Below, one piece after another: positions 1 through 64,000 of a DNA stretch of 64,000 nucleotides (its first letter is position 1; every line of letters begins with the position of its first letter). The DNA comes from Bacteroidota bacterium. GTDB lineage: Bacteria > Bacteroidota > Bacteroidia > Flavobacteriales > Weeksellaceae. Location of the stretch: NCBI GenBank assembly GCA_018266955.1, contig JAFDZI010000002.1, positions 62,001-126,000 of the forward strand, in the 5' to 3' direction. Made by a program: the position numbers and the translations under genes. The notes beneath the pieces were generated by a model. That model made no database searches. It had not been told where the DNA came from and saw only the letters and a list, made by a program, of their open reading frames with translations.

Positions 1-61
1 CTTTATTAAGAATATATAAAACAGGTTGTATAAAAGATTGTATATTAAAATCTAAATTCAT
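1..61 (-). CDS. 5' end of an unidentified gene, cut by the window edge
   Basis: On the minus strand an ATG at 59-61 opens a frame that stays open to base 1, about 20 codons, beginning MNLDFNIQSF. Nothing about its function can be read from so short a piece. It points away from the ssb region, and the bases on its upstream side are AT-rich and non-coding. It may be chance. Confidence 0.3.
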   Translation of the reverse strand, partial: MNLDFNIQSFIQPVLYILNK

Positions 62-731
62 TCTAAAACTCGTAACTCTTGTAAGTCGTTGGAAATATGA
101 TACAAATGTAATGAAAATCTGCTATATAGCACAATGTGAAGTAAATTTTGATAAAATAATTATCTATGAAATTAATTATAAAACTTCAAAAAACCATTGA
201 AGCAACTTATTTCCTTAAATGAATTTCCTTTCATTTTTCCATTGATAATGAACGCCCTCTGAATCACTTCCAACTGTGGTTTTGGTTTTTACGTTTGCAA
301 ATGTAGGACAGCATTTTTCGCACAAAAAAATCTTTTTGGGTTTCTAAAAAATTCTCTCCACTTCGCTCCAACAATTTTTCCAGACACTCCTAAACTCTTC
401 GAGCAAAAAGATTTCAAGCCCGATTCGGGATTTCTGTTTTTTCTAAACGGAACCGAACTGGGTTTTGTGTGAAAAATACTGTCCTATGGTCATCGGCAAA
501 GAAAAAGCCGGAACCTCAGTTGTACGAATCAATTCAAAATGCAGACGTTCTTTGACATCAACGAAAAAAAAATCAAAAGAAAAAACAACAAAAAATTATG
601 CTTTTACAATTTGGTAAAAGTAAAAAAAAAGCCGAGTGTCCTCGATACCAAATCAATTCACTCGCAAATTTCAATTATTAATACAATCAATCATTATTAT
701 AAAAATCATTAACAAAATAAATCAAAACATT
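62..731. other. Noncoding leader region before ssb
   Basis: No convincing gene is present. The region holds the first copy of the structured repeat (304-486), a small CGGC/GCCG hairpin at 494-510, and the sequence ACGTTCTTTGACAT at 545-558. A near match, GCGTTCATTGACAT, precedes the DUF6876 gene at 4284-4297, so it is probably a promoter or activator element. AT-rich sequence runs from there to the ssb start. Confidence 0.5.
304..486 (+). repeat. Structured noncoding repeat, copy A
   Basis: Outer arms 304-327 and 463-486 are complementary at 22 of 24 positions (one further position is a possible G-U). Inner arms 328-338 and 404-414 form a perfect 11-bp stem (AAATCTTTTTG / CAAAAAGATTT). The interval also contains TTTTTCCAGACACTCC, shared with copy B at 4065-4227. 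Copy A stands about 245 bases upstream of ssb. The inner sequences match copy B closely, while the outer stem differs in sequence but keeps pairing. It could be an RNA leader, a protein-binding DNA hairpin or a single-strand initiation site. Confidence 0.7.
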
Positions 732-1142
732 ATGAACACAATCGTAGGCAGAATTACCAAAAATGCAGAAATCAAAACATTGGCAAACAACCGACAAGTC
801 GTGAATTTTTCAGTAGCCGTGAATGATTATTACAAAAATAAACAAGGCGAAAAAATCGAACAAACCACCTATTTCAACTGTGCGTATTGGATTAGTTCCA
901 AAATAGCAGAATACCTTACCATAGGGACTTTGGTGGAATTATCGGGGAAAATTTCTTCGAGTGCGTGGATTGGAAAAGACGGAGAAATAAAATCGGGATT
1001 GAACTTAAACACTTCACGGATAAAATTTCACGGAAAGGGAAAATCCGACCAAACAACGAAAATCACAAACAATCCAACAACGGCAAAACCGCAGAAAAAT
1101 CAAGCGTTTGCGGACGATTTGGAGGATGATTTACCATTTTAA
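732..1142 (+). CDS. ssb: Single-stranded DNA-binding protein
   Basis: A 136-residue SSB. The N-terminal ~105 residues form the OB fold, opening MNTIVGRITKNAEIK and containing the usual VVNFSVAVND and YFNCAYW segments. A low-complexity linker leads to the acidic tip DDLEDDLPF that binds partner proteins in this family. SSB coats exposed single strands during replication and conjugative transfer. I chose the ATG at 732 because it matches the family N-terminus; the frame is open from 636 but that extension is not SSB-like. It heads a run of small element genes on the plus strand. Element-borne SSBs are common, and this copy probably serves the element, not the chromosome. Confidence 0.93.
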   Translation: MNTIVGRITKNAEIKTLANNRQVVNFSVAVNDYYKNKQGEKIEQTTYFNCAYWISSKIAEYLTIGTLVELSGKISSSAWIGKDGEIKSGLNLNTSRIKFHGKGKSDQTTKITNNPTTAKPQKNQAFADDLEDDLPF

Positions 1143-1153
1143 AATTCAAAATT

Positions 1154-1402
1154 ATGGAAACACAATTCAATTTTCAAATCAAAAACCGAAAAGACAAGCG
1201 AGATTGGGAACTCATCGAAGTTTCTTATCAAATCTATTGCGAAAGAAACACGGCAATCCGCTATGCAAAGCGACTTTCAAAAATTTTCCACTCGGAAATC
1301 CGAATGACACAAGGAGCAGAACCGCTGAAAACAAGCGGAACTTACATCTACGAACAAGCAGAACCTTTAAAAATCAAAAATTATGGCAAATTGGTGCAGT
1401 AA
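1154..1402 (+). CDS. Small element-type hypothetical protein
   Basis: An 82-residue polar protein starting METQFNFQIKNRKDKRDWEL, 11 bases after ssb and overlapping the next gene by 20 bases. I do not recognise a family. The start is preceded by AAAATT, as are several starts here (for example at 1383), which together with the tight spacing supports real coding in an ssb operon. No membrane segment or signal peptide is visible. Function unknown. Confidence 0.55.
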   Translation: METQFNFQIKNRKDKRDWELIEVSYQIYCERNTAIRYAKRLSKIFHSEIRMTQGAEPLKTSGTYIYEQAEPLKIKNYGKLVQ

Positions 1403-1898
1403 CACGGTCGTTTTCGGGGGAAATCCCGAAACGATTGAGCAGATAAAATGGTTGTTTCAAACAATGGCTGAAAAACAGAAAAAAGAGAGTTGCGGACAAC
1501 TTCCGGATTTTGTGAACCGAAACAACGGCGGATATTTTTTCTATATCCATTTGAATGACGAAGATACCGACACTTTCGAGTATCAAACGAAATGGTCGCC
1601 AAATATTGAAATCGTCCAAGAAATTGCGGAACACTACAAAGTAGATTTTGTGCAGGATTATGAGGAATTGGGGTGTTGCATTTTCGGCAAAGCAATCTTT
1701 GAAAACAGCGAACTGACCGACATTTATTTGGAAGATGAAGATTTTGACCAATACCAATACGATGAAGAAAAAGACCAATGGATTTTCGAGGGCAATATTT
1801 ACGGAAGTGATTACGAAATATTAGAAATTCTTTTGGAACGAAAAATCGAAAATCACTTTAACACTATTAAAAATCAACAAAATGAAATTATCAGATAA
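1383..1898 (+). CDS. DUF1281/Api92-like hypothetical protein
   Basis: A 171-residue soluble protein opening MANWCSNTVVFGG, a signature of small proteins on Bacteroidota mobile elements and phages often annotated as DUF1281 or Api92-like ferredoxin-fold proteins. The C-terminal half is very acidic (EDEDFDQYQYDEEKDQW). It overlaps the preceding gene by 20 bases and the following one by 17, so it is in the same operon. No catalytic motif is recognisable. The family assignment rests on the N-terminal motif and is moderate; the biochemical role is unknown. Confidence 0.65.
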   Translation: MANWCSNTVVFGGNPETIEQIKWLFQTMAEKQKKESCGQLPDFVNRNNGGYFFYIHLNDEDTDTFEYQTKWSPNIEIVQEIAEHYKVDFVQDYEELGCCIFGKAIFENSELTDIYLEDEDFDQYQYDEEKDQWIFEGNIYGSDYEILEILLERKIENHFNTIKNQQNEIIR

Positions 1899-2351
1899 AC
1901 CAACAGAATATTTGCTCATAAAAGCAATGAACAACAGCGATTGGGACGAATGCGATTTTGCAATCATCCACATTACAGACGAATGGAAACAAACCCAAAG
2001 AAAGCGTTTGGAAACCGCAAAAACAGTAGAAAATGACTACGATTTGAAGTGGCTGAATTATGCCGATACCAATGTAGAATTTTTCAAATTTTTGGGAGAA
2101 GATTATCCCGAAATTGAGGAATTACTTTCAGAAAAAAGCCAAATTTTCATTGAATTGGAAACAGGCGATTTAAAGAAATTGTTGCAACCCGAAAACAGTT
2201 TGAACTGCTACCAAATGCAGGTTTCAAAAACGGAAATGCCATTTACAACGCATTCGGAAAACACACAGGTGAGGAATTTTACACCGAAGAATTTTCATTA
2301 AACCAACTTGTAAAATATTCAGAACCAACAACTTTAAACCTTGAACTTTAA
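1882..2351 (+). pseudogene. Frameshifted element hypothetical protein
   Basis: The frame starting MKLSDKPTEYLLIKAMNN runs well to about residue 93, then degrades into atypical sequence ending at 2301. From about 2166 another frame reads as normal protein (LLPNAGFKNGNAIYNAFG, then KHTGEEFYTEEFS) to a stop at 2349-2351. Joining the two needs a one-base deletion (or two-base insertion) between about 2155 and 2195, giving a ~156-residue product. It overlaps the upstream gene by 17 bases. Function unknown. The break may be a real mutation or a sequencing error. Confidence 0.65.
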
Positions 2352-2370
2352 ATCTTAAACCCAAAAAATT

Positions 2371-3003
2371 ATGCAAACCAATTTTTTCAGACAAATCGCA
2401 AAAATGAACCTTTCGGGTGATTTGCAAATTACGTTAAGACCGTCATCAGAAAACGGTTTTGTCCTTTCCGTATTGCTCAAAAACGAGCAATGCGGTGATG
2501 ATGCCAAAAAACTTATTCCGCCTTTAAATCTTCGTGGAACAGCCGAAGAATTGGACAACGGATTTTTTGAAAACATTTCCACACCGCTACAAACCACTTC
2601 GGGATTGATGGTGGATATGGAAAATTTTATGAAACAACTTGAAGAAGTCAAAAAGAAATCGGCAATGGAAAAAGAGAAATCCGAGAGAGAAAAAAAGGAA
2701 AAAGAAACCAAAGCGAAAAAGTACAAAGACGCTTTTGAAAAAGCCGAAACGCTCGAAAAAGAGGGCAAATACAAAGAGGCGTGGTCGGCACTTCCGAAAG
2801 TTTCCGAATATCCCGATGTTACCGAAGAAATCCGTAAAAAACAGGACATGACCGTTCGAGATATTGGCTGGATTTCGGGAACAACCAGTTTACAGGGCAG
2901 GTTTTACTTTCCACAATCGGAACCGTTCAGCAACCCGATTCTGAAAAATACGAAACGATGGAAAACCTACCATTTGTTACCATGGAATTTGGCGAACTTT
3001 TAA
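2371..3003 (+). CDS. PRTRC system protein E, 3'-truncated by a deletion
   Basis: Residues 1 to about 157 look like PRTRC protein E: QIAKMNLSGDLQITLRPS, then KNEQCGDDAKKLIPPLNLRG, then a Lys/Glu coiled coil (about 90-130) and EGKYKEAWSALPKVSEYP. After EEIRKKQ the frame runs for ~53 residues into DNA that, read in another frame, encodes the end of the PRTRC ThiF protein, so the C-terminal quarter here is out-of-frame junk. PRTRC (ParB-related, ThiF-related cassette) genes travel on plasmids and integrative elements; their biochemical job is not settled. The truncated protein may still be made, but its partners are gone. Confidence 0.8.
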   Translation: MQTNFFRQIAKMNLSGDLQITLRPSSENGFVLSVLLKNEQCGDDAKKLIPPLNLRGTAEELDNGFFENISTPLQTTSGLMVDMENFMKQLEEVKKKSAMEKEKSEREKKEKETKAKKYKDAFEKAETLEKEGKYKEAWSALPKVSEYPDVTEEIRKKQDMTVRDIGWISGTTSLQGRFYFPQSEPFSNPILKNTKRWKTYHLLPWNLANF

Positions 3004-3201
3004 AACAATCTGAAACGGAAGACGAAACACCGAGTTGCAGTTTGGCGGAAGCATTGGAAAAGCAGGATTTGTATATCAATTCGGTTTTGGCACAAATAGG
3101 GAGTTCGCTTTTATGGAATCTATTCCGCAACGGACTAACTGAAAACAGAATTTTTTTTTCTCAATCTGAAAAATTTCAGAACTCAACCCATAACACTATA
3201 A
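2844..3201 (+). pseudogene. PRTRC ThiF-family protein, C-terminal remnant
   Basis: In the frame after the end of protein E the DNA reads RYWLDFGNN..TGQV, ENLPFVTMEFGELL, TPSCSLAEALEKQDLYINS and SLLWNLFRNGLTEN, which I recognise as the conserved C-terminal part of the PRTRC ThiF-family (E1-like) protein. There is no start, and the N-terminal nucleotide-binding half is missing. A second lesion lies in a run of nine T at 3151-3159; with eight T the frame would continue FFLNLKNFRTQPITL to the stop at 3199-3201. The remnant follows directly on truncated protein E, so one deletion fused the two. Confidence 0.78.
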
Positions 3202-3376
3202 AAAAGCCGTCCGAAGAAAATTCGGGAGGCAAAAATGCAATTCCTCCCTGTGGTCGGAATCGCATTTTTGCGGAAAGTGGATGCAATCCCATTTCTATAA
3301 CATTTTTGGTATTTTAAATGTTTACTAAAAGAGGTTACGGACTATTTTTTTGAACTTTAAATCAGAATTGTAGAAC

Positions 3377-3916
3377 TTAATTCCAAGAAACTTTCAAATC
3401 CTTAAATTCTAAATTCGACCGCTTTATTTCAAATGAATTTTTTCCGGATTGTGCGGTCGCTTTGAACCTGAATAGTTTGATAAATAAGGGTTCGCCTTGT
3501 ATATCTTTAAATGAAAAATTGAGTTTCATCGGAACTCCCATTGCCAGCTCCGGATATGGTCGGCTGGATTTATATAAATCAATTTTATATTCGTTTCCTT
3601 CAATATCCACGATAAAAATATCTTCAATCGTCATTTTTTTGTTCTCATCTTTTGTTTCAATGAGAAAACTAATGGTAATATTTTTTTCAGCTTTATTTCC
3701 TTCGACTTTTGTGATTTTAAAAGAAGAATTTTCTTGCTCTGTGTCAATTATTGGTTTGTTGATTTCAAGCCCTTTTTTCAGATATTCATTTTCCGAAGTC
3801 AAAGTTTTATTCGCTGATTGCAGAACCTCATTTTCTTTTTTGAGAGCATCGCAGTTGGTTTGACCATATATTGATGAAACCATTGATATTGCAGATAAAA
3901 GTAAGATTTTTCTCAT
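3377..3916 (-). CDS. Secreted hypothetical protein with N-terminal coiled coil
   Basis: A 179-residue protein with a signal peptide (MRKILLLSAISMVSSIYGQ), then a short heptad-like segment (KKENEVLQSANKTLTSENEYL, approximate residues 25-45) and a beta-rich C-terminal domain. No family is recognised. A periplasmic or outer-membrane location is likely; there is no lipobox at the cleavage site. It is alone on the minus strand between element genes on the plus strand, with its own -7 box at 3943-3950. It could be element cargo or a stranded chromosomal gene. Confidence 0.7.
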   Translation of the reverse strand: MRKILLLSAISMVSSIYGQTNCDALKKENEVLQSANKTLTSENEYLKKGLEINKPIIDTEQENSSFKITKVEGNKAEKNITISFLIETKDENKKMTIEDIFIVDIEGNEYKIDLYKSSRPYPELAMGVPMKLNFSFKDIQGEPLFIKLFRFKATAQSGKNSFEIKRSNLEFKDLKVSWN

Positions 3917-3942
3917 TTTGTTTTTTGTATTGATTCAATGTT

Positions 3943-3950
3943 CAAATATA
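3943..3950 (-). promoter_or_regulatory. Bacteroidota -7 box for the secreted hypothetical gene
   Basis: Read on the minus strand this is TATATTTG, an exact match to TAnnTTTG, 26 bases before the start codon at 3916. No clear -33 TTG lies at the expected spacing, so the assignment is moderate. Confidence 0.45.
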
Positions 3951-4064
3951 CAATAAAACGGTGCTTTTGTTCTATATTTTTTTCGGTTTTTCTCGTGAAA
4001 TAACCCACTGTTTCTGTCCTTTTTATTGTCTGACCAGCAAGTCGTTTTCAGTTTGCAAAAGTAT

Positions 4065-4227
4065 AAATCCCGTTTCTGCACAAAAAAAATCTTTTTGGGT
4101 TTCTAAAAAAAAATCCTTCCGCAAGCTCCAATAATTTTTCCAGACACTCCTGAACTCTTTGAGCAAAAAGATTTCAGAGCCTTTATTTCATTTTACTCCA
4201 TTCCAATTTTGTGCGAAATCGGGATTT
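4065..4227 (+). repeat. Structured noncoding repeat, copy B
   Basis: Outer arms 4065-4085 and 4207-4227 pair at 18 of 21 positions (AAATCCCG and GCACAAAA blocks match perfectly). The inner 11-bp stem 4087-4097 / 4164-4174 is identical to copy A. The outer-stem distal sequence (AAATCCCG) differs from copy A (TAGGACAG) but complementarity is retained on both arms. It ends about 118 bases before the DUF6876 gene, in the same orientation and with the same downstream GTTC-TTGACAT motif as copy A before ssb. Confidence 0.7.
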
Positions 4228-4344
4228 CTATCGTCAAAAAGCAATGAAAAACGACAGGCGTGGTCAGAAATTCATAAAGAAGAGCGTTCATTGACATTTT
4301 CGGAAAAAATAAAATAAAAAATTAACAATTAAACAATTTCAATT

Positions 4345-4677
4345 ATGAAAAATCCAAACATTTCAGCCAACGAATTTTACAACGAGTTTATGGGAACAGA
4401 ATGCTACTATTCCTATATGTTCGGAATTTTGCTGACAGATGGTGTGAATACCATTGCAGAGAAAGAAGAATGCTATTGGTTTATTGACTGCATCGCTTCT
4501 TATCAATTTGAGGGAAAATTCCGTAAAGAAGAATTTCAGGTATGGAAACTTGAAAGGGTAAATGATGCCCGATTCAAACTTTCTGCGACCAACGGAAATA
4601 ACAAAGTCCTGGCTACCCAAGACATCGAATTTTCCAATTTTTTCTTTAATGAATTGACCATTTCGCTGTCTTTCTAG
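4345..4677 (+). CDS. DUF6876 family protein
   Basis: A 110-residue soluble protein containing YSYMFGILLTDGVNTIAEK, CYWFIDCIASYQ and FQVWKL, the pattern I associate with DUF6876, a small family on Bacteroidota and other mobile elements. Its function is unknown. It stands alone, preceded by copy B of the structured repeat and the motif GCGTTCATTGACAT (4284-4297), the same arrangement as upstream of ssb, so the two genes are likely under common control. The stop at 4675-4677 is followed by noncoding DNA. Confidence 0.75.
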   Translation: MKNPNISANEFYNEFMGTECYYSYMFGILLTDGVNTIAEKEECYWFIDCIASYQFEGKFRKEEFQVWKLERVNDARFKLSATNGNNKVLATQDIEFSNFFFNELTISLSF

Positions 4678-5271
4678 TCAAAACCAAAACTGCTATTCCG
4701 CAAAACTCCAAACCCCATTTTGCCCGACCCCGCAACTCCCGAACAAAAATAGCCAACTCCGGGTGTTTTTTCACCTGCCTTTGATGTAAAACCAGCGTCA
4801 AAAGCAAGGACTGTTATGTTATTTATATTTTTCATTATCAAAACTTTATTGAAATAAATAAAATCAAAACTTCGCTCAAAAAAGTGTCGAAATCTTTGTT
4901 CGCAAAAACCCGAAAACGTTCCAACTGCAAGAAATTCACTCTTCCTTTGATGCTCAAAAACAGCATCATCACAAGCACGAAACTTTTAAGAATTGTTCAT
5001 TATTTTTTCTAATTAATTCACGAATGTTTCACATTTCTACAATCCAGTTTTTTCTTCATTTGCTCAAATGCAGAAAAAACAATACCTTTAGCATTGGATA
5101 ACTCGGATATTTTGTATTTTGTTGGCAAATATAAATATACTGAATATTAGTGAGTTGCATATTTTTTCTGACGCTTATTTCGCTAGTATCCAACAGATTA
5201 GGTGACCTTTTTAGCGAAGTATTGCTTAAGTATGATTAAAATAATACTACATCTATATATAAATTTAATTA
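4678..5271. other. Noncoding region between element backbone and lanthipeptide cluster
   Basis: No supported gene. Two diverged direct repeats are visible, around 4752-4815 and 4917-4990, sharing CCAACT and CCTTTGATG followed by an AGC-containing segment. The second includes a 7-bp-stem hairpin (TGATGCT 4948-4954 / AGCATCA 4962-4968). A minus-strand frame (4674-4835, 53 residues from an ATG) is open but unconvincing. The bases from 5100 to 5271 should contain the promoter for the cluster's first gene, but no good -33/-7 pair stands out. Confidence 0.45.
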
Positions 5272-6549
5272 ATGAAGAAAATATCATACGCTTTCATCAT
5301 TTTTATTTTTGCAGCCCTTGTCCTAAACAAGATGGTTTATCAAGAAATCCCCTGGGAGGAGAAGCAAGATTTATTTTCTGAAGTTCAACGTTATAAACAT
5401 CCTATCAAGAGCATTTCTATGGAATATCTAGATGATAATGATTTGAAGGTATTCGATACTATATTAAAAGATAACAGAGTCTTAATGTTAGGGGAAAATA
5501 CTCATTCTGACGGAGCCACTTTTAAGTTGAAAAGTAGACTTATCAAGTATCTTCATGAGAATTTGAATTATAATGTAGTTCTCTATGAAGCAGCGCAATA
5601 TGATACTTGGATTATGAATGAAGAAATGAATCACCATAAAATAGGCATTCATTCAGATTCCATTGGAGGGCTCGGTCTTTTTGAGTTTTGGTGGGCTAAT
5701 AGGGAAATGAAGCCTCTTATTGAATATTATCAAAAAACTAAAATATCAGAAAACCCTATTGAGTTGGGAGGTTTTGATTTTCAATTTTCTGGAGTTACAC
5801 TTTCAGGAAGACGTGCAAAACTTCTGAAAGATTTTCTTGAAAAAAATAACATAAATATTAATAATTTTCCTATTTTCAGTAAAAACATTAAAGAGCTTGA
5901 ATATTTTGTATTTGAAAGCTACGCAAATAAGATTCTCAAAGAAAATTATAAAAATGAGCTTCTCTTGGAAATAAATAAGATTGAAAAAATAATATTAAAA
6001 TTAGAAAAAACACCAGAAAATATAATATATGCACTATACTTTAATGACTTGAAAAATAATTTTCAGAAATCATGGAATTACAAGGAAGGATCCATGTCTA
6101 GTATGCATTATAGGGATTCAATAATGGCAAAAAATCTTATTTATCAAATAGACGACATCTATAAAAATAAAAAAATCATCATATGGTGTGCCAATATTCA
6201 TACCTTTACTGCAAGGTATGATAAAGATTACCTTCCATTAGGAGCTTATATCAAAGATAAATACGGCAAAGCTTCTTATATGTTGAACTTTTCCACATAT
6301 GCTAAAAAGAGTAATAAAGGGAATCTAACTGATAAACCAGGAAAACATGCAATAGAAAATATATTTCACGAAACAAAAACTCCTTACTTTTTTATTAATC
6401 TCCGTGATATTACTGAAAGTTCTCCTTTGAAGAAGGAATTTGTATCCACTATCAATCAAGGAGTTGATCAGAGAATGTTTTGGAGTCGTTTTCTTGATGG
6501 AATTTTTTTTATAGATACAAATACACAACTAACACCAAACAAGAAGTAA
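5272..6549 (+). CDS. Membrane-anchored erythromycin esterase-like protein
   Basis: A 425-residue protein with an uncleaved N-terminal membrane segment (about residues 5-20), followed by the erythromycin esterase/EreA-like fold. The motif GENTHSDG at residues 74-81 supplies the conserved Glu and His, and VVLYEAAQYD follows near residue 100. EreA/EreB members open macrolide lactones, but most family members have unknown substrates. Its stop overlaps the start of the next ABC ATPase gene (TAATG), so it is translated with the ABC-2 transporter and heads the cluster. It could act on the lanthipeptide or protect the producer. The family is secure, the substrate unknown. Confidence 0.85.
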   Translation: MKKISYAFIIFIFAALVLNKMVYQEIPWEEKQDLFSEVQRYKHPIKSISMEYLDDNDLKVFDTILKDNRVLMLGENTHSDGATFKLKSRLIKYLHENLNYNVVLYEAAQYDTWIMNEEMNHHKIGIHSDSIGGLGLFEFWWANREMKPLIEYYQKTKISENPIELGGFDFQFSGVTLSGRRAKLLKDFLEKNNININNFPIFSKNIKELEYFVFESYANKILKENYKNELLLEINKIEKIILKLEKTPENIIYALYFNDLKNNFQKSWNYKEGSMSSMHYRDSIMAKNLIYQIDDIYKNKKIIIWCANIHTFTARYDKDYLPLGAYIKDKYGKASYMLNFSTYAKKSNKGNLTDKPGKHAIENIFHETKTPYFFINLRDITESSPLKKEFVSTINQGVDQRMFWSRFLDGIFFIDTNTQLTPNKK

Positions 6550-7451
6550 TGGAAAGTATAATAACCAAAAATCTAAGTTACTCAATAGGTTCTAAAACCA
6601 TTTTAAATAATGTAAGTTTGAATGTTCCAGAAGGTAGTATTTATGGTTACTTAGGAAGAAACGGCGCAGGAAAATCTACTACGATTAAACTCCTTTTGGG
6701 ACTTTTGGAAGAAACTGGTGATCAAATTTTAATTCAAAATAAAAGTTTGAAGCAAAACAGGACAGAAATTCTTTTTTCAACGGGAAATCTTATAGAATCC
6801 CCTTGTTTTTATACCAAACTAACAGTTTTTGAGAATTTAAAATATCTTGATATTATTTATGAAAAAGGCACCAAAAGGATTGACGAGATTCTGGAAATAG
6901 TAGGTTTAGCTAAAGAAAAAAAGAAAAAAGCCCGTGACCTTTCTATGGGGATGAAACAACGTTTAGGAATTGCTATGGCCATATTTCATGATCCAGAGTT
7001 GCTAATTTTAGACGAACCTTTAAATGGACTCGATCCTCAAGGTATATTTGAAATGAGAAGTCTATTTCAAGAACTAAATGAACAGGGGAAAACTATTTTT
7101 ATTTCGAGCCATATTCTTAGTGAATTAGAAAAAATAACAACTCACATTGGAATTATTGAAGATGGAAAAATAGCTTTTCAAGGGACTAAAAATGAACTTT
7201 TAGGAAAAGTTGAAAAGAATGTTATTTTAAAGGTAAGTAATGGTGAAAAGGCAACTTCCGCTTTACAAGGAATCTTTAACATACTTCAAACGGATTTGAA
7301 TAAAATTTCAGTAAAAATTACTAATGACAAAGAATTCAATACGCTAATAAAAACCATAATTACAAATGAGATTGATATTTATGATATAGAATCATATAAC
7401 ACAAATCTTGAGCAAATCTTTATTAAATTAATTTCTAATATCCATGACTAA
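6549..7451 (+). CDS. ABC transporter ATP-binding protein, BcrA/LanF-type
   Basis: A 300-residue ATPase with Walker A GRNGAGKSTT (near residue 40), signature LSMGMKQRL, Walker B LLILDEPLNGLD and the H-loop SSHIL. The 80-residue C-terminal extension is typical of the BcrA/NatA branch, which includes self-immunity transporters of bacteriocin producers. The permease gene overlaps it by 8 bases and the esterase-like gene overlaps it at TAATG, giving a three-gene unit. In this setting it most likely powers immunity or expulsion of the mature lanthipeptide from the inner membrane. The transport substrate is inferred from neighbours only. Confidence 0.92.
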   Translation: MESIITKNLSYSIGSKTILNNVSLNVPEGSIYGYLGRNGAGKSTTIKLLLGLLEETGDQILIQNKSLKQNRTEILFSTGNLIESPCFYTKLTVFENLKYLDIIYEKGTKRIDEILEIVGLAKEKKKKARDLSMGMKQRLGIAMAIFHDPELLILDEPLNGLDPQGIFEMRSLFQELNEQGKTIFISSHILSELEKITTHIGIIEDGKIAFQGTKNELLGKVEKNVILKVSNGEKATSALQGIFNILQTDLNKISVKITNDKEFNTLIKTIITNEIDIYDIESYNTNLEQIFIKLISNIHD

Positions 7452-8217
7452 TACTTTCTATAAAGCTTTTTCTTCAGAACAGTATAAACTTTCTAAAAAT
7501 AAAGAAATTTTCGGAATTCTGCTAATTCCCACGTTGGTTATTTTTGCTATTACATTCTATATTGCTTACGACTCAATTAGATCGGGAATTACAGACAGTA
7601 CTATCAATCCGTGGAAATTTATATTGGGAAGGTCTGTATTTCTTTTTTTATATATGCTGTATCCAATTTTAGTTTCACTTTTTGTCCATGCTTGTTGTGA
7701 TGTAGAATATCGGAATAGTAACTATAGAATTTTATTTACTGTTCCTATTTCTAAGTCTAAAATATTTATTTCTAAGGTTTTGTTTATCTTATTAATAGTT
7801 TTATTCTCTACATTGCTTTCATATGTGGCATTTTTAGGGTCAGGTTATATTTTAGGAATTACTTTTCCCAATATGGGTTTTCAGAATTATGATTACAGAG
7901 AAGTGATATTTTATATTTTCTTAAAATTCCATATTATGCTTTCAGCTATTGCCATGATCCAGCTTGCATTAAGTCTATTTTTCAAAAATTTTATTTATCC
8001 TATCGGTTTCAGCATGTTTATGCTTCTTTTTTCCGGGGTAGTGAGTGAGAAAAATTTTTCGGATTTTTTAGTATACACGGGAGGCTATAAATCTTATTTA
8101 AATTTTATGAGTGAAAATACCCTATTTGAAAGACTAGATTACTGTAATATAGTTGCTATATTTGTTTTTGCTTTGGGAAGTTTTTATATTTTTACGAAAA
8201 AGAAACAGTTTGTATGA
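7444..8217 (+). CDS. ABC-2 type permease, lantibiotic immunity-like
   Basis: A 257-residue integral membrane protein with about six hydrophobic segments (the first near residues 22-42, the last near 235-250). The N-terminus FYKAFSSEQYKLSKNKE resembles LanE/LanG and BcrB-like permeases, which begin with an amphipathic helix before TM1. It overlaps the ATPase gene by 8 bases and ends the three-gene unit. Likely partner of the ATPase at 6549-7451 in an immunity transporter. No terminator is obvious in the following 170 bases. Confidence 0.85.
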   Translation: MTNTFYKAFSSEQYKLSKNKEIFGILLIPTLVIFAITFYIAYDSIRSGITDSTINPWKFILGRSVFLFLYMLYPILVSLFVHACCDVEYRNSNYRILFTVPISKSKIFISKVLFILLIVLFSTLLSYVAFLGSGYILGITFPNMGFQNYDYREVIFYIFLKFHIMLSAIAMIQLALSLFFKNFIYPIGFSMFMLLFSGVVSEKNFSDFLVYTGGYKSYLNFMSENTLFERLDYCNIVAIFVFALGSFYIFTKKKQFV

Positions 8218-8388
8218 TTTTAATTACCTCGAATGGATTAAATTCTTGTGATTTTTTTAAATTTAGATAGTAAAAAGTCCATAAGCTAATAAGTTTCTTC
8301 GAAGAAATCCATATAGACACTACCTTAGGGATTATATTTTCAAATAATTAGAAAATTTACAGAAAAATTGAAAAAATAAAAGTAAATA

Positions 8389-9045
8389 TCATAAATAATT
8401 ATTTCTTAAATATTTATAAAATATTAAATCATTTTGTTCTTTAACCTCCTTAATTGAGCCATTATATAATAAAATAACTCTTGTAGAGATATCTAAAATT
8501 TCTCTATAATTATGATCTGTTATTATAATTCCTTTGTACATGGATTCTGATATTATGTTGCTTTTAAGCTCATTTATATGAATGGGGTCAATGTTTTTAA
8601 AAGGTTCATCAAGCAAAATATATTCAGCATTTGAGTGTACAATAAGTAATGTTTCAATAATTCTTTTTTGCCCTCCTGATAATTCGTTAGGTTTGCTATT
8701 TATAAACGGTTTTATTAAAGGATTGTTTAACAGAAATGTTGATTTTTCGTTACTACAAAAACTATGAATAATTTTTTTTATCTTGATATGAGAAGGAAGA
8801 AAAGAAAATTGTGGAAGGTATTTTATTATACCATTATTGTCAAAAACAGTTTTTATTATTTTATTGTTGACCTTAATAAATTTCTGGTCAGCAGGAAGAG
8901 AACCAAAAATTATTTTTAATAGTGTAGATTTTCCCATACCATTGGAGCCCAGTAATCCAATAATTTCTCCTTTACTACATGAAAGGAAAATATCATGTAG
9001 TATAGTTTTATCATCAAAAGTTTTAATTATGCTATCAACTTTCAT
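8389..9045 (-). CDS. ABC transporter ATP-binding protein (short, stand-alone)
   Basis: A 218-residue ATPase with Walker A LGSNGMGKSTL (near residue 35), signature ELSGGQKR, Walker B YILLDEPFKNIDP and a switch His (ITDHN). It is short, without a C-terminal extension, and the Q-loop is KYLPQF. It lies on the minus strand within the cluster, convergent with the ABC-2 unit and downstream of a small membrane protein gene (9195-9548) with which it may form a transporter. It could be a second immunity or export function. The ATPase identity is secure, the role uncertain. Confidence 0.88.
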   Translation of the reverse strand: MKVDSIIKTFDDKTILHDIFLSCSKGEIIGLLGSNGMGKSTLLKIIFGSLPADQKFIKVNNKIIKTVFDNNGIIKYLPQFSFLPSHIKIKKIIHSFCSNEKSTFLLNNPLIKPFINSKPNELSGGQKRIIETLLIVHSNAEYILLDEPFKNIDPIHINELKSNIISESMYKGIIITDHNYREILDISTRVILLYNGSIKEVKEQNDLIFYKYLRNNYL

Positions 9046-9059
9046 AGAAAATAATTCTT

Positions 9060-9193
9060 AATGCCAATTAAGGGTTGGATTTTTAATTCATTTGATTTTC
9101 AACAATTTAAAAATTTAATAAAAATAATTTCTAAATTTTCATCTTTGTAAGGTATTGGTTTTCAATAACAATTTTCAACCCTTAATTCGCATT
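9060..9193. repeat. 134-bp element with 18-bp inverted ends
   Basis: Bases 9060-9077 and 9176-9193 are inverted repeats matching at 17 of 18 positions, with the core AATTAAGGGTTG / CAACCCTTAATT perfect. The 98-bp interior is AT-rich and non-coding. The direct octamer ATTCTTAA occurs at 9054-9061 and 9191-9198, overlapping the ends. This is the layout of a MITE-like insertion, or of a long mRNA hairpin between the small membrane protein gene and the ABC ATPase gene. No larger element with these ends is visible in the window. Confidence 0.55.
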
Positions 9194-9194
9194 C

Positions 9195-9548
9195 TTAAAT
9201 GAGAAATAAGATAGTAAATATAATGTTAATTCCAAAAGTGGTTAACCATAAAAAAACTTTACTGAATCCTAAGTTATAATAAAAGTAATATTCATTAGGA
9301 TATATTAACTCATAAAAAATATAATGGAATATTATTGAAAAGAGAGAATAAGAGAGAACTGTTGACCTATAAGAAAATCCAAATATAATACTTACTAAAA
9401 TAGATATACATAAAGTTGGTATTAAAATTTTAGAATAGAAAAACAAATAATTTATAATTTTATTCAGCACAATATTAATTATTAATTGATAACAAAGTAA
9501 CAAAATATATTTGTTCAATATGAAAAAAATTATATATTTGTTAGACAA
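9195..9548 (-). CDS. Small hydrophobic membrane protein
   Basis: A 117-residue, very hydrophobic frame with three to four predicted membrane segments (around residues 5-25, 38-60, 66-85 and 98-115). It has no internal Met; the only start candidates are TTG codons (9546-9548, or codon 11), which weakens the call, although the length and hydrophobicity argue against chance. It lies divergently from the precursor peptide gene and upstream of the ABC ATPase at 8389-9045. It may be the membrane partner of that ATPase or an immunity protein. No family is recognised. Confidence 0.5.
   Translation of the reverse strand: MSNKYIIFFILNKYILLLCYQLIINIVLNKIINYLFFYSKILIPTLCISILVSIIFGFSYRSTVLSYSLFSIIFHYIFYELIYPNEYYFYYNLGFSKVFLWLTTFGINIIFTILFLI
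9511..9540 (+). promoter_or_regulatory. Promoter of the lanthipeptide precursor gene
   Basis: The -33 element TTG (9511-9513) and -7 element TATATTTG (9533-9540) are separated by exactly 19 bases, the Bacteroidota consensus arrangement. Transcription would begin near 9546, giving a leader of about 24 bases with no Shine-Dalgarno. The promoter overlaps the 5' end of the divergent membrane protein frame, so the two transcripts compete or are co-regulated. Confidence 0.72.
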
Positions 9549-9569
9549 AACAATTTAAATTTCAAAATC

Positions 9570-9836
9570 ATGAAAAAGAAAAAAATTTTAAAGTTTTCAA
9601 AAGAAACAGTAACAAAATTAGACAAAAATTCTAAAAAGCTTATTAACGGTGGAGCCGCTGGTATGGAACTAGCAATAGATGCAGGTTTTTCAGCTGGTTG
9701 TACTGATGGATGTGGTATAACAAAAACTCATTGGAATTGCACAGAAGCTACGTGTACTGCTGATTGTGGTTCTGCTATTAATTGCGCTCCAACATCGAAG
9801 TCTTTAGACGGTCTTACTTGTACTTTTGTTGGGTAA
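9570..9836 (+). CDS. Class I lanthipeptide precursor peptide (LanA)
   Basis: An 88-residue peptide. Residues 1-28 form a Lys-rich leader ending LINGG, the GG-type site expected to be cut by the C39 exporter downstream. The 60-residue core (29-88) holds seven Cys (44, 48, 57, 62, 66, 72, 84) and thirteen Ser/Thr, enough for several (methyl)lanthionine rings. The first part AAGMELAIDAGFSAG lacks Cys and may be linear. It lies directly upstream of LanC and the split LanB, with its own promoter and followed by a hairpin terminator. Resembles GG-leader natural product precursors of Bacteroidota. The ring pattern cannot be predicted from sequence. Confidence 0.9.
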   Translation: MKKKKILKFSKETVTKLDKNSKKLINGGAAGMELAIDAGFSAGCTDGCGITKTHWNCTEATCTADCGSAINCAPTSKSLDGLTCTFVG

Positions 9837-9862
9837 TTAAAGTACTTTTACATTAAGAATAG

Positions 9863-9886
9863 GAGGCTGTTTTTCAGCCTCTTTTT
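9863..9886 (+). terminator. Terminator/attenuator between precursor and LanC genes
   Basis: GAGGCTG (9863-9869), a five-T loop and CAGCCTC (9875-9881) form a perfect 7-bp stem followed by five T. It lies 26 bases after the precursor stop and 20 before LanC. A leaky terminator here would give far more precursor than enzyme transcript, the usual ratio in lanthipeptide operons. Confidence 0.8.
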
Positions 9887-9905
9887 AATTGGATATTTCT
9901 TGACT

Positions 9906-11099
9906 ATGAGCTTAATCATTACAAAAGAGAAACAAAAAGAATTAGAATATTTATTATACTTCATAGCTGAAGGAATTATAAATAAAAAAGATAACCCAAA
10001 TATAGGTTTACTATCTGGTGCAATGGGAGAGACCCTATTTTTATATGAATATTCTCAAATAAATAAGAATTATGAAAAATATGTCACTAAAAAAATAGAT
10101 TATATATTTGAGTCTATAGAAAACGGAAATGTCTTTCATACGTATTGTAATGGATTACCTGGAATTTGTTTGGCTATTGATTATATTCAGTCTAAAAGCC
10201 ATTTTGATTACAAGCGTTTTGATTTTGTAGATAATCAAATTGATGAATGGCTTATTGAACAATTTAATATTTGTATTAATGAAGGAAATTATGATTTCTT
10301 ACATGGAGCAATTGGAATAGGATATTATTTTTTGGAGAAATTCAAAAGTGGTCATCTCGAATCAAAAAAAACCTTAAATGTTTTATTAAAATTCATTAAT
10401 AATTCTGCAATTAATGAAAATGATTTTGTAAAGTGGAAAACTCATAATAAGGTTGTGAACATTTCTTTATCTCATGGTATGACAAGCATTGTGCTCTTTT
10501 TATTAGATCTATACAAATTAGATGTGAAATTTGATTATAATATTGAACAAATTATCAAAGGAGCAATAAATTTTATTTTAGCACAGGAAATTGATTGGAA
10601 GATGTATGGATCTTACTATCCTTTTACGTCTATCGAACAGCAAAAAGATAAAATTCATGGAAGTAGGCTATCTTGGTGCTATGGAGATCTTGGCATTGCA
10701 ATAATGCTAAGTAAGGCTTCTAAAATTTTTAATAAAACTATATGGGAAGAGAAATCTAAAGAAATATTTGAATATTCTACTACAAGAAAAAGCATTAGTG
10801 AGACTACAATAGTAGATGCAGGAATATGCCATGGAAGTTCTGGTGTTGCATTAATCTTTTATAATGAGTTTTTAAAAACAAATAATGCACATTATGCAGT
10901 AGCTGCTCAATTTTGGCTTAATAAAACACTAACCTTTTATAAAGAAGATTCAGAAAATTTTTCAAAAGTTTGTTACAACACTATTACAGGAAATTATGAA
11001 CCCAACCCTAGTATTCTCGATGGTACTTCTGGAGTAGGATTAGCCTTAATATCATTTATTAATAATAAACTTGATTGGTCAAAATTTTTAACAATATGA
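9906..11099 (+). CDS. Lanthionine synthetase C family protein (LanC cyclase)
   Basis: A 397-residue LanC-like cyclase. The zinc ligands are visible: Cys258 in SWCYGDLG and Cys308-His309 in ICHGSSG. GG-type helical repeats of the alpha/alpha barrel recur (FLHGAIGIG, SHGMTS, LDGTSGVGLAL). The enzyme catalyses Michael addition of Cys thiols to dehydroalanine/dehydrobutyrine in the precursor core. The ATG at 9906 is preferred over a TTG at 9900. Its stop overlaps the start of LanB (ATGA), so the two are translationally coupled. Length is close to the family's ~400 residues. All metal-binding residues are present, so it is probably active. Confidence 0.93.
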   Translation: MSLIITKEKQKELEYLLYFIAEGIINKKDNPNIGLLSGAMGETLFLYEYSQINKNYEKYVTKKIDYIFESIENGNVFHTYCNGLPGICLAIDYIQSKSHFDYKRFDFVDNQIDEWLIEQFNICINEGNYDFLHGAIGIGYYFLEKFKSGHLESKKTLNVLLKFINNSAINENDFVKWKTHNKVVNISLSHGMTSIVLFLLDLYKLDVKFDYNIEQIIKGAINFILAQEIDWKMYGSYYPFTSIEQQKDKIHGSRLSWCYGDLGIAIMLSKASKIFNKTIWEEKSKEIFEYSTTRKSISETTIVDAGICHGSSGVALIFYNEFLKTNNAHYAVAAQFWLNKTLTFYKEDSENFSKVCYNTITGNYEPNPSILDGTSGVGLALISFINNKLDWSKFLTI

Positions 11100-13306
11100 A
11101 AAATATGAAAAAAAAATATTCAGTATCTGATAATTTTATAATAAGATACCCTTTTTTTTCTTTTAAATACAACGATGGATGGGATATTAATGACATACAC
11201 GAGTGTGACAAGTTTCATTCCCCCTTATTTATAGCTTCCCCTACACTTTTAGATGAGTTTAAAAAGCTTAAAGAAGGAAAAATAAAAGATGTAAAATCAA
11301 TTGATAAAATTAATATTTCTTTATATAAATACTGGAGTAGAATAAAATCTAGACCTACTCCTTTTGGCTTATTTTCAGGTGTTTCTTTAGGAAAAATCCA
11401 TAATCATACTGATTTAGTTTTTAGTGAAAAATCCATAGCTAAAATTAGAATGGATATGAAATATCTATTTGATATTTTTACTTATCTTAAAGATATTCCT
11501 GAAATAAAAAATCAAGTAATTTTCTATCCCAATGACAGTATTTACTCTTTTAACAGTAAATATCGCTTTATAGAGAAAAAATATTCTAATGATTCTATTA
11601 AGTACGAAATTTCTGCTACTGACAAAAGCTCTTCTTTAAAAAAACTTTTATTATTGGCAAAAACAGGAATTAATTATAAAGGAATTGTGGATTTTCTTGT
11701 TTCAGAGGGATATAATGAAGATGAAAATTTGCATGAATATATTAATAATATCATTGATTCTCAAATTTTAATAAGTGAACTTGAACCAACATTAATAGGT
11801 GATGATTATTTGGAAAGAATTTTAAAAATTATAGAAGAGAGAAATATAAGTCACGATATTTTCAATAAACTTAAAGATTTAAAATTTGAATTAAAAATAC
11901 TGAATGAAAAAAATACTGTTATAGAGATTAGCGACATATTAAGAATAGAAAAAATTGTTAAAAACATCAAAATTCCTTTTGACAATAAATATCTTATACA
12001 GATTGATTCTACAAAGCAATTTCAATCTTCATATCTCAATAAAGATTATACTAATGAATTATTAGATGCTATTACTTTTTTATCAAAAATAGGGTCAATA
12101 AAAAATGAAAATCAGGACTTAGAAGATTTCAAATCCATTTACCAAGAAAAATATGAAAGTGAAGAAATTTCTTTACTACAAGCACTAGATCCTGAAATTG
12201 GAATAGGATATCCTGTTAGCAAAAATGTAGGAAAAGAATATAGTAATTCATTAATCAAAAATTTTCTTCTTGTAAATAATAGTGTGAAAAAAGGACAAAA
12301 AAGATGGGATCTAATACAGGATATTTTAATAGAAAAGATAATTACGGCTAAAGAAAACAAAGATAATGAAATTGTAATTTCAAAAGAGGACTTTCCTTTC
12401 TTTGACATGGTTAGATCTGATATGTCTCCTGTAATTTACTCAATTTTTGAAGCAATAAATGATACTCAAAATAACGCATTAATTTATTTAAAATTTGTAG
12501 GTAATGGTTCTGGTGCTAAATTAATGAGCAGATTTTCACGTCTTGACAAGGGGATTGAAGAGTATGTAAAAAAGTTAATGAAAATAGAGCAGGAGAAAAG
12601 TAATATTGAATTTGTAGAATTGTCCCATTTATCTGAATCTCCAAGAGTCGGAAATATTTCTATAAGACCAAGGCTTACTAATTACGAAATAACTTGTTTG
12701 TCAAATTCAAATTTAGATCAAAAATTTATTATTCCTATATCTGATATTCTTTTATCAATAAAAAGAAATAAAATTATTCTAAGATCGAAAAAACTAAAAA
12801 AAGAAATTTTCCCTACTCTTACAACTGCACATAACTTTAGAGATTCTTCTTTTCCAGTATATAGATTTTTATGTGATTTACAATATCAAAACCTTCAATC
12901 AAATGGATTAATGCTAAATATTAACCTCAATCTTAATTATATTCCTAGAATAAGATATAAAAACACAATTTTACGATTAGCAAGTTGGGAAGTAACAAAA
13001 AGCGAGCTTACAGATATTTTTGAAAAAAAACTATATGATGCTTCAAAAATGGAAAACATCAGAAAATGGATTGAAAAAAGAAATATTCCGCAATATATTT
13101 TGGTTTCAGAAGATGATAATGAAATGTTCATTGATTTCTACAATATAAATAGTATCAATGTATTTTTGTCACTACTAAAGAAAAAAAATAAACTTAAAAT
13201 AGTTGAATTTTTATATAATGATAAAACTGCTATTTTAAGAGATAGTTTTGGAAATCCTTATAGAAATCAAATAATTATACCTCTATTTAGAAATGATGAA
13301 GAATAG
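11096..13306 (+). CDS. Lantibiotic dehydratase, glutamylation domain (LanB N-terminal part)
   Basis: About 736 residues. The diagnostic RPTPFGLFSGVSLG stands near residue 90, and the later SPRVGNISIRPRLTNYEI and FRDSSFPVYRFLCDLQ match the Lant_dehydr_N region. This part uses glutamyl-tRNA to glutamylate Ser/Thr of the precursor. It lacks the C-terminal elimination domain, which is supplied by the next gene, so the LanB is split as in thiopeptide-type and some Bacteroidota systems. The start is the ATG at 11096, overlapping the LanC stop, or a second ATG at 11105. The gene is extremely AT-rich. It overlaps the following gene by 14 bases. Confidence 0.92.
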   Translation: MKNMKKKYSVSDNFIIRYPFFSFKYNDGWDINDIHECDKFHSPLFIASPTLLDEFKKLKEGKIKDVKSIDKINISLYKYWSRIKSRPTPFGLFSGVSLGKIHNHTDLVFSEKSIAKIRMDMKYLFDIFTYLKDIPEIKNQVIFYPNDSIYSFNSKYRFIEKKYSNDSIKYEISATDKSSSLKKLLLLAKTGINYKGIVDFLVSEGYNEDENLHEYINNIIDSQILISELEPTLIGDDYLERILKIIEERNISHDIFNKLKDLKFELKILNEKNTVIEISDILRIEKIVKNIKIPFDNKYLIQIDSTKQFQSSYLNKDYTNELLDAITFLSKIGSIKNENQDLEDFKSIYQEKYESEEISLLQALDPEIGIGYPVSKNVGKEYSNSLIKNFLLVNNSVKKGQKRWDLIQDILIEKIITAKENKDNEIVISKEDFPFFDMVRSDMSPVIYSIFEAINDTQNNALIYLKFVGNGSGAKLMSRFSRLDKGIEEYVKKLMKIEQEKSNIEFVELSHLSESPRVGNISIRPRLTNYEITCLSNSNLDQKFIIPISDILLSIKRNKIILRSKKLKKEIFPTLTTAHNFRDSSFPVYRFLCDLQYQNLQSNGLMLNINLNLNYIPRIRYKNTILRLASWEVTKSELTDIFEKKLYDASKMENIRKWIEKRNIPQYILVSEDDNEMFIDFYNINSINVFLSLLKKKNKLKIVEFLYNDKTAILRDSFGNPYRNQIIIPLFRNDEE

Positions 13307-14186
13307 AAAATATGCACCAGGATCAGAATGGCTTTATTTTAAAATTTACACAGGCTATAAAACAGCAGATAAGCTTTTGTTGAATAAAATTTATCCTTTA
13401 ATTATTGATTTAAAGAGGAAAAAATATATTGATCAATTCTTTTTTATAAGATATTCAGATCCTCATTATCATTTAAGAGTTAGATTGCATATCTCAGAGC
13501 ACAAAAATTTAGGTGAGGTCATTGTTTTATTTAATAAAAATTTATATAAATTATTGAATAATAATACTATATGGAAAATTCAAATTGACACATATAATCA
13601 AGAGATTGAGAGGTACAATGTTCACTTAATCGAACATATAGAAAATTTTTTTCATATTGATAGTGATTACATTATTAAAATTTTGAAAGCAATAAATATT
13701 AAATTTAATAATGATGAAGATGTAAAATGGATTATTGGTTTAAAACTTATAGATAGTTCACTTTCTTTATTTTATTCAGGGGATGAGGACAAAATGAATG
13801 TTATAAGTGCAATGAGTGAATCCTTTAAAAATGAGTTTGGGTTTAATATGTATAATTCTAAACAATTTAATAGTAAATATCGAGAGAATAAGCATACAAT
13901 AGAAGCTGTAATGTCTGGTGTAAATATAATTGATGATTATAATTATACAAATTTATACAATCTTTGTAAAAAAAGGCATAAAGACTTAATAGCATCTACA
14001 TCATTAATTAAACAGACACAATTAAAAAAACAACTATCACAGGATATAATAATTGATCTTATACATATGACAATTAATAGATTAATTCCTGCTGAAAATA
14101 GATTACACGAATTAATATTATATGACTTTGTAAAAAGATATTATTTAAGTGTAATAGCAAAGAAAAGAAACAAAAAATATAAATAA
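13293..14186 (+). CDS. Lantibiotic dehydratase, elimination domain (SpaB C-terminal-like)
   Basis: A 297-residue protein beginning MMKNRKYAPGSEWLYFKIY and continuing FFIRYSDPHYHLRVRLHI, the hallmark of the SpaB_C / thiopeptide-type bacteriocin biosynthesis domain. It eliminates glutamate from the glutamylated Ser/Thr to give dehydroamino acids. In nisin-type LanB it is fused to the glutamylation domain; here the two overlap by 14 bases and presumably form a complex. Together they total about 1,030 residues, the usual LanB length. The stop is followed by 189 bases before the exporter gene. Confidence 0.9.
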   Translation: MMKNRKYAPGSEWLYFKIYTGYKTADKLLLNKIYPLIIDLKRKKYIDQFFFIRYSDPHYHLRVRLHISEHKNLGEVIVLFNKNLYKLLNNNTIWKIQIDTYNQEIERYNVHLIEHIENFFHIDSDYIIKILKAINIKFNNDEDVKWIIGLKLIDSSLSLFYSGDEDKMNVISAMSESFKNEFGFNMYNSKQFNSKYRENKHTIEAVMSGVNIIDDYNYTNLYNLCKKRHKDLIASTSLIKQTQLKKQLSQDIIIDLIHMTINRLIPAENRLHELILYDFVKRYYLSVIAKKRNKKYK

Positions 14187-14284
14187 CATATATTTAAAAT
14201 TATTTTATTTTTAGATTTTTAACAGGTCTCATTTTTATTAGTTATAGAAAAAATTGTTAGTTAAAAATAACAAGTACAAGAGAA

Positions 14285-14338
14285 ATGTTAAAACCCATTA
14301 AAGTCAGAAGCCCTTTAGACGGTCTTGGTATATTATAA
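14285..14338 (+). CDS. Candidate 17-residue peptide, possible precursor fragment
   Basis: A short frame encodes MLKPIKVRSPLDGLGIL between the elimination-domain gene and the exporter gene. It shares 14 consecutive bases (CTTTAGACGGTCTT, 14313-14326) with the 3' end of the precursor gene (9802-9815), in the same reading frame, giving LDGL in both. It lacks Cys, so it is not itself a lanthipeptide core. It may be a remnant of a duplicated precursor, a signalling peptide or chance. Confidence 0.25.
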   Translation: MLKPIKVRSPLDGLGIL

Positions 14339-14375
14339 TAAATGAATTAATAAAGAATATATTTTAATTTTTAAA

Positions 14376-16580
14376 ATGAATTTAAGACATTTTCCCTTTT
14401 ATAAACAACCCGATGCTAAGGATTGTGGTCCAACTTGTTTGAGAATCATAAGCAAATACTATGGGAAAAATATATCTTTACAACAAATTCGTAGTCTTTC
14501 TGAAACTACTAGAGAAGGTAGCTCATTACTTGGTCTAAGTAATGCAGCAGAAAATTTAGGCTTTTCGACGTTAGGTGTTAAATTAGACTTTAATACTCTA
14601 AAAGAAGTCCCTTTTCCATGTGTTGTACATTGGAATAAACAACATTTTGTAGTTGTTTATGATATAATAGAAAAAAAAACTGATTGCAAAATAAAAATAA
14701 GTGATCCAAGTTATGGACTCATCACGTATGATGACGAAGAATTTATTAAACAATGGATAGGTAATAATGCCGATGAAAATACAGAAGAAGGAATAGCATT
14801 AATTTTAGAAACTACACCAGCTTTTTATCAAAAGGAATATGATGATGAAGAAAGTAAAGCGAGTCTCAAATTTCTTTCTAAATATTTATTCAAATACAAA
14901 TCACTAATCCTTCAGTTAGCTGTTGGTTTATTGGCGGGAAGTTTATTATCTCTTATTCTTCCATTTCTTACTCAAAGCATTGTAGATGTTGGCATACAAA
15001 ATCAAGATTTAAACTTTATTTATTTGGTATTAATTGCACAAATAATGCTTTTTTTGGGAAGAATGGGAATAGAAATTATTCGAAGTTGGATTTTGCTTCA
15101 CCTTTCTTCTAGAATTAATATTTCTATTATTTCTGATTTCTTTATTAAATTAATGAAACTTCCAATCAGTTTCTTTGATACCAGAATGACGGGTGATATT
15201 ATGCAGAGAATTAATGATCATCATAGAATTGAACAGCTTCTTACTAATTCTTCGCTAAATACTTTATTTTCTTTGGTGAATTTTATTATTTTCAGCATTG
15301 TTTTGTTGTTTTATGATTATAGGTTATTTATAGTTTATTTGGTTGGAGCAATTCTATATATAACATGGATTACATTTTTTCTTAATAAAAGAAAAGAATT
15401 AGACTATAAAAGATTTTCTCAAGTTTCCCAAGAACAAAGCAAAGTAATTGAGCTTATTAACGGAATGCAGGAAATTAAAATGCATAATGCCGAAAAACAA
15501 AAACGTTGGGGTTGGGAATTTCTGCAAGTAAAACTATTTAAATTAAGAATAAAATCACTTTCATTAGAACAATGGCAATCGGTTGGGGGAAACTTCATTA
15601 ACCAAATTAAGGATATTTTTATGAGTTTTCTTTCTGCAAAATTGGTATTAGATGGGAATCTGACTTTAGGGATGATGCTTTCAGTCCAATATATCATTGG
15701 ACAATTAAATAGTCCTTTAATGCAGTTAATTGATTTTATAAAGCAATACCAAGATGCATCTATCTCTTTGGAAAGACTTGCAGAAATACACGATAAAGAA
15801 AATGAAGAAAATCATGAAGAACAATATATTAATGATATTCCTCAAAAAGATATAGAGATAAAGAATGTTTCTTTTAGATATATCGGTACTGAACAATTTG
15901 TTTTTGAAGATTTAAATCTTATGATTCCTAATCAGAAAACTACAGCAATTGTAGGAGCCAGTGGAAGTGGCAAAACTACCCTACTAAAATTACTAATGAA
16001 ATTCTACGAACCTAATACTGGAGAAATAAAAATAGGAAGCACCAATCTTAAAAATATTTCTCCAAGATTCTGGAGAGAGCATTGTGGTGTTGTTATGCAA
16101 GATGGCTATATTTTTAATGATACCATTGCAGAGAATATTGCAGTTGGAGAAGATTATATTGACAAAAACAAATTAAGAAAATCAGTAGAAATTGCCAACA
16201 TAAAAGATTTTATTGAAGAATTACCTTTAAGTTATAACACTAAAATAGGTAATGAAGGAGTCGGAATAAGTGGTGGACAAAAACAAAGACTTTTCATTGC
16301 TCGAGCAGTATACAAATCTCCAGAATATATCTTTTTTGACGAAGCAACATCTGCTTTAGATGCCAATAATGAAAGAATCATTATGGAAAATTTAGAGCAA
16401 TTCTTTAAAGGGAAAACAGCTATAGTGATTGCTCACAGACTATCAACGGTAAAACACGCAGATAAAATTATTGTATTGGATAAAGGAAAAGTAGTAGAAG
16501 AAGGAACACATAAAGAGTTGGTAACATTAAAAGGAGAATATTATAGACTTGTTAAAAATCAATTGGAACTTGGAAACTAA
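14376..16580 (+). CDS. Peptidase-containing ABC exporter (C39, LanT-type)
   Basis: 734 residues in three parts. The N-terminal C39 peptidase carries Cys17 in KDCGPTC, His90 in KQHFVVV and Asp110 in ISDPSYG. A six-TM ABC export domain follows (about 160-440). The nucleotide-binding domain has Walker A GASGSGKTTL, signature ISGGQKQRL and Walker B IFFDEATSALD. The enzyme cleaves GG leaders and exports the modified core from the cytosol. It is the likely processing and export unit for the precursor at 9570-9836. The adaptor gene follows with an overlapping start, and the channel gene completes a type I-like route across both membranes. Confidence 0.95.
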   Translation: MNLRHFPFYKQPDAKDCGPTCLRIISKYYGKNISLQQIRSLSETTREGSSLLGLSNAAENLGFSTLGVKLDFNTLKEVPFPCVVHWNKQHFVVVYDIIEKKTDCKIKISDPSYGLITYDDEEFIKQWIGNNADENTEEGIALILETTPAFYQKEYDDEESKASLKFLSKYLFKYKSLILQLAVGLLAGSLLSLILPFLTQSIVDVGIQNQDLNFIYLVLIAQIMLFLGRMGIEIIRSWILLHLSSRINISIISDFFIKLMKLPISFFDTRMTGDIMQRINDHHRIEQLLTNSSLNTLFSLVNFIIFSIVLLFYDYRLFIVYLVGAILYITWITFFLNKRKELDYKRFSQVSQEQSKVIELINGMQEIKMHNAEKQKRWGWEFLQVKLFKLRIKSLSLEQWQSVGGNFINQIKDIFMSFLSAKLVLDGNLTLGMMLSVQYIIGQLNSPLMQLIDFIKQYQDASISLERLAEIHDKENEENHEEQYINDIPQKDIEIKNVSFRYIGTEQFVFEDLNLMIPNQKTTAIVGASGSGKTTLLKLLMKFYEPNTGEIKIGSTNLKNISPRFWREHCGVVMQDGYIFNDTIAENIAVGEDYIDKNKLRKSVEIANIKDFIEELPLSYNTKIGNEGVGISGGQKQRLFIARAVYKSPEYIFFDEATSALDANNERIIMENLEQFFKGKTAIVIAHRLSTVKHADKIIVLDKGKVVEEGTHKELVTLKGEYYRLVKNQLELGN

Positions 16581-17874
16581 AAAAGACATATTAGATAATA
16601 TAGAACTTCGTTCAGAGAGTGTTCAGGATATACTTACACAACCGCCACATTGGATGATTCGGTGGGGAAATACCGTCATTTTTATTATTTTACTAATGAT
16701 ATTGCTAATGAGCTATATCATCAAATATCCGGAATTTGTTCCAGCAAGTGTGATCATCACTTCCCAAAATCCACCCGAAAAATTAGAAGCCAGAATCAAT
16801 TCCAAAATTGAGAAAATTTTTATCAAAGACCATCAGATAGTAAACAAAGGGCAAGTAATGATGGTACTGCAATCCACAGGAGATTATCGTAGTATTTTGG
16901 AATTAAAGAATATAATGGATTCCCTTTCACCTAATCACTTACAATCTTTTCCTATTCATAAAACATCGGCTTTTAAGCTTGGAGAGATACAAGGAGAGTA
17001 TAATAATTTTGCTAAAGCTCTTCAGGATGAAAGATTATTTACAAGATTACAGCCTTACGCTCCGGAAAACCTTGCTGCAGACCAGAGCCTTTCGGAATAT
17101 AAAGGAAGAGTTGCCAATCTTCAACAGCAGAAAAATCTGGAAATTGCGAAATACGAATTAACCAAAAAGAATTTTCAGCGTTCGCAGGATTTGTTTAATC
17201 AAGGTGTAATAGCAGCAATGGAATTGGAAAATGAAAAGATAAAATTCCTTCAGGCAGAACAAAGTCTTAAAAACATCAATATTTCTCTTTCACAAATGCA
17301 GGAAGCCATTTCCGGTCTGCATAAAACAAAAAGAGGAGCTACTATCAATACTGAAAAAGACAAGATTAATTATTCATCCCAAACACTTCAACTCTACGAA
17401 CAATTAAGGAAATCTTTACGACAATGGGAACAGAGTTACCTCATTATTTCATCAACAAACGGAATCGTGAGCTTCCAACAATTCTGGGGAGAAAATCAGT
17501 TTGTAAAATCCGGCGATATGGTAATGTCAGTTTTGCCCGAAGATAAAGAATTTTTAGTTGGAAGAATGCAGATTCCATCAGCCAATTCGGGGAAAGTACA
17601 AACCGGGCAAAAAGTTTTGATAAAATTAGATAATTATCGCTTTCAGGAATACGGAATTATTGAGGGAAAAGTTCAGAATATTTCACTTACACCTGATGAA
17701 AATGGAAATTATTACGTTGATGTAATTCTTCCAAAAGGATTGAAAACATCTTATAATAAAACACTTCTGTTTGATAAGGAACTAAAAGGTAATGGCGAAA
17801 TTGTAACGGAGGATTTGCGACTTATTGAGAGAATCTTTTTTCAGATTAGGAAATTATTGGGGTATCAATCTTAA
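16570..17874 (+). CDS. HlyD family secretion adaptor
   Basis: About 434 residues. One N-terminal membrane segment (WGNTVIFIILLMILLMSYII) is followed by a lipoyl/barrel-sandwich half (SKIEKIFIKDHQIVNKGQ), a long coiled-coil hairpin (about 150-270) and a C-terminal beta domain. It links the inner-membrane exporter with the TolC-type channel. No ATG exists near the start; the TTG at 16570, overlapping the exporter stop, gives an N-terminus (LETKKDILDNIELRSESVQD) expected for this group, and a TTG at 16549 is the alternative. Confidence 0.9.
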   Translation: METKKDILDNIELRSESVQDILTQPPHWMIRWGNTVIFIILLMILLMSYIIKYPEFVPASVIITSQNPPEKLEARINSKIEKIFIKDHQIVNKGQVMMVLQSTGDYRSILELKNIMDSLSPNHLQSFPIHKTSAFKLGEIQGEYNNFAKALQDERLFTRLQPYAPENLAADQSLSEYKGRVANLQQQKNLEIAKYELTKKNFQRSQDLFNQGVIAAMELENEKIKFLQAEQSLKNINISLSQMQEAISGLHKTKRGATINTEKDKINYSSQTLQLYEQLRKSLRQWEQSYLIISSTNGIVSFQQFWGENQFVKSGDMVMSVLPEDKEFLVGRMQIPSANSGKVQTGQKVLIKLDNYRFQEYGIIEGKVQNISLTPDENGNYYVDVILPKGLKTSYNKTLLFDKELKGNGEIVTEDLRLIERIFFQIRKLLGYQS

Positions 17875-17902
17875 AATATCCGAGTACGATTGTTTTAGAG
17901 AT

Positions 17903-19225
17903 ATGAAAAAATATTTACCGTGCATAATGCTTCTTATTCCGATATTATCGTTTTCACAGGAAAAATGGTCATTACAGCATTGTGTCGATTATGCGGTGGA
18001 ACACAATCTTCAAATTTCGGCGGAAAAAATTAATCTCGAAAGCCAAAGAAATAATGTCCTTATTGCTAAAAAAGACAAACTTCCTAATATTTCCGGCTCC
18101 ATCAATAATAGTGTGAATTTTGGACAAAATGTAATTTTGGGAACGTTACAGAGAAATGATAATCTTTCAAACAATACCAACCTTTCCGCAAGTATCCAAC
18201 TTTATGGAAACGGAAAGCTGAAAAAATCCATTGAAAAAGCACAGTATGATGTGGCAACCGCAGACTTCAACAGGCAAAACATTGAGAATAATATTAGTCT
18301 TCAAATTATTCAAGGTTATCTTCAAGTGTTATTAAACAAAGAAGTTTATAAAATAGACCTTAGCAGTTATGAAAATGCGGTTAAATTATACCAAAAATCC
18401 AAATTGACAACCAAAGCAGGATTAACCCCATTTTCAGTTGAAAGTGAGGCGTTGGCAGAAGTTTCCCGGAAGAAACAGGCAATGCTGAATGCTGAAAATG
18501 AAGTGAAAAGAGCATTGTTTGATTTATCGGTTTTGTTACAGTTGGAAGATGAAGAAAATTTTGATATTGAAGACGTTGCCGTTTCAGAGGTACAACCTCA
18601 AATCCCGGAATCAACAGCGTTTTACATAGAGGCAGCATTTGAAAATCAACCGATTATAAAATCCGCCGAAACCCAGATAAAATCTGCGAAAATGCAGACA
18701 GAAGTGATAAAATCGAATCTGTATCCTACTTTATCCTGCAACGTTGGTTTGGGAACTTATTACTTCAATTATTTTAATGATACTTATACCAAGAGTTCTT
18801 CATTTCTCAAGCAATATTATGAGAATTTTGGTCAGCAAATCAGCGTGAGTGCTATTATTCCGATTTTCAATAAAGGGATTACCCGTTTGCAAATAGAGCA
18901 ATCCAAAATACAGGAAACTCTTGCGGAGAATAATTTATCCCGGCAAAAATTAGCATTGAAGCAAAGCGTCAAAAAAGCCGTTTTCGATTCCAATGCCAAT
19001 TATCAAAACTATGTAGCAGCATTGGAAGTGGATAAAAATTCAAAACTTTCATTAAATCTTGCAGAAAAAAGTTATATGGCAGGAAAGATTTCGATCTACG
19101 ATTTGAATAATGCGAGAAACAACGCAATAACGGCAGAAAGCCAGCTTCAACAAGCTAAATACAATTACATCTTTAGTGTAAAATTGCTGGATTTCTATAC
19201 AGGTAAGTCTTTTAAAGGTAACTAA
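17903..19225 (+). CDS. TolC family outer membrane channel
   Basis: About 440 residues with a signal peptide (MKKYLPCIMLLIPILSFSQ) followed by two outer-membrane efflux protein repeats rich in Gln/Asn coiled coil, for example AQYDVATADFNRQNIENNIS and a second repeat ending YSVKLLDFYTG-like (IFSVKLLDFYTG). It provides the outer-membrane duct for the C39 exporter and HlyD adaptor. The ATG at 17903 is chosen because it begins the signal peptide; upstream codons are out of character. It ends only 9 bases from the stop of the convergent replication gene at 19,235. Confidence 0.92.
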   Translation: MKKYLPCIMLLIPILSFSQEKWSLQHCVDYAVEHNLQISAEKINLESQRNNVLIAKKDKLPNISGSINNSVNFGQNVILGTLQRNDNLSNNTNLSASIQLYGNGKLKKSIEKAQYDVATADFNRQNIENNISLQIIQGYLQVLLNKEVYKIDLSSYENAVKLYQKSKLTTKAGLTPFSVESEALAEVSRKKQAMLNAENEVKRALFDLSVLLQLEDEENFDIEDVAVSEVQPQIPESTAFYIEAAFENQPIIKSAETQIKSAKMQTEVIKSNLYPTLSCNVGLGTYYFNYFNDTYTKSSSFLKQYYENFGQQISVSAIIPIFNKGITRLQIEQSKIQETLAENNLSRQKLALKQSVKKAVFDSNANYQNYVAALEVDKNSKLSLNLAEKSYMAGKISIYDLNNARNNAITAESQLQQAKYNYIFSVKLLDFYTGKSFKGN

Positions 19226-19234
19226 AAATTTTTC

Positions 19235-19939
19235 CTACTCGTCAAAAATAGACCTCGGTCGTTTTATAGTTTGCAAAACAATTTTCTTTTCAGAGGCAGA
19301 ATTTTGGCACTCCAATTCTGAATGGATAAAAGGTATTACGCTTTTTATGGAAGATTTCCAGTTCGTTATCGGTTTGTTATAGCCGTTTTTCCATTCGTTT
19401 TCGAGCCAAATTTTATACTTTTCTTCAATAAGATTCTCCAATTCGGGAATGTAATTTTTCAATGTTTTCGCATGCAGCATAAATTCTTCTAAAGACGGAA
19501 TATTGCCGGAATTCGGAATTTGTGTTGATGGAGAGTTTTTCGGAGGATTGTCCGTTGCCAAATTTTCATTTAGAGGATTTTTATTTTTCTGTAAAGGTTT
19601 TTTGGCGGTTTTCTTTTTTTTCGGAATTGATTTTTTAGGATTTTCAGTAACGGATAACACAGTCGAATATTCCCGAAGAATTTTGTAGTGTCCTGGAAGT
19701 CCGTTTTGTGATTGGTATTGTATCATTCCCAGATTGCTGAGTTTTTGACGTAAGGTAATAATAGTCGGTCTTGTGATTTTCAGCCGTTTGCAAATATCGT
19801 TGTCCGAAAGTTTGAAATCGTTTTCTTCGTTTTTTGTCCATATTTCCAGCAAAAAAAGATATAGGGAAACGGCAATCGCTCCCAATGGCTGTTTTTCGTT
19901 GTGCTCCCAAAAACGACTGATTATTTCCGAATAATTCAT
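19235..19939 (-). CDS. Winged-helix replication-initiator-like protein
   Basis: A 234-residue protein. The N-terminal ~90 residues look like a winged helix (FKLSDNDICKRLKITRPTIITLRQKLSNLGMI, given here in overlapping recognition), a Lys/Pro/Asn-rich linker covers about 100-140, and a C-terminal helical domain includes KIWLENEWKNGYNKPITNWK, reminiscent of DnaD-type domains. DnaD-like proteins help open origins or load helicase. It ends the replication operon, and its start overlaps the DUF3853 stop by 4 bases. The assignment is by fold impression, with moderate confidence; a transcription regulator is an alternative. Confidence 0.6.
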   Translation of the reverse strand: MNYSEIISRFWEHNEKQPLGAIAVSLYLFLLEIWTKNEENDFKLSDNDICKRLKITRPTIITLRQKLSNLGMIQYQSQNGLPGHYKILREYSTVLSVTENPKKSIPKKKKTAKKPLQKNKNPLNENLATDNPPKNSPSTQIPNSGNIPSLEEFMLHAKTLKNYIPELENLIEEKYKIWLENEWKNGYNKPITNWKSSIKSVIPFIHSELECQNSASEKKIVLQTIKRPRSIFDE

Positions 19940-20190
19940 TTTTTATACAAAGCCATAAGTTGCATTGCTTTTTCTTTATCAATAATAATATGATGCCCGT
20001 TCTGAATAATGGCATCATCCAAAATTCCACTGGATTTTAATTTCGCAGCTTTCGAGCGGGAGCAACCAAGCACTTTGGCTAAACCGATAAGTCCATATTC
20101 ATACTTTTTTTCTAAAGCATTAAGTTCTTGTAATTCCAGAAATTCCTCAACAGTCAGTTCAAGCAGCGGTTTTTTCGGATTGATATTCAT
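19936..20190 (-). CDS. DUF3853 family protein
   Basis: An 84-residue protein starting MNINPKKPLLELTVEEFLEL and containing YGLIGLAKVLGCSRSKAAKL, the HTH typical of DUF3853, followed by GHHIIIDKEKAMQL. These small DNA-binding proteins accompany replication or excision genes on Bacteroidota mobile elements. The frame is open to 20,289, but that extension overlaps the primase gene and is not family-like, so the ATG at 20,190 is preferred. Its stop overlaps the start of the downstream winged-helix gene. Likely role: recognition of an element site or control of replication. Confidence 0.8.
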   Translation of the reverse strand: MNINPKKPLLELTVEEFLELQELNALEKKYEYGLIGLAKVLGCSRSKAAKLKSSGILDDAIIQNGHHIIIDKEKAMQLMALYKK

Positions 20191-20248
20191 ATTATTTTTC
20201 GTTTTTTTACAAAAGAAATTTTCAGATAACTGTAATATTTCTGAACTT

Positions 20249-22312
20249 TTACTTTTTGAGTTCGTAATTGTTTTCAGAATCTTTGACAATCAATCCTTTC
20301 TCCCGCATAAATTTAATATAGCTCTTTGCTGTTCGGTCTTTGACTGCCATCATGCTTTGGAGTTTCTCACATAATCCGGCATAGGTATAATGCTTTTGTT
20401 GTGAAAATAAAGTTCTGGCAATATTTGCAAGTTCGATCTCTTTGCGTTTCTCTTTTTCTTCTTTGGTTTTCTCTCCGACAAAAACATGCATTCCTTTTTC
20501 TTTGTCCCACGAAAATTGGATAAGCGGAACATCCAAAGGGCTTCCGTCCCTTACTTTCAATGCTTTTACAACCGATATTTGAGGATTATCGTCTTTCTCA
20601 ATAGATAAAATAGCAGCGGCTTTTCTCTGAAGTTCACTTCCGAGATGTCCCCGAAGTTTTAATCCGTTTGGTGTGAAATGCAGCACCCCGACAATACAGG
20701 TTTTATAAATTCCTGCCATTCGGTAAAGTTCATCAATCAAGGCAACACTTTCTCCTTCATCATTGGCACAGCGAATCAAATCGGCAATTCCGTCTATAAC
20801 CACCAAATGAATCCCAGAAAATTGGTAATAAAATTTATCCATACTTTGCAATATCGCTTGCATCCGCTCTTTTCTCGACATTCCTCCCAAACAATAAGCT
20901 TTGAAATATTCCGGCATATTCTCTCTTCCCGACCTTTTCAAAATTCCCGAAATATTTTTGTAGAGTTGGGTTTCAGATTGTTCCGTATCGTAAAGCAAGA
21001 CGGCTTTTCCTTCGGTATTTGGGTGGATATGAGTTCCTAAAGTGTCTATATAATCGTCCTGACATAATGTTCCGGCAATCAGACTTCCCACATAGTTACT
21101 TTTTCCTGTGCCTTCGCCTCCAGTAAGTCCCATTAAATTGCCTTGTGTTCCCAACGGAACATCATTAATGGAAATCAGCGTTTGTGATTCTATGGGAGGT
21201 CGGGTATAGTCGATTTCGCAAGGTTTCAGTATAGCCATAGTTTCATTGTATAATTGGTCTAAGAATTCAATAAATAATTGGTTAAAGTCATTTTTGGTAT
21301 TTCCCATTCTGAAAAAATCGGAAATATCTTTTTCCTGTTTTGTTCCCGAAAGAGGAAGTATCAAACGATTGACTCCAAATCCCGATAGTCGTTTCTGATG
21401 CTTGATTGATGCTTCCAATCCTGTTTTGTCCACATCATACAAAATCAAAATGTGTTTGAAACGATAGGACAATTTTTTAATCAGGCTTTCGGGTATCGAA
21501 CTGGTTTCACTGTTGAAACAAATCGCATAAAACCCTTTTGAAGCTAATGATAATACATCTTTTTCTCCTCCTGTAATGAACAATGTGTTTCCTTTGGCGG
21601 GTAATTGTTCCAATCCGAAGCAGTATGATTCGGGCAGATTTCCACCGTATAAAAAACGAATTTGGGAAAACGGACGGTAAATTTTCACATACTTTTTACC
21701 GAAATACCCAAACATAGGTTCTTCTACGGAAGATTGTATCGTAAAAGGTTTTGAATCTTTATTTTCACTTGTGAACTCATCTAACGAAACTACTTTATAT
21801 AATTTCAAAATTTCACGGGTAATGCCGTATTGTTTCCAAAATTCAATTTCCTTTAGAGTAAAGCTGCGTTCAAATACGGAGTAAGGTTTCGGGTTGTATG
21901 ATTGTTCCTTTTTGATATTTTCTTTTCCGGTTATGGTGTTTTCCTTTCTGTTATTGCTCTCCGTTTTTGTTCGAGAAGAATATCTGTTTTTGGGTAAAGA
22001 ATATCCGTTTTCCAATCCCAAATTCATTTCATCATTAATCAGTTTCAGTATTTCCGTAAAATCTTTGGTGCAATCCAAATTTTTAATTCTTCCTACGATT
22101 GAAAAACAGTCTCCGTCATAATCAGGATTCCCAAAGTCTTTCAAACGATACATTCCGCTTCGGCGGTCAAAGTAGATATTGCAAGAAGCTCTGGTGTCAT
22201 CATAAAAAGGATTTTTAAAATTCCTGCCCACACGCCAATCTTCCGAAAGATAGTGTTTGAAGATATCCAGTCCGTCACTGGTGCAGCTGAGCACTTTGTT
22301 TTTGTCTAACAT
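20249..22312 (-). CDS. TOPRIM primase / RepA-like helicase ATPase
   Basis: 687 residues. The N-terminal ~100 residues look like a primase-associated domain. A TOPRIM domain spans about 245-300 (ITGGEKDVLSL supplies the acidic centre, ILYDVDKTG the DxD). A RecA-like ATPase follows with Walker A GGEGTGKSNY (398-407) and Walker B LVVIDGIADL (503-512). A winged C-terminal region ends the protein. This matches bifunctional primase-helicases of plasmids and integrative elements that synthesise primers and unwind DNA at the element origin. It overlaps the upstream HTH gene by 38 bases. All core motifs look intact. Confidence 0.88.
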   Translation of the reverse strand: MLDKNKVLSCTSDGLDIFKHYLSEDWRVGRNFKNPFYDDTRASCNIYFDRRSGMYRLKDFGNPDYDGDCFSIVGRIKNLDCTKDFTEILKLINDEMNLGLENGYSLPKNRYSSRTKTESNNRKENTITGKENIKKEQSYNPKPYSVFERSFTLKEIEFWKQYGITREILKLYKVVSLDEFTSENKDSKPFTIQSSVEEPMFGYFGKKYVKIYRPFSQIRFLYGGNLPESYCFGLEQLPAKGNTLFITGGEKDVLSLASKGFYAICFNSETSSIPESLIKKLSYRFKHILILYDVDKTGLEASIKHQKRLSGFGVNRLILPLSGTKQEKDISDFFRMGNTKNDFNQLFIEFLDQLYNETMAILKPCEIDYTRPPIESQTLISINDVPLGTQGNLMGLTGGEGTGKSNYVGSLIAGTLCQDDYIDTLGTHIHPNTEGKAVLLYDTEQSETQLYKNISGILKRSGRENMPEYFKAYCLGGMSRKERMQAILQSMDKFYYQFSGIHLVVIDGIADLIRCANDEGESVALIDELYRMAGIYKTCIVGVLHFTPNGLKLRGHLGSELQRKAAAILSIEKDDNPQISVVKALKVRDGSPLDVPLIQFSWDKEKGMHVFVGEKTKEEKEKRKEIELANIARTLFSQQKHYTYAGLCEKLQSMMAVKDRTAKSYIKFMREKGLIVKDSENNYELKK

Positions 22313-22634
22313 TCTTTTGGTGGTTTTGGATTAGGTCTTGTAAGCATTCTTCACTTCGACGGATCAGGTTTTCCTGTAACATTCTTTTGATTTCGCTAAT
22401 CTTGTAGTAATTTTTGCCCCTTATACGGGAATAGTTGATTTTGTTTTCACTGCGTAGTCTTTGCAGAGTGCGGTCACTGATCTTCAGAAAGGTACATACC
22501 TCATAACTGTCTACCCAACTGTCATCATCATTATCATCATTAGTGTTTTGCTGGGAAATAACATAATCGAAAATTGTGTCCACTTTTGATATTAAGTCTT
22601 TAAAAGCTTGTGATTCAATAGTGATTACTTCCAT
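22275..22634 (-). CDS. Helix-turn-helix (excisionase/MerR-like) protein
   Basis: A 119-residue protein. An acidic stretch (NTNDDNDDDSW, about 51-61) precedes a MerR/excisionase-type HTH: SYEVCTFLKISDRTLQRLR then KINYSRIRGKNYYKISEIK, the classic wing pattern of HTH_17 proteins on Bacteroidota elements. It is the first gene of the minus-strand replication operon and overlaps the primase gene. It may bind the dyad at 22,872-22,900 to control replication or excision. A possible -7 box (TAATTTTG on the minus strand, 22,657-22,664) lies upstream. Confidence 0.82.
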   Translation of the reverse strand: MEVITIESQAFKDLISKVDTIFDYVISQQNTNDDNDDDSWVDSYEVCTFLKISDRTLQRLRSENKINYSRIRGKNYYKISEIKRMLQENLIRRSEECLQDLIQNHQKNVRQKQSAQLHQ

Positions 22635-23301
22635 TAGTTTTTTCAGGTTTAAACACCAAAATTAGTGGTAGTAATCGTAAATACCTGATTGAAAACCAGT
22701 CAATAACGGACAGAATGAAGACAATTCCAGACAAACCTTTGATTTTGCTTTTTATTGGAGTGATAGAAACGAAAAAAGGATAATTGAATTGGATTTTATA
22801 AACATTTTTCAAACGGAAAAAGGAAGAATTTTTTGATAGAAATAAATTCAGGTTCATCAAGGCAGGTGCATAGGTGCAAGTATATATAATACTTGCACCT
22901 TGCACCAGTCCCAAATGCCGATGAATAAAGGATTGGTGTTTTGAAGATTTTTAGTTAAATTTGCACTACGAGTGATTTGTAGACAAAAGGTGGACACCCA
23001 ATAAGTCAAAATAACGTAGGAAACGCTCTAAATCGTACCCCTCGATTGAAAACGAATCGGTTTGTTATTGAATATTAGCTAGTTATACTTTGTTTCGTAA
23101 TTTTAACACAAAAGTAATTAAAAAGAGGAGGAATCTTATCATTCTTATTAGATTGTATCGCTTGCATTGTTTTGGAATGATTGATATACCAATATTCTAT
23201 TATTTGAATGAACATTCTCATTTAAAAATAACTACAAAATGTTAATAACTTTTTGGGTAATTTTGATTGGCTTTCAATAAAAAAAACAATATTTTTGGGC
23301 T
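22635..23301. other. Noncoding boundary region between replication module and dnaX
   Basis: No supported gene. It contains the dyad at 22,872-22,900. A 31-codon open stretch at about 22,984-23,076 has no start and could be a truncated gene end at the junction. AT-rich DNA leads into dnaX, with a possible -7 box TATTTTTG at 23,290-23,297. The element end probably lies here, but no tRNA or duplicated att core is visible. Confidence 0.5.
22872..22900. promoter_or_regulatory. Perfect 12-bp dyad, operator or origin candidate
   Basis: AGGTGCAAGTAT (22872-22883) and ATACTTGCACCT (22889-22900) are perfect inverted repeats around a 5-base ATATA spacer. The half-site AGGTGCA recurs just to the left (22864-22870) and TTGCACC again just to the right (22899-22905), giving four half-sites. 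It lies about 240 bases upstream of the replication operon. Plausible roles are operator, iteron cluster or attachment-site arm. Confidence 0.6.
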
Positions 23302-25022
23302 ATGGAAAATTTCATAGTATCAGCAAGAAAATATAGACCTCAAGAGTTTGAAACTGTTGTGGGACAATCCCATATTACCGATACTCTGGAACATGCCATT
23401 GAAAACAATCAATTGGCCCAGGCATTGTTATTCTGCGGTCCTCGTGGGGTTGGTAAAACAACTTGCGCCAGGATTTTGGCCAGAAAAATTAATGAAATGG
23501 ATGGCTCAACCTCAGAAGATGGCTTTGCCTATAATATTTATGAATTAGATGCTGCCTCCAATAATTCTGTAGATGACATCCGCGAGTTGATAGACCAGGT
23601 TCGTTTTGCTCCACAGGTAGGGAAGTACAAAGTGTATATCATAGACGAGGTGCACATGCTTTCGCAAGCAGCGTTTAATGCATTTCTTAAAACTTTAGAG
23701 GAACCACCTGCCCACGCAATTTTTATTTTGGCTACTACTGAAAAGCACAAAATTATTCCAACAATTCTTTCCAGATGTCAAATTTATGATTTCAAAAGAA
23801 TTACCATAGAAGACATCGAAGCGCATCTAAAGAAAATTGCTGCTCGGGAAAACATACAATACGAGGACGATGCTCTTTATTTAGTTGCTCAAAAAGCAGA
23901 TGGTGCCCTTAGAGATGCACTCTCTATTTTCGATAGACTCTCCACTTTTACCCAAAAAAATATTAGTCTGGCAAAAGCGGCCGAAGTATTGAATATTTTG
24001 GATTATGACCAGTACTATACCATAGTAGATTTAGCAAAAGAAAATAAAATTCCCGAGGTATTGTCGGCTTTTAACGAAATTGTTAAAAAAGGGTTTGATC
24101 CACATTTATTTATCGCTGGCTTGGGTTCTTATTTCCGAGATTTGATGATGGCACAGAGCCCTGCAACATTGGAATTAATAGAAGCAGGTGAAAAAACAAA
24201 AGCCAAGTTTGCTGAACAATGCATCAAATGGACACCACAACAACTAATAGATGGAATTGAGATTTGTAACCATGCCGACATCAATTACAAAAATTCTAAA
24301 AACCCTCGGTTGACCGTAGAAATTGCCCTAATGCAATTGTCTAGTTTAACTGCTGGCTTAGATTCAAAAAAAAAAAATTCTTCATCCTAGCTCCTCAGAT
24401 ATTTGAAGTAGTTGAAAAAACAATAACAACGGTACAAGAGAAGTCCCAACAATATATTGGGAGCAATAGCGCAAGTACTAATGTGGTACCAACACCACAG
24501 AAAGAGCCTATTTCAAATACAAAGAAATTTGAAAAAACAACACAACCCATTGCACAAAATACTAGAGGCTCTCTGTTTTCTATTGAAGGATTTCTCCAAT
24601 CCAAGGAGGAAGAATCAAATAAAAATACAACAATAGTTGTTGATGAAAAACTCCCTAAAAACCACTTTACAGAAACCGATGTACAAACAGAATGGAAATA
24701 CTTTCTGGATCAAATAAAGAAAAAAGATACGGTAACCTACAATGCAATTTCGGTTTTTAAGATTGCAAAAAAAACAGAAGATGAGTTAGAGATTACTTAT
24801 TCTTCTGAGTCAGCAAGAGAAGAATTTGACAAATGCAAAGACCTTTTCGTACAACATTTCAAACAAAAAGTACATCATTATAGTATTTCTATTGTCTTCA
24901 AAAAGATTGAAATAAAGACAAAAGTAGAAGTAATGACAAAACGATCAAAATTTGAAAAATTAGCACAACAATTTCCATTACTTCGAGATTTAGACGCTGT
25001 AATGAAGTTTGATTTTTCATAA
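23302..25022 (+). CDS. dnaX: DNA polymerase III subunit gamma/tau, in two frames joined at an A12 run
   Basis: The frame from 23,302 encodes the clamp-loader ATPase: RKYRPQEFETVVGQ, Walker A GPRGVGKTT, Walker B YIIDEVHML, sensor TILSRCQ. It ends at TAG 24,388-24,390 after 362 residues, three codons past a run of 12 A (24,366-24,377). In the -1 frame the coding continues FFILAPQIFEVVEKTIT through the tau C-terminal region to 25,020-25,022. A -1 ribosomal shift, or transcriptional slippage adding one A, would give ~573-residue tau, while unshifted reading gives a gamma-like protein. An assembly error in the homopolymer is the alternative. The short zinc-binding segment usual in the ATPase domain appears reduced. 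Confidence 0.88.
24366..24377 (+). promoter_or_regulatory. A12 slippery run in dnaX
   Basis: Twelve consecutive A interrupt the dnaX frame. Ten or thirteen A would fuse the two halves. The zero-frame stop follows within 13 bases. The position, right after the clamp-loader domain, is where known dnaX recoding sites act. Confidence 0.6.
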
Positions 25023-25052
25023 ATCTTTATCTTTGTCTTTCTATTTAATAAA

Positions 25053-26129
25053 ATGAATTTACAATCTTTAGATAATACTTGGATAAAACAATTTCCTCAA
25101 CCTTTGTACATTGCCGGACCATGTAGTGCCGAAAGCGAAAATCAAATGTTGGAAACTGCTGCACGATTAAAAAAATCCAGCAATCAAATACCTGTATTTA
25201 GAGCCGGAATTTGGAAACCCAGAACCAAACCCAATGGTTTTGAAGGGGTAGGAGTTATAGGTTTGTCATGGTTAAAAAAAGTGAAAGAGGAGTTTGGTTT
25301 CCTCACTGCGACTGAGGTTGCCAATGCCCATCATGTGGAAGCCGCTTTAAAAGCAGATGTGGATATACTATGGATAGGAGCACGATCGACGGTCAATCCA
25401 TTTACAATTCAAGAAATTGCAGAATCCTTGCAAGGAAGCGAGAAAATTATTCTGGTCAAAAACCCGGTCAATCCAGATTTGGCACTTTGGGTAGGTGCTT
25501 TGGAAAGACTTGTGGGACAAGGAATTCATCATTTGGGTGTTATCCACAGAGGGTTTTCATCCTATCAAAAAAGCCAGTATAGAAATAATCCCAATTGGCA
25601 ATTGGCCTTAGATTTCAAACAACAATTTCCTAATATTCCTATCCTTGTAGATCCTTCACATATATGTGGTAATAGAGAAAACTTACAAGATATTGCACAA
25701 ATAGCACTGAATGTGGGGTACCATGGAGTAATGATAGAAAGCCATTGCGATCCGGATAAAGCATGGAGTGATGCCAAACAACAAATAAATCCAGAAACAT
25801 TAGGCACTTTACTGGCCAATTTAAAACTAAGAAAATCGAATATTTTAGGTTTTGAAGAAGAAATGGAAAGACACAGAACTTTAATTTCGGATTTGGATTT
25901 TCAATTAATCGAAATATTGGCACAAAGAATGAAAATTTCAGAAAAAATAGGCCGACTAAAACAAGAAAACAATGTAATGATTTTCCAACCCGAGCGATGG
26001 AAATTCATTCAAGAATATGCACAAGAAAAAGCTCAAGAAACAGGAATGACCAGTAATTTCATTGAAAAAATATTCAAATCAATACACGAAGAAAGTATTG
26101 AAATTCAGAACCAAATTATGAAGGACTAA
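25053..26129 (+). CDS. Bifunctional DAHP synthase / chorismate mutase
   Basis: 358 residues. The N-terminal domain (about 1-255) is a DAHP synthase of the KDPG-aldolase-like AroA type: IAGPCSAES, FRAGIWKPRTKP, LVKNPVNPD, HRGFSS, LVDPSHICG. It condenses erythrose 4-phosphate with phosphoenolpyruvate to start the shikimate pathway. The C-terminal ~90 residues (RTLISDLDFQLIEILAQRMKI) form an AroQ-type chorismate mutase, a fusion known from Bacteroidota and Bacillus that allows feedback control. The gene follows dnaX by 30 bases and abuts rsgA. Confidence 0.93.
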   Translation: MNLQSLDNTWIKQFPQPLYIAGPCSAESENQMLETAARLKKSSNQIPVFRAGIWKPRTKPNGFEGVGVIGLSWLKKVKEEFGFLTATEVANAHHVEAALKADVDILWIGARSTVNPFTIQEIAESLQGSEKIILVKNPVNPDLALWVGALERLVGQGIHHLGVIHRGFSSYQKSQYRNNPNWQLALDFKQQFPNIPILVDPSHICGNRENLQDIAQIALNVGYHGVMIESHCDPDKAWSDAKQQINPETLGTLLANLKLRKSNILGFEEEMERHRTLISDLDFQLIEILAQRMKISEKIGRLKQENNVMIFQPERWKFIQEYAQEKAQETGMTSNFIEKIFKSIHEESIEIQNQIMKD

Positions 26130-27056
26130 ATGAAAGGTTTAATTACAAAATCAACCGGAAGCTGGTACCAAGTTTTGGATTTGGAACAGAACAAGACTTT
26201 CGAAGCCAGAATTAGGGGCAAATTCAAATTAATTAAAACCCGATTGACCAATCCGTTATCGGTTGGAGATTTTGTTGAGTTTCAACTAGAACAAGAGGAT
26301 ATCGCTTGGATTACAAAAATTGAAAATAGAAAAAATTACCTCATTCGGAAATCGGTTAATCTGTCCAAAGAAGCCCATATTATAGCCTCAAACTTAGATA
26401 TTGCCTGTTTCATTTTCACCTTAAAACATCCGGAAACATCCCTAGGATTTTTGGATCGTTTCTTGGCTTGTTGTGAAGCGTACGGAATAGAGCCACTACT
26501 ATTATTCAACAAAACCGATTTGTTAGAAGAAGCTGAAGAGGAATTGGTTAATGAAATTATTGCAGATTACCAAAAAATCGGATACAATACGCTAAAAACC
26601 TCATCGGTAAGTGGTGAAAATTTAGAAATATTAAAAGATAAAATTGCGCATAAAGTTTCCGTATTTTTTGGGCATTCCGGTTGCGGAAAATCAACATTGG
26701 TTAATGCCTTACAACCAGGATTAAACCTCAAAACATCCGCCATTTCCGATGTACACCTAAAAGGAAAACATACCACCACCTTTGCACAAATGTTTTTTTG
26801 GGACTTTGGAGGATCGGTAATCGACACTCCTGGTGTGCGAGAATTTGCCATGATCGATGTAGATAAATATGAAATACAGCATTATTTTCCAGAAATTTTT
26901 GAAACCGGAAGATCTTGTAAATTCCACAATTGTATGCACCAAAATGAACCCAAATGTGCTGTACTACAACAAGTAGAAATGGGTACGATTTTGGAAAGTA
27001 GATACAATACTTATATAAAATTGATGGAAGAAGCAGAAGAAATGGAAATCAACTAA
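26130..27056 (+). CDS. rsgA: Ribosome small subunit-dependent GTPase A
   Basis: A 308-residue circularly permuted GTPase. An N-terminal OB fold (SVGDFVEFQLE) is followed by G4 FNKTDL, then G1 GHSGCGKSTLVNAL, then G3 DTPGVREF, and a C-terminal zinc motif (CKFHNCMHQNEPKCAV). RsgA helps mature the 30S subunit. It begins one base after the upstream stop and ends 13 bases from a convergent gene. Length and motifs are normal. Confidence 0.96.
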   Translation: MKGLITKSTGSWYQVLDLEQNKTFEARIRGKFKLIKTRLTNPLSVGDFVEFQLEQEDIAWITKIENRKNYLIRKSVNLSKEAHIIASNLDIACFIFTLKHPETSLGFLDRFLACCEAYGIEPLLLFNKTDLLEEAEEELVNEIIADYQKIGYNTLKTSSVSGENLEILKDKIAHKVSVFFGHSGCGKSTLVNALQPGLNLKTSAISDVHLKGKHTTTFAQMFFWDFGGSVIDTPGVREFAMIDVDKYEIQHYFPEIFETGRSCKFHNCMHQNEPKCAVLQQVEMGTILESRYNTYIKLMEEAEEMEIN

Positions 27057-27069
27057 TGACCCATTTGCC

Positions 27070-27687
27070 TTAGTCCAATAGTGTACTGAAATCTAATGAA
27101 TGGGTTTCATCAACAATTTCGTAATGTAAAGATTTTGCCAAAACAAAAATCTGATTGAGGTTTTCCATTAGTTGTTTTTGGCTTTCTTTTTCCAATTGTG
27201 CTTTATCAACCTTGGCAATGGCTTGAGATTTGGCTTCTTGTGTTACTTTTTTTATCTGTGCTTCATCTATTCTATTAAAGAAGGAATCGTCCATGCTTTG
27301 GATTTCTACATTGGGATTAATACGAATATCTGGTTTTGGAATACTTTTAATGATTAATTTTTTATTGATGGAATCTACTTCCATTTTCATTTTATTCAAA
27401 TCATAAGAGACTTGAACATTGGTTTTGGTAAAGGTAACTATTGCATTTTCAGAAATTGTTTTTCCCAAAAACTCATACGAAACTTTCGATTTTCTCAAGG
27501 CTGAAAAATCCTGTTCTACCACGACCATTTTATTCATTTTTGTTATCTGATTGGTAATAATATAGGCATCGTTAAGCTCTTTTTTATCCCAAAAATGAAA
27601 AATCTTTTTCAGCATAAAGAAAAGGAGCAATACAGCGACTGCTCCCATACAAAATGCAATGATGAATTTTCTATTATTTTTGATCAT
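27070..27687 (-). CDS. DUF4230 domain protein, membrane anchored
   Basis: A 205-residue protein with one N-terminal membrane segment (about residues 8-26) and a DUF4230-type body: YIITNQITKMNKMVVVEQDFS, later LIIKSIPKPDIRINPNVEIQ. The family is widespread with unknown function; members usually have one TM helix and an extracytoplasmic domain. The start overlaps the end of the upstream thioredoxin-like gene by 14 bases, so the two form an operon. Confidence 0.82.
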   Translation of the reverse strand: MIKNNRKFIIAFCMGAVAVLLLFFMLKKIFHFWDKKELNDAYIITNQITKMNKMVVVEQDFSALRKSKVSYEFLGKTISENAIVTFTKTNVQVSYDLNKMKMEVDSINKKLIIKSIPKPDIRINPNVEIQSMDDSFFNRIDEAQIKKVTQEAKSQAIAKVDKAQLEKESQKQLMENLNQIFVLAKSLHYEIVDETHSLDFSTLLD

Positions 27688-28252
27688 CTTTCCCTTTGAA
27701 ATATTCTTTAAATGATTTATCGTCTTTTTTCAAAATTTCTAACAAATCCCTTTCTAGCCAGCCCGATTTGGGCATTTCTACAATTCTTCCAACCTCTTTT
27801 CCGTATTTGAAAACGATAAAAGTAGGTACTTTTTGTATATTGTACAATCCTTCTTCCCCTGTTGGTGATTCCCTTTTTCTGTTCACTGCCAATAGAGTCA
27901 GACGGTTTTCAGGATACTTAGCTTCGTCCAAAATCTTAAGTAATCTAGGCAATTCTCTGTGGCTGTCATCGCACCAAGTGCCTAGTACGGCTATAATTTG
28001 ATATGAGTTTAATTTTTGTTTTTTGAGTTCCTGAATTGCTTTTTTATCGGTTTGATATTCTTGGTATTCTTGTTGATACCATTTTGCATAAGGTTCTTTT
28101 TGTAATTGTTCTCTTAGTTGTATACCCACCAGCATTTTACCATCTTTTTCTGTTTCCAATTCTCGGTTAACTACTACTTTTTGAGCCATTAAATTCTGAA
28201 AACTTATTGCAAGTGTTGTACAAAATAAGATTTGGATTATTTTTTTTCGCAT
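27674..28252 (-). CDS. Thioredoxin-like secreted protein with a single active-site Cys
   Basis: A 192-residue protein with a signal peptide (about residues 1-23, ending LMAQ) and a thioredoxin fold from about 85. The active site reads GTWCDDSHRELPR, i.e. CxxS, so the resolving Cys is absent; the cis-Pro follows in VPTFIVF. Such monothiol members cannot run a normal dithiol cycle and may act as isomerase-like or redox-binding proteins. Located in the periplasm. Forms an operon with the DUF4230 gene. Confidence 0.82.
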   Translation of the reverse strand: MRKKIIQILFCTTLAISFQNLMAQKVVVNRELETEKDGKMLVGIQLREQLQKEPYAKWYQQEYQEYQTDKKAIQELKKQKLNSYQIIAVLGTWCDDSHRELPRLLKILDEAKYPENRLTLLAVNRKRESPTGEEGLYNIQKVPTFIVFKYGKEVGRIVEMPKSGWLERDLLEILKKDDKSFKEYFKGKDDQK

Positions 28253-28277
28253 GTATTTTTATTGTAAGGTGTTATTG

Positions 28278-28745
28278 TTATGATTTTAATATCTTTTCTA
28301 AATCAGCTGGCGAATAATACTTATTTTTCAGTACTTTGTTGTCTGCTTTTCTATGCACATTGTACTTGTCACCAGACTTTTCATAATAGGCTTCTTGGTC
28401 TAGTTGCAAATAATGTTCCACAGTATCTTGAGCTTCCTTTTCATTGGCACAAGCCTTGGACATATTAGAGCGTTGAACTTCATTAAATAAATCTGGAAAC
28501 TTTTCGCCCAAACCAAATTCCAAAACAGCCCCACTCAGTACATATTGCAAATCACAAAGTGCATCTGCTATTTCTACCAAATTATTATCTTCAATGGCTT
28601 GCTTCAGCTCATAGAGTTCTTCCTGCAACAATGCAACCCTAAGATTACATCGTTCTTTGGAAGGAATTGTTGGGTGTTGTAGTATAGGCGCGTTAAAGGT
28701 TTTATGAAATTCAGCAACTTGATTGAGGCAATCCAATTTTTCCAT
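28278..28745 (-). CDS. MazG-like nucleotide pyrophosphohydrolase
   Basis: A 155-residue all-alpha NTP pyrophosphohydrolase of the MazG/PRA-PH group. The metal-binding pattern is visible as LLQEELYELKQAIEDNN (ExxE) and EIADALCDLQYVL (ExxD). It hydrolyses a nucleoside triphosphate, perhaps a damaged one, to monophosphate and pyrophosphate. Not hisE: length and C-terminal extension (KYNVHRKADNKVLKNKYY) differ. A -7 box TATATTTG lies at 28,769-28,776 on the minus strand, 24 bases before the start. Confidence 0.85.
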   Translation of the reverse strand: MEKLDCLNQVAEFHKTFNAPILQHPTIPSKERCNLRVALLQEELYELKQAIEDNNLVEIADALCDLQYVLSGAVLEFGLGEKFPDLFNEVQRSNMSKACANEKEAQDTVEHYLQLDQEAYYEKSGDKYNVHRKADNKVLKNKYYSPADLEKILKS

Positions 28746-28768
28746 TCTTGATTAATTATAGTGATGGA

Positions 28769-28776
28769 CAAATATA
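28769..28776 (-). promoter_or_regulatory. -7 box for the MazG-like gene
   Basis: Minus-strand TATATTTG, an exact Bacteroidota -7 consensus, lies 24 bases upstream of the start at 28,745. No strong -33 element is seen at 19 bases. Confidence 0.45.
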
Positions 28777-28868
28777 AAATATTTTCCTTAGAAAGAACCG
28801 TGAATTGGAATGAATATTCAGAAAAATAGGGTTTATTTTTCAAATGTACCTACGAATATTTTTATAAT

Positions 28869-29231
28869 TTACTTTCCAAAAACCACCTCATCATTTATTC
28901 CGTCAGTGGATTTTTTGATATTTAATTCTTGAGCTTCCGCAATCTCAGAATGAGCCACCTTTGCAATAAGTTCTTTTAATTCTTCGTAGGTGTTATGCTC
29001 AGAAATTCCTTCAAAATAGTAAGAATTGACAACTTTATGGCTTATGAATATTTCTCGAGCTGCAATTTTTTCGGCATCATTTTTAACATGAACGCTTGCA
29101 AGATAATGTTCGTTTTCCGGGTTCAGGTAGAGCATGAAATCTTTATCGGCAAGCCCTGAATCCAGAAGTGAATTTTCAAGTTTTTTATAATCATGGGTGT
29201 TATGGAAAACACCTGCAACAATATTTTTCAT
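28869..29231 (-). CDS. Small cytosolic hypothetical protein
   Basis: A 120-residue soluble protein: MKNIVAGVFHNTHDYKKLEN, central YLNPENEHYLASVHVKND, C-terminal EELKELIAKVAHSEIAEAQEL. The opening resembles proteins with a GlsB/YflT-like alpha-beta repeat, but I cannot place it in a family. No signal peptide or membrane segment. It is monocistronic, with a plausible promoter at 29,252-29,283. Confidence 0.7.
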   Translation of the reverse strand: MKNIVAGVFHNTHDYKKLENSLLDSGLADKDFMLYLNPENEHYLASVHVKNDAEKIAAREIFISHKVVNSYYFEGISEHNTYEELKELIAKVAHSEIAEAQELNIKKSTDGINDEVVFGK

Positions 29232-29251
29232 GATATTGATTTTTAGTCTAA

Positions 29252-29283
29252 CAAATTTAGTCTTTTATTATCATTAAACTCAA
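29252..29283 (-). promoter_or_regulatory. Promoter of the 120-residue hypothetical gene
   Basis: On the minus strand the -7 box TAAATTTG (29,252-29,259) and a -33 TTG (29,281-29,283) are 21 bases apart, near the 19-base consensus. The start codon at 29,231 is 20 bases downstream of the -7 box. Confidence 0.45.
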
Positions 29284-29318
29284 CATCTTTACATAAAATT
29301 AAACATAATTTAACATAG

Positions 29319-29346
29319 AAAAAACTGCTCCAATTTCTGAAGCAGT
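29319..29346 (-). terminator. Terminator after acs
   Basis: On the minus strand ACTGCT and AGCAGT form a 6-bp stem around an 11-base loop, followed by a run of six T. It lies about 155 bases after the acs stop and would end the prpE-acs transcript. Confidence 0.65.
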
Positions 29347-29500
29347 CCTTCTATTGGTCTTTGATACAATAAATTCTTTATAAATTGTCTTTATCTAAAA
29401 TTTTATTTTATTTGTAAAATTTAAGAATAAAATAGAATGAAGAAATAATATATATTCTAAAACATTAATATAATATCCTGATCAATTCTATCCCCCAGTA

Positions 29501-31408
29501 TTAAATTTTTTCATTTTTTATTTCATCTACAATTTCTGGATTTAATAGAGTAGAAGTATCGCCAAAATTGGAGAAATCGCCTTCTGCAATTTTTCTCAAA
29601 ATCCTACGCATAATTTTTCCCGATCGGGTTTTTGGTAACCCCGACACAAATTGTATTTTATCCAACTTGGCAATAGGCCCAATGGAATCGGAGATGAGTA
29701 AATTAATTTCTTTTCTTAAATTTTCTTTATCTCTGGTTTCGCCACTTTCTTTTAAAATAACAAATCCATACAATGCATTTCCCTTAATGTCATGCGGATA
29801 GCCTACAATAGCCGATTCTGCCACTGCCGGATGCAAGTTGATGCTGTCTTCAATAGGTGCGGTTCCCAGATTGTGTCCGGAAACAATTATCACATCATCC
29901 ACACGACCTGTAATTCTGTAATAGCCTGTTTCGTCTCTCAAAGCACCATCTCCAGTAAAATATTTACCGGGAAAAGCCGTGAAATAGGTTTCTTTGTATC
30001 TTTGGTGATCGCCCCAGATGGTTCTGGCAATTCCTGGCCAAGGAAAACGAATACACAGGTTTCCATCGACTTGGTTGCCGGTGATTTCGTTTCTTTTTTC
30101 GTCCATCAATACGGGTTGTATTCCTGGCAGTGGCAGGGTTGCATAGGTAGGTTTGGTAGGTGTAACAAAAGGTAATGGCGAAATCATGATGCCTCCGGTT
30201 TCCGTTTGCCACCAAGTATCTACAATAGGGCATTTCTTTTTTCCTACATGATCATTGTACCAATGCCAAGCTTCATCATTAATTGGCTCACCAACCGAAC
30301 CAATGACTCTAAGGCTGGATAAATCGTGCTTTTCTACCCATTCAGCAGATTCTTTTGCTAAAGAACGAATGGCAGTGGGAGCGGTATAAAATTGGGTTAC
30401 TTTGTGTTTTTCTATCACTTCCCAAAAACGATCGGGCTCTGGATAGGTAGGAACTCCTTCAAAAATAACTGTGGTTGCCCCATTTGCCAATGGTCCGTAC
30501 AAAATATAGGAATGTCCCGTAATCCAACCAATATCGGCAGTACACCAATAGATGTCGTTTTCTTTATAATTGAACACATTTTTGAAGGTATAAGCCGTAT
30601 AAACCATGTATCCAGCAGTGGTATGCAACATTCCTTTGGGTTTCCCTGTGGAGCCAGAGGTGTACAAAATAAATAATGGGTCTTCGGCATCCATAATTTT
30701 GGTAACAAAATCGGTGGAGGCTTTTGGATAAAAATCGTCTAACCAAATATCCCTATTTTCTTGCATTTTTACTTCCTGTCCTGTTCTTTTTACCACCAAA
30801 ACTTTTTCCACAGTTGGGCATTTTACAACAGCTTCATCTATAATTCCTTTTAGATCTATGGCTTTGTTGCCACGATAACTACCATCGGAAGTGATGATCA
30901 TTTTTGCTTCGCAATCATTGACCCTCGATTCAACCGCAGAGGCGGAAAATCCAGCAAAAATAACCGAATGCACAGCACCCATTTTGGCACATGCCAACAT
31001 GGTAACGGCCAGTTCTGGAATCATAGGTAGATAGATGCACACTCTATCGCCTTTTTTTATTCCCAAATCGGTCAGTACATTGGCCATTTTGTTTACCCTT
31101 TCGTAGAGTTCTCGGTAGCTGATGTGCTGGGCTTCTTCAGTAGGATTGTTGGGTTCCCAGATAATCGCGGTTTTGTCACCTCTTTCGTTCAGGTGCCTGT
31201 CCAAGCAGTTTTTGGTAATGTTGAGTTTGGCATTTTTAAACCAAGTAATCTTGGCTTCTTCCATGTCAAAATCTACTACCTTGGTCCATCGTTGGTACCA
31301 AACAAAATTTTCATCAGCCACTTTATCCCAAAATTTCTTGGGGTTTTTAATCGATTTTTTATATTGTTTAAAATAATCGGGTAGGTCTTGAATGTGATAA
31401 TTTCTCAT
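29501..31408 (-). CDS. acs: Acetyl-CoA synthetase
   Basis: A 635-residue AMP-forming acyl-CoA synthetase. Visible are the N-terminal ACS domain, YTSGSTGKPKGMLHT, the WWQTETGG motif, YFTGDGALRDETGYY and the C-terminal PKTRSGKIMRRILRK carrying the lysine that is acetylated for control. It activates acetate via acetyl-AMP to acetyl-CoA. It is last in the unit kinase-regulator-prpE-acs, 30 bases after prpE. The context (porin, MHS transporter, symporter-kinase) suggests growth on small carboxylates. Length and motifs are typical of Acs. Confidence 0.95.
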   Translation of the reverse strand: MRNYHIQDLPDYFKQYKKSIKNPKKFWDKVADENFVWYQRWTKVVDFDMEEAKITWFKNAKLNITKNCLDRHLNERGDKTAIIWEPNNPTEEAQHISYRELYERVNKMANVLTDLGIKKGDRVCIYLPMIPELAVTMLACAKMGAVHSVIFAGFSASAVESRVNDCEAKMIITSDGSYRGNKAIDLKGIIDEAVVKCPTVEKVLVVKRTGQEVKMQENRDIWLDDFYPKASTDFVTKIMDAEDPLFILYTSGSTGKPKGMLHTTAGYMVYTAYTFKNVFNYKENDIYWCTADIGWITGHSYILYGPLANGATTVIFEGVPTYPEPDRFWEVIEKHKVTQFYTAPTAIRSLAKESAEWVEKHDLSSLRVIGSVGEPINDEAWHWYNDHVGKKKCPIVDTWWQTETGGIMISPLPFVTPTKPTYATLPLPGIQPVLMDEKRNEITGNQVDGNLCIRFPWPGIARTIWGDHQRYKETYFTAFPGKYFTGDGALRDETGYYRITGRVDDVIIVSGHNLGTAPIEDSINLHPAVAESAIVGYPHDIKGNALYGFVILKESGETRDKENLRKEINLLISDSIGPIAKLDKIQFVSGLPKTRSGKIMRRILRKIAEGDFSNFGDTSTLLNPEIVDEIKNEKI

Positions 31409-31438
31409 AAGATATTTTTTTATCGTTACTACTTTCTA

Positions 31439-33334
31439 TTAATTACTAAAGTTATTTGTTCTTTTATATTCTTGTATTTTTTCTTGAATTTCATCAATTA
31501 TTTTTTCATCATCAATGGTGGACGGTATTTGAAATTCTTTACCATCAATCATGGTTCGAATGAGTTTTCTGAGTATTTTTCCTGAGCGGGTCTTGGGAAG
31601 TCTTTGTACCAGCATGGCGTTTTTCATACAAGCTACGGCACCTATTTTTTCTCGAACCCTCATTACAATTTCTTTTTCCAAATCGCACTGTTTTTTTTCG
31701 CTGTTATTTTTCAAAACAACTGTAGCAAAAGGAATTTGACCTTTCAGTGTGTCTTCTATTCCCACCACGGCACATTCGGCTACATCGGGATGTCCAGCGA
31801 TAACCTCTTCCATTTCGGAGGTAGATAAACGGTGTCCTGCAACATTAATTACATCATCTACTCTTCCAGTAATAAAAAAGTAGTCGTCCTCATCTTTTAT
31901 GGCGCCATCTCCTGAAAAATAATAGCCTGGGAATTGTTCTAAATAACTTTTATTAAAACGGTCAAAATCTTTCCAAACGCCCAATAAAGCACCGGGTGGA
32001 AGTGGCAGTTTGATGACCAAATAACCCTCGTGGTGGGCATCTAATTCGTAGCCATTTTCGTCAAAAATTTTAATATCATATCCTGGAATGGCTTTTCCTG
32101 CGGATGCTCTTTTTATGGTATAGTCTTGGGAGGTTAATAATCCCAACATAGGCGATCCAGATTCGGTTTGCCACCAATGGTCGATGGCGGGAACTCCTAC
32201 TTTTTCTTTAAACCAATCCAAGGTGGCCACATCGCATCTTTCGCCTGCCAAAAATTGTTTTTTAAAGTGAGAAAGGTCATATTTTTTTATCCATTCGCCA
32301 TCGGGATCTTCTTTTTTTATGGCTCTAATGGCGGTTGGAGCGGTAAACATAACTTCTACTTTATGTTCGGAAATCACCCGCCAAAAAGTGCCTGCATTGG
32401 GTGTCATTACTGGTTTTCCTTCAAAAATAATGGTGGTATTTCTATTGAGTAGAGGACCGTAAACCGTATAACTATGTCCAACAGCCCAGCCAAAATCCGA
32501 GGCTGCCCAAAAGGTTTTTCCGGGTTCTATACCATAGTGGTGTTTCATGGAAAATTGTAATGCCGTAGCATATCCGCCTGTATCGCGTACTATTCCTTTG
32601 GGTTTTCCTGTCGTACCCGATGTATAGAGTAAATATAAAGGATGATTGGATGCTACGGGAACACAATCTACTGGTTGGGATTGTTGCACCAAAGTGTCGT
32701 AATCTAGGGTATTTTCAAAATATTCGTGTTGGTTGTCTATCAGTTTTCGATTATAAACAATGATGTTTTCTACCTTATCTTGTGCCAGTTGAATGGCTTT
32801 TTCTACCAATGGCAAATAAGGAATCCTTTTGTTGATTTCCACTCCTGCAGTTGCGGTAATGAGGACTTTGGGTTGGCAATCGTCTATTCTTACCACCAAT
32901 TCGTTGGGAGCAAAACCACCGAAAACTACATTGTGTATCACCCCAATTCTGGCACAGGCCAACATGGCAAACAGCGTTTGAGGAATCATGGGCATATAAA
33001 TGACGGCTGTGTCTCCTTTTTTTAGTCCCAAAGATTGTAATCCTCCTGCCAATTTGGATACTTCCTCTTTTAATTGATTAAAGGTGAATTGTAGTAGTTG
33101 TTGGGTTACAGGTGAGTCGTAAATTACGGCTATTTGTTCTCCAAAACCCTCTTCTATATGACGATCAATACACAAATAGGACATATTGAGTAGTCCATCT
33201 TCAAACCAGATAGGGTAGTTTTGGTCGTTTTGAGAAAGAATGGTTTTGGGTTCACGAAACCATCGCAGTTGCGAGGCTTGATCTTTCCAAAATTTTTCTT
33301 TTTCGTTTAAGCTTTCTGCATGTAAATCTTTCAT
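31439..33334 (-). CDS. prpE: Propionyl-CoA synthetase
   Basis: A 631-residue paralogue of Acs with the P-loop YTSGTTGKPKGIVRDTGG, WWQTESGSPMLG, YFSGDGAIKDEDDYF and PKTRSGKILRKLIR. The segment VFGGFAPNELVVRIDDCQPK and the N-terminal FWKDQASQLRWFREP match PrpE better than Acs. It would convert propionate to propionyl-CoA via propionyl-AMP. It lies between the response regulator and acs with gaps of 37 and 30 bases, so the genes are probably cotranscribed. Acetate/propionate selectivity cannot be told with certainty from sequence. Confidence 0.85.
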   Translation of the reverse strand: MKDLHAESLNEKEKFWKDQASQLRWFREPKTILSQNDQNYPIWFEDGLLNMSYLCIDRHIEEGFGEQIAVIYDSPVTQQLLQFTFNQLKEEVSKLAGGLQSLGLKKGDTAVIYMPMIPQTLFAMLACARIGVIHNVVFGGFAPNELVVRIDDCQPKVLITATAGVEINKRIPYLPLVEKAIQLAQDKVENIIVYNRKLIDNQHEYFENTLDYDTLVQQSQPVDCVPVASNHPLYLLYTSGTTGKPKGIVRDTGGYATALQFSMKHHYGIEPGKTFWAASDFGWAVGHSYTVYGPLLNRNTTIIFEGKPVMTPNAGTFWRVISEHKVEVMFTAPTAIRAIKKEDPDGEWIKKYDLSHFKKQFLAGERCDVATLDWFKEKVGVPAIDHWWQTESGSPMLGLLTSQDYTIKRASAGKAIPGYDIKIFDENGYELDAHHEGYLVIKLPLPPGALLGVWKDFDRFNKSYLEQFPGYYFSGDGAIKDEDDYFFITGRVDDVINVAGHRLSTSEMEEVIAGHPDVAECAVVGIEDTLKGQIPFATVVLKNNSEKKQCDLEKEIVMRVREKIGAVACMKNAMLVQRLPKTRSGKILRKLIRTMIDGKEFQIPSTIDDEKIIDEIQEKIQEYKRTNNFSN

Positions 33335-33371
33335 TATTAATAATTTGTTTGGTTGTATTTTTTTCTTTTGA

Positions 33372-33737
33372 TTAGTCTTTTAATAGTTCATCTACTCTTT
33401 CCAATAGCTTTTTAATGGAGTAGGGTTTTGCGATATAGTCATCTGCTCCCAATTGTAAGCCTCTTTCAATATCTTCGGGACTGGTTTTTGCCGATAGGAA
33501 AATACATTTTAGACCCGCCCATTTTTCTTGTTTTTTAATGGTTTCTAAGGTGGTATAACCATCTACTTTAGGCATCATAATGTCCAATAAAATTAAGTCG
33601 GGATTTTCTTTTTCCAAAATTTCCAATACCTCCGATCCATCTCTTGCTATATAAACTTGGTAGCCAGCCTTACGGAAAGCGTATTCCAAAGTCATGATTA
33701 TTTTATGTTCGTCATCAGCAATTACTATCTTTTTCAT
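33372..33737 (-). CDS. Receiver-only response regulator
   Basis: 121 residues comprising just a REC domain: acidic pair Asp8-Asp9 (IVIADDEH), phospho-acceptor Asp52 (LILLDIMMPK), Ser82 switch (FLSAKT) and Lys in IAKPYS. No output domain exists, unlike CrbR/CbrB partners of similar kinases. It must act by protein contact, on the kinase or another regulator. It overlaps the kinase gene by 23 bases, so they are a cognate pair, and it precedes prpE and acs. Confidence 0.92.
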   Translation of the reverse strand: MKKIVIADDEHKIIMTLEYAFRKAGYQVYIARDGSEVLEILEKENPDLILLDIMMPKVDGYTTLETIKKQEKWAGLKCIFLSAKTSPEDIERGLQLGADDYIAKPYSIKKLLERVDELLKD

Positions 33738-36387
33738 TATTTTTAGTTTTATTTTTTTTTAAAATGATTTCGAAGACTACGCCTATTTCTTTATTTTGGG
33801 CTTCAATGCTTCCACCGTGGTTTTCCACTATTTTTTTACAAATAGAAAGTCCCAATCCACTGCCAATAGGTTTGAGGATGTTTTGATTTTTACTTTGGTA
33901 AAATTTATCAAAAATATAGTTCAAATCATCTTCGGGAATGGTTTTACCTGTATTGAAAATAGAAATTTTTATACCCTCTTCTATTTCATTCCATTTGGTT
34001 TGAATCATTCCTTGTTCGTTGGCAAATTTCAAGGCATTTCCTAAGATATTCTGAAAAACTTGTATCATTCTTGCTTCATCATGTACGATAAAAGGATCCT
34101 TCAACAAATTCACTTCCGAATGGTGTAGATGTTTTTGTTCTAGTAATTGGTTCAGTGGTCGAAAAGCTTTATGATAAGTGTCCAAAATATTTTTATTTTC
34201 AACATTCAACTGAATCATTCCTGCCTCTAATTTATCCAGATACAAAATATCGTTAATGATTTCAGCCAATCGATCGCTTTCGGAAATAATATTGCTCAGA
34301 AATTCTTTTTTAATATCGATGGGCATTTCTTCGTCATCCAAAAGTATTTCGCTGGTAGCTCTTATGGCAGTTATTGGGGTACGAAGTTCGTGTGCCACCG
34401 AATCCAGAAAATCATCTTTTTGTTTGTCTTTAACCATCAGGTTTTGGTTGGCATTTTGTAATTCATTTGTCAGTACTCTCAATTGCGCCGATTGTTCAGT
34501 TAATTGTTTGTTGATGCTAATGTTTTCTTTACTTTCTTCCAGGATTTTTAATACTTCGGGCAAAGAAATTTTGTCTTCCTTGGCAACCCCTTCAATAATT
34601 ATTTTAGCCGAAGCGGTACCAATTCTTCCGCTAAGGAGGTTTTCGGAAAACTTGATGAATCGGCTATCAGCCGTATCATTTTCATCGGTAATGTTGTATT
34701 TAATATTAAAAATCTTAAGGGCTTGTTCTGTTTTTTTTGCACCCAAAAATTTGGTTAATATTTTAATAATATCGGATTTGTTGGCGGTTCCTCTCCAGAT
34801 GTAGGCATTTTCGTGGTGGTTGATGTAGTCGTCGATATCGGTATAAAGTTCGGCATAATTTCTTTCTCTATAACTGCTATGGGTACTAACGGAAACTATA
34901 GAAAATAAAGCAGTGTTGATGGTTATGCTCCAAAAAAATGTATTGGCAATGGGCGATAAATAAGAAATTTGGAAAAAATCTTTACCTACATTGTTCCATA
35001 ATTCTGGGAAATACTCTGGAATAATCAAATAGGCATAACAAAATAGCGTTCCGGCAATAATCCCGCTTACTGCTCCATAATAATTGCCTCGTTTCCAAAA
35101 TATTGAACCAAAAAATGAAGGAGCCAACTGTGATATGAGTACAAATGAAACCATACCAATAGAAAATAGAGTAGTACTGGTAATGAGATATTTATAAAAT
35201 AAAAAACCAGCGATGATGAGTGAGAAAATACTGAACTTTCGGATATTTACAATGATTTTATTATTGGCAGAATCACTCTTTATTTTCAACCGATCCAACC
35301 AACCATAAGGAATGATGATGTTGTTGGAAAGCATCACGGAAAGTGCAATACTGGAAATAATCATCATGGAAATGCAGGCACTTAATCCACCGAAAAAAAC
35401 CATGGTAGCAATAATTGTATTACCCATTTTCTGAGGTATGAGAATGGAGAAAAATTCTGGATTTACCATTTGTCCTTCAAACAAAACCCTACCGCCCCAG
35501 GCAATAGGAGCCACAAAAATATTGATTAACAAAAGGTACAGTGGAAAAAGCCAAATGGCCGTTTTTATATGTTTTTCCTTTCTGTTTTCGATAATGGCAG
35601 TATGAAATTGTCTTGGCAAAAGAAAAATGGAAGAGGCAGAAAGGAGCAATAAGAAAAACCAATTGAAGGCACCATCTAATCCATTGATGGTATTTTTGGT
35701 TTGAAAATCCTCCAACAATGCGGCTTGTGAAAAAAGATCGTTCCAGCCATTAAAAATCCCAAAAACCACATAAATACCGAGAATTAGAAAGAAAATAAGT
35801 TTTAAAAAACTTTCCACCGCAACGGCAGAAATAATTCCCAATCGTTTTTCACTGGCATCTACATAGCGAGTACCATAGTAAGACGAAAACAAAGCGATAA
35901 CCACCACCACAAAAGTAGCCGAATCTGTAAATATATTTTTTGAAATCGGACTTTCCGTTAGTAGGTGAAAAGTTTCGGAAATGGCTTTTATCTGTAAACC
36001 GATGTACGGAATAATTGCCAAAATGCAAACTACCGCTACCAAAGCCCCAAGAAACCGGCTGTTTCCGTAACGCAGGGAAATAAAATCCGAGATGGAAGAA
36101 ATTTTATTAACCCTAGAAATTCGGACAATTTTGGTTTGAATATAAATCCATAGTGGAATAACCATCACAGGACCCAGATAGATGGTAAGGTACTCCAATC
36201 CGCTGGTTGCTGCCACACCAATACTTCCGTAATATGTCCATGCCGTACAATACACCGCCAAAGACAATGCATAGATATAGGGATTATCCACCCAGAAAGT
36301 GGATCTTGCTTTTTCGGCACGGTGGGCAATCACAAACAAAACTGCCAGATACAATACCACCAAAATAAAAATTCCAACACTACTCAT
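33715..36387 (-). CDS. Sodium/solute symporter-histidine kinase fusion (CbrA/CrbS-like)
   Basis: 890 residues. The first ~520 are a sodium:solute symporter (PutP-like) with about 13 membrane segments. A linker and coiled coil (about 600-645) lead to HisKA (VAHELRTPITAIRATSE), the N-box (NILGNALKFAN) and G-box (GSGLGLSICKKIVENHGGS) of the ATPase domain. Members such as CbrA and CrbS sense or transport a substrate and phosphorylate a regulator; CrbS/R controls acs in some proteobacteria. Linkage with acs and prpE supports an equivalent role here. It overlaps the small membrane gene upstream by 8 bases. Confidence 0.9.
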   Translation of the reverse strand: MSSVGIFILVVLYLAVLFVIAHRAEKARSTFWVDNPYIYALSLAVYCTAWTYYGSIGVAATSGLEYLTIYLGPVMVIPLWIYIQTKIVRISRVNKISSISDFISLRYGNSRFLGALVAVVCILAIIPYIGLQIKAISETFHLLTESPISKNIFTDSATFVVVVIALFSSYYGTRYVDASEKRLGIISAVAVESFLKLIFFLILGIYVVFGIFNGWNDLFSQAALLEDFQTKNTINGLDGAFNWFFLLLLSASSIFLLPRQFHTAIIENRKEKHIKTAIWLFPLYLLLINIFVAPIAWGGRVLFEGQMVNPEFFSILIPQKMGNTIIATMVFFGGLSACISMMIISSIALSVMLSNNIIIPYGWLDRLKIKSDSANNKIIVNIRKFSIFSLIIAGFLFYKYLITSTTLFSIGMVSFVLISQLAPSFFGSIFWKRGNYYGAVSGIIAGTLFCYAYLIIPEYFPELWNNVGKDFFQISYLSPIANTFFWSITINTALFSIVSVSTHSSYRERNYAELYTDIDDYINHHENAYIWRGTANKSDIIKILTKFLGAKKTEQALKIFNIKYNITDENDTADSRFIKFSENLLSGRIGTASAKIIIEGVAKEDKISLPEVLKILEESKENISINKQLTEQSAQLRVLTNELQNANQNLMVKDKQKDDFLDSVAHELRTPITAIRATSEILLDDEEMPIDIKKEFLSNIISESDRLAEIINDILYLDKLEAGMIQLNVENKNILDTYHKAFRPLNQLLEQKHLHHSEVNLLKDPFIVHDEARMIQVFQNILGNALKFANEQGMIQTKWNEIEEGIKISIFNTGKTIPEDDLNYIFDKFYQSKNQNILKPIGSGLGLSICKKIVENHGGSIEAQNKEIGVVFEIILKKNKTKNNEKDSNC

Positions 36388-36574
36388 CGAACAAATGGAA
36401 AATAAAATAAGTGACCAAAATTGCCATCAACCAAATCACAAAAAGATACACATAGAGACTCGGTATCCCAAAATTGAATTGGAAATCATTAAAAATAAGC
36501 AAAAATGGAGCATTAAACAAAAGAAATAAAGCCGCACTTAGGAGATATAATTTATGTTGATGTTTCTTTTTCAT
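36380..36574 (-). CDS. Small two-helix membrane protein upstream of the symporter-kinase
   Basis: A 64-residue protein with two membrane helices (about residues 9-29 and 40-60) and a basic N-terminus (MKKKHQHKLY). It resembles the small subunits (DUF4212/YhdT-like) found next to sodium:solute symporters. It overlaps the symporter-kinase start by 8 bases, so it is probably its accessory subunit. Too short for a firm family call. Confidence 0.65.
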   Translation of the reverse strand: MKKKHQHKLYLLSAALFLLFNAPFLLIFNDFQFNFGIPSLYVYLFVIWLMAILVTYFIFHLFDE

Positions 36575-36909
36575 GTTTCTATTTTATTAATGTTCACATG
36601 CAATTGTCCTAGTTTATGGATGTTTGTTTACTACAAATGGTTAGATAAGGACAATATTGTTTCACTATTTTTTATTTGGGCAGCTATTCCGCCTTCCATT
36701 CCCGCTTCCGCTAAGGCGGAGAGCTCCACTCAAGTCGGGCTGCAATCCAGAACCACTGTCTTTATTTACCAATACCATTGGAGGCTTTCCCCAAAAGAAC
36801 AACCTCCAAGTGTGGTAAAGGAAAGAAGATGAGGAAATGTAATTTCCATAAGCATTTCCTCTTTATTCTTTATTCTTTATTCTTTATTCTTTATTCTTTA
36901 TTCTTTCCT
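36575..36909. other. Intergenic region with palindromic GC segment and heptamer tandem repeat
   Basis: No gene. A relatively GC-rich segment (about 36,700-36,760) includes the palindrome CCGCTAAGGCGG, unlike the surrounding AT-rich DNA, perhaps a fragment of an extragenic repeat. Bases 36,862-36,903 are six exact copies of TTTATTC. Confidence 0.55.
36862..36903. repeat. Tandem repeat (TTTATTC)x6
   Basis: Six perfect heptamer copies, 42 bases, just 3' of the 75-residue membrane protein gene on the minus strand. Copy number is likely to vary between strains by slippage. A related imperfect pyrimidine-rich tract lies at 37,200-37,305. Confidence 0.9.
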
Positions 36910-37137
36910 CTACTTATTCTCCTTAGAATATTCTCCTTTTAGCGAATACCAACCAAAAACAGCCATTCCTCCAACCACGATAGGCAAAAGAATAAATACG
37001 ATGATGCTGCCAAAAACGACATCTTCCTGGTGATCGGAGGCTAATTTGGGCAATCCGAAAACTTTTAATCCGTAGAATAAAATTGCTGCTGCTAACGCCA
37101 TCCAAACAATTCCTAATATTTTTTTAATTGAATCCAT
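36910..37137 (-). CDS. Small membrane protein (DUF6814-like)
   Basis: A 75-residue protein with two membrane segments (about 8-26 and 43-63): IVWMALAAAILFYGLKVFG and VFGSIIVFILLPIVVGGMAV. It matches my impression of the DUF6814 family, small Bacteroidota proteins beside MFS transporters. It follows the MHS transporter gene by about 170 bases of pyrimidine-rich repeats on the plus strand. May be an accessory of the transporter. Function unknown. Confidence 0.7.
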   Translation of the reverse strand: MDSIKKILGIVWMALAAAILFYGLKVFGLPKLASDHQEDVVFGSIIVFILLPIVVGGMAVFGWYSLKGEYSKENK

Positions 37138-37199
37138 TGTTTTTATTTTTTATAAAATTAGATAATTTAATAAAGAAAAATCGAGTATAAAATGTATTT

Positions 37200-37305
37200 C
37201 TCTTTATTCTTTATTCTTTCTTATTTTCTCTTTCTTCTTTATTCTTTCTTCTTTATTCTTTTCTCTTTCTTCTTTTCTCTTTCTTCTTTATTCTTTTCTC
37301 TTTAC
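37200..37305. repeat. Imperfect pyrimidine-rich repeat tract
   Basis: About 100 bases of TTCTTTATTC, TTTCTCTTTCTTC and similar units in irregular order, between the MHS transporter stop and the 75-residue gene. On the transcribed strand it is a polypurine tract rich in GAA and AAAG. Likely length-variable. Confidence 0.75.
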
Positions 37306-37310
37306 CCAAG

Positions 37311-38903
37311 CTAATCCTTCACATTTCTATCCTTACCATCCAGGTAAAGCACCCCTATCACCAAACAAACAGCCGCCACAGCAATAGGATACCATAATCC
37401 TTCCAGATAAAACTGAGGATTACCAGCATCTTTGGCATTGGTAACCAAATAGGTAGAAACCGCAGGCAGCAATCCACCAAAAATACCATTCCCAATGTGA
37501 TACGGCAAAGACATGGAGGTATAACGGATTCGAACTGGGAACATTTCTACCAAAAAGGCGGCAATAGGACCATAGACCATCGTTACAAATACCACTTGAA
37601 TGAAAACCAAAAATGCCAAATACCAACGAGTGTTGCTTTCCACAGTAATGGCGGTAGTCACTTTTGCTGCTTCTGGTGTTCCGTCAGCTTTGAGCACTGC
37701 ACCTTTTGGCGACCAATGTACCACGGAATCTTTCTTTTGCAAAGTACCATCGGTAAAGGTTTTGGCGGTGTGAAAAGAGATAAGACTATCACCGACTATT
37801 TTTCCGTGTTCTTTTACCGTTCTTTTGGTTTCAATACTTTTTTCAACAATTGTTTTGTCTTTTAAATTGACCGATTGGTACATGGCATCGTAAATAGGTC
37901 GGTAGGCAAAAATGGCCAAGAGCATCCCGATCATCATAATGGGTTTTCTGCCCACCTTATCGGACAACCAACCAAACAATACAAAGAGTGGAGTAGCGAC
38001 AAATAAAGACATTGCCATCATGGTATCTACCTGTGCGGAGTCAATATTCATCACGGTTTTCATAAAACTCATGGCATAAAACTGACCTGTGTACCAGATA
38101 ACCCCTTGTCCCATAACTGCTCCAAATAATGCCAAAAGAACATATTTAAAATTGTATTTGTTGCCAAAAGATTCTTTTAAAGGGTTGGATGATGTTTTTC
38201 CTTCCTCTTTGGCTTTGGTAAAAAGTGGCGACTCTTTCATATTTTTTCTAATGATGTATGATACACCAACCATTAAAATAGAAATCCAGAACGGAACTCT
38301 CCAACCCCAAGCATCAAACTCGTCGGCAGTAAGGGAAGTTTTGGTAATCAAAATAACGATTAACGATACAAATAATCCGATGGTTGCGGTGGTTTGTATC
38401 CAAGAAGTCCAATATCCACGACGATTGTCTTCGGCATATTCGGCAACATAAGTGGCAGCACCACCATATTCGCCTCCCAAAGCCAAACCTTGTAATAATC
38501 TTAAAATTAAAACCAAAACTGGCGCCATAAATCCAATGGTTTCATACGACGGAACGCACCCGATGAGAAAGGTGGAGAAACCCATAATAAGCAAGGTGAC
38601 CAAGAAGGTATATTTTCGCCCAATCATATCGCCCAATCGTCCGAAAAATAACGCTCCAAAAGGACGAACGACAAAACCGGCGGCAAATGTTGCCAAGGTG
38701 GACAAAAATGCAGCAGTAGGGTTATCTGCAGGGAAGAATTTTCCTGCCAATACAATGGCCAAACTTCCGAAGATATAAAAATCGTACCACTCAATAAGTG
38801 TCCCCAATGAGGAGGCGGTAATAATTCCCCAAATGGTGGAATTCTTTTTTCTGCGCTCAACTAAAGCTTCGTGTGCCGTCTGAGCTCCTGTGTTTTCATT
38901 CAT
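37311..38903 (-). CDS. MFS transporter, metabolite:H+ symporter (MHS) family
   Basis: About 530 residues from the ATG at 38,903 (MNENTGAQTAHEALVERRKK). The MHS signature is clear: SLGTLIEWYDFYIFG in TM1, FFGRLGDMIGRKYTF in loop 2-3, RLLQGLALGGEYGGA in TM4. Members import proline/betaine, citrate, ketoglutarate or other carboxylates with protons. A polar insert of about 80 residues (around 360-440, with repeated Lys/Thr/Val) lies between later TM segments and is unusual. It sits between a porin and the symporter-kinase/prpE/acs block, favouring a carboxylate substrate. Confidence 0.92.
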   Translation of the reverse strand: MNENTGAQTAHEALVERRKKNSTIWGIITASSLGTLIEWYDFYIFGSLAIVLAGKFFPADNPTAAFLSTLATFAAGFVVRPFGALFFGRLGDMIGRKYTFLVTLLIMGFSTFLIGCVPSYETIGFMAPVLVLILRLLQGLALGGEYGGAATYVAEYAEDNRRGYWTSWIQTTATIGLFVSLIVILITKTSLTADEFDAWGWRVPFWISILMVGVSYIIRKNMKESPLFTKAKEEGKTSSNPLKESFGNKYNFKYVLLALFGAVMGQGVIWYTGQFYAMSFMKTVMNIDSAQVDTMMAMSLFVATPLFVLFGWLSDKVGRKPIMMIGMLLAIFAYRPIYDAMYQSVNLKDKTIVEKSIETKRTVKEHGKIVGDSLISFHTAKTFTDGTLQKKDSVVHWSPKGAVLKADGTPEAAKVTTAITVESNTRWYLAFLVFIQVVFVTMVYGPIAAFLVEMFPVRIRYTSMSLPYHIGNGIFGGLLPAVSTYLVTNAKDAGNPQFYLEGLWYPIAVAAVCLVIGVLYLDGKDRNVKD

Positions 38904-39000
38904 AATATTTGATTTTTGATGTTTTGAAGTGTGAATTGTGTAGCATGTGGAGGTTTTCAACAAAGTAACCTCCCAATGCTACTATCTACAAAATGATGAT

Positions 39001-40233
39001 TTAGAAAGAATAGACCGCCGAAACCAATACTCTAAAATTATTGACGGTTGCTTTGTTCATCTCGCCTATCGCTTTTGGGTTGCTATCGCCCCAAAGAGCC
39101 GAAGTATATTCTAATTCCGGTGATATTTTAAATTTGTTTTGTTTAAAATCCACTCTTCCCGAAAGTCTCCATACATTGTCTAAAGATCGGGTAGCACTCA
39201 TGCCTCTGGTGTACAGTTTTTTGTACCCCGCATCTACGCCATTGTTTTGGGTGTATCCAAAGAAAATTCCTGGGGCGATTTTGGCATTATTGCTAGAGAT
39301 ATCTGCCCAAAATGCAGTGGTTTTAGTAGGTAAATAAGATTCTTGTCCATTGGGTTCGGTATAGCCAGCAAATCCACCAAGCATGGTAAGATGATGAAGG
39401 TTACCTCCAGTTATTCCGTACGCTTTAGCAGTCCATTGGGGATGGGTATATTTAAAATAAGCCATGAACAAGTTGGAATTTACTTTGTAATCCGAAGCCA
39501 AGCCTGCAGATACGATTTGTGGACGAAGCGATTGGAATTCTGCACCAATTCCAGCGGTTATTTGTTGGTCTTTGTATTGTATTTTTCCGTGAAAAGTAGG
39601 AGTGAGCGAATTGTAAGAAGCCTCATTGGCATTGGCAGTTACGGAAGGAGCGGAGTGAGTGCTCATTTTGTAGGCAACAACATCTACGGAAATTTGGTCG
39701 GTTAATTTTTGAGATAATTTTACTTGTGGTGCTCTACCAAAGGGATTGAATAAGATTCCGGTATTGAAATTGGTAACCCCTGGTGACACCTCCGTTACAA
39801 AGGTAGGATACCAGGATTGTCCCAAAAGAAGGCTGGTTTTTTCCCATTCCAACGAAGCATAAGCTTGTCTGATGGTGAAAACTCCAGTGTTGGTATTGGT
39901 ATTTCCAAAGAAATCTCCTTCGATTACAGCGGAGGTTTTAGCCCCCCAAACATTGGGTCCACTGGCTTTTACCCCCAATCTGGAAACCACGGAAAGATAA
40001 TTGCTGGACGCCGTAGCATTAATATCTTTGCCGTTGGCATCGTAATTTACATCGAGAGGGTAGAGGTTTACTTGTTCTTCCCTTGCCATGGCGTTTTGTC
40101 GGGTGTCCAAGATATAATCGGCTCTTGCAAAGCCATAGACATTTACTTTGTACTCTCTTTGTTTTTCCTGAGCTTTAGCATTCCATGAAAACAATATTGC
40201 CAATAACGCAGTACTTAGTTTAATTTTTTTCAT
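39001..40233 (-). CDS. Outer membrane porin
   Basis: A 410-residue protein with a signal peptide (about residues 1-21, ending AKA) and a beta-barrel pattern ending in Phe (VLVSAVYSF). The start of the barrel, VNVYGFARADYILDTRQ, resembles DcaP-like porins for small organic acids. Many aromatic girdle residues and alternating strands are seen. It is followed by the MHS transporter on the same strand, suggesting joint uptake of a substrate across both membranes. A -33-like TTGACA lies about 60 bases upstream. Confidence 0.85.
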   Translation of the reverse strand: MKKIKLSTALLAILFSWNAKAQEKQREYKVNVYGFARADYILDTRQNAMAREEQVNLYPLDVNYDANGKDINATASSNYLSVVSRLGVKASGPNVWGAKTSAVIEGDFFGNTNTNTGVFTIRQAYASLEWEKTSLLLGQSWYPTFVTEVSPGVTNFNTGILFNPFGRAPQVKLSQKLTDQISVDVVAYKMSTHSAPSVTANANEASYNSLTPTFHGKIQYKDQQITAGIGAEFQSLRPQIVSAGLASDYKVNSNLFMAYFKYTHPQWTAKAYGITGGNLHHLTMLGGFAGYTEPNGQESYLPTKTTAFWADISSNNAKIAPGIFFGYTQNNGVDAGYKKLYTRGMSATRSLDNVWRLSGRVDFKQNKFKISPELEYTSALWGDSNPKAIGEMNKATVNNFRVLVSAVYSF

Positions 40234-40305
40234 ATAATTTAATATTTACAATTGATTTTTGGTGATTCAAAAGTGATATTAAAAATTTATATGTCAAAAA
40301 TTCAT

Positions 40306-40320
40306 ATATATCTTTGTTAA
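40306..40320 (+). promoter_or_regulatory. Shared 15-bp motif near the porin promoter
   Basis: ATATATCTTTGTTAA occurs here and, inverted and perfect, at 40,765-40,779. The two copies flank the zinc-ribbon/HTH gene. This copy lies just upstream of the presumed porin promoter. It may be an operator, or a terminal repeat of a small element. Confidence 0.45.
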
Positions 40321-40336
40321 GTATATGGTTTGGGAA

Positions 40337-40750
40337 TTAATTTTTAAATCTTTCCCATTGGATGAGCATGAATTTATCGCCAAATTCTGTAATGATAAAT
40401 CCAGCACCTTGTAATTGGTTTTCTTGTTGCAGATAATCGATCAACTCATTCTTTTTAAATATTTTATAATTGGATTTTGAATTGCTAATCGTTGGTCTTT
40501 GGATATTATATTTCTTTACCCAAGAAGCTACACTTACATGAGAGACCCCAATTATTCTTTCGATTTCTCTAAAGCTTAGTCCTTCCAAATAGAGTTGTAA
40601 GGCTTTGGTTACATAGTAATCGTTTATTTGTTTTCCAAGTTTTTCGACGGTGAAGAAATACTGACAATTCTTGCATTTATATCGTTGTTTATCTTTTATA
40701 TAACCGCTTTTCACTATACTTTCTCCAAGACATTTCGGGCATTTTTGCAT
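40337..40750 (-). CDS. IS1 InsA-like zinc-ribbon/HTH protein, probably a regulator
   Basis: 137 residues. An N-terminal zinc ribbon (CPKCLGESIVKSG, YKCKNCQYFFT) is followed by an HTH (LYLEGLSFREIERIIGVSHVS) as in the InsA part of IS1/IS1595-type transposases. No DDE catalytic domain follows. The last 55 residues (FKKNELIDYLQQEN, FMLIQWERF) are unlike a transposase. Located upstream of the porin and transporter block, it reads as a domesticated DNA-binding protein controlling those genes. Flanking inverted 15-bp motifs support binding sites. Confidence 0.75.
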   Translation of the reverse strand: MQKCPKCLGESIVKSGYIKDKQRYKCKNCQYFFTVEKLGKQINDYYVTKALQLYLEGLSFREIERIIGVSHVSVASWVKKYNIQRPTISNSKSNYKIFKKNELIDYLQQENQLQGAGFIITEFGDKFMLIQWERFKN

Positions 40751-40754
40751 AAAT

Positions 40755-40786
40755 ATATATTAATTTAACAAAGATATATTAATTTA
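40755..40786. promoter_or_regulatory. Two 13-bp direct repeats upstream of the zinc-ribbon/HTH gene
   Basis: ATATATTAATTTA occurs at 40,755-40,767 and 40,774-40,786, a spacing of 19 bases, immediately upstream of the regulator's start on the minus strand. The inverted 15-bp motif overlaps both. The minus-strand -7-like TATCTTTG lies within. It suggests autoregulation. Confidence 0.5.
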
Positions 40787-41074
40787 GCAAATAATGTTCA
40801 TCTAGTTGAATTTTTTTGTACAATAGTAAATGTATCCTTGTTGGATGAAAATTATATGATAGGCTTTATATACTTTATTCTTAATCGATAAACTGGTGAG
40901 AAAAGAACTAAGATTTCTAAACTAGTGTTGCAATTGCGTGAAGGATTGCAATGGAAATCCTTTTTGTGAGGTACGAACAAAAAGATTGTAATGGAAAGCC
41001 TGACCCTAGCGGATGGAAAAGCATAGGCGAGGGGCACGCCAAAATAAATCTCGAATACTTTTAACGGAAAATTG
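40787..41074. other. Noncoding region before the riboswitch
   Basis: No supported gene. The GC content is uneven, rising around 40,925-41,040; an 85-codon minus-strand frame there has no coding character. It may hold the remains of a lost gene. Confidence 0.4.
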
Positions 41075-41082
41075 TACCTTTG
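41075..41082 (+). promoter_or_regulatory. -7 box in front of the cobalamin riboswitch
   Basis: TACCTTTG, an exact TAnnTTTG match, lies directly before the riboswitch aptamer, so transcription would begin near 41,089 and include the whole aptamer. Confidence 0.55.
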
Positions 41083-41087
41083 CAGGC

Positions 41088-41175
41088 GAAAAAGGTGAAT
41101 TGTGTGCAAATCACGAACTGTCGCGCAACCGTAATTTGAGCATCAATAAGTCGGATCCCTAAAAACTTTCGCGAA
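41088..41175 (+). ncRNA. Cobalamin riboswitch
   Basis: The conserved core is readable: GGTGAA, then GTGTGCAAATCAC (a stem with a GCAAAT loop), then ACTGTCGCGCAACCGTAA, and the 3' B12-box-like AATAAGTCGGATCCC. This order matches the adenosyl/aquo-cobalamin riboswitch class. A weak hairpin with T-run (AGAGT / ACTCTTTT, about 41,182-41,207) could be the expression platform. The downstream gene at 41,243 is an acyl-CoA thioesterase, not a known B12 gene, so the regulated gene may be unusual or the original target lost. Confidence 0.75.
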
Positions 41176-41242
41176 TTGAAGTAGAGTGTTTTCCTAAATT
41201 ACTCTTTTCATTTCTATGGTATAATTTAATAAAATGTAAGAA

Positions 41243-41629
41243 ATGAATTACGAAAAAATCATCAACGACTCCGAAACCCATGTTTTCAAAGTGGTATTTC
41301 CTAATACAACCAACCACCACAACACCATGTTTGGAGGGAAAGTGATGGAAATGATGGATGAGGTGGCCTTTATCACAGCAACTCGCTTTGCTAGAAAATC
41401 TTTTGTAACTGTGAGTTGCGACCGAATCGATTTTAAACGACCTATTCCTGCAGATACACTGGTGGAGCTTATTGGGAGAGTGCGTTATGTGGGCAATTCG
41501 AGCCTGAAGGTAACGGTGGAAATTTTTATGGAAGAAATGTATGCCAACACCCGGGACAAGGTGGTTTCTGGAGATTTTACCTTGGTAGCCATAGGAAAAG
41601 ACAAAAAACCAGTTCGCATTTTTGAATAA
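41243..41629 (+). CDS. Acyl-CoA thioesterase (hotdog fold)
   Basis: A 128-residue hotdog thioesterase of the YciA/BACH type: NHHNTMFGGKVMEMMDEVAF carries the active-site Asn and Asp, followed by VTVSCDRIDFKRPIPADTL. It hydrolyses acyl-CoA to free acid and CoA. It is monocistronic, 70 bases after the cobalamin riboswitch and convergent with pcm. Length is normal. Why B12 would control it is not clear. Confidence 0.9.
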   Translation: MNYEKIINDSETHVFKVVFPNTTNHHNTMFGGKVMEMMDEVAFITATRFARKSFVTVSCDRIDFKRPIPADTLVELIGRVRYVGNSSLKVTVEIFMEEMYANTRDKVVSGDFTLVAIGKDKKPVRIFE

Positions 41630-41638
41630 TATTTTGTC

Positions 41639-42292
41639 CTAATGATTGGTATTACCCAACATTGGGACAAATTTGTAGAGTCCAAATTCTTCTTTTTCAA
41701 ACTGAGTATCCGAAATTTTGGTGAAACGATACAAAATTTGGTCTTCGGAATTTCCTAAAGGGATTACGATAATACCGCCTACATTGAGCTGTTTGAGCAA
41801 TTCTGTAGGCATGGTTTGTGCCCCACAAGTAACCAAAATCTTATCAAATGGAGCGTAGAGTGGCAAACCCTGAAATCCATCGCCGAAATGGTGAATTCTA
41901 GGAGATAAATTCAGTTCTTTCAGTTTTTTTTGTGAAAAATCGAACAACTCTTTTTGTCGTTCTATGGTATAGACTAAGGCACCCATTTGTACCAAAACGG
42001 CAGTCTGGTAGCCACAACCTGTACCTATTTCCAATACTTTTTCACCTGGGAGAAGTTGCAAAAGCTCGGATTGTTCGGCAACGGTAGAAGGATGAGAAAT
42101 TGTTTGTCCTGCGGCAATAGGAAATGCTCTGTCTTCGTAAGCAAAATCCTCAAAAATACTCTCCATAAACAAATGTCGGGGAACAGTATTGATGGCTTGA
42201 AGCACAAGTTCGTCCGATATTTTTAAATTATTTTGTAAATAATCTACCAATATTTTTCTTTTTCCTTTGTGTAGATAGGTGTCGTTTGTCAT
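41639..42292 (-). CDS. pcm: Protein-L-isoaspartate O-methyltransferase
   Basis: A 217-residue Pcm: the N-terminal helix region VPRHLFME, the SAM site VLEIGTGCGYQTAVL, and FDKILVTCGAQTMP followed by GGIIVIPLG. It methylates isoaspartyl residues to start protein repair. The ATG at 42,292 fits the family. Convergent with the thioesterase gene, 9 bases apart. Confidence 0.94.
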   Translation of the reverse strand: MTNDTYLHKGKRKILVDYLQNNLKISDELVLQAINTVPRHLFMESIFEDFAYEDRAFPIAAGQTISHPSTVAEQSELLQLLPGEKVLEIGTGCGYQTAVLVQMGALVYTIERQKELFDFSQKKLKELNLSPRIHHFGDGFQGLPLYAPFDKILVTCGAQTMPTELLKQLNVGGIIVIPLGNSEDQILYRFTKISDTQFEKEEFGLYKFVPMLGNTNH

Positions 42293-42425
42293 AGAAAATT
42301 AGGCTGATAGGGTACAAAGCTAAATTTTTAAAATTAAAAAAACAATAAGTTTTTCGTGCAACGCAGGCTATTGAAAAAAAGTACATCTGCAAACAATTAG
42401 CATATGATGAGATAGATAAAATAAT

Positions 42426-42433
42426 TATCTTTG
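42426..42433 (+). promoter_or_regulatory. -7 box for the Gfo/Idh/MocA gene
   Basis: TATCTTTG lies 16 bases before the start at 42,450. No clear -33 TTG is seen at 19 bases. Confidence 0.4.
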
Positions 42434-42449
42434 GGGAAAAATTTTTTAT

Positions 42450-43415
42450 ATGTTAAAGGCAGGTCTCGTAGGAGCAGGACATTTAGGAAAAATACATTTA
42501 AAACTGTTGCAGCAATCCGAAAAATATGAATTGGTAGGATTTCATGATAAAGATGTAGCCAATGGCAAAAAGTTGGAGGCAGAATTAGGATACCCTTATT
42601 ACGAAAACTTTGATGACTTACTTGAAAAGATTGATGTTTTGGATATCGTCACCCCTACGCTGTATCATTATAATTATGCCATAGCTGCGATTGAAAATCA
42701 CAAGCATTTTTTTATTGAAAAGCCCATCACTCAGACTTTAGAGCAAGCGGAGGAAATTTTGAGGCTTTGTCAGGAAAAAGGAATTAAAGCACAAGTAGGC
42801 CATGTGGAAAGGTACAATCCAGCATTTATTGCCACCAAAGACTACATCAACAATCCTATGTTTATAGAAATTCACCGTTTGGCGGAGTTCAACCCGAGAG
42901 GTACGGATGTTTCTGTGGTTTTGGATTTAATGATTCACGATTTGGATATTTTGCTTAGCTTGGTGAAATCTAAAGTGAAACAAATCCATGCCAGTGGGGT
43001 ATCTGTAGTGTCCAAAACACCAGATATTTGTAATGCGCGAATAGAGTTTGAGAATGGTTGTGTTGCCAATCTTACCACCTCTAGAATATCGATGAAAGCA
43101 ATGCGTAAGTCTAGATTTTTTCAAAAAGACGCTTATATTTCTGTAGATTTTTTAGAAAAGAAGGCAGAAGTCATTCGTATGAAAGAAGCCCCTGAAATTC
43201 CTTCGGATTTTGATATGATCATTGAAAATGCGGAAGGAGAAAAGAGTCAAATTTTGTTTGAATATCCCAACATTCAACCCAATAATGCCATTTTGGATGA
43301 GTTAAATTCTTTTGCACAAGCCATTGAAGAAAACAAAAAAGTAGAAGTTTCTGTAGAAGATGGTACCGAGGCATTGAAGGTAGCTTTGGAAATCATGAAG
43401 CTCATTCAACAATAA
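42450..43415 (+). CDS. Gfo/Idh/MocA family oxidoreductase
   Basis: A 321-residue NAD(P)-dependent oxidoreductase. The Rossmann motif GLVGAGHLGKIHL is at the start, the EKP motif (FFIEKPIT) near residue 93, and a C-terminal alpha/beta domain follows. Members act on sugars and related polyols. The neighbours (pcm, etfBA) do not suggest a pathway. Complete and of normal length. Confidence 0.9.
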   Translation: MLKAGLVGAGHLGKIHLKLLQQSEKYELVGFHDKDVANGKKLEAELGYPYYENFDDLLEKIDVLDIVTPTLYHYNYAIAAIENHKHFFIEKPITQTLEQAEEILRLCQEKGIKAQVGHVERYNPAFIATKDYINNPMFIEIHRLAEFNPRGTDVSVVLDLMIHDLDILLSLVKSKVKQIHASGVSVVSKTPDICNARIEFENGCVANLTTSRISMKAMRKSRFFQKDAYISVDFLEKKAEVIRMKEAPEIPSDFDMIIENAEGEKSQILFEYPNIQPNNAILDELNSFAQAIEENKKVEVSVEDGTEALKVALEIMKLIQQ

Positions 43416-43534
43416 AATTCACAAAAACAGCATTCAAAATTCTAGGATTTTTATTATTTAATTTCATAAAAACAAAGGAGTTTTATAATAATTTACCATC
43501 GTTTTTCTTATAATGCTAAGAATAACAAAATTGC

Positions 43535-43558
43535 ATATATTATGCATGCATAATATAT
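43535..43558. promoter_or_regulatory. Perfect 24-bp palindrome upstream of etfB
   Basis: A symmetric palindrome centred on TGCATGCA (43,543-43,550), extending eight further perfectly matched bases on each side, ends 44 bases before etfB. The position suits an operator overlapping the promoter. Confidence 0.6.
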
Positions 43559-43602
43559 TATTTTATTTATCTTTACCAAAAATTTAAAATAATCAATTTA
43601 AA

Positions 43603-44349
43603 ATGAAAATATTAGTTTGTATCAGCAGTGTTCCAGACACTACTTCAAAAATTAATTTTACGGCAGATCATTCTGCATTTGATAAAAATGGAATTCAGTT
43701 CGTTATTAATCCATTGGATGAGTTTGCACTTACAAAAGCGGTAAAGCTTCAAGAAAGCCAAGGCGCTACAGTTACGGTTGCCAATGTAGGAGGTGCAGAA
43801 ACTGAAGCGGTTATTAGAAAAGCTTTGGCTATTGGTGCTAATGATGCTATTCGCATCAACGCTGAACCAAAAGACAGCTATTCAGTGGCAAAAGAAATTG
43901 CTGAAGTTGCCAAAAATGGAGGCTATGATTTGATATTGTGTGGAAAAGAATCTTTGGATTACAATGGTGGTGCAGTTCCAGGAATGGTGGCACAAATCCT
44001 GAACCAATCGTTTGTTAATGGATGTATTGGTTTGGAAATCAGTGGTTCTGAAGCTAAAGCAGTAAGAGAAATTGAAGGCGGAAAGGAAACTGTTACTGTT
44101 CAATTGCCTGCGGTAATCGCTGGACAAAAAGGATTGGTTGAAGAAACGGAACTGATTATTCCAAATATGAGAGGAATTATGTCGGCAAGAACAAAGCCAT
44201 TGCAAGTGGTAGAGCCAAGTGCTGCTGAAGTAAAAGTAGAAGCTGTACGCTTTGAAAGTGTACCGCCAAGAGCTGCAGTAAAACTGGTTGCTCCAGACAA
44301 CATAGACGAATTGGTTCGTTTGCTTCATGAAGAGGCGAAAGTAATCTAA
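43603..44349 (+). CDS. etfB: Electron transfer flavoprotein subunit beta
   Basis: 248 residues. It opens MKILVCISSVPDTTSKI, carries FVINPLDEFALTKAVKL, and the AMP-binding region DLILCGKESLDYNGGAVPGM. With EtfA it passes electrons from acyl-CoA dehydrogenases to the quinone pool. The etfA gene follows after 35 bases. Complete, standard length. Confidence 0.96.
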   Translation: MKILVCISSVPDTTSKINFTADHSAFDKNGIQFVINPLDEFALTKAVKLQESQGATVTVANVGGAETEAVIRKALAIGANDAIRINAEPKDSYSVAKEIAEVAKNGGYDLILCGKESLDYNGGAVPGMVAQILNQSFVNGCIGLEISGSEAKAVREIEGGKETVTVQLPAVIAGQKGLVEETELIIPNMRGIMSARTKPLQVVEPSAAEVKVEAVRFESVPPRAAVKLVAPDNIDELVRLLHEEAKVI

Positions 44350-44384
44350 TCATTTTTTATTACATTAATTAAAAAGAAACAACA

Positions 44385-45332
44385 ATGGCAATATTTGTTT
44401 ACGCAGAAAATACTAACGGAAAATATAAAAAAGCAGCCTTAGAAGCTGTATCTTATGCAAAATCCATTGCAGACCAATCTGGAGATACGGTAACCGCAAT
44501 TACCATCAACCCAACAGATTCATCAGATGTTTTGTATCAATATGGTGCATCTAAAGTGATTAAAATTCAAGATGATCAACTGAAAAATTTTAGTTCTAAA
44601 GTTTATGCAGATGTTTTGAACCAAGCTGCCAGTGGTACTATTATCGTACTTCCACACAGCACCTTAGCTTCCTCTGTTGCACCGGCATTAGCAATTCAAA
44701 AAAACTATTCATTAATTACCAATGCAATGGCAAGCCCAGAAAGTCTTTCTCCTTTCCAAGTAAAGAGAAAAGTTTTCTCTGGAAAAGGTTTTATGATGGC
44801 TAAGGCAGATGCCAATGGTGTAGTAGTTACAGTTGCCCAAAATGCTTTTGGAGTAAAAGCCAATGCAGTAGCAGGATCTGAAGAGTCATTTACTCCTTCG
44901 GTGATGACCAATGACATCCAAGTAATAGCACACGAAGAAGCTTCTGGAAAATTAGATTTAAAAGAAGCGGAGATTGTAGTTTCTGCTGGTAGAGGACTAA
45001 AAGGACCAGAAAATTGGGGAATGATAGAAGAGTTGGCTCAGGTATTGGGTGCAGCAACGGCATGTTCCAAACCAGTTTCCGATATTGGTTGGAGATCGCA
45101 CTCCGAGCATGTGGGACAAACAGGAAAAGCCATTGCGCCTAATTTGTATATCGCAGTAGGAATTTCTGGAGCCATCCAACATTTGGCAGGAGTAAATGCT
45201 TCTAAAACCATTGTGGTCATCAACAATGATGCAGAAGCACCATTCTTTAAATCGGCAGATTATGGAATTGTAGGAGATGCCTTCCAAATTATTCCTGAAT
45301 TAACTGCTAAAATTAAAGCTTTGAAAGGATAA
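44385..45332 (+). CDS. etfA: Electron transfer flavoprotein subunit alpha
   Basis: 315 residues. The FAD-binding C-terminal part is clear: VVSAGRGLKGPENWGMIEEL, PVSDIGWRSHSEHVGQTGK, YIAVGISGAIQHLAGV, IVVINNDAEAPFFKSADYGI. It binds FAD and pairs with EtfB. It ends 20 bases before a strong terminator. Complete. Confidence 0.96.
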   Translation: MAIFVYAENTNGKYKKAALEAVSYAKSIADQSGDTVTAITINPTDSSDVLYQYGASKVIKIQDDQLKNFSSKVYADVLNQAASGTIIVLPHSTLASSVAPALAIQKNYSLITNAMASPESLSPFQVKRKVFSGKGFMMAKADANGVVVTVAQNAFGVKANAVAGSEESFTPSVMTNDIQVIAHEEASGKLDLKEAEIVVSAGRGLKGPENWGMIEELAQVLGAATACSKPVSDIGWRSHSEHVGQTGKAIAPNLYIAVGISGAIQHLAGVNASKTIVVINNDAEAPFFKSADYGIVGDAFQIIPELTAKIKALKG

Positions 45333-45352
45333 AAAATCACTTTTATATTACT

Positions 45353-45381
45353 AAAAAAGTTCGGATATTCCGGACTTTTTT
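45353..45381. terminator. Intrinsic terminator after etfA
   Basis: AAAAAAGT-T-CGG and CCG-G-ACTTTTTT form a near-perfect stem around ATATT, followed by T residues. It would end the etfBA transcript and, being symmetric, can act on either strand. Confidence 0.85.
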
Positions 45382-45731
45382 GTTGTTGTAGTTTTCACAA
45401 GTAGAATTCATTATCCAATCGCTCATCCTTGTTTTAATTCTCTGAATACAATTATATCATTGTAATCATAATGGAAAAGGAATTGAATACAATTTGTCTT
45501 TTTTCAAACATCTGAATGTTGTGATTTAAAAAAAAACGATTTAACACCCACTGAAAAGTAGCTTCCAAAATAAAGCATGAACAAAGGGGGAATTACTAAC
45601 CAAATTTTAATTGATAAACCTTTCTTACCTTACGAAAATTATTGAAAAACATTCATATAATTTAACTGAAAATATTGAAGATAATGCATTTTCAAAATAG
45701 GAAAATTTAAAAAAAAAGGTATATTTGTTTT
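45382..45731. other. Noncoding region before the bifunctional-nuclease gene
   Basis: No gene or clear RNA is seen. It is AT-rich, ending in the -7 box TATATTTG (45,720-45,727) only four bases from the next start codon. Confidence 0.5.
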
Positions 45732-46355
45732 ATGGAATACAAAAGACTTATCATTCGAGGAATATCTTATAGCCAAACACAAACAGGTGCTTATGCTCTC
45801 CTATTAGAAGACGAAGAAACCCATGTGAAATTACCTGTTGTCATTGGTAATTTCGAAGCCCAATCCATTTCTTTAGGTTTAGAAAAAGACTTAGTACCAC
45901 CCAGACCATTAACCCACGATTTATTTACCAATTTTATGGTGGCTACAGGATTTGAAGTAGTTTCGGTGATGATTTATCAAATTATCGATGGGGTATTTTA
46001 TTCCAATATCAATGTGCGGAATGCCATTTCTGGAGCCGAAATGATTTTAGACGCCCGTACTTCGGATGCTGTGGCTATGGCTGTACGATTTGATGCTCCG
46101 ATCTACACCACTCAAGAAGTTCTTAATGAGGCTGGTATTCTTTTGGAAATCGAAGAAAAATCTTTTGATCAAACGAATGAACAATCAGAAATGGAAGATC
46201 CTTCTTTGGCATTTTTAAATCAAATTTCTAGATGGGACAATCTCACAATTGAAGAATTAAATAGCCTTTTGGAAGAAGCTGTGAAAGAAGAAGATTTTGA
46301 TACGGCCATGGAACTACAAGAAGAGATCAAGAAAAGAAATAAGAAAATAGACTAA
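45732..46355 (+). CDS. Bifunctional nuclease family protein (DUF151) with UVR motif
   Basis: 207 residues. The DUF151 domain (about 1-135) shows GAYALLLEDEETHVKLPVVIG and ILDARTSDAVAMAVRF. A C-terminal UvrB/UvrC motif (LEEAVKEEDFDTAMELQEEI) follows. DUF151 proteins have been described as DNase/RNase in plants and thermophiles; the role in Bacteroidota is unclear. The start is canonical for the family and very near the -7 box, hinting at a leaderless transcript. The nucleoside permease gene follows after 10 bases. Confidence 0.9.
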   Translation: MEYKRLIIRGISYSQTQTGAYALLLEDEETHVKLPVVIGNFEAQSISLGLEKDLVPPRPLTHDLFTNFMVATGFEVVSVMIYQIIDGVFYSNINVRNAISGAEMILDARTSDAVAMAVRFDAPIYTTQEVLNEAGILLEIEEKSFDQTNEQSEMEDPSLAFLNQISRWDNLTIEELNSLLEEAVKEEDFDTAMELQEEIKKRNKKID

Positions 46356-46365
46356 TATATTCTGT

Positions 46366-47745
46366 ATGAATAATAAATTTAAACTAACACTACTCAATTT
46401 TTTTCAATTTTTTGTTTGGGGTGCTTGGCTCATTACCATGGCCAATTATTGGTTCGGAAACAAGGGATGGGATGGTACCCAATTTGGAGCTGTATTTAGC
46501 ACCATGGGATTTGCCTCTATTTTTATGCCAACACTTACAGGGATCATTGCCGATCGGTGGATAAACGCAGAAAAATTATACGGAATTTTACAAATTGCTT
46601 ATGCTTTGGTTTTGTTTTCCATTCCGCAAGTTGGCGATCCAACATCATTTTTTTGGGTAATGTTTCTTGCCATGTGCTTCTATATGCCCACCATTGCTTT
46701 GAATAATTCTATCTCCTACAATATTCTAAAAAACCATGGGGGTGATGTGGTAAAGGATTTCCCACCCATTCGTGTATGGGGAACCATAGGATTTATTGCC
46801 GCCATGTGGTTCACCAATCTTTCCGGAAGCAAAGCCAATGAATTTCAGTTTTATATTGCTGGTGTTGCAGCCTTATTGTTGGGTATTTATTCTTTTACCT
46901 TGCCTAAATGCCCACCTCAAAAACAAATTGATAAAAATGCTACATGGGCTCAGATTTTAGGATTAGATGCCTTCCAATTGTTTAAAAATTACAAAATAGC
47001 ATTGTTCTTCATATTCTCCATGTTTTTGGGAGCTGCATTGCAATTGACCAATGCCTATGGTGATGTTTATTTGGACGAGTTCAAACATTTTCCGAAATAT
47101 GCAGAATCTTTTGTGGTACGATATTCTACCTTAATTATGTCGATTTCCCAGATTTCAGAAACTTTATTTATCCTGGCTATTCCTTTTTTCCTAAAGAAAT
47201 ACGGTATTAAAACAGTCATGCTTATTTCTATGTTGGCTTGGGTACTGCGATTTGCTTTTTTTGCCTACGGTTTCCCTACAAGTTATGGTTTGGTACTCAT
47301 CATTTTATCTTGTATTGTTTACGGTATGGCTTTCGATTTCTTTAATATCTCTGGCTCTTTGTTTGTAGAAACCCAAACAGATTCCAAAATAAGATCTTCG
47401 GCACAAGGGTTATTTATGATGATGACCAATGGTTTTGGTGCCGTTTTGGGGAGTTTAACTTCCGGCTGGATGATCGATCGATTCTTTACGCATTCTTATA
47501 CCAATGCTCAGGATTTAGCTGGTCATTTAGATACGACGGTCGATAATTCTTTATTTCATAGTTTCTTAAGCAATCAGAAGGTGGAAGTCCTTTCCAATAA
47601 CCTTCTTTCCAATGCGGTTAAGCTAAGAGATTGGGAACATATTTGGCTTAGTTTTGCACTCTATGCTTTGGTTATCGCCATCTTGTTTGCCATTTTCTTT
47701 AAACACAAACACCAACCTGAGGAAGTGATAAACATACAACATTAA
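46366..47745 (+). CDS. Nucleoside permease, NupG/XapB-like MFS
   Basis: A 459-residue membrane protein with about 12 segments. Typical features are FFQFFVWGAWLITMANYWFG at the N-terminus, GFASIFMPTLTGIIADRW, and FNISGSLFVETQTDSKIRSSAQGLF. It imports nucleosides with protons. It is cotranscribed with the DUF151 gene and followed by a terminator shared with the convergent glycosyltransferase gene. Complete. Confidence 0.9.
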   Translation: MNNKFKLTLLNFFQFFVWGAWLITMANYWFGNKGWDGTQFGAVFSTMGFASIFMPTLTGIIADRWINAEKLYGILQIAYALVLFSIPQVGDPTSFFWVMFLAMCFYMPTIALNNSISYNILKNHGGDVVKDFPPIRVWGTIGFIAAMWFTNLSGSKANEFQFYIAGVAALLLGIYSFTLPKCPPQKQIDKNATWAQILGLDAFQLFKNYKIALFFIFSMFLGAALQLTNAYGDVYLDEFKHFPKYAESFVVRYSTLIMSISQISETLFILAIPFFLKKYGIKTVMLISMLAWVLRFAFFAYGFPTSYGLVLIILSCIVYGMAFDFFNISGSLFVETQTDSKIRSSAQGLFMMMTNGFGAVLGSLTSGWMIDRFFTHSYTNAQDLAGHLDTTVDNSLFHSFLSNQKVEVLSNNLLSNAVKLRDWEHIWLSFALYALVIAILFAIFFKHKHQPEEVINIQH

Positions 47746-47751
47746 TAAAAG

Positions 47752-47778
47752 AAACCGCTCGAAAGAAGCGGTTTTTTT
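47752..47778. terminator. Bidirectional terminator
   Basis: AAACCGCT (47,752-47,759) and AGCGGTTT (47,767-47,774) form an 8-bp stem with flanking A and T runs. It ends the permease transcript and overlaps the very end of the convergent glycosyltransferase gene. Confidence 0.85.
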
Positions 47779-49072
47779 AATGGGAGTTCAATAAATTTAC
47801 TAATTGCTTGGTAAGACTTTTCCTTGAAAATTGATGAATATTATTGCTTATTTTTTGGGTTGAATTATGTTTCCAATCAAAATATTGCTTTTCAATAAAC
47901 TCCATAATTTCAGTATCCGAGACATCATAAGTAAAATGTTTGCCAGCCTGTGTTTGTTGTATAATTTTTTCTACATCCGCTTCGGAAGGGCCAAAAGACA
48001 AGAGAATATTGCCGGTGGATAAATACTCGAATAATTTCCCTGGAATAATTCCTTTGGATTCTAGATTAGGAAAATTGGTAATCAGTAGCATGGTGGATTT
48101 TTGCATTTCAGCAATCGACTCTTGATGGCTTAAATAGCCTAAATCCTGAAAGCAAGACCCAAGTTTTGTATTCAATATACTTTCACTAATTTTTTCGTCC
48201 AATCTCCCTACAAATTTCAATGTGAAATCAGAATAAAATTCAGGATTTTTTTCAATCAAAAGATTCAATGCGCTCCATAAGACTTCAGGATTCCTCAACT
48301 GTTCCAAAACTCCGATATAAGCCAAGGTAAATTGTTGGGGCATAGCAACTGTACTCAGTTCGGTTTCCACATCGAAACCATTGGTAATACAAAAAGCTTT
48401 AGCACCCATTTGTTTAAAATTTTCGGCATCGGTATAGCTCGTAGCCAGCGTAATATCGGCATTTTTAAAAACCAATGCCTCCAAATCTTTATGTAGTCGA
48501 TCCGATTTTCTACTTAATTTTAAATGTTTGTAATAGGATATTTGCGTCCATGGATCTCGGAAATCGGCAATCCACTTTAGTTGAGGATTTTTTTGTTTCA
48601 AACCCCAACCAATCAAATGTACCGAATGGGGAGGTCCTGTTGTCACTATTGCATCATAATGATGGGTTTCAAGGTGTTTCAGCAAGGTTTTCACCGATGG
48701 TTTTACCCAAAAAATTCGGGCATCGGGTATAAAAAAATTTCCTCTGATCCAAATGGATAATTTAGACTTCCACGATTGGTTTTTACCTACATCAAATTGC
48801 CCCGCTTTGAATTTTTTATTGTTTTTATTCAGTTTTTCTGCCAAACGATAAGGTTCCCAAATTTTTTGTTTGATGAGGGTTATATCCTTTGGAACTTCAT
48901 TCGTCAGACTATCATCTATAATGGGATAGCTTGGATTTTCAGGTATAAAAACCGTGGGTTGCCAACCATTTTCTGGAAGATATTTGGCGAATTTCAGCCA
49001 TCGTTGCACTCCTGGTCCACCTGCTGGAGGCCAGTAATAAGTAATGATGAGTATTTTTTTAGTAGGCTTCAA
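47777..49072 (-). CDS. Glycosyltransferase, GT4-like
   Basis: 431 residues with two Rossmann halves. The N-terminal glycine-rich acceptor region ILIITYYWPPAGGPGVQRWLKF and the C-terminal donor region (FTLAYIGVLEQLRNPE, then FEYLSTGNILLSFGPSEADV) fit family GT4. It transfers a sugar from an activated donor, probably in surface glycan assembly. Upstream on the same strand is yfhO, with a 19-base gap, so a two-gene unit. The substrate is unknown. Confidence 0.88.
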   Translation of the reverse strand: MKPTKKILIITYYWPPAGGPGVQRWLKFAKYLPENGWQPTVFIPENPSYPIIDDSLTNEVPKDITLIKQKIWEPYRLAEKLNKNNKKFKAGQFDVGKNQSWKSKLSIWIRGNFFIPDARIFWVKPSVKTLLKHLETHHYDAIVTTGPPHSVHLIGWGLKQKNPQLKWIADFRDPWTQISYYKHLKLSRKSDRLHKDLEALVFKNADITLATSYTDAENFKQMGAKAFCITNGFDVETELSTVAMPQQFTLAYIGVLEQLRNPEVLWSALNLLIEKNPEFYSDFTLKFVGRLDEKISESILNTKLGSCFQDLGYLSHQESIAEMQKSTMLLITNFPNLESKGIIPGKLFEYLSTGNILLSFGPSEADVEKIIQQTQAGKHFTYDVSDTEIMEFIEKQYFDWKHNSTQKISNNIHQFSRKSLTKQLVNLLNSH

Positions 49073-49091
49073 ATCAAGAAATTTTAAGCTT

Positions 49092-51629
49092 TTATTTTTT
49101 CTTTTTCAACTGATAGCCTGTTCCACCAATAGACAATAGTAGGAACAACGAAAACGCCAACAGAGAATACAGTTTTCCTTTTTCTATTACTTCTGGTTCA
49201 AAAACCATTTTCAATTGGTGATTTCCTGCAGGAACATACACCGCTCTAAGCAAATAATCTGCTTTGATGTATGGAACTTCCTTGCCATCCAATTCCATCT
49301 TCCAACCCTTAGGATAATAAATTTCCGATAGTACCGCCAACTGTGGGGTTTTGCTGCTCGTTTTCAGCTCTATTTCATTGGCTTGATATTTCGTCAACTG
49401 AATATGTGCAGTGGAATCTGCTGACAAAGATTTGCCGTCTAAATAAGATTTATCCTCCGTAGAAACAACAGCTGTTTTTTTGGTGATTATTTTCCCTATG
49501 GCATCAATTTCTTCATTAGGAGTTTTTGCCCATTGTATGTCGGATACGAACCAAGCATTTCCATTGGCCAAAGGATTAATTTGAACTTCTGGTTTTTCTA
49601 TAGACCCGCCAATAATATATTTTGTGTTCAACAAATTGAGTATTTCCGGAATTTCTTGTTGCTTCTTCGGATCTTGATTATAGAAATAATGATTGATTAA
49701 ATCATCGTATCGTCTCAATTTAACAGCATGATAACCACCCACGGACGATTTAAAATAAGAAGTATTCGTCTCGTTAAAAGGACTAATCACTTGGTTGAAT
49801 ATTCGATAATGGGTTTTGTCCTTATCCGCAATAGTTTCTAAAACTTTATTCACTGGAGCATAGGATAAAAGAGATTGCAAATTGGCATTATCGCCCACTT
49901 TTTCCACTAACAATTCCGAACTTTCCGTTTGAAAAGGATTATCTGCAAAAATAGCATCAATATAATTATCATTATTCAAATATCGCGTATTTACAGTCCA
50001 CAGATCGAACAAACTCACTACAGAAATAATAATAATGGCGATATTTTGATTTAATTTTTTCTTTAATACCAAAAAGATAGCTCCAGCAACAATGGTTGTG
50101 TACAGTATCGCTTTAAATGCATCTGTACGGAACATATTGTATCTTTCGTCCACCAAATAATCCAGCAACCAAGCAGGTAAATATGTTTTTTCGGTTGCAT
50201 TGTAAAATCCTAAAATTGATTTTCCGAACAACATTAAAACAAATGTAAAACCAATAACCGTGGCAGAAATATAGAGAAATTTCTGTGTGGTTTTCTTTTC
50301 AGTTTCTTCAGTATTTTCTTCTTTTTTAGGGGTAAACAAAGTATATAAACCGAGAATAGCAAGCAGTGGGAATAACAATTCGATGACCACCAATATAGAG
50401 CTAGGTGCACGGAATTTATTATAAAAAGGAACAAAATCGATAAAGAAATCTGACAATGGCATAAAATTGCTTCCCCAAGCCAAAGCTACGGTAAGCGATG
50501 TAGCGCCCAAAATCCAATATCTATATTTTTTTGGAGCAAAAAAGAAACCTACAATGGCTAAAAAGACCACAACAGCTCCTTGATATGCAGGTCCCGAAGT
50601 CCCAGGCTGATCTCCCCAATAGGTTGGGCTCTGCAATCCTTTGATGATATTGTTTACCTCTTCTTGGGAAGTAGCATTTTCTTGTACCAATTGCTGTATG
50701 TTGTTCATCATTTCTTCTGAACCTTGTTCTTGGCTACCTCCTCCCATAAGCCTTGGGATAAATAAATTTAAAGTTTCCAATTTGCCATAACTCCAGTTCA
50801 GGATGCTTTCCTTATCCATACCGGATTTATCGGCGTTGTGTTTTTCGTTGGTAAGAATTTGTTTTCCTCTTATGGTTTCTTTAATGTATTCGGCATTGGC
50901 CATTATTCTTTGGGAGTTCATCCCAACACCTAAAGCACATGCCAAACCAACAATAGCGGTAGAAATCCCAAAATGTTTCCAAGTTGTTTTCTTTTGAAAT
51001 GCACGAATCCCTTCAGAAATAAATAAAAACCCTAGTCCTAAAAATAAATAATAGGTCATTTGAGGGTGATTGGCAGCTATTTGCAATCCCATAAATAGAG
51101 TAGTAACGATGAAACCCGCCAGGTATTTTTTTCGAATATAAACCAAAAGAATTCCGGCTAGTAATGGTGCAAAATAAGCAATGGTATGTACTTTACCATT
51201 ATGCCCTGCAGCAATGATGATGTAAAAATAAGTTGAAAACCCAAAAAATAAAGCCCCCATGAGCGCATATTTCCAATTTCTAACGACCACCATTCCCAAA
51301 AGGAAAAATCCTGACATTAAAACAAAAAGGAAATTGACAGGTTTGGGGAAAATAAATAGTAATTTGTCTATTTTTTGAATAAAATCTCCTCTAAACTGAG
51401 CTCCCATTTGGTAAGTTGGCATTCCTCCAAACATAGAATCGCTCCAATAAGTTTCTTTATCATTTTGCGCTCTATAATCCAAGAGTTCCTTTGCACCGCC
51501 TTTGTATTGTACAATGTCATGTTGAAACAATTGCTTGCCCGACAAGACCGGATTGGCATATAAAAATGCTAAAATGATAAATAATAAGAGGCTGGCGCCA
51601 ATAAAAAGAAGTGATTTATTTTTATGCAT
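49092..51629 (-). CDS. YfhO family membrane protein
   Basis: 845 residues with about 12 membrane segments in the first 560 residues and one at the C-terminal end (about 815-835), separated by a large extracytoplasmic domain. The YfhO features QLFQHDIVQYKGGAKELL and SDSMFGGMPTYQMG near the N-terminus and LAVLSEIYYPKGWK near the C-terminus are visible. The family has a GT-C-like fold and is linked to surface glycan or teichoic acid modification. Next to a GT4 gene this supports a glycan role. Confidence 0.9.
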   Translation of the reverse strand: MHKNKSLLFIGASLLLFIILAFLYANPVLSGKQLFQHDIVQYKGGAKELLDYRAQNDKETYWSDSMFGGMPTYQMGAQFRGDFIQKIDKLLFIFPKPVNFLFVLMSGFFLLGMVVVRNWKYALMGALFFGFSTYFYIIIAAGHNGKVHTIAYFAPLLAGILLVYIRKKYLAGFIVTTLFMGLQIAANHPQMTYYLFLGLGFLFISEGIRAFQKKTTWKHFGISTAIVGLACALGVGMNSQRIMANAEYIKETIRGKQILTNEKHNADKSGMDKESILNWSYGKLETLNLFIPRLMGGGSQEQGSEEMMNNIQQLVQENATSQEEVNNIIKGLQSPTYWGDQPGTSGPAYQGAVVVFLAIVGFFFAPKKYRYWILGATSLTVALAWGSNFMPLSDFFIDFVPFYNKFRAPSSILVVIELLFPLLAILGLYTLFTPKKEENTEETEKKTTQKFLYISATVIGFTFVLMLFGKSILGFYNATEKTYLPAWLLDYLVDERYNMFRTDAFKAILYTTIVAGAIFLVLKKKLNQNIAIIIISVVSLFDLWTVNTRYLNNDNYIDAIFADNPFQTESSELLVEKVGDNANLQSLLSYAPVNKVLETIADKDKTHYRIFNQVISPFNETNTSYFKSSVGGYHAVKLRRYDDLINHYFYNQDPKKQQEIPEILNLLNTKYIIGGSIEKPEVQINPLANGNAWFVSDIQWAKTPNEEIDAIGKIITKKTAVVSTEDKSYLDGKSLSADSTAHIQLTKYQANEIELKTSSKTPQLAVLSEIYYPKGWKMELDGKEVPYIKADYLLRAVYVPAGNHQLKMVFEPEVIEKGKLYSLLAFSLFLLLSIGGTGYQLKKKK

Positions 51630-51725
51630 AAAATAGAGTTTTTTACATTAATCTGTTGTAAAAATCAATCCTTCAAAGTGATACTACCTTGAAGGATAAT
51701 TATTTATTTTGAAGTAGTGGGATTA

Positions 51726-51932
51726 TTATTTTTCAATTTCTTCATAATCTACCGTTTCAGCATCCCATTTTATTTTTTCTTCTTTTTTAGCAGTCGTATT
51801 TCTATTTTGGGTTTGCTGTTTATTTCCGTCATTTACAAAATGATAAAATTTTTTGTAGAATATTCTTTTCAAAGTATTCCAAACAAAAAAAATAATGATG
51901 GTACTGAGAATTAATTCTAAAAGATACTTCAT
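51726..51932 (-). CDS. DUF4834 family small membrane protein
   Basis: 68 residues with one N-terminal membrane helix (about residues 4-22) and a charged tail ending WDAETVDYEEIEK, the conserved end of DUF4834 in Flavobacteriia. Function unknown. Located between yfhO and a lipoprotein gene, same strand. Confidence 0.78.
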   Translation of the reverse strand: MKYLLELILSTIIIFFVWNTLKRIFYKKFYHFVNDGNKQQTQNRNTTAKKEEKIKWDAETVDYEEIEK

Positions 51933-51957
51933 TGTACACGATTAATTTAAAATGATA

Positions 51958-52995
51958 TTAAGGATTTACTTTTATGCTCGATGTAGTAGAGCTGGTCATA
52001 CTTTGTTGTTGCTTTCCATCGGTCATGCTTTCTTTTTGTGTGGTTTTCACAGAAATATTTTGCGTTTTTATCCAACCCGTATTCTGATCAAAAACGATGG
52101 TTCCGTTTTGAGATAATTCCGAACTCATACTGTGGGTAATTCCTCCTTGGCTTTGTTTTTCAGTTTTGGCAGGGATACCTCCTTTCAGAGTTACGGTTGC
52201 AACCCCATTACCTACGGAAGAAAGTGTATAGACAGTTTTCAGTTTCACTTTACCATCAGCAGACATATTTTCGGTTTCGGTCCATTGTTCTCCAATTTTG
52301 GCTCCTTTAGTAGGAAGTACCAAAATATTTTTTGAAAACTGTTCTTTCAATGTTTTTTCATTAAAACTCATTTTCATATTTTCTTGCATCCCTTTAATGG
52401 CTTTTTGATCTTTTGTAAGTCCAGAAAGAGTTTTGGTAATTTTTGCATAAACTGGCTCGAATCCTGTGATGGAAATAATTTTTCCTTTATTATCCATTTT
52501 CATTTGCAGTTTGTTTTCTGTTAAAGCTTTTTGCATGGCCCATTCTTGTTTCAATGCTTCATCTTTTGGACTGGGTTGTTTGGTATCTATGGTTAATGAT
52601 TTTCCATTTCCACTCTGTATTGCTTTTTTACTAATGAAATTAATGGTCATTTCATAAACATTATTTTTAAAATCATTCACTGTAAAGCTTACTTCATCTG
52701 TACCTTCGTTGGTACCACTTTGTTGCTTCCCATCAGGAGCGGTAATGGTCATTACCTGTTTTTGATAGGTAGTAAAAGGATAGGTTTTTCCTTTTTCTAA
52801 TTTAAAAGTTTGATTAAAAATCCCCGAACTATCAACTATTGCTGGGTTTTCTTGTACAGCAACTACCGAATCTTTTGGGACATCCACTGTGATTACTTTT
52901 CCTGTCTTTTCATCCACTTTGGTTACTTTGGTTGTTTCTTTTTGGCAAGAAATCATGGCGATAGCAAACAAAGCTAATACAGATATTTTTTTCAT
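51958..52995 (-). CDS. DUF6263 family lipoprotein
   Basis: About 345 residues from the ATG at 52,995 (MKKISVLALFAIAMISC), a lipoprotein signal peptide with Cys17. The body is beta-rich with Lys/Gln/Thr repeats (TFKLEKGKTYPFTTYQKQ, EQFSKNILVLPTKGAKIGEQW), as in DUF6263. An extension upstream to 53,037 exists but lacks family character. Likely faces the periplasm or cell surface. Function unknown. Confidence 0.8.
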   Translation of the reverse strand: MKKISVLALFAIAMISCQKETTKVTKVDEKTGKVITVDVPKDSVVAVQENPAIVDSSGIFNQTFKLEKGKTYPFTTYQKQVMTITAPDGKQQSGTNEGTDEVSFTVNDFKNNVYEMTINFISKKAIQSGNGKSLTIDTKQPSPKDEALKQEWAMQKALTENKLQMKMDNKGKIISITGFEPVYAKITKTLSGLTKDQKAIKGMQENMKMSFNEKTLKEQFSKNILVLPTKGAKIGEQWTETENMSADGKVKLKTVYTLSSVGNGVATVTLKGGIPAKTEKQSQGGITHSMSSELSQNGTIVFDQNTGWIKTQNISVKTTQKESMTDGKQQQSMTSSTTSSIKVNP

Positions 52996-53133
52996 GAGTA
53001 GTATTCTATTTTTTTTTTGATTATATATAATAGCCAACTTTATCTAGTAATAATAAGTAATAAAGTTTTATGGGTATATTATATATTTAATTGAATAAGA
53101 GGCGATAACATCACCTAAATTTCAGTATTTATA

Positions 53134-53928
53134 TTATTTTACAATTTTTTGTCGTACAGCTTCATATAAAATGGCACCACAAGCCACTGAAACATTTAAG
53201 CTTTGAGTTTTGCCTTCTATTGGAAGTTTTATTTTTTCATCAGAATGGTGCAAAACCTCTTTAGAAATTCCAGTTTCCTCGTTGCCCATTACCAAAACGC
53301 AAGGTTCGGTAAAATCAACTTCATAGATTGTTTTTTGGGCTTTTTCGGTAGCTGCAAAAACTTGTACACCACTTTGCTGAAGAAAATCTACCGTATGCGC
53401 CAAGTTTTTTTCTTTACAAATTTTAATATTATAAATGGCACCCGCAGAAGTTTTTATGGCATCTGAGTTGATAGGCGAAGCTCCTTTTTCCGGGATTATT
53501 ACGGCATCTATACCTACACATTCGGCGGTTCTACAAATAGCACCGAAATTTCGCACATCGGTCAATCGATCCAAGATCAATAAAAATGGGGTTTTGCCCT
53601 CTTCAAAAAGTTGAGGCAAAAGATCTTCAATTTTATAGAAAGGAACATCCGAAATAAAAGCAACAACTCCTTGGTGGTTTTTACGGGTAAAACGATTGAG
53701 CTTTTCTACGGGAACATAATTGGCTCTTAGGTTATGCTTAGAAAGTATTTTTTTTAAATCGGCAATAATTTCACCTTGCAAACCATTTTGGATGAAAATC
53801 TTATCAATGGTTTTACCTGCTTCTATTGCTTCTATGACCGGTCTTAGCCCGAAAATAAAATCCTTTTCGTTTTCTTTTTTTTCGGAATGATGATTAAAAT
53901 GGGGTTTATTTTGTTTAAAATGTGTCAA
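53134..53928 (-). CDS. rlmB: 23S rRNA (guanosine-2'-O-)methyltransferase RlmB, SpoU family
   Basis: 264 residues. An N-terminal L30e-like substrate-binding domain (FIFGLRPVIEAIEAGKTIDK) precedes a SPOUT knot with LILDRLTDVRNFGAICRTAE, VLVMGNEETGIS and LNVSVACGAILYE, the three motifs of TrmH/RlmB enzymes. It methylates a 23S rRNA ribose using SAM. The DinB gene follows upstream by 15 bases. Specific target assigned by similarity to RlmB; other TrmH members are possible. Confidence 0.9.
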   Translation of the reverse strand: MTHFKQNKPHFNHHSEKKENEKDFIFGLRPVIEAIEAGKTIDKIFIQNGLQGEIIADLKKILSKHNLRANYVPVEKLNRFTRKNHQGVVAFISDVPFYKIEDLLPQLFEEGKTPFLLILDRLTDVRNFGAICRTAECVGIDAVIIPEKGASPINSDAIKTSAGAIYNIKICKEKNLAHTVDFLQQSGVQVFAATEKAQKTIYEVDFTEPCVLVMGNEETGISKEVLHHSDEKIKLPIEGKTQSLNVSVACGAILYEAVRQKIVK

Positions 53929-53943
53929 AGTATATGCTTTAAA

Positions 53944-54414
53944 TTAATATTTTTCTCCAAGGATGGCTCTTTTCTGTGCCATAACATAGCCCAAATGCAA
54001 GCATTCGTGCATGTTATTAAAAATGATGGCGTCTTTTATATTTTTTAGATCTACTCCAAAACTTGTTGTATAGGAAGAGTAGTCTGTAAAAAGATTAGCA
54101 TCATAATCTTTCATTAAAATTTTGGAAGTTTCTATCAAAAGAAAGGCCAAATCTTCCACTTCGTTTTGGCTTACATTCAAATTAGGCAGTGTTCCTTTTT
54201 TATAGGTTTCTACCCAGTATTTATCTATTCGGAAAGGATTATCGCTCAAGTAGTAGCAGAGCAATTGCTGGGTAGCCACACAATGGGCAATATTCCAATA
54301 AATATTATTATTGAAACCGTCTGGAATCAATTGAAGTTCCTCATGACTGGTGTTTTGTAAAATATCGAGAAGATTTTTTCGGGTCTGTCTATGTGAAGAG
54401 AAATGATAGTTCAT
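53944..54414 (-). CDS. DinB family protein
   Basis: 156 residues, four-helix bundle. The metal-binding His are placed as in DinB/YfiT proteins: NIAHCVATQQLL near residue 45, HECLHLGYVMAQKR near residue 140. Members are thiol-dependent transferases or unknown. Same strand as rlmB with a 15-base gap. Divergent from moxR. Confidence 0.85.
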   Translation of the reverse strand: MNYHFSSHRQTRKNLLDILQNTSHEELQLIPDGFNNNIYWNIAHCVATQQLLCYYLSDNPFRIDKYWVETYKKGTLPNLNVSQNEVEDLAFLLIETSKILMKDYDANLFTDYSSYTTSFGVDLKNIKDAIIFNNMHECLHLGYVMAQKRAILGEKY

Positions 54415-54675
54415 GAATTTTTAAAAAATTATCGTCAAAATTACTGTATTCCTATGAGAATCACAAAACTAAATACAGTATTTCAGTAGCGATCAACATC
54501 GGTATAAATTATTCAATTACAAATAATTAGGTGGAAAAAATGAAAATAAACAAGAATGAAAATGAAAACTTCCATAAATTATTTAACAAACTTTAACGCT
54601 AAACTGGCATTCAATATGTTGATTATTGCTTGAATTAATTGCAATTTTACAGAATATTTCAATTTAAACATTACT

Positions 54676-55680
54676 ATGTCTGAAGTACAACAAGCAGAAG
54701 AAATAAAACAACTCACGGAGAAAGTACAACAACTCAATAATTCTTTCTCACTTTTAAAACAAGAAATCAACAAAGTTATTATTGGACAAAATTATATGGT
54801 CGATCGTTTGTTAATCGGCTTACTAGGCAATGGTCACATCTTATTGGAAGGTGTACCAGGATTGGCCAAAACTTTAGCCATTAAGACTCTAGCTGAAGCT
54901 GTAGATGGTCAGTTTTCCAGGATACAGTTTACTCCAGATCTTTTACCAGCAGATGTGGTAGGCACTATGATATACAATGTAAAAGAGAATGATTTCAAAA
55001 TAAAAAAAGGACCCATTTTTGCTAATTTTGTCTTAGCAGATGAGATTAATAGAGCTCCATCTAAAGTGCAAAGTGCCTTGTTAGAAGCCATGCAGGAGAA
55101 GCAAGTTACCATTGGCGACGAAACCATGTCCCTACCAAAACCTTTCTTGGTTTTGGCTACCCAAAACCCCATAGACCAAGAAGGAACTTATCTTTTGCCA
55201 GAAGCACAAAGCGATCGTTTTATGCTAAAATGTACCATCGATTATCCAGAATTTGAAGACGAAAGACAGATTATGAAGATGGTTTCTACAGCACACCAAC
55301 CCACAATAAAGCCCGTTGTAAGCCTACAAAACATAACAGAGGCCAAAGAAATTATCAACCAAATTTATCTGGACGAAAAAATTGAGAAATATATTTTAGA
55401 TATGGTTTTCGCCTCCAGATTTCCTGAGAAATATGGTTTGGGTGAACTGAAAAACTATATCAGTTTCGGAGCATCGCCAAGGGCATCCATAAATTTGGCC
55501 ATTGCCTCTAGGGTGGTTGCTTTCCTCAAAAATAGGGCATTTGTAATCCCTGAAGATGTAAAATCGATAGCCAAAGATGTACTAAGACACCGTATAGGAC
55601 TTACATTTGAAGCCGAAGCAGAAGAGGTGAGTACCGAGGAAATTATCGACAGAATACTTAATAAAATTCAGGCACCTTAA
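54676..55680 (+). CDS. MoxR family AAA ATPase
   Basis: 334 residues. Walker A appears as LEGVPGLAKTLAIKTLA (variant GxxGxxKT), Walker B as FVLADEINRAPSK, sensor 1 LATQNPIDQEGTYLLPEAQ, and Arg finger region SDRFMLKC. MoxR proteins act as chaperones for the von Willebrand A proteins encoded next to them. First gene of the seven-gene Bat operon. Complete. Confidence 0.95.
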   Translation: MSEVQQAEEIKQLTEKVQQLNNSFSLLKQEINKVIIGQNYMVDRLLIGLLGNGHILLEGVPGLAKTLAIKTLAEAVDGQFSRIQFTPDLLPADVVGTMIYNVKENDFKIKKGPIFANFVLADEINRAPSKVQSALLEAMQEKQVTIGDETMSLPKPFLVLATQNPIDQEGTYLLPEAQSDRFMLKCTIDYPEFEDERQIMKMVSTAHQPTIKPVVSLQNITEAKEIINQIYLDEKIEKYILDMVFASRFPEKYGLGELKNYISFGASPRASINLAIASRVVAFLKNRAFVIPEDVKSIAKDVLRHRIGLTFEAEAEEVSTEEIIDRILNKIQAP

Positions 55681-55700
55681 ACTTAAAAGTAGTTCTGAAA

Positions 55701-56567
55701 ATGCAAGTTAAGGACATCATAAGAAAAGTAAAGCAAATAGAAATCCGTACCAAAAGAAAGTCGGAGTCTGCACTCATGGGGCAATACCATTCGGCACTAA
55801 AAGGGCAGGGAATGACTTTTTCTGAAGTTAGAACCTATCAGTTTGGCGATGAAATACGAAGGATAGATTGGAATAAAACAGCCCGTTTTCAAGAACCATT
55901 TGTTAAAGTAATGGAAGAAGAAAGAGAGCTTACCATTATGCTAATGGTGGATATTTCAGCGTCTATGAATTATGGAACAGCCTATGCTTTAAAAAGAGAA
56001 TTTGTAGCAGAAATCTGTGCCAGTCTGGGTTTTTCGGCCTCCAACAATAATGATAAAGTAGGCTTAATTTTATATTCCGACAAAATACACAAAGTGATTC
56101 CTCCAAAAAAAGGAAGACAACATGTTTTGTCGATTATCTCCCAGATACTAAGTGCCGATTATACACCGAGTTCAAGTAATTTGGATGGGGCTTTGCAATT
56201 TATTATGAATGTTCTGAAGAAAAAATCCTTTGTTTTTGTCTTCTCTGACTTTGAAGATGAATTTTCGGATAAAATTCTGAAAATAGCTGCTCAAAAACAT
56301 GCAGTTTTGGCATTGCGAATTTTTGATCAAAAAGATCAACAAATCCCAGATATAGGATACGCCTTGTTTCGAGATGCAGAAACAGGTAAGCAATTCTGGG
56401 TGAACACATCCAACAGTAGATGGCGTTATGAGTATGCCGAAAAGCAAAAAATAAAATTTAAAACTGTACAAGAAACCATAGAAAATGCATCGGCTGGTTT
56501 TTTGAATATACAAACCGGAACTTCCTATGTACAGCCATTGATAAGGTATTTTCAGCATAAAAAATAA
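55701..56567 (+). CDS. DUF58 domain protein
   Basis: 288 residues. The DUF58 core SEVRTYQFGDEIRRIDWNKT is followed by a vWA-like fold with MIDAS DISASM. It follows moxR by 20 bases. DUF58-MoxR pairs work with vWA proteins; here they lead the Bat operon. Cytosolic. Complete. Confidence 0.94.
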   Translation: MQVKDIIRKVKQIEIRTKRKSESALMGQYHSALKGQGMTFSEVRTYQFGDEIRRIDWNKTARFQEPFVKVMEEERELTIMLMVDISASMNYGTAYALKREFVAEICASLGFSASNNNDKVGLILYSDKIHKVIPPKKGRQHVLSIISQILSADYTPSSSNLDGALQFIMNVLKKKSFVFVFSDFEDEFSDKILKIAAQKHAVLALRIFDQKDQQIPDIGYALFRDAETGKQFWVNTSNSRWRYEYAEKQKIKFKTVQETIENASAGFLNIQTGTSYVQPLIRYFQHKK

Positions 56568-56589
56568 GGACTACCTTTCAGAAAAATAA

Positions 56590-57504
56590 TTGATTTTAAA
56601 GAAAATGTTTAGAAAAATAAATAGCCTATTTCTTCTATTATTTAGTGTTTTGTTACTTTCCCAAACGGTAATTTCTAGATTGGATAAAAAAACCGTTGGA
56701 CTGGGCGAACCTAATACTTTTAGTATAAAAATAGACCACACCCAAGGGAAGCCTGTGTACTCGGCTCAAAAAAATGAATTATTGCCTTTTCATTTCGAAA
56801 TTATTAAAGACAGTATATTTCCTAAAGCCGATTCCTACGAAAGGGTGGTTGAGTTTTCTATTTTCCAAGAGGGTACATTCGACATTCCCGCATTGGAATT
56901 TAAAATAAATAATAAAATTTATAAAACCACACCCTACCAAATCCATGTAGTGAACTCGGCCAACAAAGGCGACCAAATCCATGACATAATGAAGAACAAG
57001 GAAGTCCCAATGGAATTGAGTGATTATTGGCAATTGTACCGTTTTTGGATTTTAGCAGGAATAGCCGTTGTGGGGCTTATAATCGTCATCTTTGCATTTT
57101 TGAAATATGGTAAAAAACCAAAAGATAGTCCTATAGAACTAAGCAACAAAACCTTAAAAGCTTTGCAGTTATTAAAACAAAAGAATTATACAGAAAATGG
57201 TAATTATCGATCTTTTTATGTGGAAATTATCGACATTATGAGGGACTTTCTTACCTTGCAATATCATATTCCGGCCAATGTATTGTTAACTGATGACTTA
57301 ATTGCATATATGAAAAAAAATCACAGCATCTCCAGTCAGAACGAAGCAATTATAGAAGATGTTTTCTTGCGTGGCGACATGGTGAAGTTTGCCAAAATAT
57401 TTCCGGATATTACTACCATGAACCACGATTGGGAGCAATGTGTACAGTTGGTGAAAAACTCCATCCAAGATATTGAATTTGAAAATTTAAGAAAAGATGT
57501 TTAG
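56590..57504 (+). CDS. Bat operon membrane protein (BatD-like N-terminus, DUF4381-like)
   Basis: 304 residues. A signal or first membrane segment (about residues 10-25), an extracytoplasmic Ig-like domain (KKTVGLGEPNTFSIKID), a TM helix near 155-172 (FWILAGIAVVGLIIVIFAFL), and a cytosolic helical C-terminus (TENGNYRSFYVEIIDIMRDF). It sits between DUF58 and batA and overlaps batA by 8 bases. Probably an assembly factor for the vWA complex. Confidence 0.8.
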   Translation: MILKKMFRKINSLFLLLFSVLLLSQTVISRLDKKTVGLGEPNTFSIKIDHTQGKPVYSAQKNELLPFHFEIIKDSIFPKADSYERVVEFSIFQEGTFDIPALEFKINNKIYKTTPYQIHVVNSANKGDQIHDIMKNKEVPMELSDYWQLYRFWILAGIAVVGLIIVIFAFLKYGKKPKDSPIELSNKTLKALQLLKQKNYTENGNYRSFYVEIIDIMRDFLTLQYHIPANVLLTDDLIAYMKKNHSISSQNEAIIEDVFLRGDMVKFAKIFPDITTMNHDWEQCVQLVKNSIQDIEFENLRKDV

Positions 57505-58498
57505 TTTCTGGAATTTTGAGTGGTACAGTCCATATTTTCTATTCTGTTTTTTGTTGTTAATTCCTCTTATCATCAAAGATTTGAGAAAGAAAAAACAAAT
57601 AGGCATCTTGGTTCCTACAACGGCAAACATGTCGGTTGCTCAGCAATATAAAGGGATTCAGTTTTTATTAAAAATATCCAAATATATTGTCCTTTCGGCA
57701 CTTATAATTGCTATGGCAAGACCCAGAACTTTTTCTGTAAGCACCCAATCCGATGATACGAAAGGACTGGATATTATACTCACAGTAGATGTTTCGCTCT
57801 CTATGTTGGCGAAAGATTTGGACCCAGACCGATTAACGGCTCTAAAAAATATTGCGAAAAGATTTGTGGATAAAAGAACAACCGACAGAATTGGTTTGGT
57901 TACCTATTCAGGTGAAGCGGTTCCGAAAGTGCCACTAACCACAGACCATCAGGTAGTTATAGACGAGTTAGAAAATTTGGATCCCTTCGAACTAGATCCC
58001 GGAACTGCCATAGGCGAAGGATTGGCCGTTGCAGTGAATCATTTGAAAAACGCCAAATCCAAATCAAAAGTAATCATACTGATGACCGACGGAGAAAATA
58101 ATATTGAAAATGCAATACCCCCTCAAACCGCTGCCGAATTGGCCAAAAGCAATGGTATAAAAGTGTACACCATCGGAATTGGCACCAATGGTTATGCCTT
58201 GTTCCCGACCAGCACCGATGTTTTTGGCGATATTGTTTTCACAGAACAAGAAGTAAGAATTAACGAACCTGCCTTAAAGGATATAGCACAAACCACTGGT
58301 GGTAAATACTTTAGAGCGACTTCCAATAAAAGTTTGGAAAATATTTATGACCAAATAAATCTTTTGGAGAAATCCGATATTAAAGCAAGCCAGTCCTATC
58401 ATTATCATGAGTATTTCCAATATTTCTTGTGGATAGCACTAGGCTTTTTGTTGTTGGATGGAATTTTGAGGTGGGTTATTTTTAAATCGATACTATAA
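57497..58498 (+). CDS. batA: BatA, von Willebrand A membrane protein
   Basis: 333 residues with TM helices near both ends (about 10-25, 55-75, 310-330) and a vWA domain with MIDAS DVSLSM (in IILTVDVSLSMLAKDLDP). The large domain faces the periplasm. BatA and BatB form a complex implicated in aerotolerance and stress resistance in Bacteroides and Leptospira. It is followed by batB after 3 bases. Confidence 0.92.
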   Translation: MFSFWNFEWYSPYFLFCFLLLIPLIIKDLRKKKQIGILVPTTANMSVAQQYKGIQFLLKISKYIVLSALIIAMARPRTFSVSTQSDDTKGLDIILTVDVSLSMLAKDLDPDRLTALKNIAKRFVDKRTTDRIGLVTYSGEAVPKVPLTTDHQVVIDELENLDPFELDPGTAIGEGLAVAVNHLKNAKSKSKVIILMTDGENNIENAIPPQTAAELAKSNGIKVYTIGIGTNGYALFPTSTDVFGDIVFTEQEVRINEPALKDIAQTTGGKYFRATSNKSLENIYDQINLLEKSDIKASQSYHYHEYFQYFLWIALGFLLLDGILRWVIFKSIL

Positions 58499-58501
58499 AA
58501 A

Positions 58502-59512
58502 ATGGATTGGACTATTGGAAATTATTGGGCATTGGCTTTTCTCCCTATCGTTTTGGGTATGGGATTATTAATTTCTCGTTTTATTCGTTGGCGAAATAGC
58601 AGAAAAGAAGAATTTGCAACACAACAATTTCGGGATTTTATTTTTCAAAAAACATCAGGACATCATCGATTAATTCCTCTTGTTTACCTATTGGGATTAT
58701 TATTTTTAGTATTGGCATTGGCCGATGTTTTAAAAGGAAGTACAGAAACCAAAACAAAACAGAAGATGAACAATGTGATTTTTCTTCTGGATGTATCCAA
58801 CTCTATGAATGCTGAGGATGTAAATCCCAATAGATTGGAACAAGGTAAAAACATAATACTGAATGCTTTACATTATTTAAAAAATGATAGAGTAGGAGTC
58901 GTTGTTTTTGCCGGTGATGCTCAGTCGATAATGCCACTAACTTCGGATTTTTCTTCTGTAGATTCCTATATCGAAGCCATCAACACCGGAATTATTAAGA
59001 AACAAGGGACCGATTTCCTTTTGGCCATGCAAGAAGTGGTAAAGAAATTTAAAAACATACCTAAAGGCTCCAGGCAAGTCGTCTTTATTTCTGATGGTGA
59101 AGACAATGAAAATAATTTGAACAAAGCCATACAATTGGCCAAAGATGAAGGCATACACATCATCACCATTGGGGTAGGAACCAAAGAAGGAGCTCCCATT
59201 CCGGAATATATTATGGGACAACTTATGGGCTATAAAGAAGATTATACTCATGGAGAAACCATACTTTCCTCCTTGAAGGATGAAGATTTAAAAAAAATAG
59301 CCACAGAAACCCAAGGGGAATACATTGATGGAAATTCTATAAAACCTGCATTAGCCCAGATACAAACGAGCTTAAAAAAAGTGCAGTCCGAAACCACATC
59401 ATGGGTAAGTTCGGAGAATGCGGAAAGATATTATCAATATTTCTTGGGAATATCATTATGCTGCTTTTTAATCATCTTCTTATTTAATCCTAAAAGCGAT
59501 TTGAACCTATAA
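58502..59512 (+). CDS. batB: BatB, von Willebrand A membrane protein
   Basis: 336 residues, a paralogue of BatA: TM helices at about 8-25, 60-80 and 310-328, MIDAS DVSNSM (IFLLDVSNSMNAEDVNP). It probably pairs with BatA. A promoter-like -7 box and a 72-base gap follow before batC. Confidence 0.92.
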   Translation: MDWTIGNYWALAFLPIVLGMGLLISRFIRWRNSRKEEFATQQFRDFIFQKTSGHHRLIPLVYLLGLLFLVLALADVLKGSTETKTKQKMNNVIFLLDVSNSMNAEDVNPNRLEQGKNIILNALHYLKNDRVGVVVFAGDAQSIMPLTSDFSSVDSYIEAINTGIIKKQGTDFLLAMQEVVKKFKNIPKGSRQVVFISDGEDNENNLNKAIQLAKDEGIHIITIGVGTKEGAPIPEYIMGQLMGYKEDYTHGETILSSLKDEDLKKIATETQGEYIDGNSIKPALAQIQTSLKKVQSETTSWVSSENAERYYQYFLGISLCCFLIIFLFNPKSDLNL

Positions 59513-59571
59513 TCCTTAGTTTTTAACCCAAATTTAACAATTAAGCCTCATGGTTTAACATTTAAAAAGAA

Positions 59572-59579
59572 TACTTTTG
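59572..59579 (+). promoter_or_regulatory. Internal -7 box before batC
   Basis: TACTTTTG matches TAnnTTTG and lies 50 bases before the preferred batC start (59,630). Transcription from it would begin near 59,586, which makes an upstream ATG at 59,585 an unlikely start. Confidence 0.4.
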
Positions 59580-59629
59580 CAACGATGAAAAATAAGAATT
59601 CTTTTATCCCAGTTGATGAACGAATGCCT

Positions 59630-60382
59630 ATGAGAAAAAATTTACTTTCTTTTTTACTTTTCGTTTTCTTTTTTCTTGGCCATCCTCTATCGGCACAAGA
59701 AAATTATAATGCCCTAATCTATGAAGGGAATCAGGAATTTAAGGATAAAAATTTCGATAAAGCCTCATCTCAATATTTAGATGCTTTGAAGATTAACGAA
59801 AAAGATTTTACGGCACATTACAACTTGGGAAATGCGCTCTACAAAAAAAAGCAGTACTCCGAAGCACAAGCTGAATATAAAAAAGCTGAATCTTTAGCCA
59901 AAAGCAATTCCGATAAAATGGCGGCTCTGTATAACCAAGGCAATGTAGCCATGCAACAAAAACAGCCCGAAGCAGCAACAGAATTGTACAAAAAAGCATT
60001 GAAACTAGATCCTTATAACCAAACGGTAAGAAAAAATTATGAAATTGCCATGCTGAAAAATGAAGAACAGCAAAAGCAAAATAATTCTCAGGATTCTAAA
60101 GAACAAAATAGCAATAAACAAGACAACAAAGAAAAAAATAACGGCGAAGAAAAGCAAAGTAACAACCCAAACAAAAGCAGTGGTGGCAACCAAAAACAGC
60201 AACAGGGAAGTGGCAAAGGAGAAGAAAATGAGGAAAAGAAAAACGGCGAATCCAATGGAATGCCCAAAGACTTGCAACAAGCCATCCTAGACCATGTAGG
60301 AGAAAGGGAGAAAAGAACAGTACAAAAAATACTGAACAAAAGAGCGTACTCCCAACCCGATAGTAACGAGAAAGACTGGTAA
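59630..60382 (+). CDS. batC: BatC, TPR protein
   Basis: About 250 residues from the ATG at 59,630 (MRKNLLSFLLFVFFFLG, signal peptide ending SAQ). Three TPR repeats (YEGNQEFKDKNFDKASSQY, AHYNLGNALYKKKQYSEAQA, ALYNQGNVAMQQKQPEAATE) precede a low-complexity Asn/Gln/Lys/Glu tail (about 145-215). BatC is the periplasmic partner of BatA/B. The stop overlaps the batD start by one base. A longer start at 59,585 is possible but adds non-signal-like residues. Confidence 0.9.
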   Translation: MRKNLLSFLLFVFFFLGHPLSAQENYNALIYEGNQEFKDKNFDKASSQYLDALKINEKDFTAHYNLGNALYKKKQYSEAQAEYKKAESLAKSNSDKMAALYNQGNVAMQQKQPEAATELYKKALKLDPYNQTVRKNYEIAMLKNEEQQKQNNSQDSKEQNSNKQDNKEKNNGEEKQSNNPNKSSGGNQKQQQGSGKGEENEEKKNGESNGMPKDLQQAILDHVGEREKRTVQKILNKRAYSQPDSNEKDW

Positions 60383-62142
60383 TGAAGTGGAAACTCATCC
60401 ATATTATTCTTTTAATTCTTTCCATACAATCGTATGGCCAAGTAACCATTGTGGGAATAACCGATGAAAAAGAATTCAAACAAAATAAAAAATTTGTCCT
60501 CACTTTTGTAGTTCAGATTAATGGTAGTGACTTGGTTCAGGAGAGTCCTATCAAGTTGCCAGATTTTTCAAAATTTGAAGAATTGGGATCAGCCTCAGAG
60601 CAGAACACTTTGGTGGACCAAAGAAATGGCACCGTCATCAATCAGATCGTGTATCAATATGTTCTCCAACCCAAGCAAACCGGTAAACTAAAAATTGGAA
60701 GTGCTTTGGTACAAGTGAACGGAAAAATGTATAAATCCGAATCTTTTGATATTTTTGTTAAAGAAGCCGATAAAAAACTTAACAATACTTCATTATCCAA
60801 AATACAAGATCAAGTATTTCTTAATTTGGAAATAAAAGACAAAGAAGTTTTACAACACCAGCCTACAGAAGCGGTACTAAGAGTCTATTGTAAGGATTAT
60901 GATTTATTCAGGAAAATTTCTAAAATACATTTTCAAAACTCGGAATGGGTAGAAGTATTTCCTGTAAATCTTGAAGCATCTGAAATAGAACCCTCGGTGG
61001 AATACCCCAATTGGCTGAGCCAGGTAATTGCCATCTACAGTCTTGTACCCAATACTGCTGGTAAAGTGGAGGTTCCGCAAGTAGTGGCTCAAGTAAAAAA
61101 CAATGGTACGACAGAAAAAATATATTCCAACAAAGTACGATTACAGGTACTTTCTCTTCCGAAAGAAAGTCCCAAAAATTATAAAGATGCCATAGGGAAA
61201 TTTGAAGTTAGTCTTGCCAAAAATTCAAAAGAAAATTACCACGAAATAGGAAAGCCCATTGAGGTAAACCTAAAAATAAGCGGCACTGGAAATCTCAATT
61301 ATTTAATGGCTCCCGTGTTGTATCCATCCAAAAATTACACCTTTTACAAGCCTAAAATTAAAAAGACAATTCACCCACAAAATGGTGAATTTCAAGGTGA
61401 AATAGTAGCACAATATATTGTTGTTCCGCAAAATACAGGAGAAATTACCATAAAAACCGACAATTTCTCATTTTACGACGCCCATGAAAAAAAGTATGTA
61501 GATTTGGGGGTAAAAGAGTTGCCCATCAATGTTCTCACAGCCGAACAAATAGCCCAAAATCAATCCACTATAGAAAAAGTGAATACCTACACCAATACCG
61601 TTTTGGAAAAAGTGGAAAACCCTATTCTAAAAACTACTGACTTTAAGGTAAAGGAGAAATCCAAAATAGATTGGAAGGCTGTCTTGGGCAATTTGGCTTT
61701 GGTATTTGCCGTGTTGTACAGTTCTTTACTCTACAGTAAATACAGAAAGAATAGAAAAAGAAAAATGCAACTCAGTAAAGACAAAATAAAACCTTTAGGC
61801 TCCGTTGCCGAAACAGAAGCTGAAATAAGAAAGAAGAAAAAACTGGACATCGATGCCCATCTTCAATATTTTGAATTTTTAATTAATGAACAAAAATTTG
61901 ATGACTTTTTTAAAGCCTATCAAGAATTCGAAACCGATTTCAGAAATTATTTTTCTATAAAATATAATAAAGATTTGGATGATTTTCTGAATGAGGATAA
62001 TGCCAAACAGATTATGAAAAACTGGCAAACAGTACAAGAATCATTGGCTACCGAAAAATTCAATCCAAATAAATCGGCAGATAAGCTTAAGGAACTATGC
62101 CTGGCTATACAACATTTGTATCAACTGCTTGATGATTATTAA
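60382..62142 (+). CDS. batD: BatD family protein
   Basis: 586 residues: signal peptide (about 1-20, ending SYGQ), a long series of Ig-like beta domains (VTIVGITDEKEFKQNKKF, TGKLKIGSALVQVNGKMY), a TM helix near 435-452 (LGNLALVFAVLYSSLLYSKY) and a cytosolic helical domain. It completes the aerotolerance operon. It overlaps batC and is followed by a strong terminator. Confidence 0.92.
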   Translation: MKWKLIHIILLILSIQSYGQVTIVGITDEKEFKQNKKFVLTFVVQINGSDLVQESPIKLPDFSKFEELGSASEQNTLVDQRNGTVINQIVYQYVLQPKQTGKLKIGSALVQVNGKMYKSESFDIFVKEADKKLNNTSLSKIQDQVFLNLEIKDKEVLQHQPTEAVLRVYCKDYDLFRKISKIHFQNSEWVEVFPVNLEASEIEPSVEYPNWLSQVIAIYSLVPNTAGKVEVPQVVAQVKNNGTTEKIYSNKVRLQVLSLPKESPKNYKDAIGKFEVSLAKNSKENYHEIGKPIEVNLKISGTGNLNYLMAPVLYPSKNYTFYKPKIKKTIHPQNGEFQGEIVAQYIVVPQNTGEITIKTDNFSFYDAHEKKYVDLGVKELPINVLTAEQIAQNQSTIEKVNTYTNTVLEKVENPILKTTDFKVKEKSKIDWKAVLGNLALVFAVLYSSLLYSKYRKNRKRKMQLSKDKIKPLGSVAETEAEIRKKKKLDIDAHLQYFEFLINEQKFDDFFKAYQEFETDFRNYFSIKYNKDLDDFLNEDNAKQIMKNWQTVQESLATEKFNPNKSADKLKELCLAIQHLYQLLDDY

Positions 62143-62145
62143 AAA

Positions 62146-62185
62146 AAAATCCAAACACAATATGAAATGTTTGGATTTTTTTTTT
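62146..62185 (+). terminator. Intrinsic terminator after batD
   Basis: A 12-bp perfect stem (AAAATCCAAACA at 62,146-62,157; TGTTTGGATTTT at 62,168-62,179) with a 10-base loop and a long T run. It is symmetric enough to serve the convergent DUF962 gene too. Confidence 0.92.
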
Positions 62186-62195
62186 GAATAAATCA

Positions 62196-62660
62196 TTAAA
62201 TTTTAAAAGGCAAAACTTTCTTCAATAACCAAATTGGACCAATTAATAAAAATTGTATATCTTTCAGAAAACTAGGTTTTTTCCCTTCAATTTTATGACC
62301 TACAAATTGAAAAATCCAAGTGATTACAAAAACGATTAAAAAAATCCAGCCAGCTTTTTCTTGAAATTCATGATGGATAAAATAGACAAAATGTTCCATC
62401 AACAATAGGATAAAAAGAGAGATTGTGGCAATTTTCCAATTCAAACTATAATAATAGAGAAGCACCAAAGCCAAAGCTGCGATGCTGGCAATACTAATAT
62501 AACCAAAATACTGAATCCATAAATGAGGTGCCGGAATGAGGGATATGAAACCCAAAATTGACCAAAATATAAGAGGAACACAAAAATAATGTATCCATTG
62601 ATTGATTTTGTTTCTATGGCTTTTACCATATTCGGAAAATAATAAATCTATTTTTCTCAT
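62196..62660 (-). CDS. DUF962/Mpo1-like membrane protein
   Basis: 154 residues with four membrane segments. The Mpo1/DUF962 signature is present: YGKSHRNKINQWIHYFCVP at the N-terminus and FQFVGHKIEGKKPS before the last helix, supplying the conserved His. In yeast Mpo1 is a 2-hydroxy fatty acid dioxygenase; bacterial members are uncharacterised. Monocistronic. Confidence 0.88.
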   Translation of the reverse strand: MRKIDLLFSEYGKSHRNKINQWIHYFCVPLIFWSILGFISLIPAPHLWIQYFGYISIASIAALALVLLYYYSLNWKIATISLFILLLMEHFVYFIHHEFQEKAGWIFLIVFVITWIFQFVGHKIEGKKPSFLKDIQFLLIGPIWLLKKVLPFKI

Positions 62661-62867
62661 AACCTATAGTTTGTGATTTCACAAAAATAGAAAAGAAATT
62701 TTAAGTATTACATATTTATTGTTTAAAAATGTTGTATATTTATTTTCATTAATAAAGTGACAAAACGATACAACATGTACTGAAAACACCGACTTTACGA
62801 GAGGTATAAAAATAAAAGTAAAGAGAGAGATGACGGGATTTGGTGATTGTCCAGCAAACTATTAAAA

Positions 62868-63650
62868 ATGATGATTAAATTATTTATAATATTTCCGTTA
62901 ATGTTCTGTGCATTCTTCAATGCACAGAATCATTATATAGTTTACGATAAAATTATTGATGTTACTGGAGGATTTGAAAAAGTACAAGAGAAAAATATTC
63001 TGGTTTTTGACCAAGAAAGTTCTTTGTTTTTTAGCTATAATGGTAAATTTGATGAAATACAGGAATTTTTGAATAATGATGTAAAAATAAGAAGCAGCAA
63101 AATCATTAAAAATGTTTTTAAAGAAAATGAATATCTAATTAAAGACAATTCCTTTACCCGTGAAATTTTATTTACAATAGATCATTATCTGAATTATTAT
63201 TGGAAAATCGCAAGTGATAAACCGATGAAAATCTTAGGTTTTAATTGTATAAAAGCAACAGGAGAAGCTAGAGGAAGAAAATATGAAGCATGGTTCACCA
63301 AAGAAATTCCTAGTAATGTAGGTCCATGGAAGTTTAATGGATTGCCGGGGACAGTATTAAAGGTAAGGGAAATGAATAATTTAATAACCTATGAAGCCGT
63401 AAAAATAGTATTAAACAAACCATTCAAACAAGAAATTAGTTCTAAATTGTCATTTCAATTTCCTGAAAAAAAATCTGAGTTTCTTCAATATCAACAATAC
63501 ATCAATAAAGAAAATGACCACACAAGAAATATTCAAGAGAAAATAAGTTCCAACAGACCAATAGGCGTTAAAGTGTATAGTATTTCAGGGATAAGAGAAT
63601 TTGATCTCGAAAAATCCTTCGAATGGGAAAACCCAAAACCTAAAGAATAA
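62868..63650 (+). CDS. GLPGLI family secreted protein
   Basis: About 260 residues with a signal peptide (MMIKLFIIFPLMFCAFFNAQ). The family's namesake segment appears as KFNGLPGTVLKV near residue 160, after EAWFTKEIPSNVGPW. The family is abundant in Flavobacteriia and of unknown function. The start is the ATG at 62,868; the frame extends to a TTG at 62,847. No strong promoter is visible. Confidence 0.88.
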   Translation: MMIKLFIIFPLMFCAFFNAQNHYIVYDKIIDVTGGFEKVQEKNILVFDQESSLFFSYNGKFDEIQEFLNNDVKIRSSKIIKNVFKENEYLIKDNSFTREILFTIDHYLNYYWKIASDKPMKILGFNCIKATGEARGRKYEAWFTKEIPSNVGPWKFNGLPGTVLKVREMNNLITYEAVKIVLNKPFKQEISSKLSFQFPEKKSEFLQYQQYINKENDHTRNIQEKISSNRPIGVKVYSISGIREFDLEKSFEWENPKPKE

Positions 63651-63835
63651 AAATTATTATATTCGCAAGAGATTTGCTGTTTTATAATACTAATCTCTTG
63701 AATGATTTTATTTTTAAAAATTATTTTTAAAATATTTAGTAAAAAACTTGCACAATTGTTTTTTTTGCTTTGTCTCGTTATTCGATTGCGCAAAGAATGA
63801 ACAAAAAAAAATTAAACATTTTAAAATCTAAAACA
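63651..63835. other. Intergenic region
   Basis: AT-rich, no gene; probably holds the promoter for the following secreted protein gene. Nothing distinctive. Confidence 0.4.
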
Positions 63836-64000
63836 ATGAAAAAATTAATTTTAGGACTGTGCTTTACAGTCGGTGCAAGTGCAAGTGTTTTTGCAGGGAA
63901 TGGAATGGTAAAAAATGTAAACTTGAAAACTACAGTGGAGTCAAAATTACTAGCTGATTGTTTGATAGCACATGATACATGGATTTATAATGCATGTGGA
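63836..64000 (+). CDS. Small secreted protein, 3' end outside window
   Basis: 55 codons are visible. A signal peptide (MKKLILGLCFTVGASASVFAG) is followed by NGMVKNVNLKTTVESKL and two Cys (ADCLIAHDTWIYNACG). No family is recognised. The spaced Cys may form a disulfide. It lies 186 bases after the GLPGLI gene on the same strand. Confidence 0.65.
   Translation, partial: MKKLILGLCFTVGASASVFAGNGMVKNVNLKTTVESKLLADCLIAHDTWIYNACG

Follow-up and report, generated by a model that had tools for sequence, protein, structure and literature searches.

Covarying hairpins with boxA-like leaders ahead of ssb and DUF6876 genes in conjugative elements of Weeksellaceae: candidate single-stranded-DNA promoters

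The window, a stretch of 64,000 nt from the Weeksellaceae contig JAFDZI010000002.1, carries two copies of a noncoding hairpin in the same orientation, copy 1 ahead of an operon that begins with ssb and copy 2 ahead of a gene for a DUF6876 protein. The features of this region are as follows.

271–298, + strand: copy 1, upstream arm of stem 1, pairing with 496–522; stem 1 covaries
290–297, + strand: copy 1, -7-like box TACGTTTG inside the upstream arm of stem 1, resembling the rRNA promoter TTTTACTTTTGCA
299–303, + strand: copy 1, internal loop AAATG (opposite side 487–495), predicted transcription start, from alignments
304–486, + strand: copy 1, core hairpin
304–327/463–486, + strand: copy 1, stem 2, within the core hairpin
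328–338/404–414, + strand: copy 1, inner 11-bp stem, within the core hairpin
about 347–353/373–379, + strand: copy 1, helix AAAAATT/AATTTTT, within the core hairpin
395–403, antisense strand: copy 1, C(GNA)G mini-hairpin, within the core hairpin
419–428/453–462, + strand: copy 1, stem B, within the core hairpin
496–522, + strand: copy 1, downstream arm of stem 1
547–558, + strand: copy 1, boxA-like motif GTTCTTTGACAT, by sequence match
631–650, + strand: conserved leader segment GCCGAGTGTCCTCGATACC, a small potential hairpin, in most ssb-type copies
732–1142, + strand: ssb, first gene after copy 1 (PF00436, E 3e-18; TIGR00621)
1154–3003, + strand: rest of the ssb operon (a small protein, a DUF1281_C protein, another protein, PRTRC system protein E)
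4030–4056, + strand: copy 2, upstream arm of stem 1 with TTTTCAGTTTGC, pairing with 4241–4267
4063–4229, + strand: copy 2, core hairpin of type B, including stem 2
4087–4097/4164–4174, + strand: copy 2, inner stem, within the core hairpin
4155–4163: copy 2, mini-hairpin, antisense loop AAA
4241–4267, + strand: copy 2, downstream arm of stem 1
4286–4297, + strand: copy 2, boxA-like motif GTTCATTGACAT, by sequence match
4345–4677, + strand: gene of a DUF6876 protein, first after copy 2 (PF21781, E 8e-30)

The first-pass annotation had described outer arms with 22 of 24 Watson-Crick pairs in copy 1 (304–327/463–486) and 18 of 21 pairs in copy 2 (4065–4085/4207–4227), an inner 11-bp stem identical in both copies, and a near-identical motif downstream of each, all of which were read again from the sequence. 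Its limits of 304–486 for the element fit the core hairpin but not the whole structure, in which stem 1 runs from about 271 to about 522. The extent of copy 2 was likewise larger, with stem 1 running from about 4030 to about 4267. The element also has three further helices inside.

Stem 1 was found in two types. In type A, located before ssb, upstream AACTGnGGTTnGGCTTTT pairs with downstream AAAAGCCGGAACCTCAGTT, and in type B, located before DUF6876 and other genes, CTGACC..CGTTTTCAGTTTGC pairs with GCAATGAAAAACG..GGTCAG. A small internal loop adjoining TTTGCAAATG separates stem 1 from stem 2. Because stem 1 reaches about 30–60 nt beyond the limits first noted on each side, it encloses a -7 box (TAcgTTTGC/TACTATTGC) that resembles the rRNA operon promoter of the family, and the position of this box suggests that transcription of copy 1 starts within 299–303. 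No good -33 box was found at normal spacing. The candidate TTTGACAT was rejected as a -33 box because the variants GCTCTTTAACAT/TTTTACAT lose TTTG and keep boxA. Stem 2 encloses the 11-bp stem, which is invariant, together with the helix AAAAATT/AATTTTT, a mini-hairpin of 3 bp and stem B, whose sequence varies freely (CCCGATTCG/CGAATCGGG, CCACAATCCTCC/GGAGGATTGTGG and others). Folded with DNA parameters, the antisense strand of the region of about 280 nt gave -44.5 kcal/mol, compared with -23.6 in shuffles (sd 3.7).

A third copy was present elsewhere in the same 2.45-Mb genome, on another contig. With copy 1 as the blastn query, 72 of the 296 genomes sampled from this bacterial family gave matches; an element often had two, separated by 3–10 kb and oriented alike. 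A profile run over loci taken from the family genomes yielded at least 78 distinct hairpin copies; elements often had two to four of them in the same orientation, four being the maximum. An exact two-arm pattern found 50 stretches in the GTDB species collection, in Chryseobacterium, Elizabethkingia, Empedobacter, Kaistella, Epilithonimonas and Cloacibacterium as well as a few MAGs, and all named carriers belong to Weeksellaceae. A covariance model detected a divergent third hairpin type within this family and no hairpin outside it in samples of the order and the phylum (about 395 genomes each). No match was found in phage sequences, and neither window copy matched any Rfam family at the gathering score.

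Covariation of the core was analyzed in an alignment of 41 diverse copies, in which 82% of the cells were paired and 23 of the 38 pairs had changes on both sides. The covariation score was 0.163, compared with 0.063 in shuffles, none of 500 of which reached it, and 0.03–0.07 in slid controls. For stem 1 alone, type B (18 of 21 pairs by the same count) scored 0.279 (shuffles, 0.188; slid controls, 0.05–0.12), and the signal in type A was weaker, with 34 versus 14 double-changed cells. The selection on structure proposed from the two window copies was thus supported by covariation across the family. The earlier proposal had named a lack of homologues, or outer arms varying independently, as observations that would speak against it; homologues exist and their arms covary.

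The first-pass annotation had left it undecided whether the element acts as an RNA leader, a single-stranded-DNA hairpin origin or a protein-binding site. If the sense strand folds, G.T intermediates should be tolerated in the helices, while folding of the antisense strand should tolerate intermediates that read as A.C on the sense strand. When changes from Watson-Crick pairs were counted on trees of type-specific alignments, a count that alignment error can affect, A.C on the sense strand exceeded G.T by 78 to 42 (binomial p 0.0013), while the matching substitutions in unpaired control columns numbered 291 and 390 (Fisher p 7e-6). The ratio was 14 to 1 in the three internal helices. A first version with one pooled alignment had given 107 versus 61 (p 4e-4).

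Independently of these counts, the mini-hairpin showed the same strand preference. It reads TCC(TNC)GGA on the sense strand, which is TCC(GNA)GGA on the antisense strand, and an antisense GNA triloop (GAA, GCA, GTA or GGA) closed by C-G was present in 71 of 78 copies, a count that takes in 12 of 13 cases missed by the search expression. Its stem covaries (TCC/GGA, TTC/GAA, CTC/GAG, CCC/GGG). For RNA, no rule of stability favouring UNC loops is known to us. GNA loops form extraordinarily stable mini-hairpins in DNA (PMC4686876). The wobble changes and the GNA loop both indicate that the antisense strand is the one that folds. Folding energy was dropped as an argument between the strands because the shuffles showed the same bias as the real copies, 67 of 78 of which were more stable as antisense.

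The asymmetry of the wobble changes bears on a double-stranded protein-binding site or cruciform, such as a partition, replication or repression operator. Regulators can bind long imperfect palindromes, and several copies per element would suit such a site. A site read in the duplex, however, should lack strand asymmetry, which already disfavours this explanation, and completely different stem sequences such as those of stem B would not be expected, so that we regard it as very improbable.

A boxA-like motif with at most two mismatches from GTTCTTTGACAT was found in 59 of 77 copies, compared with 2 of 1540 shuffles, and lies at a fixed place in the predicted transcript. Its variants include GCTCTTTAACAT/GCTCTTTTACAT, matching the E. 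coli boxA consensus. In three genomes of the same bacterial family, GATCATTGACAT/GTTCATTGACAA were found in the leaders of the rRNA operons and in the spacers between 16S and 23S. By sequence, the downstream motif is a boxA antitermination signal. Since it is shared with the rRNA leaders of the family, the transcript probably uses rRNA-type antitermination, which would suit its long untranslated leader.

These observations could also be explained by a structured RNA leader, in which a double-stranded promoter lies upstream and the 5' end of the RNA folds and, with boxA, serves as an antitermination or regulatory leader of the nut or rrn type. The frequency of boxA, the likeness of the -7 box to the rRNA promoter and the long, conserved untranslated leader would all agree with it. 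An RNA fold, however, would not account for wobble-compatible changes that favour the antisense strand, nor for a conserved loop that is of DNA-type GNA on that strand only. Covariation of stem 1 also extends upstream of the likely transcription start; only if transcription began further upstream would the RNA include this part. As the polarity of the relaxase genes described below is left unexplained as well, an RNA leader seems unlikely to us.

The recurrence of the hairpin ahead of ssb and other element genes, suggested from the two window copies, was supported by gene context across the family. The first downstream gene of at least 90 aa was ssb in 46 copies, DUF6876 in 13, ArdC in 2 and a gene of a DUF7222 protein in 2; at one locus (L094) a DUF932 gene was second. 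The hairpin was repeatedly placed 200–300 nt ahead of the start codons of ssb, DUF6876 and ArdC. In two other loci (L081 and L084) copies preceded mobC by about 1 kb, and no gene lay between. In a plasmid collection searched by blastn with hairpin queries, the only match was NZ_CP034172, a 30-kb Chryseobacterium plasmid (MOBB) with one copy before an antirestriction gene with an ArdC domain and another upstream of ssb; the two copies are directed toward the mobilization genes.

Of 50 contigs or plasmids, 47 had the element relaxase and the hairpin on the same strand, a count of 47:3 that includes near-identical elements and some pairs 64–111 kb apart, and the relaxase was usually 4–55 kb downstream of the hairpin or reached through the circle. 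Polarity was opposite in three elements (G054, G245 and G114), whose relaxases were divergent. The oriT or nic site was not identifiable from the sequence of these elements. Relaxase genes normally enter the recipient last (PMC11541004), and therefore the operons behind the hairpin would be leading-region genes with the transferred strand (T-strand) as template. Under this relaxase-last rule, we infer that the T-strand is the antisense strand of ssb and DUF6876.

Folding of the T-strand, as indicated by the wobble changes and the GNA loop, would also fit a single-strand initiation site (ssi/sso), at which the hairpin only primes the complementary strand of the incoming DNA and drives no gene. 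The copies about 1 kb before mobC agree with priming as well as with expression, and Frpo, the single-stranded promoter of F, also makes primer RNA, judging from the title of Masai and Arai 1997 as cited in PMC11541004. Pure priming, however, needs neither placement at 200–300 nt before start codons, nor several copies per element, nor boxA, and we consider it rather improbable. Neither of these two rivals, the RNA leader or the pure priming site, accounts for all of the evidence.

Of the readings left undecided at first, a single-stranded-DNA hairpin is thus favoured, more as a promoter than as an origin alone, and the earlier interpretation as a whole is partly supported. With moderate confidence, we consider the hairpin to be a single-stranded-DNA promoter for the leading region, similar to Frpo, with rRNA-type antitermination added. 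During conjugation, the transferred strand would enter the recipient single-stranded, and its distant arms would pair to rebuild a double-stranded promoter, namely stem 1 with the -7 box. The internal loop would lie at the presumed start point, followed by a rigid three-way-junction head capped by the C(GNA)G mini-hairpin. At the rebuilt promoter, RNA polymerase of the host would start and copy the T-strand into mRNA containing boxA, which may recruit antitermination factors of the NusB/S10 type and so let the polymerase survive the long untranslated leader. In this way ssb, ArdC, DUF6876, DUF932 and similar establishment genes would be expressed early, before the second strand exists.

Anatomy, strand signature, gene content and polarity jointly fit an Frpo-like promoter. 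The Frpo/ssi promoters of F, ColIb-P9 and relatives in Enterobacteria are imperfect hairpins of about 300 nt directly before ssb or other leading genes (PMC9849209), and their neighbours likewise include antirestriction and DUF932 genes. On the F plasmid, Frpo precedes ssb and a second copy (87%) lies 5.4 kb further on before a DUF932 gene in the same orientation; the hairpins and genes all point toward oriT/tra (PMC9849209), the same layout as in the Weeksellaceae elements. A conserved hairpin formed by the template strand is likewise indicated here by the antisense wobble excess and the GNA loops. The same wobble test on homologues of F Frpo, leaving out L261, L266 and L268 (one from an APEC ColV plasmid and two from strains named ETEC), gave 6 versus 10 with a control of 17 versus 34, too few events to calibrate it.

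The two differ in that no sequence similarity was detectable, the plasmid collection with its single Chryseobacterium match containing at least 5000 Frpo-bearing records. Unlike Frpo, the Weeksellaceae hairpin has a Bacteroidota -7 box in place of -10/-35, a boxA and a three-way junction with the C(GNA)G cap, and it was found only in Weeksellaceae. The Frpo literature that we found deals mainly with enterobacterial plasmids, and no paper found there ties Frpo to Bacteroidota; experimental demonstration of such early reading of single-stranded DNA is known only for plasmids of gut bacteria such as E. coli. Whether the hairpins represent convergence in a second phylum, that is, Bacteroidota single-stranded-DNA promoters unrelated in sequence to Frpo and coupled to boxA antitermination as a processivity device, seems to us an evenly balanced question.

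The leaders of rRNA operons and the lambda nut sites also have boxA in an untranslated leader, and in this family the boxA of the rRNA leaders matches that of the hairpin copies; the present element differs in its structure, which precedes boxA, surrounds the promoter and seems to form in the antisense DNA strand. The promoters of the phage N4 virion RNA polymerase are single-stranded-DNA hairpins with a purine triloop. The present hairpin differs from them in being far larger, presumably used by host polymerase, and located in conjugative elements.

Single-stranded-DNA promoters account for the synthesis of anti-restriction and single-strand-protecting proteins by conjugative elements that have yet to become double-stranded. 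If the proposed promoter is correct, the hairpin would mark leading regions and predict transfer polarity, and would point to candidate anti-defence genes (DUF6876, DUF1281-like and DUF7222) in ICEs of Chryseobacterium and Elizabethkingia. A type-C copy was observed in another kind of ICE, near an integrase and with a RadC/JAB gene downstream.

In most ssb-type copies of the hairpin, a segment of the leader between boxA and ssb was conserved:

Window 631-650, (+): GCCGAGTGTCCTCGATACC segment of the boxA-ssb interval

A divergent hairpin, type C, was found in the fetched stretches L192-L200 (genomes G008, G153, G094, G020, G132 and G176), with the inner stem unchanged and, in several copies, with a boxA-like GTTCATTGAAAT. 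A RadC/JAB gene was located 3' of the type C hairpin in L193, L195 and L199, and in L195 an integrase and a topoisomerase-like gene were also close by.

Two proteins were recorded on other stretches:

L043:20560-21444, (-): plasmid-encoded protein in which a sigma-70 region 4 domain and the C-terminal domain of RNA polymerase alpha are combined
L083:4492-7455, (+): 987-aa protein 3' of a hairpin, matching PADLOC primase-polymerase and type IV restriction models

The L043 protein could perhaps be a polymerase helper at the proposed hairpin promoters.

In L081 and L084, as well as in L086 and L097, a MobC-like gene was found approximately 0.9-3 kb downstream of the hairpin, without ssb. These are perhaps small mobilizable elements, in which second-strand synthesis would be primed by the hairpin.

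Three genomes, G054 (L088/L136), G245 (L082/L138) and G114 (L094/L140), possessed a divergent relaxase with the hairpin block on the other strand. The ssDNA-promoter model would account for their opposite polarity only if oriT were inverted or displaced.

The window contained two further features. Judged by eye from the ORF sequences, the first, adjoining the element, looks like a lanthipeptide-type cluster:

Window 9570-19225: precursor peptide, LanC-like, LanB-like, peptidase-ABC transporter, HlyD and TolC-like proteins
Window 40931-41009, (+): Flavo-1 RNA (RF01705), 57.5 bits

What the first reader, a model, noticed from the sequence alone, without database searches (positions are those of the whole stretch)
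5272..19225. Complete class I lanthipeptide cluster with split LanB on a mobile element
Precursor, LanC (all zinc ligands present), glutamylation and elimination enzymes as separate overlapping genes, GG-cleaving exporter, adaptor and channel are all present and intact. The 60-residue core with seven Cys is long for a class I lanthipeptide and its sequence is not one I recognise, so the product may be new. Few Bacteroidota lanthipeptides (for example pinensins) are characterised.
Basis: partly seen in the sequence, partly recalled or inferred. Interest (0 to 1): 0.72.

Follow-up and report, generated by a model that had tools for sequence, protein, structure and literature searches.

The report
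Mobile lanthipeptide cluster with recurring core
A roughly 55-kb mobile element in a flavobacterium carries genes predicted to make and export a new, multiply ringed lanthipeptide; the type of machinery is known, but the peptide's repeating Cys/Ser/Thr core recurs across very different clusters and the set was pieced together from separate modules.

Summary
A class I lanthipeptide cluster lies at 9570-19225: precursor, LanC with all zinc ligands, split LanB (glutamylation and elimination genes overlapping), C39 exporter, adaptor and channel. Three corrections. (1) Not everything is intact: between LanBC and the exporter lies a decayed remnant of a DoxX-like gene that sister clusters keep. (2) The Ere-like/ABC-transporter operon at 5272-8217 is a free-standing Chryseobacterium operon, so its link to the peptide is unproven; a divergent ABC gene pair (8389-9467) is the conserved neighbour. 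(3) The cluster is composite: 14.6 kb of cargo in a ~55-kb ICE, in a slot nearly empty in a related ICE. Another related ICE pairs the same exporter and right arm with a different LanB/LanC. The core is not an isolated oddity: its motif GC[TS]DGC-x(6-10)-NC[TS]xAxC[TS]xxC recurs in eight other genomes, with split LanBs only ~34% identical and fused LanBs ~26% identical. Six of seven Cys have a Ser/Thr 3-5 residues upstream, predicting consecutive small rings. Split LanB, GG leader and C39 are already described for Bacteroidota; the product is unreported in the papers searched. New member of a known kind.

The parts
9570..9836 (+). lanA precursor, 88 aa; leader 1-28 ends in GG, core residues 29-88 (9654-9833) with 7 Cys
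   Evidence: (NF038153 class I lanthipeptide leader, 20 bits against cut-off 22)
9510..9540 (+). Bacteroidota-type promoter match TTTG-N19-TAnnTTTG upstream of lanA
   Evidence: 3 matches in the window, 0.95 expected by chance, so weak alone; a matching site at the same place in ISL-6 (alignment)
9861..9883 (+). terminator-like stem-loop between lanA and lanC (possible attenuator giving excess precursor)
   Evidence: best of 9 found, 4.0 expected
9906..11099 (+). lanC cyclase, 397 aa, zinc motifs WCYG and CHG
11096..13306 (+). lanB N-terminal (glutamylation) enzyme; RxxxRxTPFGLF motif
   Evidence: 79% identical to Chryseobacterium sp. ISL-6
13293..14186 (+). lanB C-terminal (glutamate elimination) enzyme; FIRYSDPHYHLRVR and HMTINR motifs
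14187..14337 (+). decayed 5' remnant of a DoxX-like gene, truncated before the exporter
   Evidence: DNA alignment score 148 against a shuffled maximum of 78; intact homologue in ISL-6 L036:10081-10698 (DoxX just below cut-off)
14376..16580 (+). C39 peptidase-ABC exporter (cleaves after GG and exports)
16549..17874 (+). HlyD-type periplasmic adaptor
17825..19225 (+). TolC/OEP outer-membrane channel (likely start near 17903)
   Evidence: 96% identical in the related ICE of G218
8389..9045 (-). divergent ABC transporter ATPase, conserved next to lanA in ISL-6 (80%); candidate self-protection
9195..9467 (-). small membrane protein (about 91 aa from GTG), conserved in ISL-6 (72%); probable partner of the ATPase
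5272..8217 (+). Ere-like protein plus two-gene ABC exporter: self-standing operon, possible immunity or resistance cargo; membership in the lan cluster not shown
1..23041 (.). right part of an ICE of about 55 kb that continues upstream of the window; right end near the 18-bp repeat at 23024-23041

Best explanation
The locus makes and exports a class I lanthipeptide. Steps inferred from family knowledge: LanB-N adds glutamate from Glu-tRNA to core Ser/Thr; the separate LanB-C eliminates it to give dehydroamino acids; LanC uses its zinc site to add Cys thiols to them; the C39 domain of the exporter cuts after Gly28, and the peptide leaves through the ABC exporter, HlyD adaptor and TolC channel. 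The core shows Ser/Thr 3-5 residues before nearly every Cys, so a chain of small, non-overlapping rings is the likeliest topology: S41-C44, T45-C48, T53-C57, T58-C62, T63-C66 and S68-C72, with C84 uncertain. The cluster is cargo of an ICE and was joined from two modules: a lanACBB module, shared with Chryseobacterium sp. ISL-6, and a generic exporter module shared with a related ICE. The junction lies just before the exporter, in the remains of a DoxX-like gene. The product is probably an antibacterial used against related or neighbouring bacteria (inferred only). The divergent ABC pair is the best candidate for self-protection.
For: Pfam matches for LanC, LanB-N, LanB-C, C39, HlyD and OEP. 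Catalytic motifs kept in the relatives checked, except one elimination motif in the fused LanB of L085. LanA, LanC and both LanB genes conserved in the same order in ISL-6 (L036) at about 74-79% identity. Motif GC[TS]DGC...NC[TS]xAxC[TS]xxC shared by nine precursors beside LanB/LanC genes from 79% down to about 26% identical. Ring spacing exceeds shuffles: 6 of 7 Cys against a mean of 2.5, P 0.003. Single LanC and single LanB-N in the genome, so these enzymes most likely serve this precursor. ICE genes, and occupied against adjacent site in a congener. Exporter plus right arm shared with the ICE of G218 from position 14372, which pairs them with a different fused LanB and LanC; nearly empty cargo slot in G110.
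Against: No expression or mass data. The NCBIfam leader model is just under its cut-off (20 against 22 bits). A DoxX-like partner gene is decayed, so the product may lack a modification or the cluster may be starting to degenerate. Small-ring pairing is inferred from spacing and not tested. Antibacterial activity is assumed by analogy.
Confidence: 0.85

Rival explanations
1. The enzymes are complete but the cluster is silent or degenerating: the exporter junction and loss of the DoxX-like gene broke an essential step, and a 134-bp inverted-repeat element disturbed the divergent ABC operon.
For: DoxX-like remnant; insert with 18-bp inverted repeats at 9060-9193, absent at that place in ISL-6.
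Against: All core enzymes and the precursor are open and keep their active-site motifs. G144 carries the same core type with no DoxX-like gene found in its 20-kb region. The LanA core stays close to that of ISL-6, with all 7 Cys conserved.
Confidence: 0.2
2. The split LanB/LanB-C pair is part of a non-lanthionine pathway (thiopeptide-like), with the stand-alone PF14028 protein acting as a cycloaddition enzyme. NCBIfam names it thiopeptide-type (TIGR03891).
For: TIGR03891 match at 190 bits, above its cut-off.
Against: A LanC gene is present and no azole-forming genes lie in the cluster. There is no other LanB-N in the genome, and the LanB-N found lacks its own elimination domain, so the PF14028 protein is needed for elimination. 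Relatives with the same core have a fused LanB plus LanC.
Confidence: 0.04
3. The Ere-like protein and ABC pair at 5272-8217 are the dedicated immunity (LanFE-like) genes of this cluster.
For: The ATPase resembles the lantibiotic-protection ATPase model TIGR03740 (238 bits, under its cut-off of 309.75), and the permease weakly resembles MutE/MutG. It is directly upstream.
Against: Close homologues of the Ere-like gene (61-71%) occur in about 35 relatives; in the four loci examined the same three-gene operon has no lan gene beside it. ISL-6 and the other core-family loci lack it.
Confidence: 0.3

Closest known systems
Class I lanthipeptide clusters of Bacteroidota with split LanB, LxLxKx5L/GG leader and C39 protease (Walker et al. 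2020, PMC7268733; includes pinensin)
   Same: Split glutamylation and elimination enzymes, GG leader (here LxFxKx5L), C39 exporter, LanC.
   Different: Core sequence and its ring spacing not reported in the papers searched. Direct comparison with the pinensin core was not made (sequence not at hand).
Lan cluster of Chryseobacterium sp. ISL-6 (NZ_JAGGPT010000004.1; L032/L036)
   Same: lanA, lanC, both lanB genes and the divergent ABC pair, 72-80% identical; all seven core Cys conserved; also beside mobility genes.
   Different: Intact DoxX-like gene follows LanBC. No exporter beside it; the chromosome has an 87% identical C39 exporter elsewhere. Core 7 residues shorter near its N terminus. No Ere/ABC operon.
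Chryseobacterium-group clusters G137, G172, G106, G094, G097 (L084-L088)
   Same: Core motif GLFTAGCSDGC...NCSKANCTADC, LanC, DoxX-like gene.
   Different: Fused LanB of about 1000 aa, only about 26% identical to LanB-N here; 6-Cys core ending at GNC.
ChmA cluster of Chryseobacterium sp. OV715 (PMC9993889)
   Same: Class I lanthipeptide from the same family of bacteria, shown to be dehydrated and cyclised in E. coli when native GluRS/tRNA is supplied.
   Different: Seven dehydrations and three rings reported; its sequence was not compared here.

Membership tests
class I lanthipeptide biosynthesis | LanB glutamylation domain with conserved catalytic motif | tested here: met
   PF04738 E 1e-105; RxxxRxTPFGLF aligned to the NisB motif
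class I lanthipeptide biosynthesis | LanB elimination domain | tested here: met
   PF14028 E 2.1e-62; FIRYSDPHYHLRVR and HMTINR motifs, aligned to MibB and 9g04
class I lanthipeptide biosynthesis | LanC cyclase with zinc ligands (Cys, Cys-His) | tested here: met
   PF05147; WCYG and CHG aligned to solved LanC 8byk
class I lanthipeptide biosynthesis | precursor with Cys/Ser/Thr core and class I leader features | tested here: met
   LxFxKx5L and GG visible in sequence; NF038153 leader model matched at 20 bits, just under its 22-bit cut-off
class I lanthipeptide biosynthesis | (methyl)lanthionine in the product | not testable with these tools
   needs mass spectrometry
split-LanB, GG/C39 Bacteroidota subgroup | glutamylation and elimination on separate polypeptides; C39 exporter in cluster | tested here: met
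   description in PMC7268733
pinensin family (Walker family I_17) | core sequence similarity to pinensin | not tested
   pinensin sequence not available in the tools used
LanFEG lantibiotic immunity transporter | scores above NCBIfam cut-offs TIGR03740/TIGR03732/TIGR03733 | tested here: not met
   238 against 309.75; 24.6 against 145.2; 23.4 against 117.2
integrative and conjugative element | integrase, relaxase, coupling protein, conjugation ATPase | tested here: met
   PF00589, PF03432, PF10412/PF02534, PF19044, PF12508
integrative and conjugative element | discrete insertion with unoccupied site in a relative | tested here: met
   HD gene and dnaX adjacent in G001, about 55.7 kb apart here; imperfect 18-bp direct repeats near both ends

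The most novel reading that the evidence does not exclude
The GC[TS]DGC...NC[TS]xAxC[TS]xxC peptides are a distinct lanthipeptide core type that has been passed between distantly related LanB/LanC backbones (split and fused), normally together with a DoxX-like membrane protein. On ICEs of this kind, a conserved double-glycine exporter next to the element's right arm acts as a docking platform, and homologous recombination in it lets different bacteriocin modules be swapped.
Probability: 0.35. Interest if true: 0.65.

Novelty: new member of a known kind. Interest (0 to 1): 0.45.

Why it matters
It gives a concrete, testable core family for Bacteroidota lanthipeptides, of which very few have been isolated. 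It predicts a specific ring pattern, and it shows an example of how such clusters are assembled from swappable modules on a conjugative element. The recurrent DoxX-like gene is a lead for an unassigned step or a protection function.

Tried and rejected
Treating the Ere/ABC operon as part of the cluster: not supported, since it stands alone in four loci and is absent from the core-family relatives. Plasmid search for the precursor: only chance-level hits. Searching papers for the core motif as text: nothing relevant. Papers on DoxX with lanthipeptides, or on lanthipeptides on Bacteroidota ICEs: nothing direct. Wider search for the core in sampled genomes of the order: only family members (sampled, so not proof of absence). 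A known mobile-element family for the 134-bp inverted-repeat insert: only this one copy in the genome. A tRNA as ICE target: none found in the window. Structure prediction was not used, because sequence families already identified the enzymes.

Full report
What is there. Window 9570-19225 holds, all on the + strand: a precursor (lanA, 88 aa); lanC; the glutamylation half of LanB; the elimination half of LanB; a C39 peptidase-ABC exporter; a HlyD-type adaptor; and an outer-membrane channel. The two LanB genes overlap by 14 nt. LanC has the WCYG and CHG zinc motifs, LanB-N the RxxxRxTPFGLF motif, and LanB-C the FIRYSDPHYHLRVR and HMTINR motifs; these are kept in the relatives checked, except that the HMTINR pattern was not found in the fused LanB of L085. 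Only one LanC and one LanB-N exist in the genome. I place the LanC start at ATG 9906, because ISL-6 starts at the same residue, and the LanB-N start at ATG 11096, which overlaps the LanC stop (reading). A terminator-like stem lies between lanA and lanC, and a Bacteroidota-type promoter match lies before lanA (weak by itself, but a matching site is present in ISL-6).

The core. The leader (28 aa) ends in GG and has LxFxKx5L, close to the LxLxKx5L/GG type that Walker et al. reported for Bacteroidota class I precursors together with C39 proteases and split LanBs (PMC7268733). The 60-residue core has 7 Cys and 13 Ser/Thr. The closest relative, Chryseobacterium sp. ISL-6, keeps all seven Cys. Searching 320 family genomes with a precursor profile, and reading the neighbourhoods, gave a core family of nine: this one, ISL-6, G144, G079 and five further genomes of the Chryseobacterium-type genus g5 (G137, G172, G106, G094, G097). 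All share GC[TS]DGC-x(6-10)-NC[TS]xAxC[TS]xxC. The enzymes beside these cores are as little as 34% identical (G144, split LanB) or about 26% (the five, fused LanB). Conversely, LanBs that are 63-66% identical to this one (G128, G052, G140; also G178, where LanB is interrupted) go with quite different, shorter cores in multi-precursor arrays. So core type and LanB relatedness do not track each other; that is an observation on a dozen loci, and exchange of cores is only one reading of it. In this core, six of seven Cys have a Ser/Thr 3-5 residues before them with no overlap between pairs; shuffled cores average 2.5 and reach six in 0.3% of cases. This predicts consecutive small rings.

Not all intact. 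In ISL-6 a DoxX-like membrane protein gene follows LanBC at once; it also occurs in G079 and in the five fused-LanB loci, and was not found in the 20-kb region of G144. In the window the 150 bp after LanBC align with the first ~200 nt of that gene (score 148, best of 200 shuffles 78), with frameshifts, and the match ends before the exporter. The exporter gene begins just beyond this remnant.

Exporter and neighbours. The C39 exporter is a common family gene: 216 of 316 sampled genomes hit at E <= 1e-100, the best 84-89% identical, many without lan genes nearby. ISL-6 has its copy elsewhere on the chromosome. The Ere-like/ABC/ABC operon at 5272-8217 is a conserved three-gene unit, found alone in the four other genomes examined; it scores below the lantibiotic-immunity cut-offs. 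The divergent ATPase and small membrane protein (8389-9467) are conserved beside lanA in ISL-6 (80% and 72%), which makes them better candidates for self-protection.

The mobile element. Upstream of the window the same contig has a tyrosine integrase, relaxase, ParA-like protein, TraG, TraM and a VirD4-type coupling protein. The element lies between an HD-domain gene and dnaX, which are adjacent in the congener G001. Imperfect 18-bp direct repeats CGCTCTAAATC(A/G)TACCCC lie near both ends, giving a size of about 55 kb. Against a related ICE in G110, the window carries 14.6 kb (4663-19242) where G110 has 0.44 kb. Against another in G218, homology runs unbroken from 14372, just before the exporter start, through the right arm; but G218 pairs the exporter with a fused LanB and another LanC. 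Identity between the two rises from about 80-87% to 97-99% near 17600, inside hlyD. The simplest reading is recombination within the exporter genes; this is inference from two elements, and the shared junction at 14372 is the firmer fact.

How it works. The chemistry is inferred from the families: Glu-tRNA-dependent glutamylation, elimination by the separate LanB-C, zinc-dependent cyclisation by LanC, cleavage after GG and export. A Chryseobacterium class I cluster has been shown to work in this way in E. coli when native GluRS/tRNA is supplied (PMC9993889). Antibacterial action is assumed.

Verdict. A real class I lanthipeptide cluster and a new member of a known kind, with a mildly surprising history: a recurring core on unlike enzymes, a lost partner gene, and assembly from modules on an ICE. 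No paper found here describes this core, but only open-access papers could be searched and the pinensin core was not compared.

Noticed in passing
9060-9193: 134-bp insert bounded by 18-bp inverted repeats AATGC(C/G)AATTAAGGGTTG between the small membrane gene and its ATPase; the two genes are nearly adjacent (about 12 bp apart) in ISL-6. Only copy in the genome.
   Followed up: partly
2371-3003: PRTRC_E gene joined to the tail of another gene: about 2.8 kb present in the related ICE of G110 is missing at about 2846-2861, so the PRTRC operon is broken here.
   Followed up: partly
L084-L088, L036, L040: DoxX-like membrane protein recurs next to lanthipeptide genes with this core type; its role is unknown.
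   Followed up: partly
L041 (G178) 9094-11300: LanB-N of a close relative is interrupted within an otherwise ordered cluster with many precursors: a likely recent frameshift or decay.
   Followed up: no
4663-19242: Variable cargo slot of this ICE type, between the DUF6876 gene and the gene at 19235: related ICEs hold different short genes or almost nothing there.
   Followed up: partly
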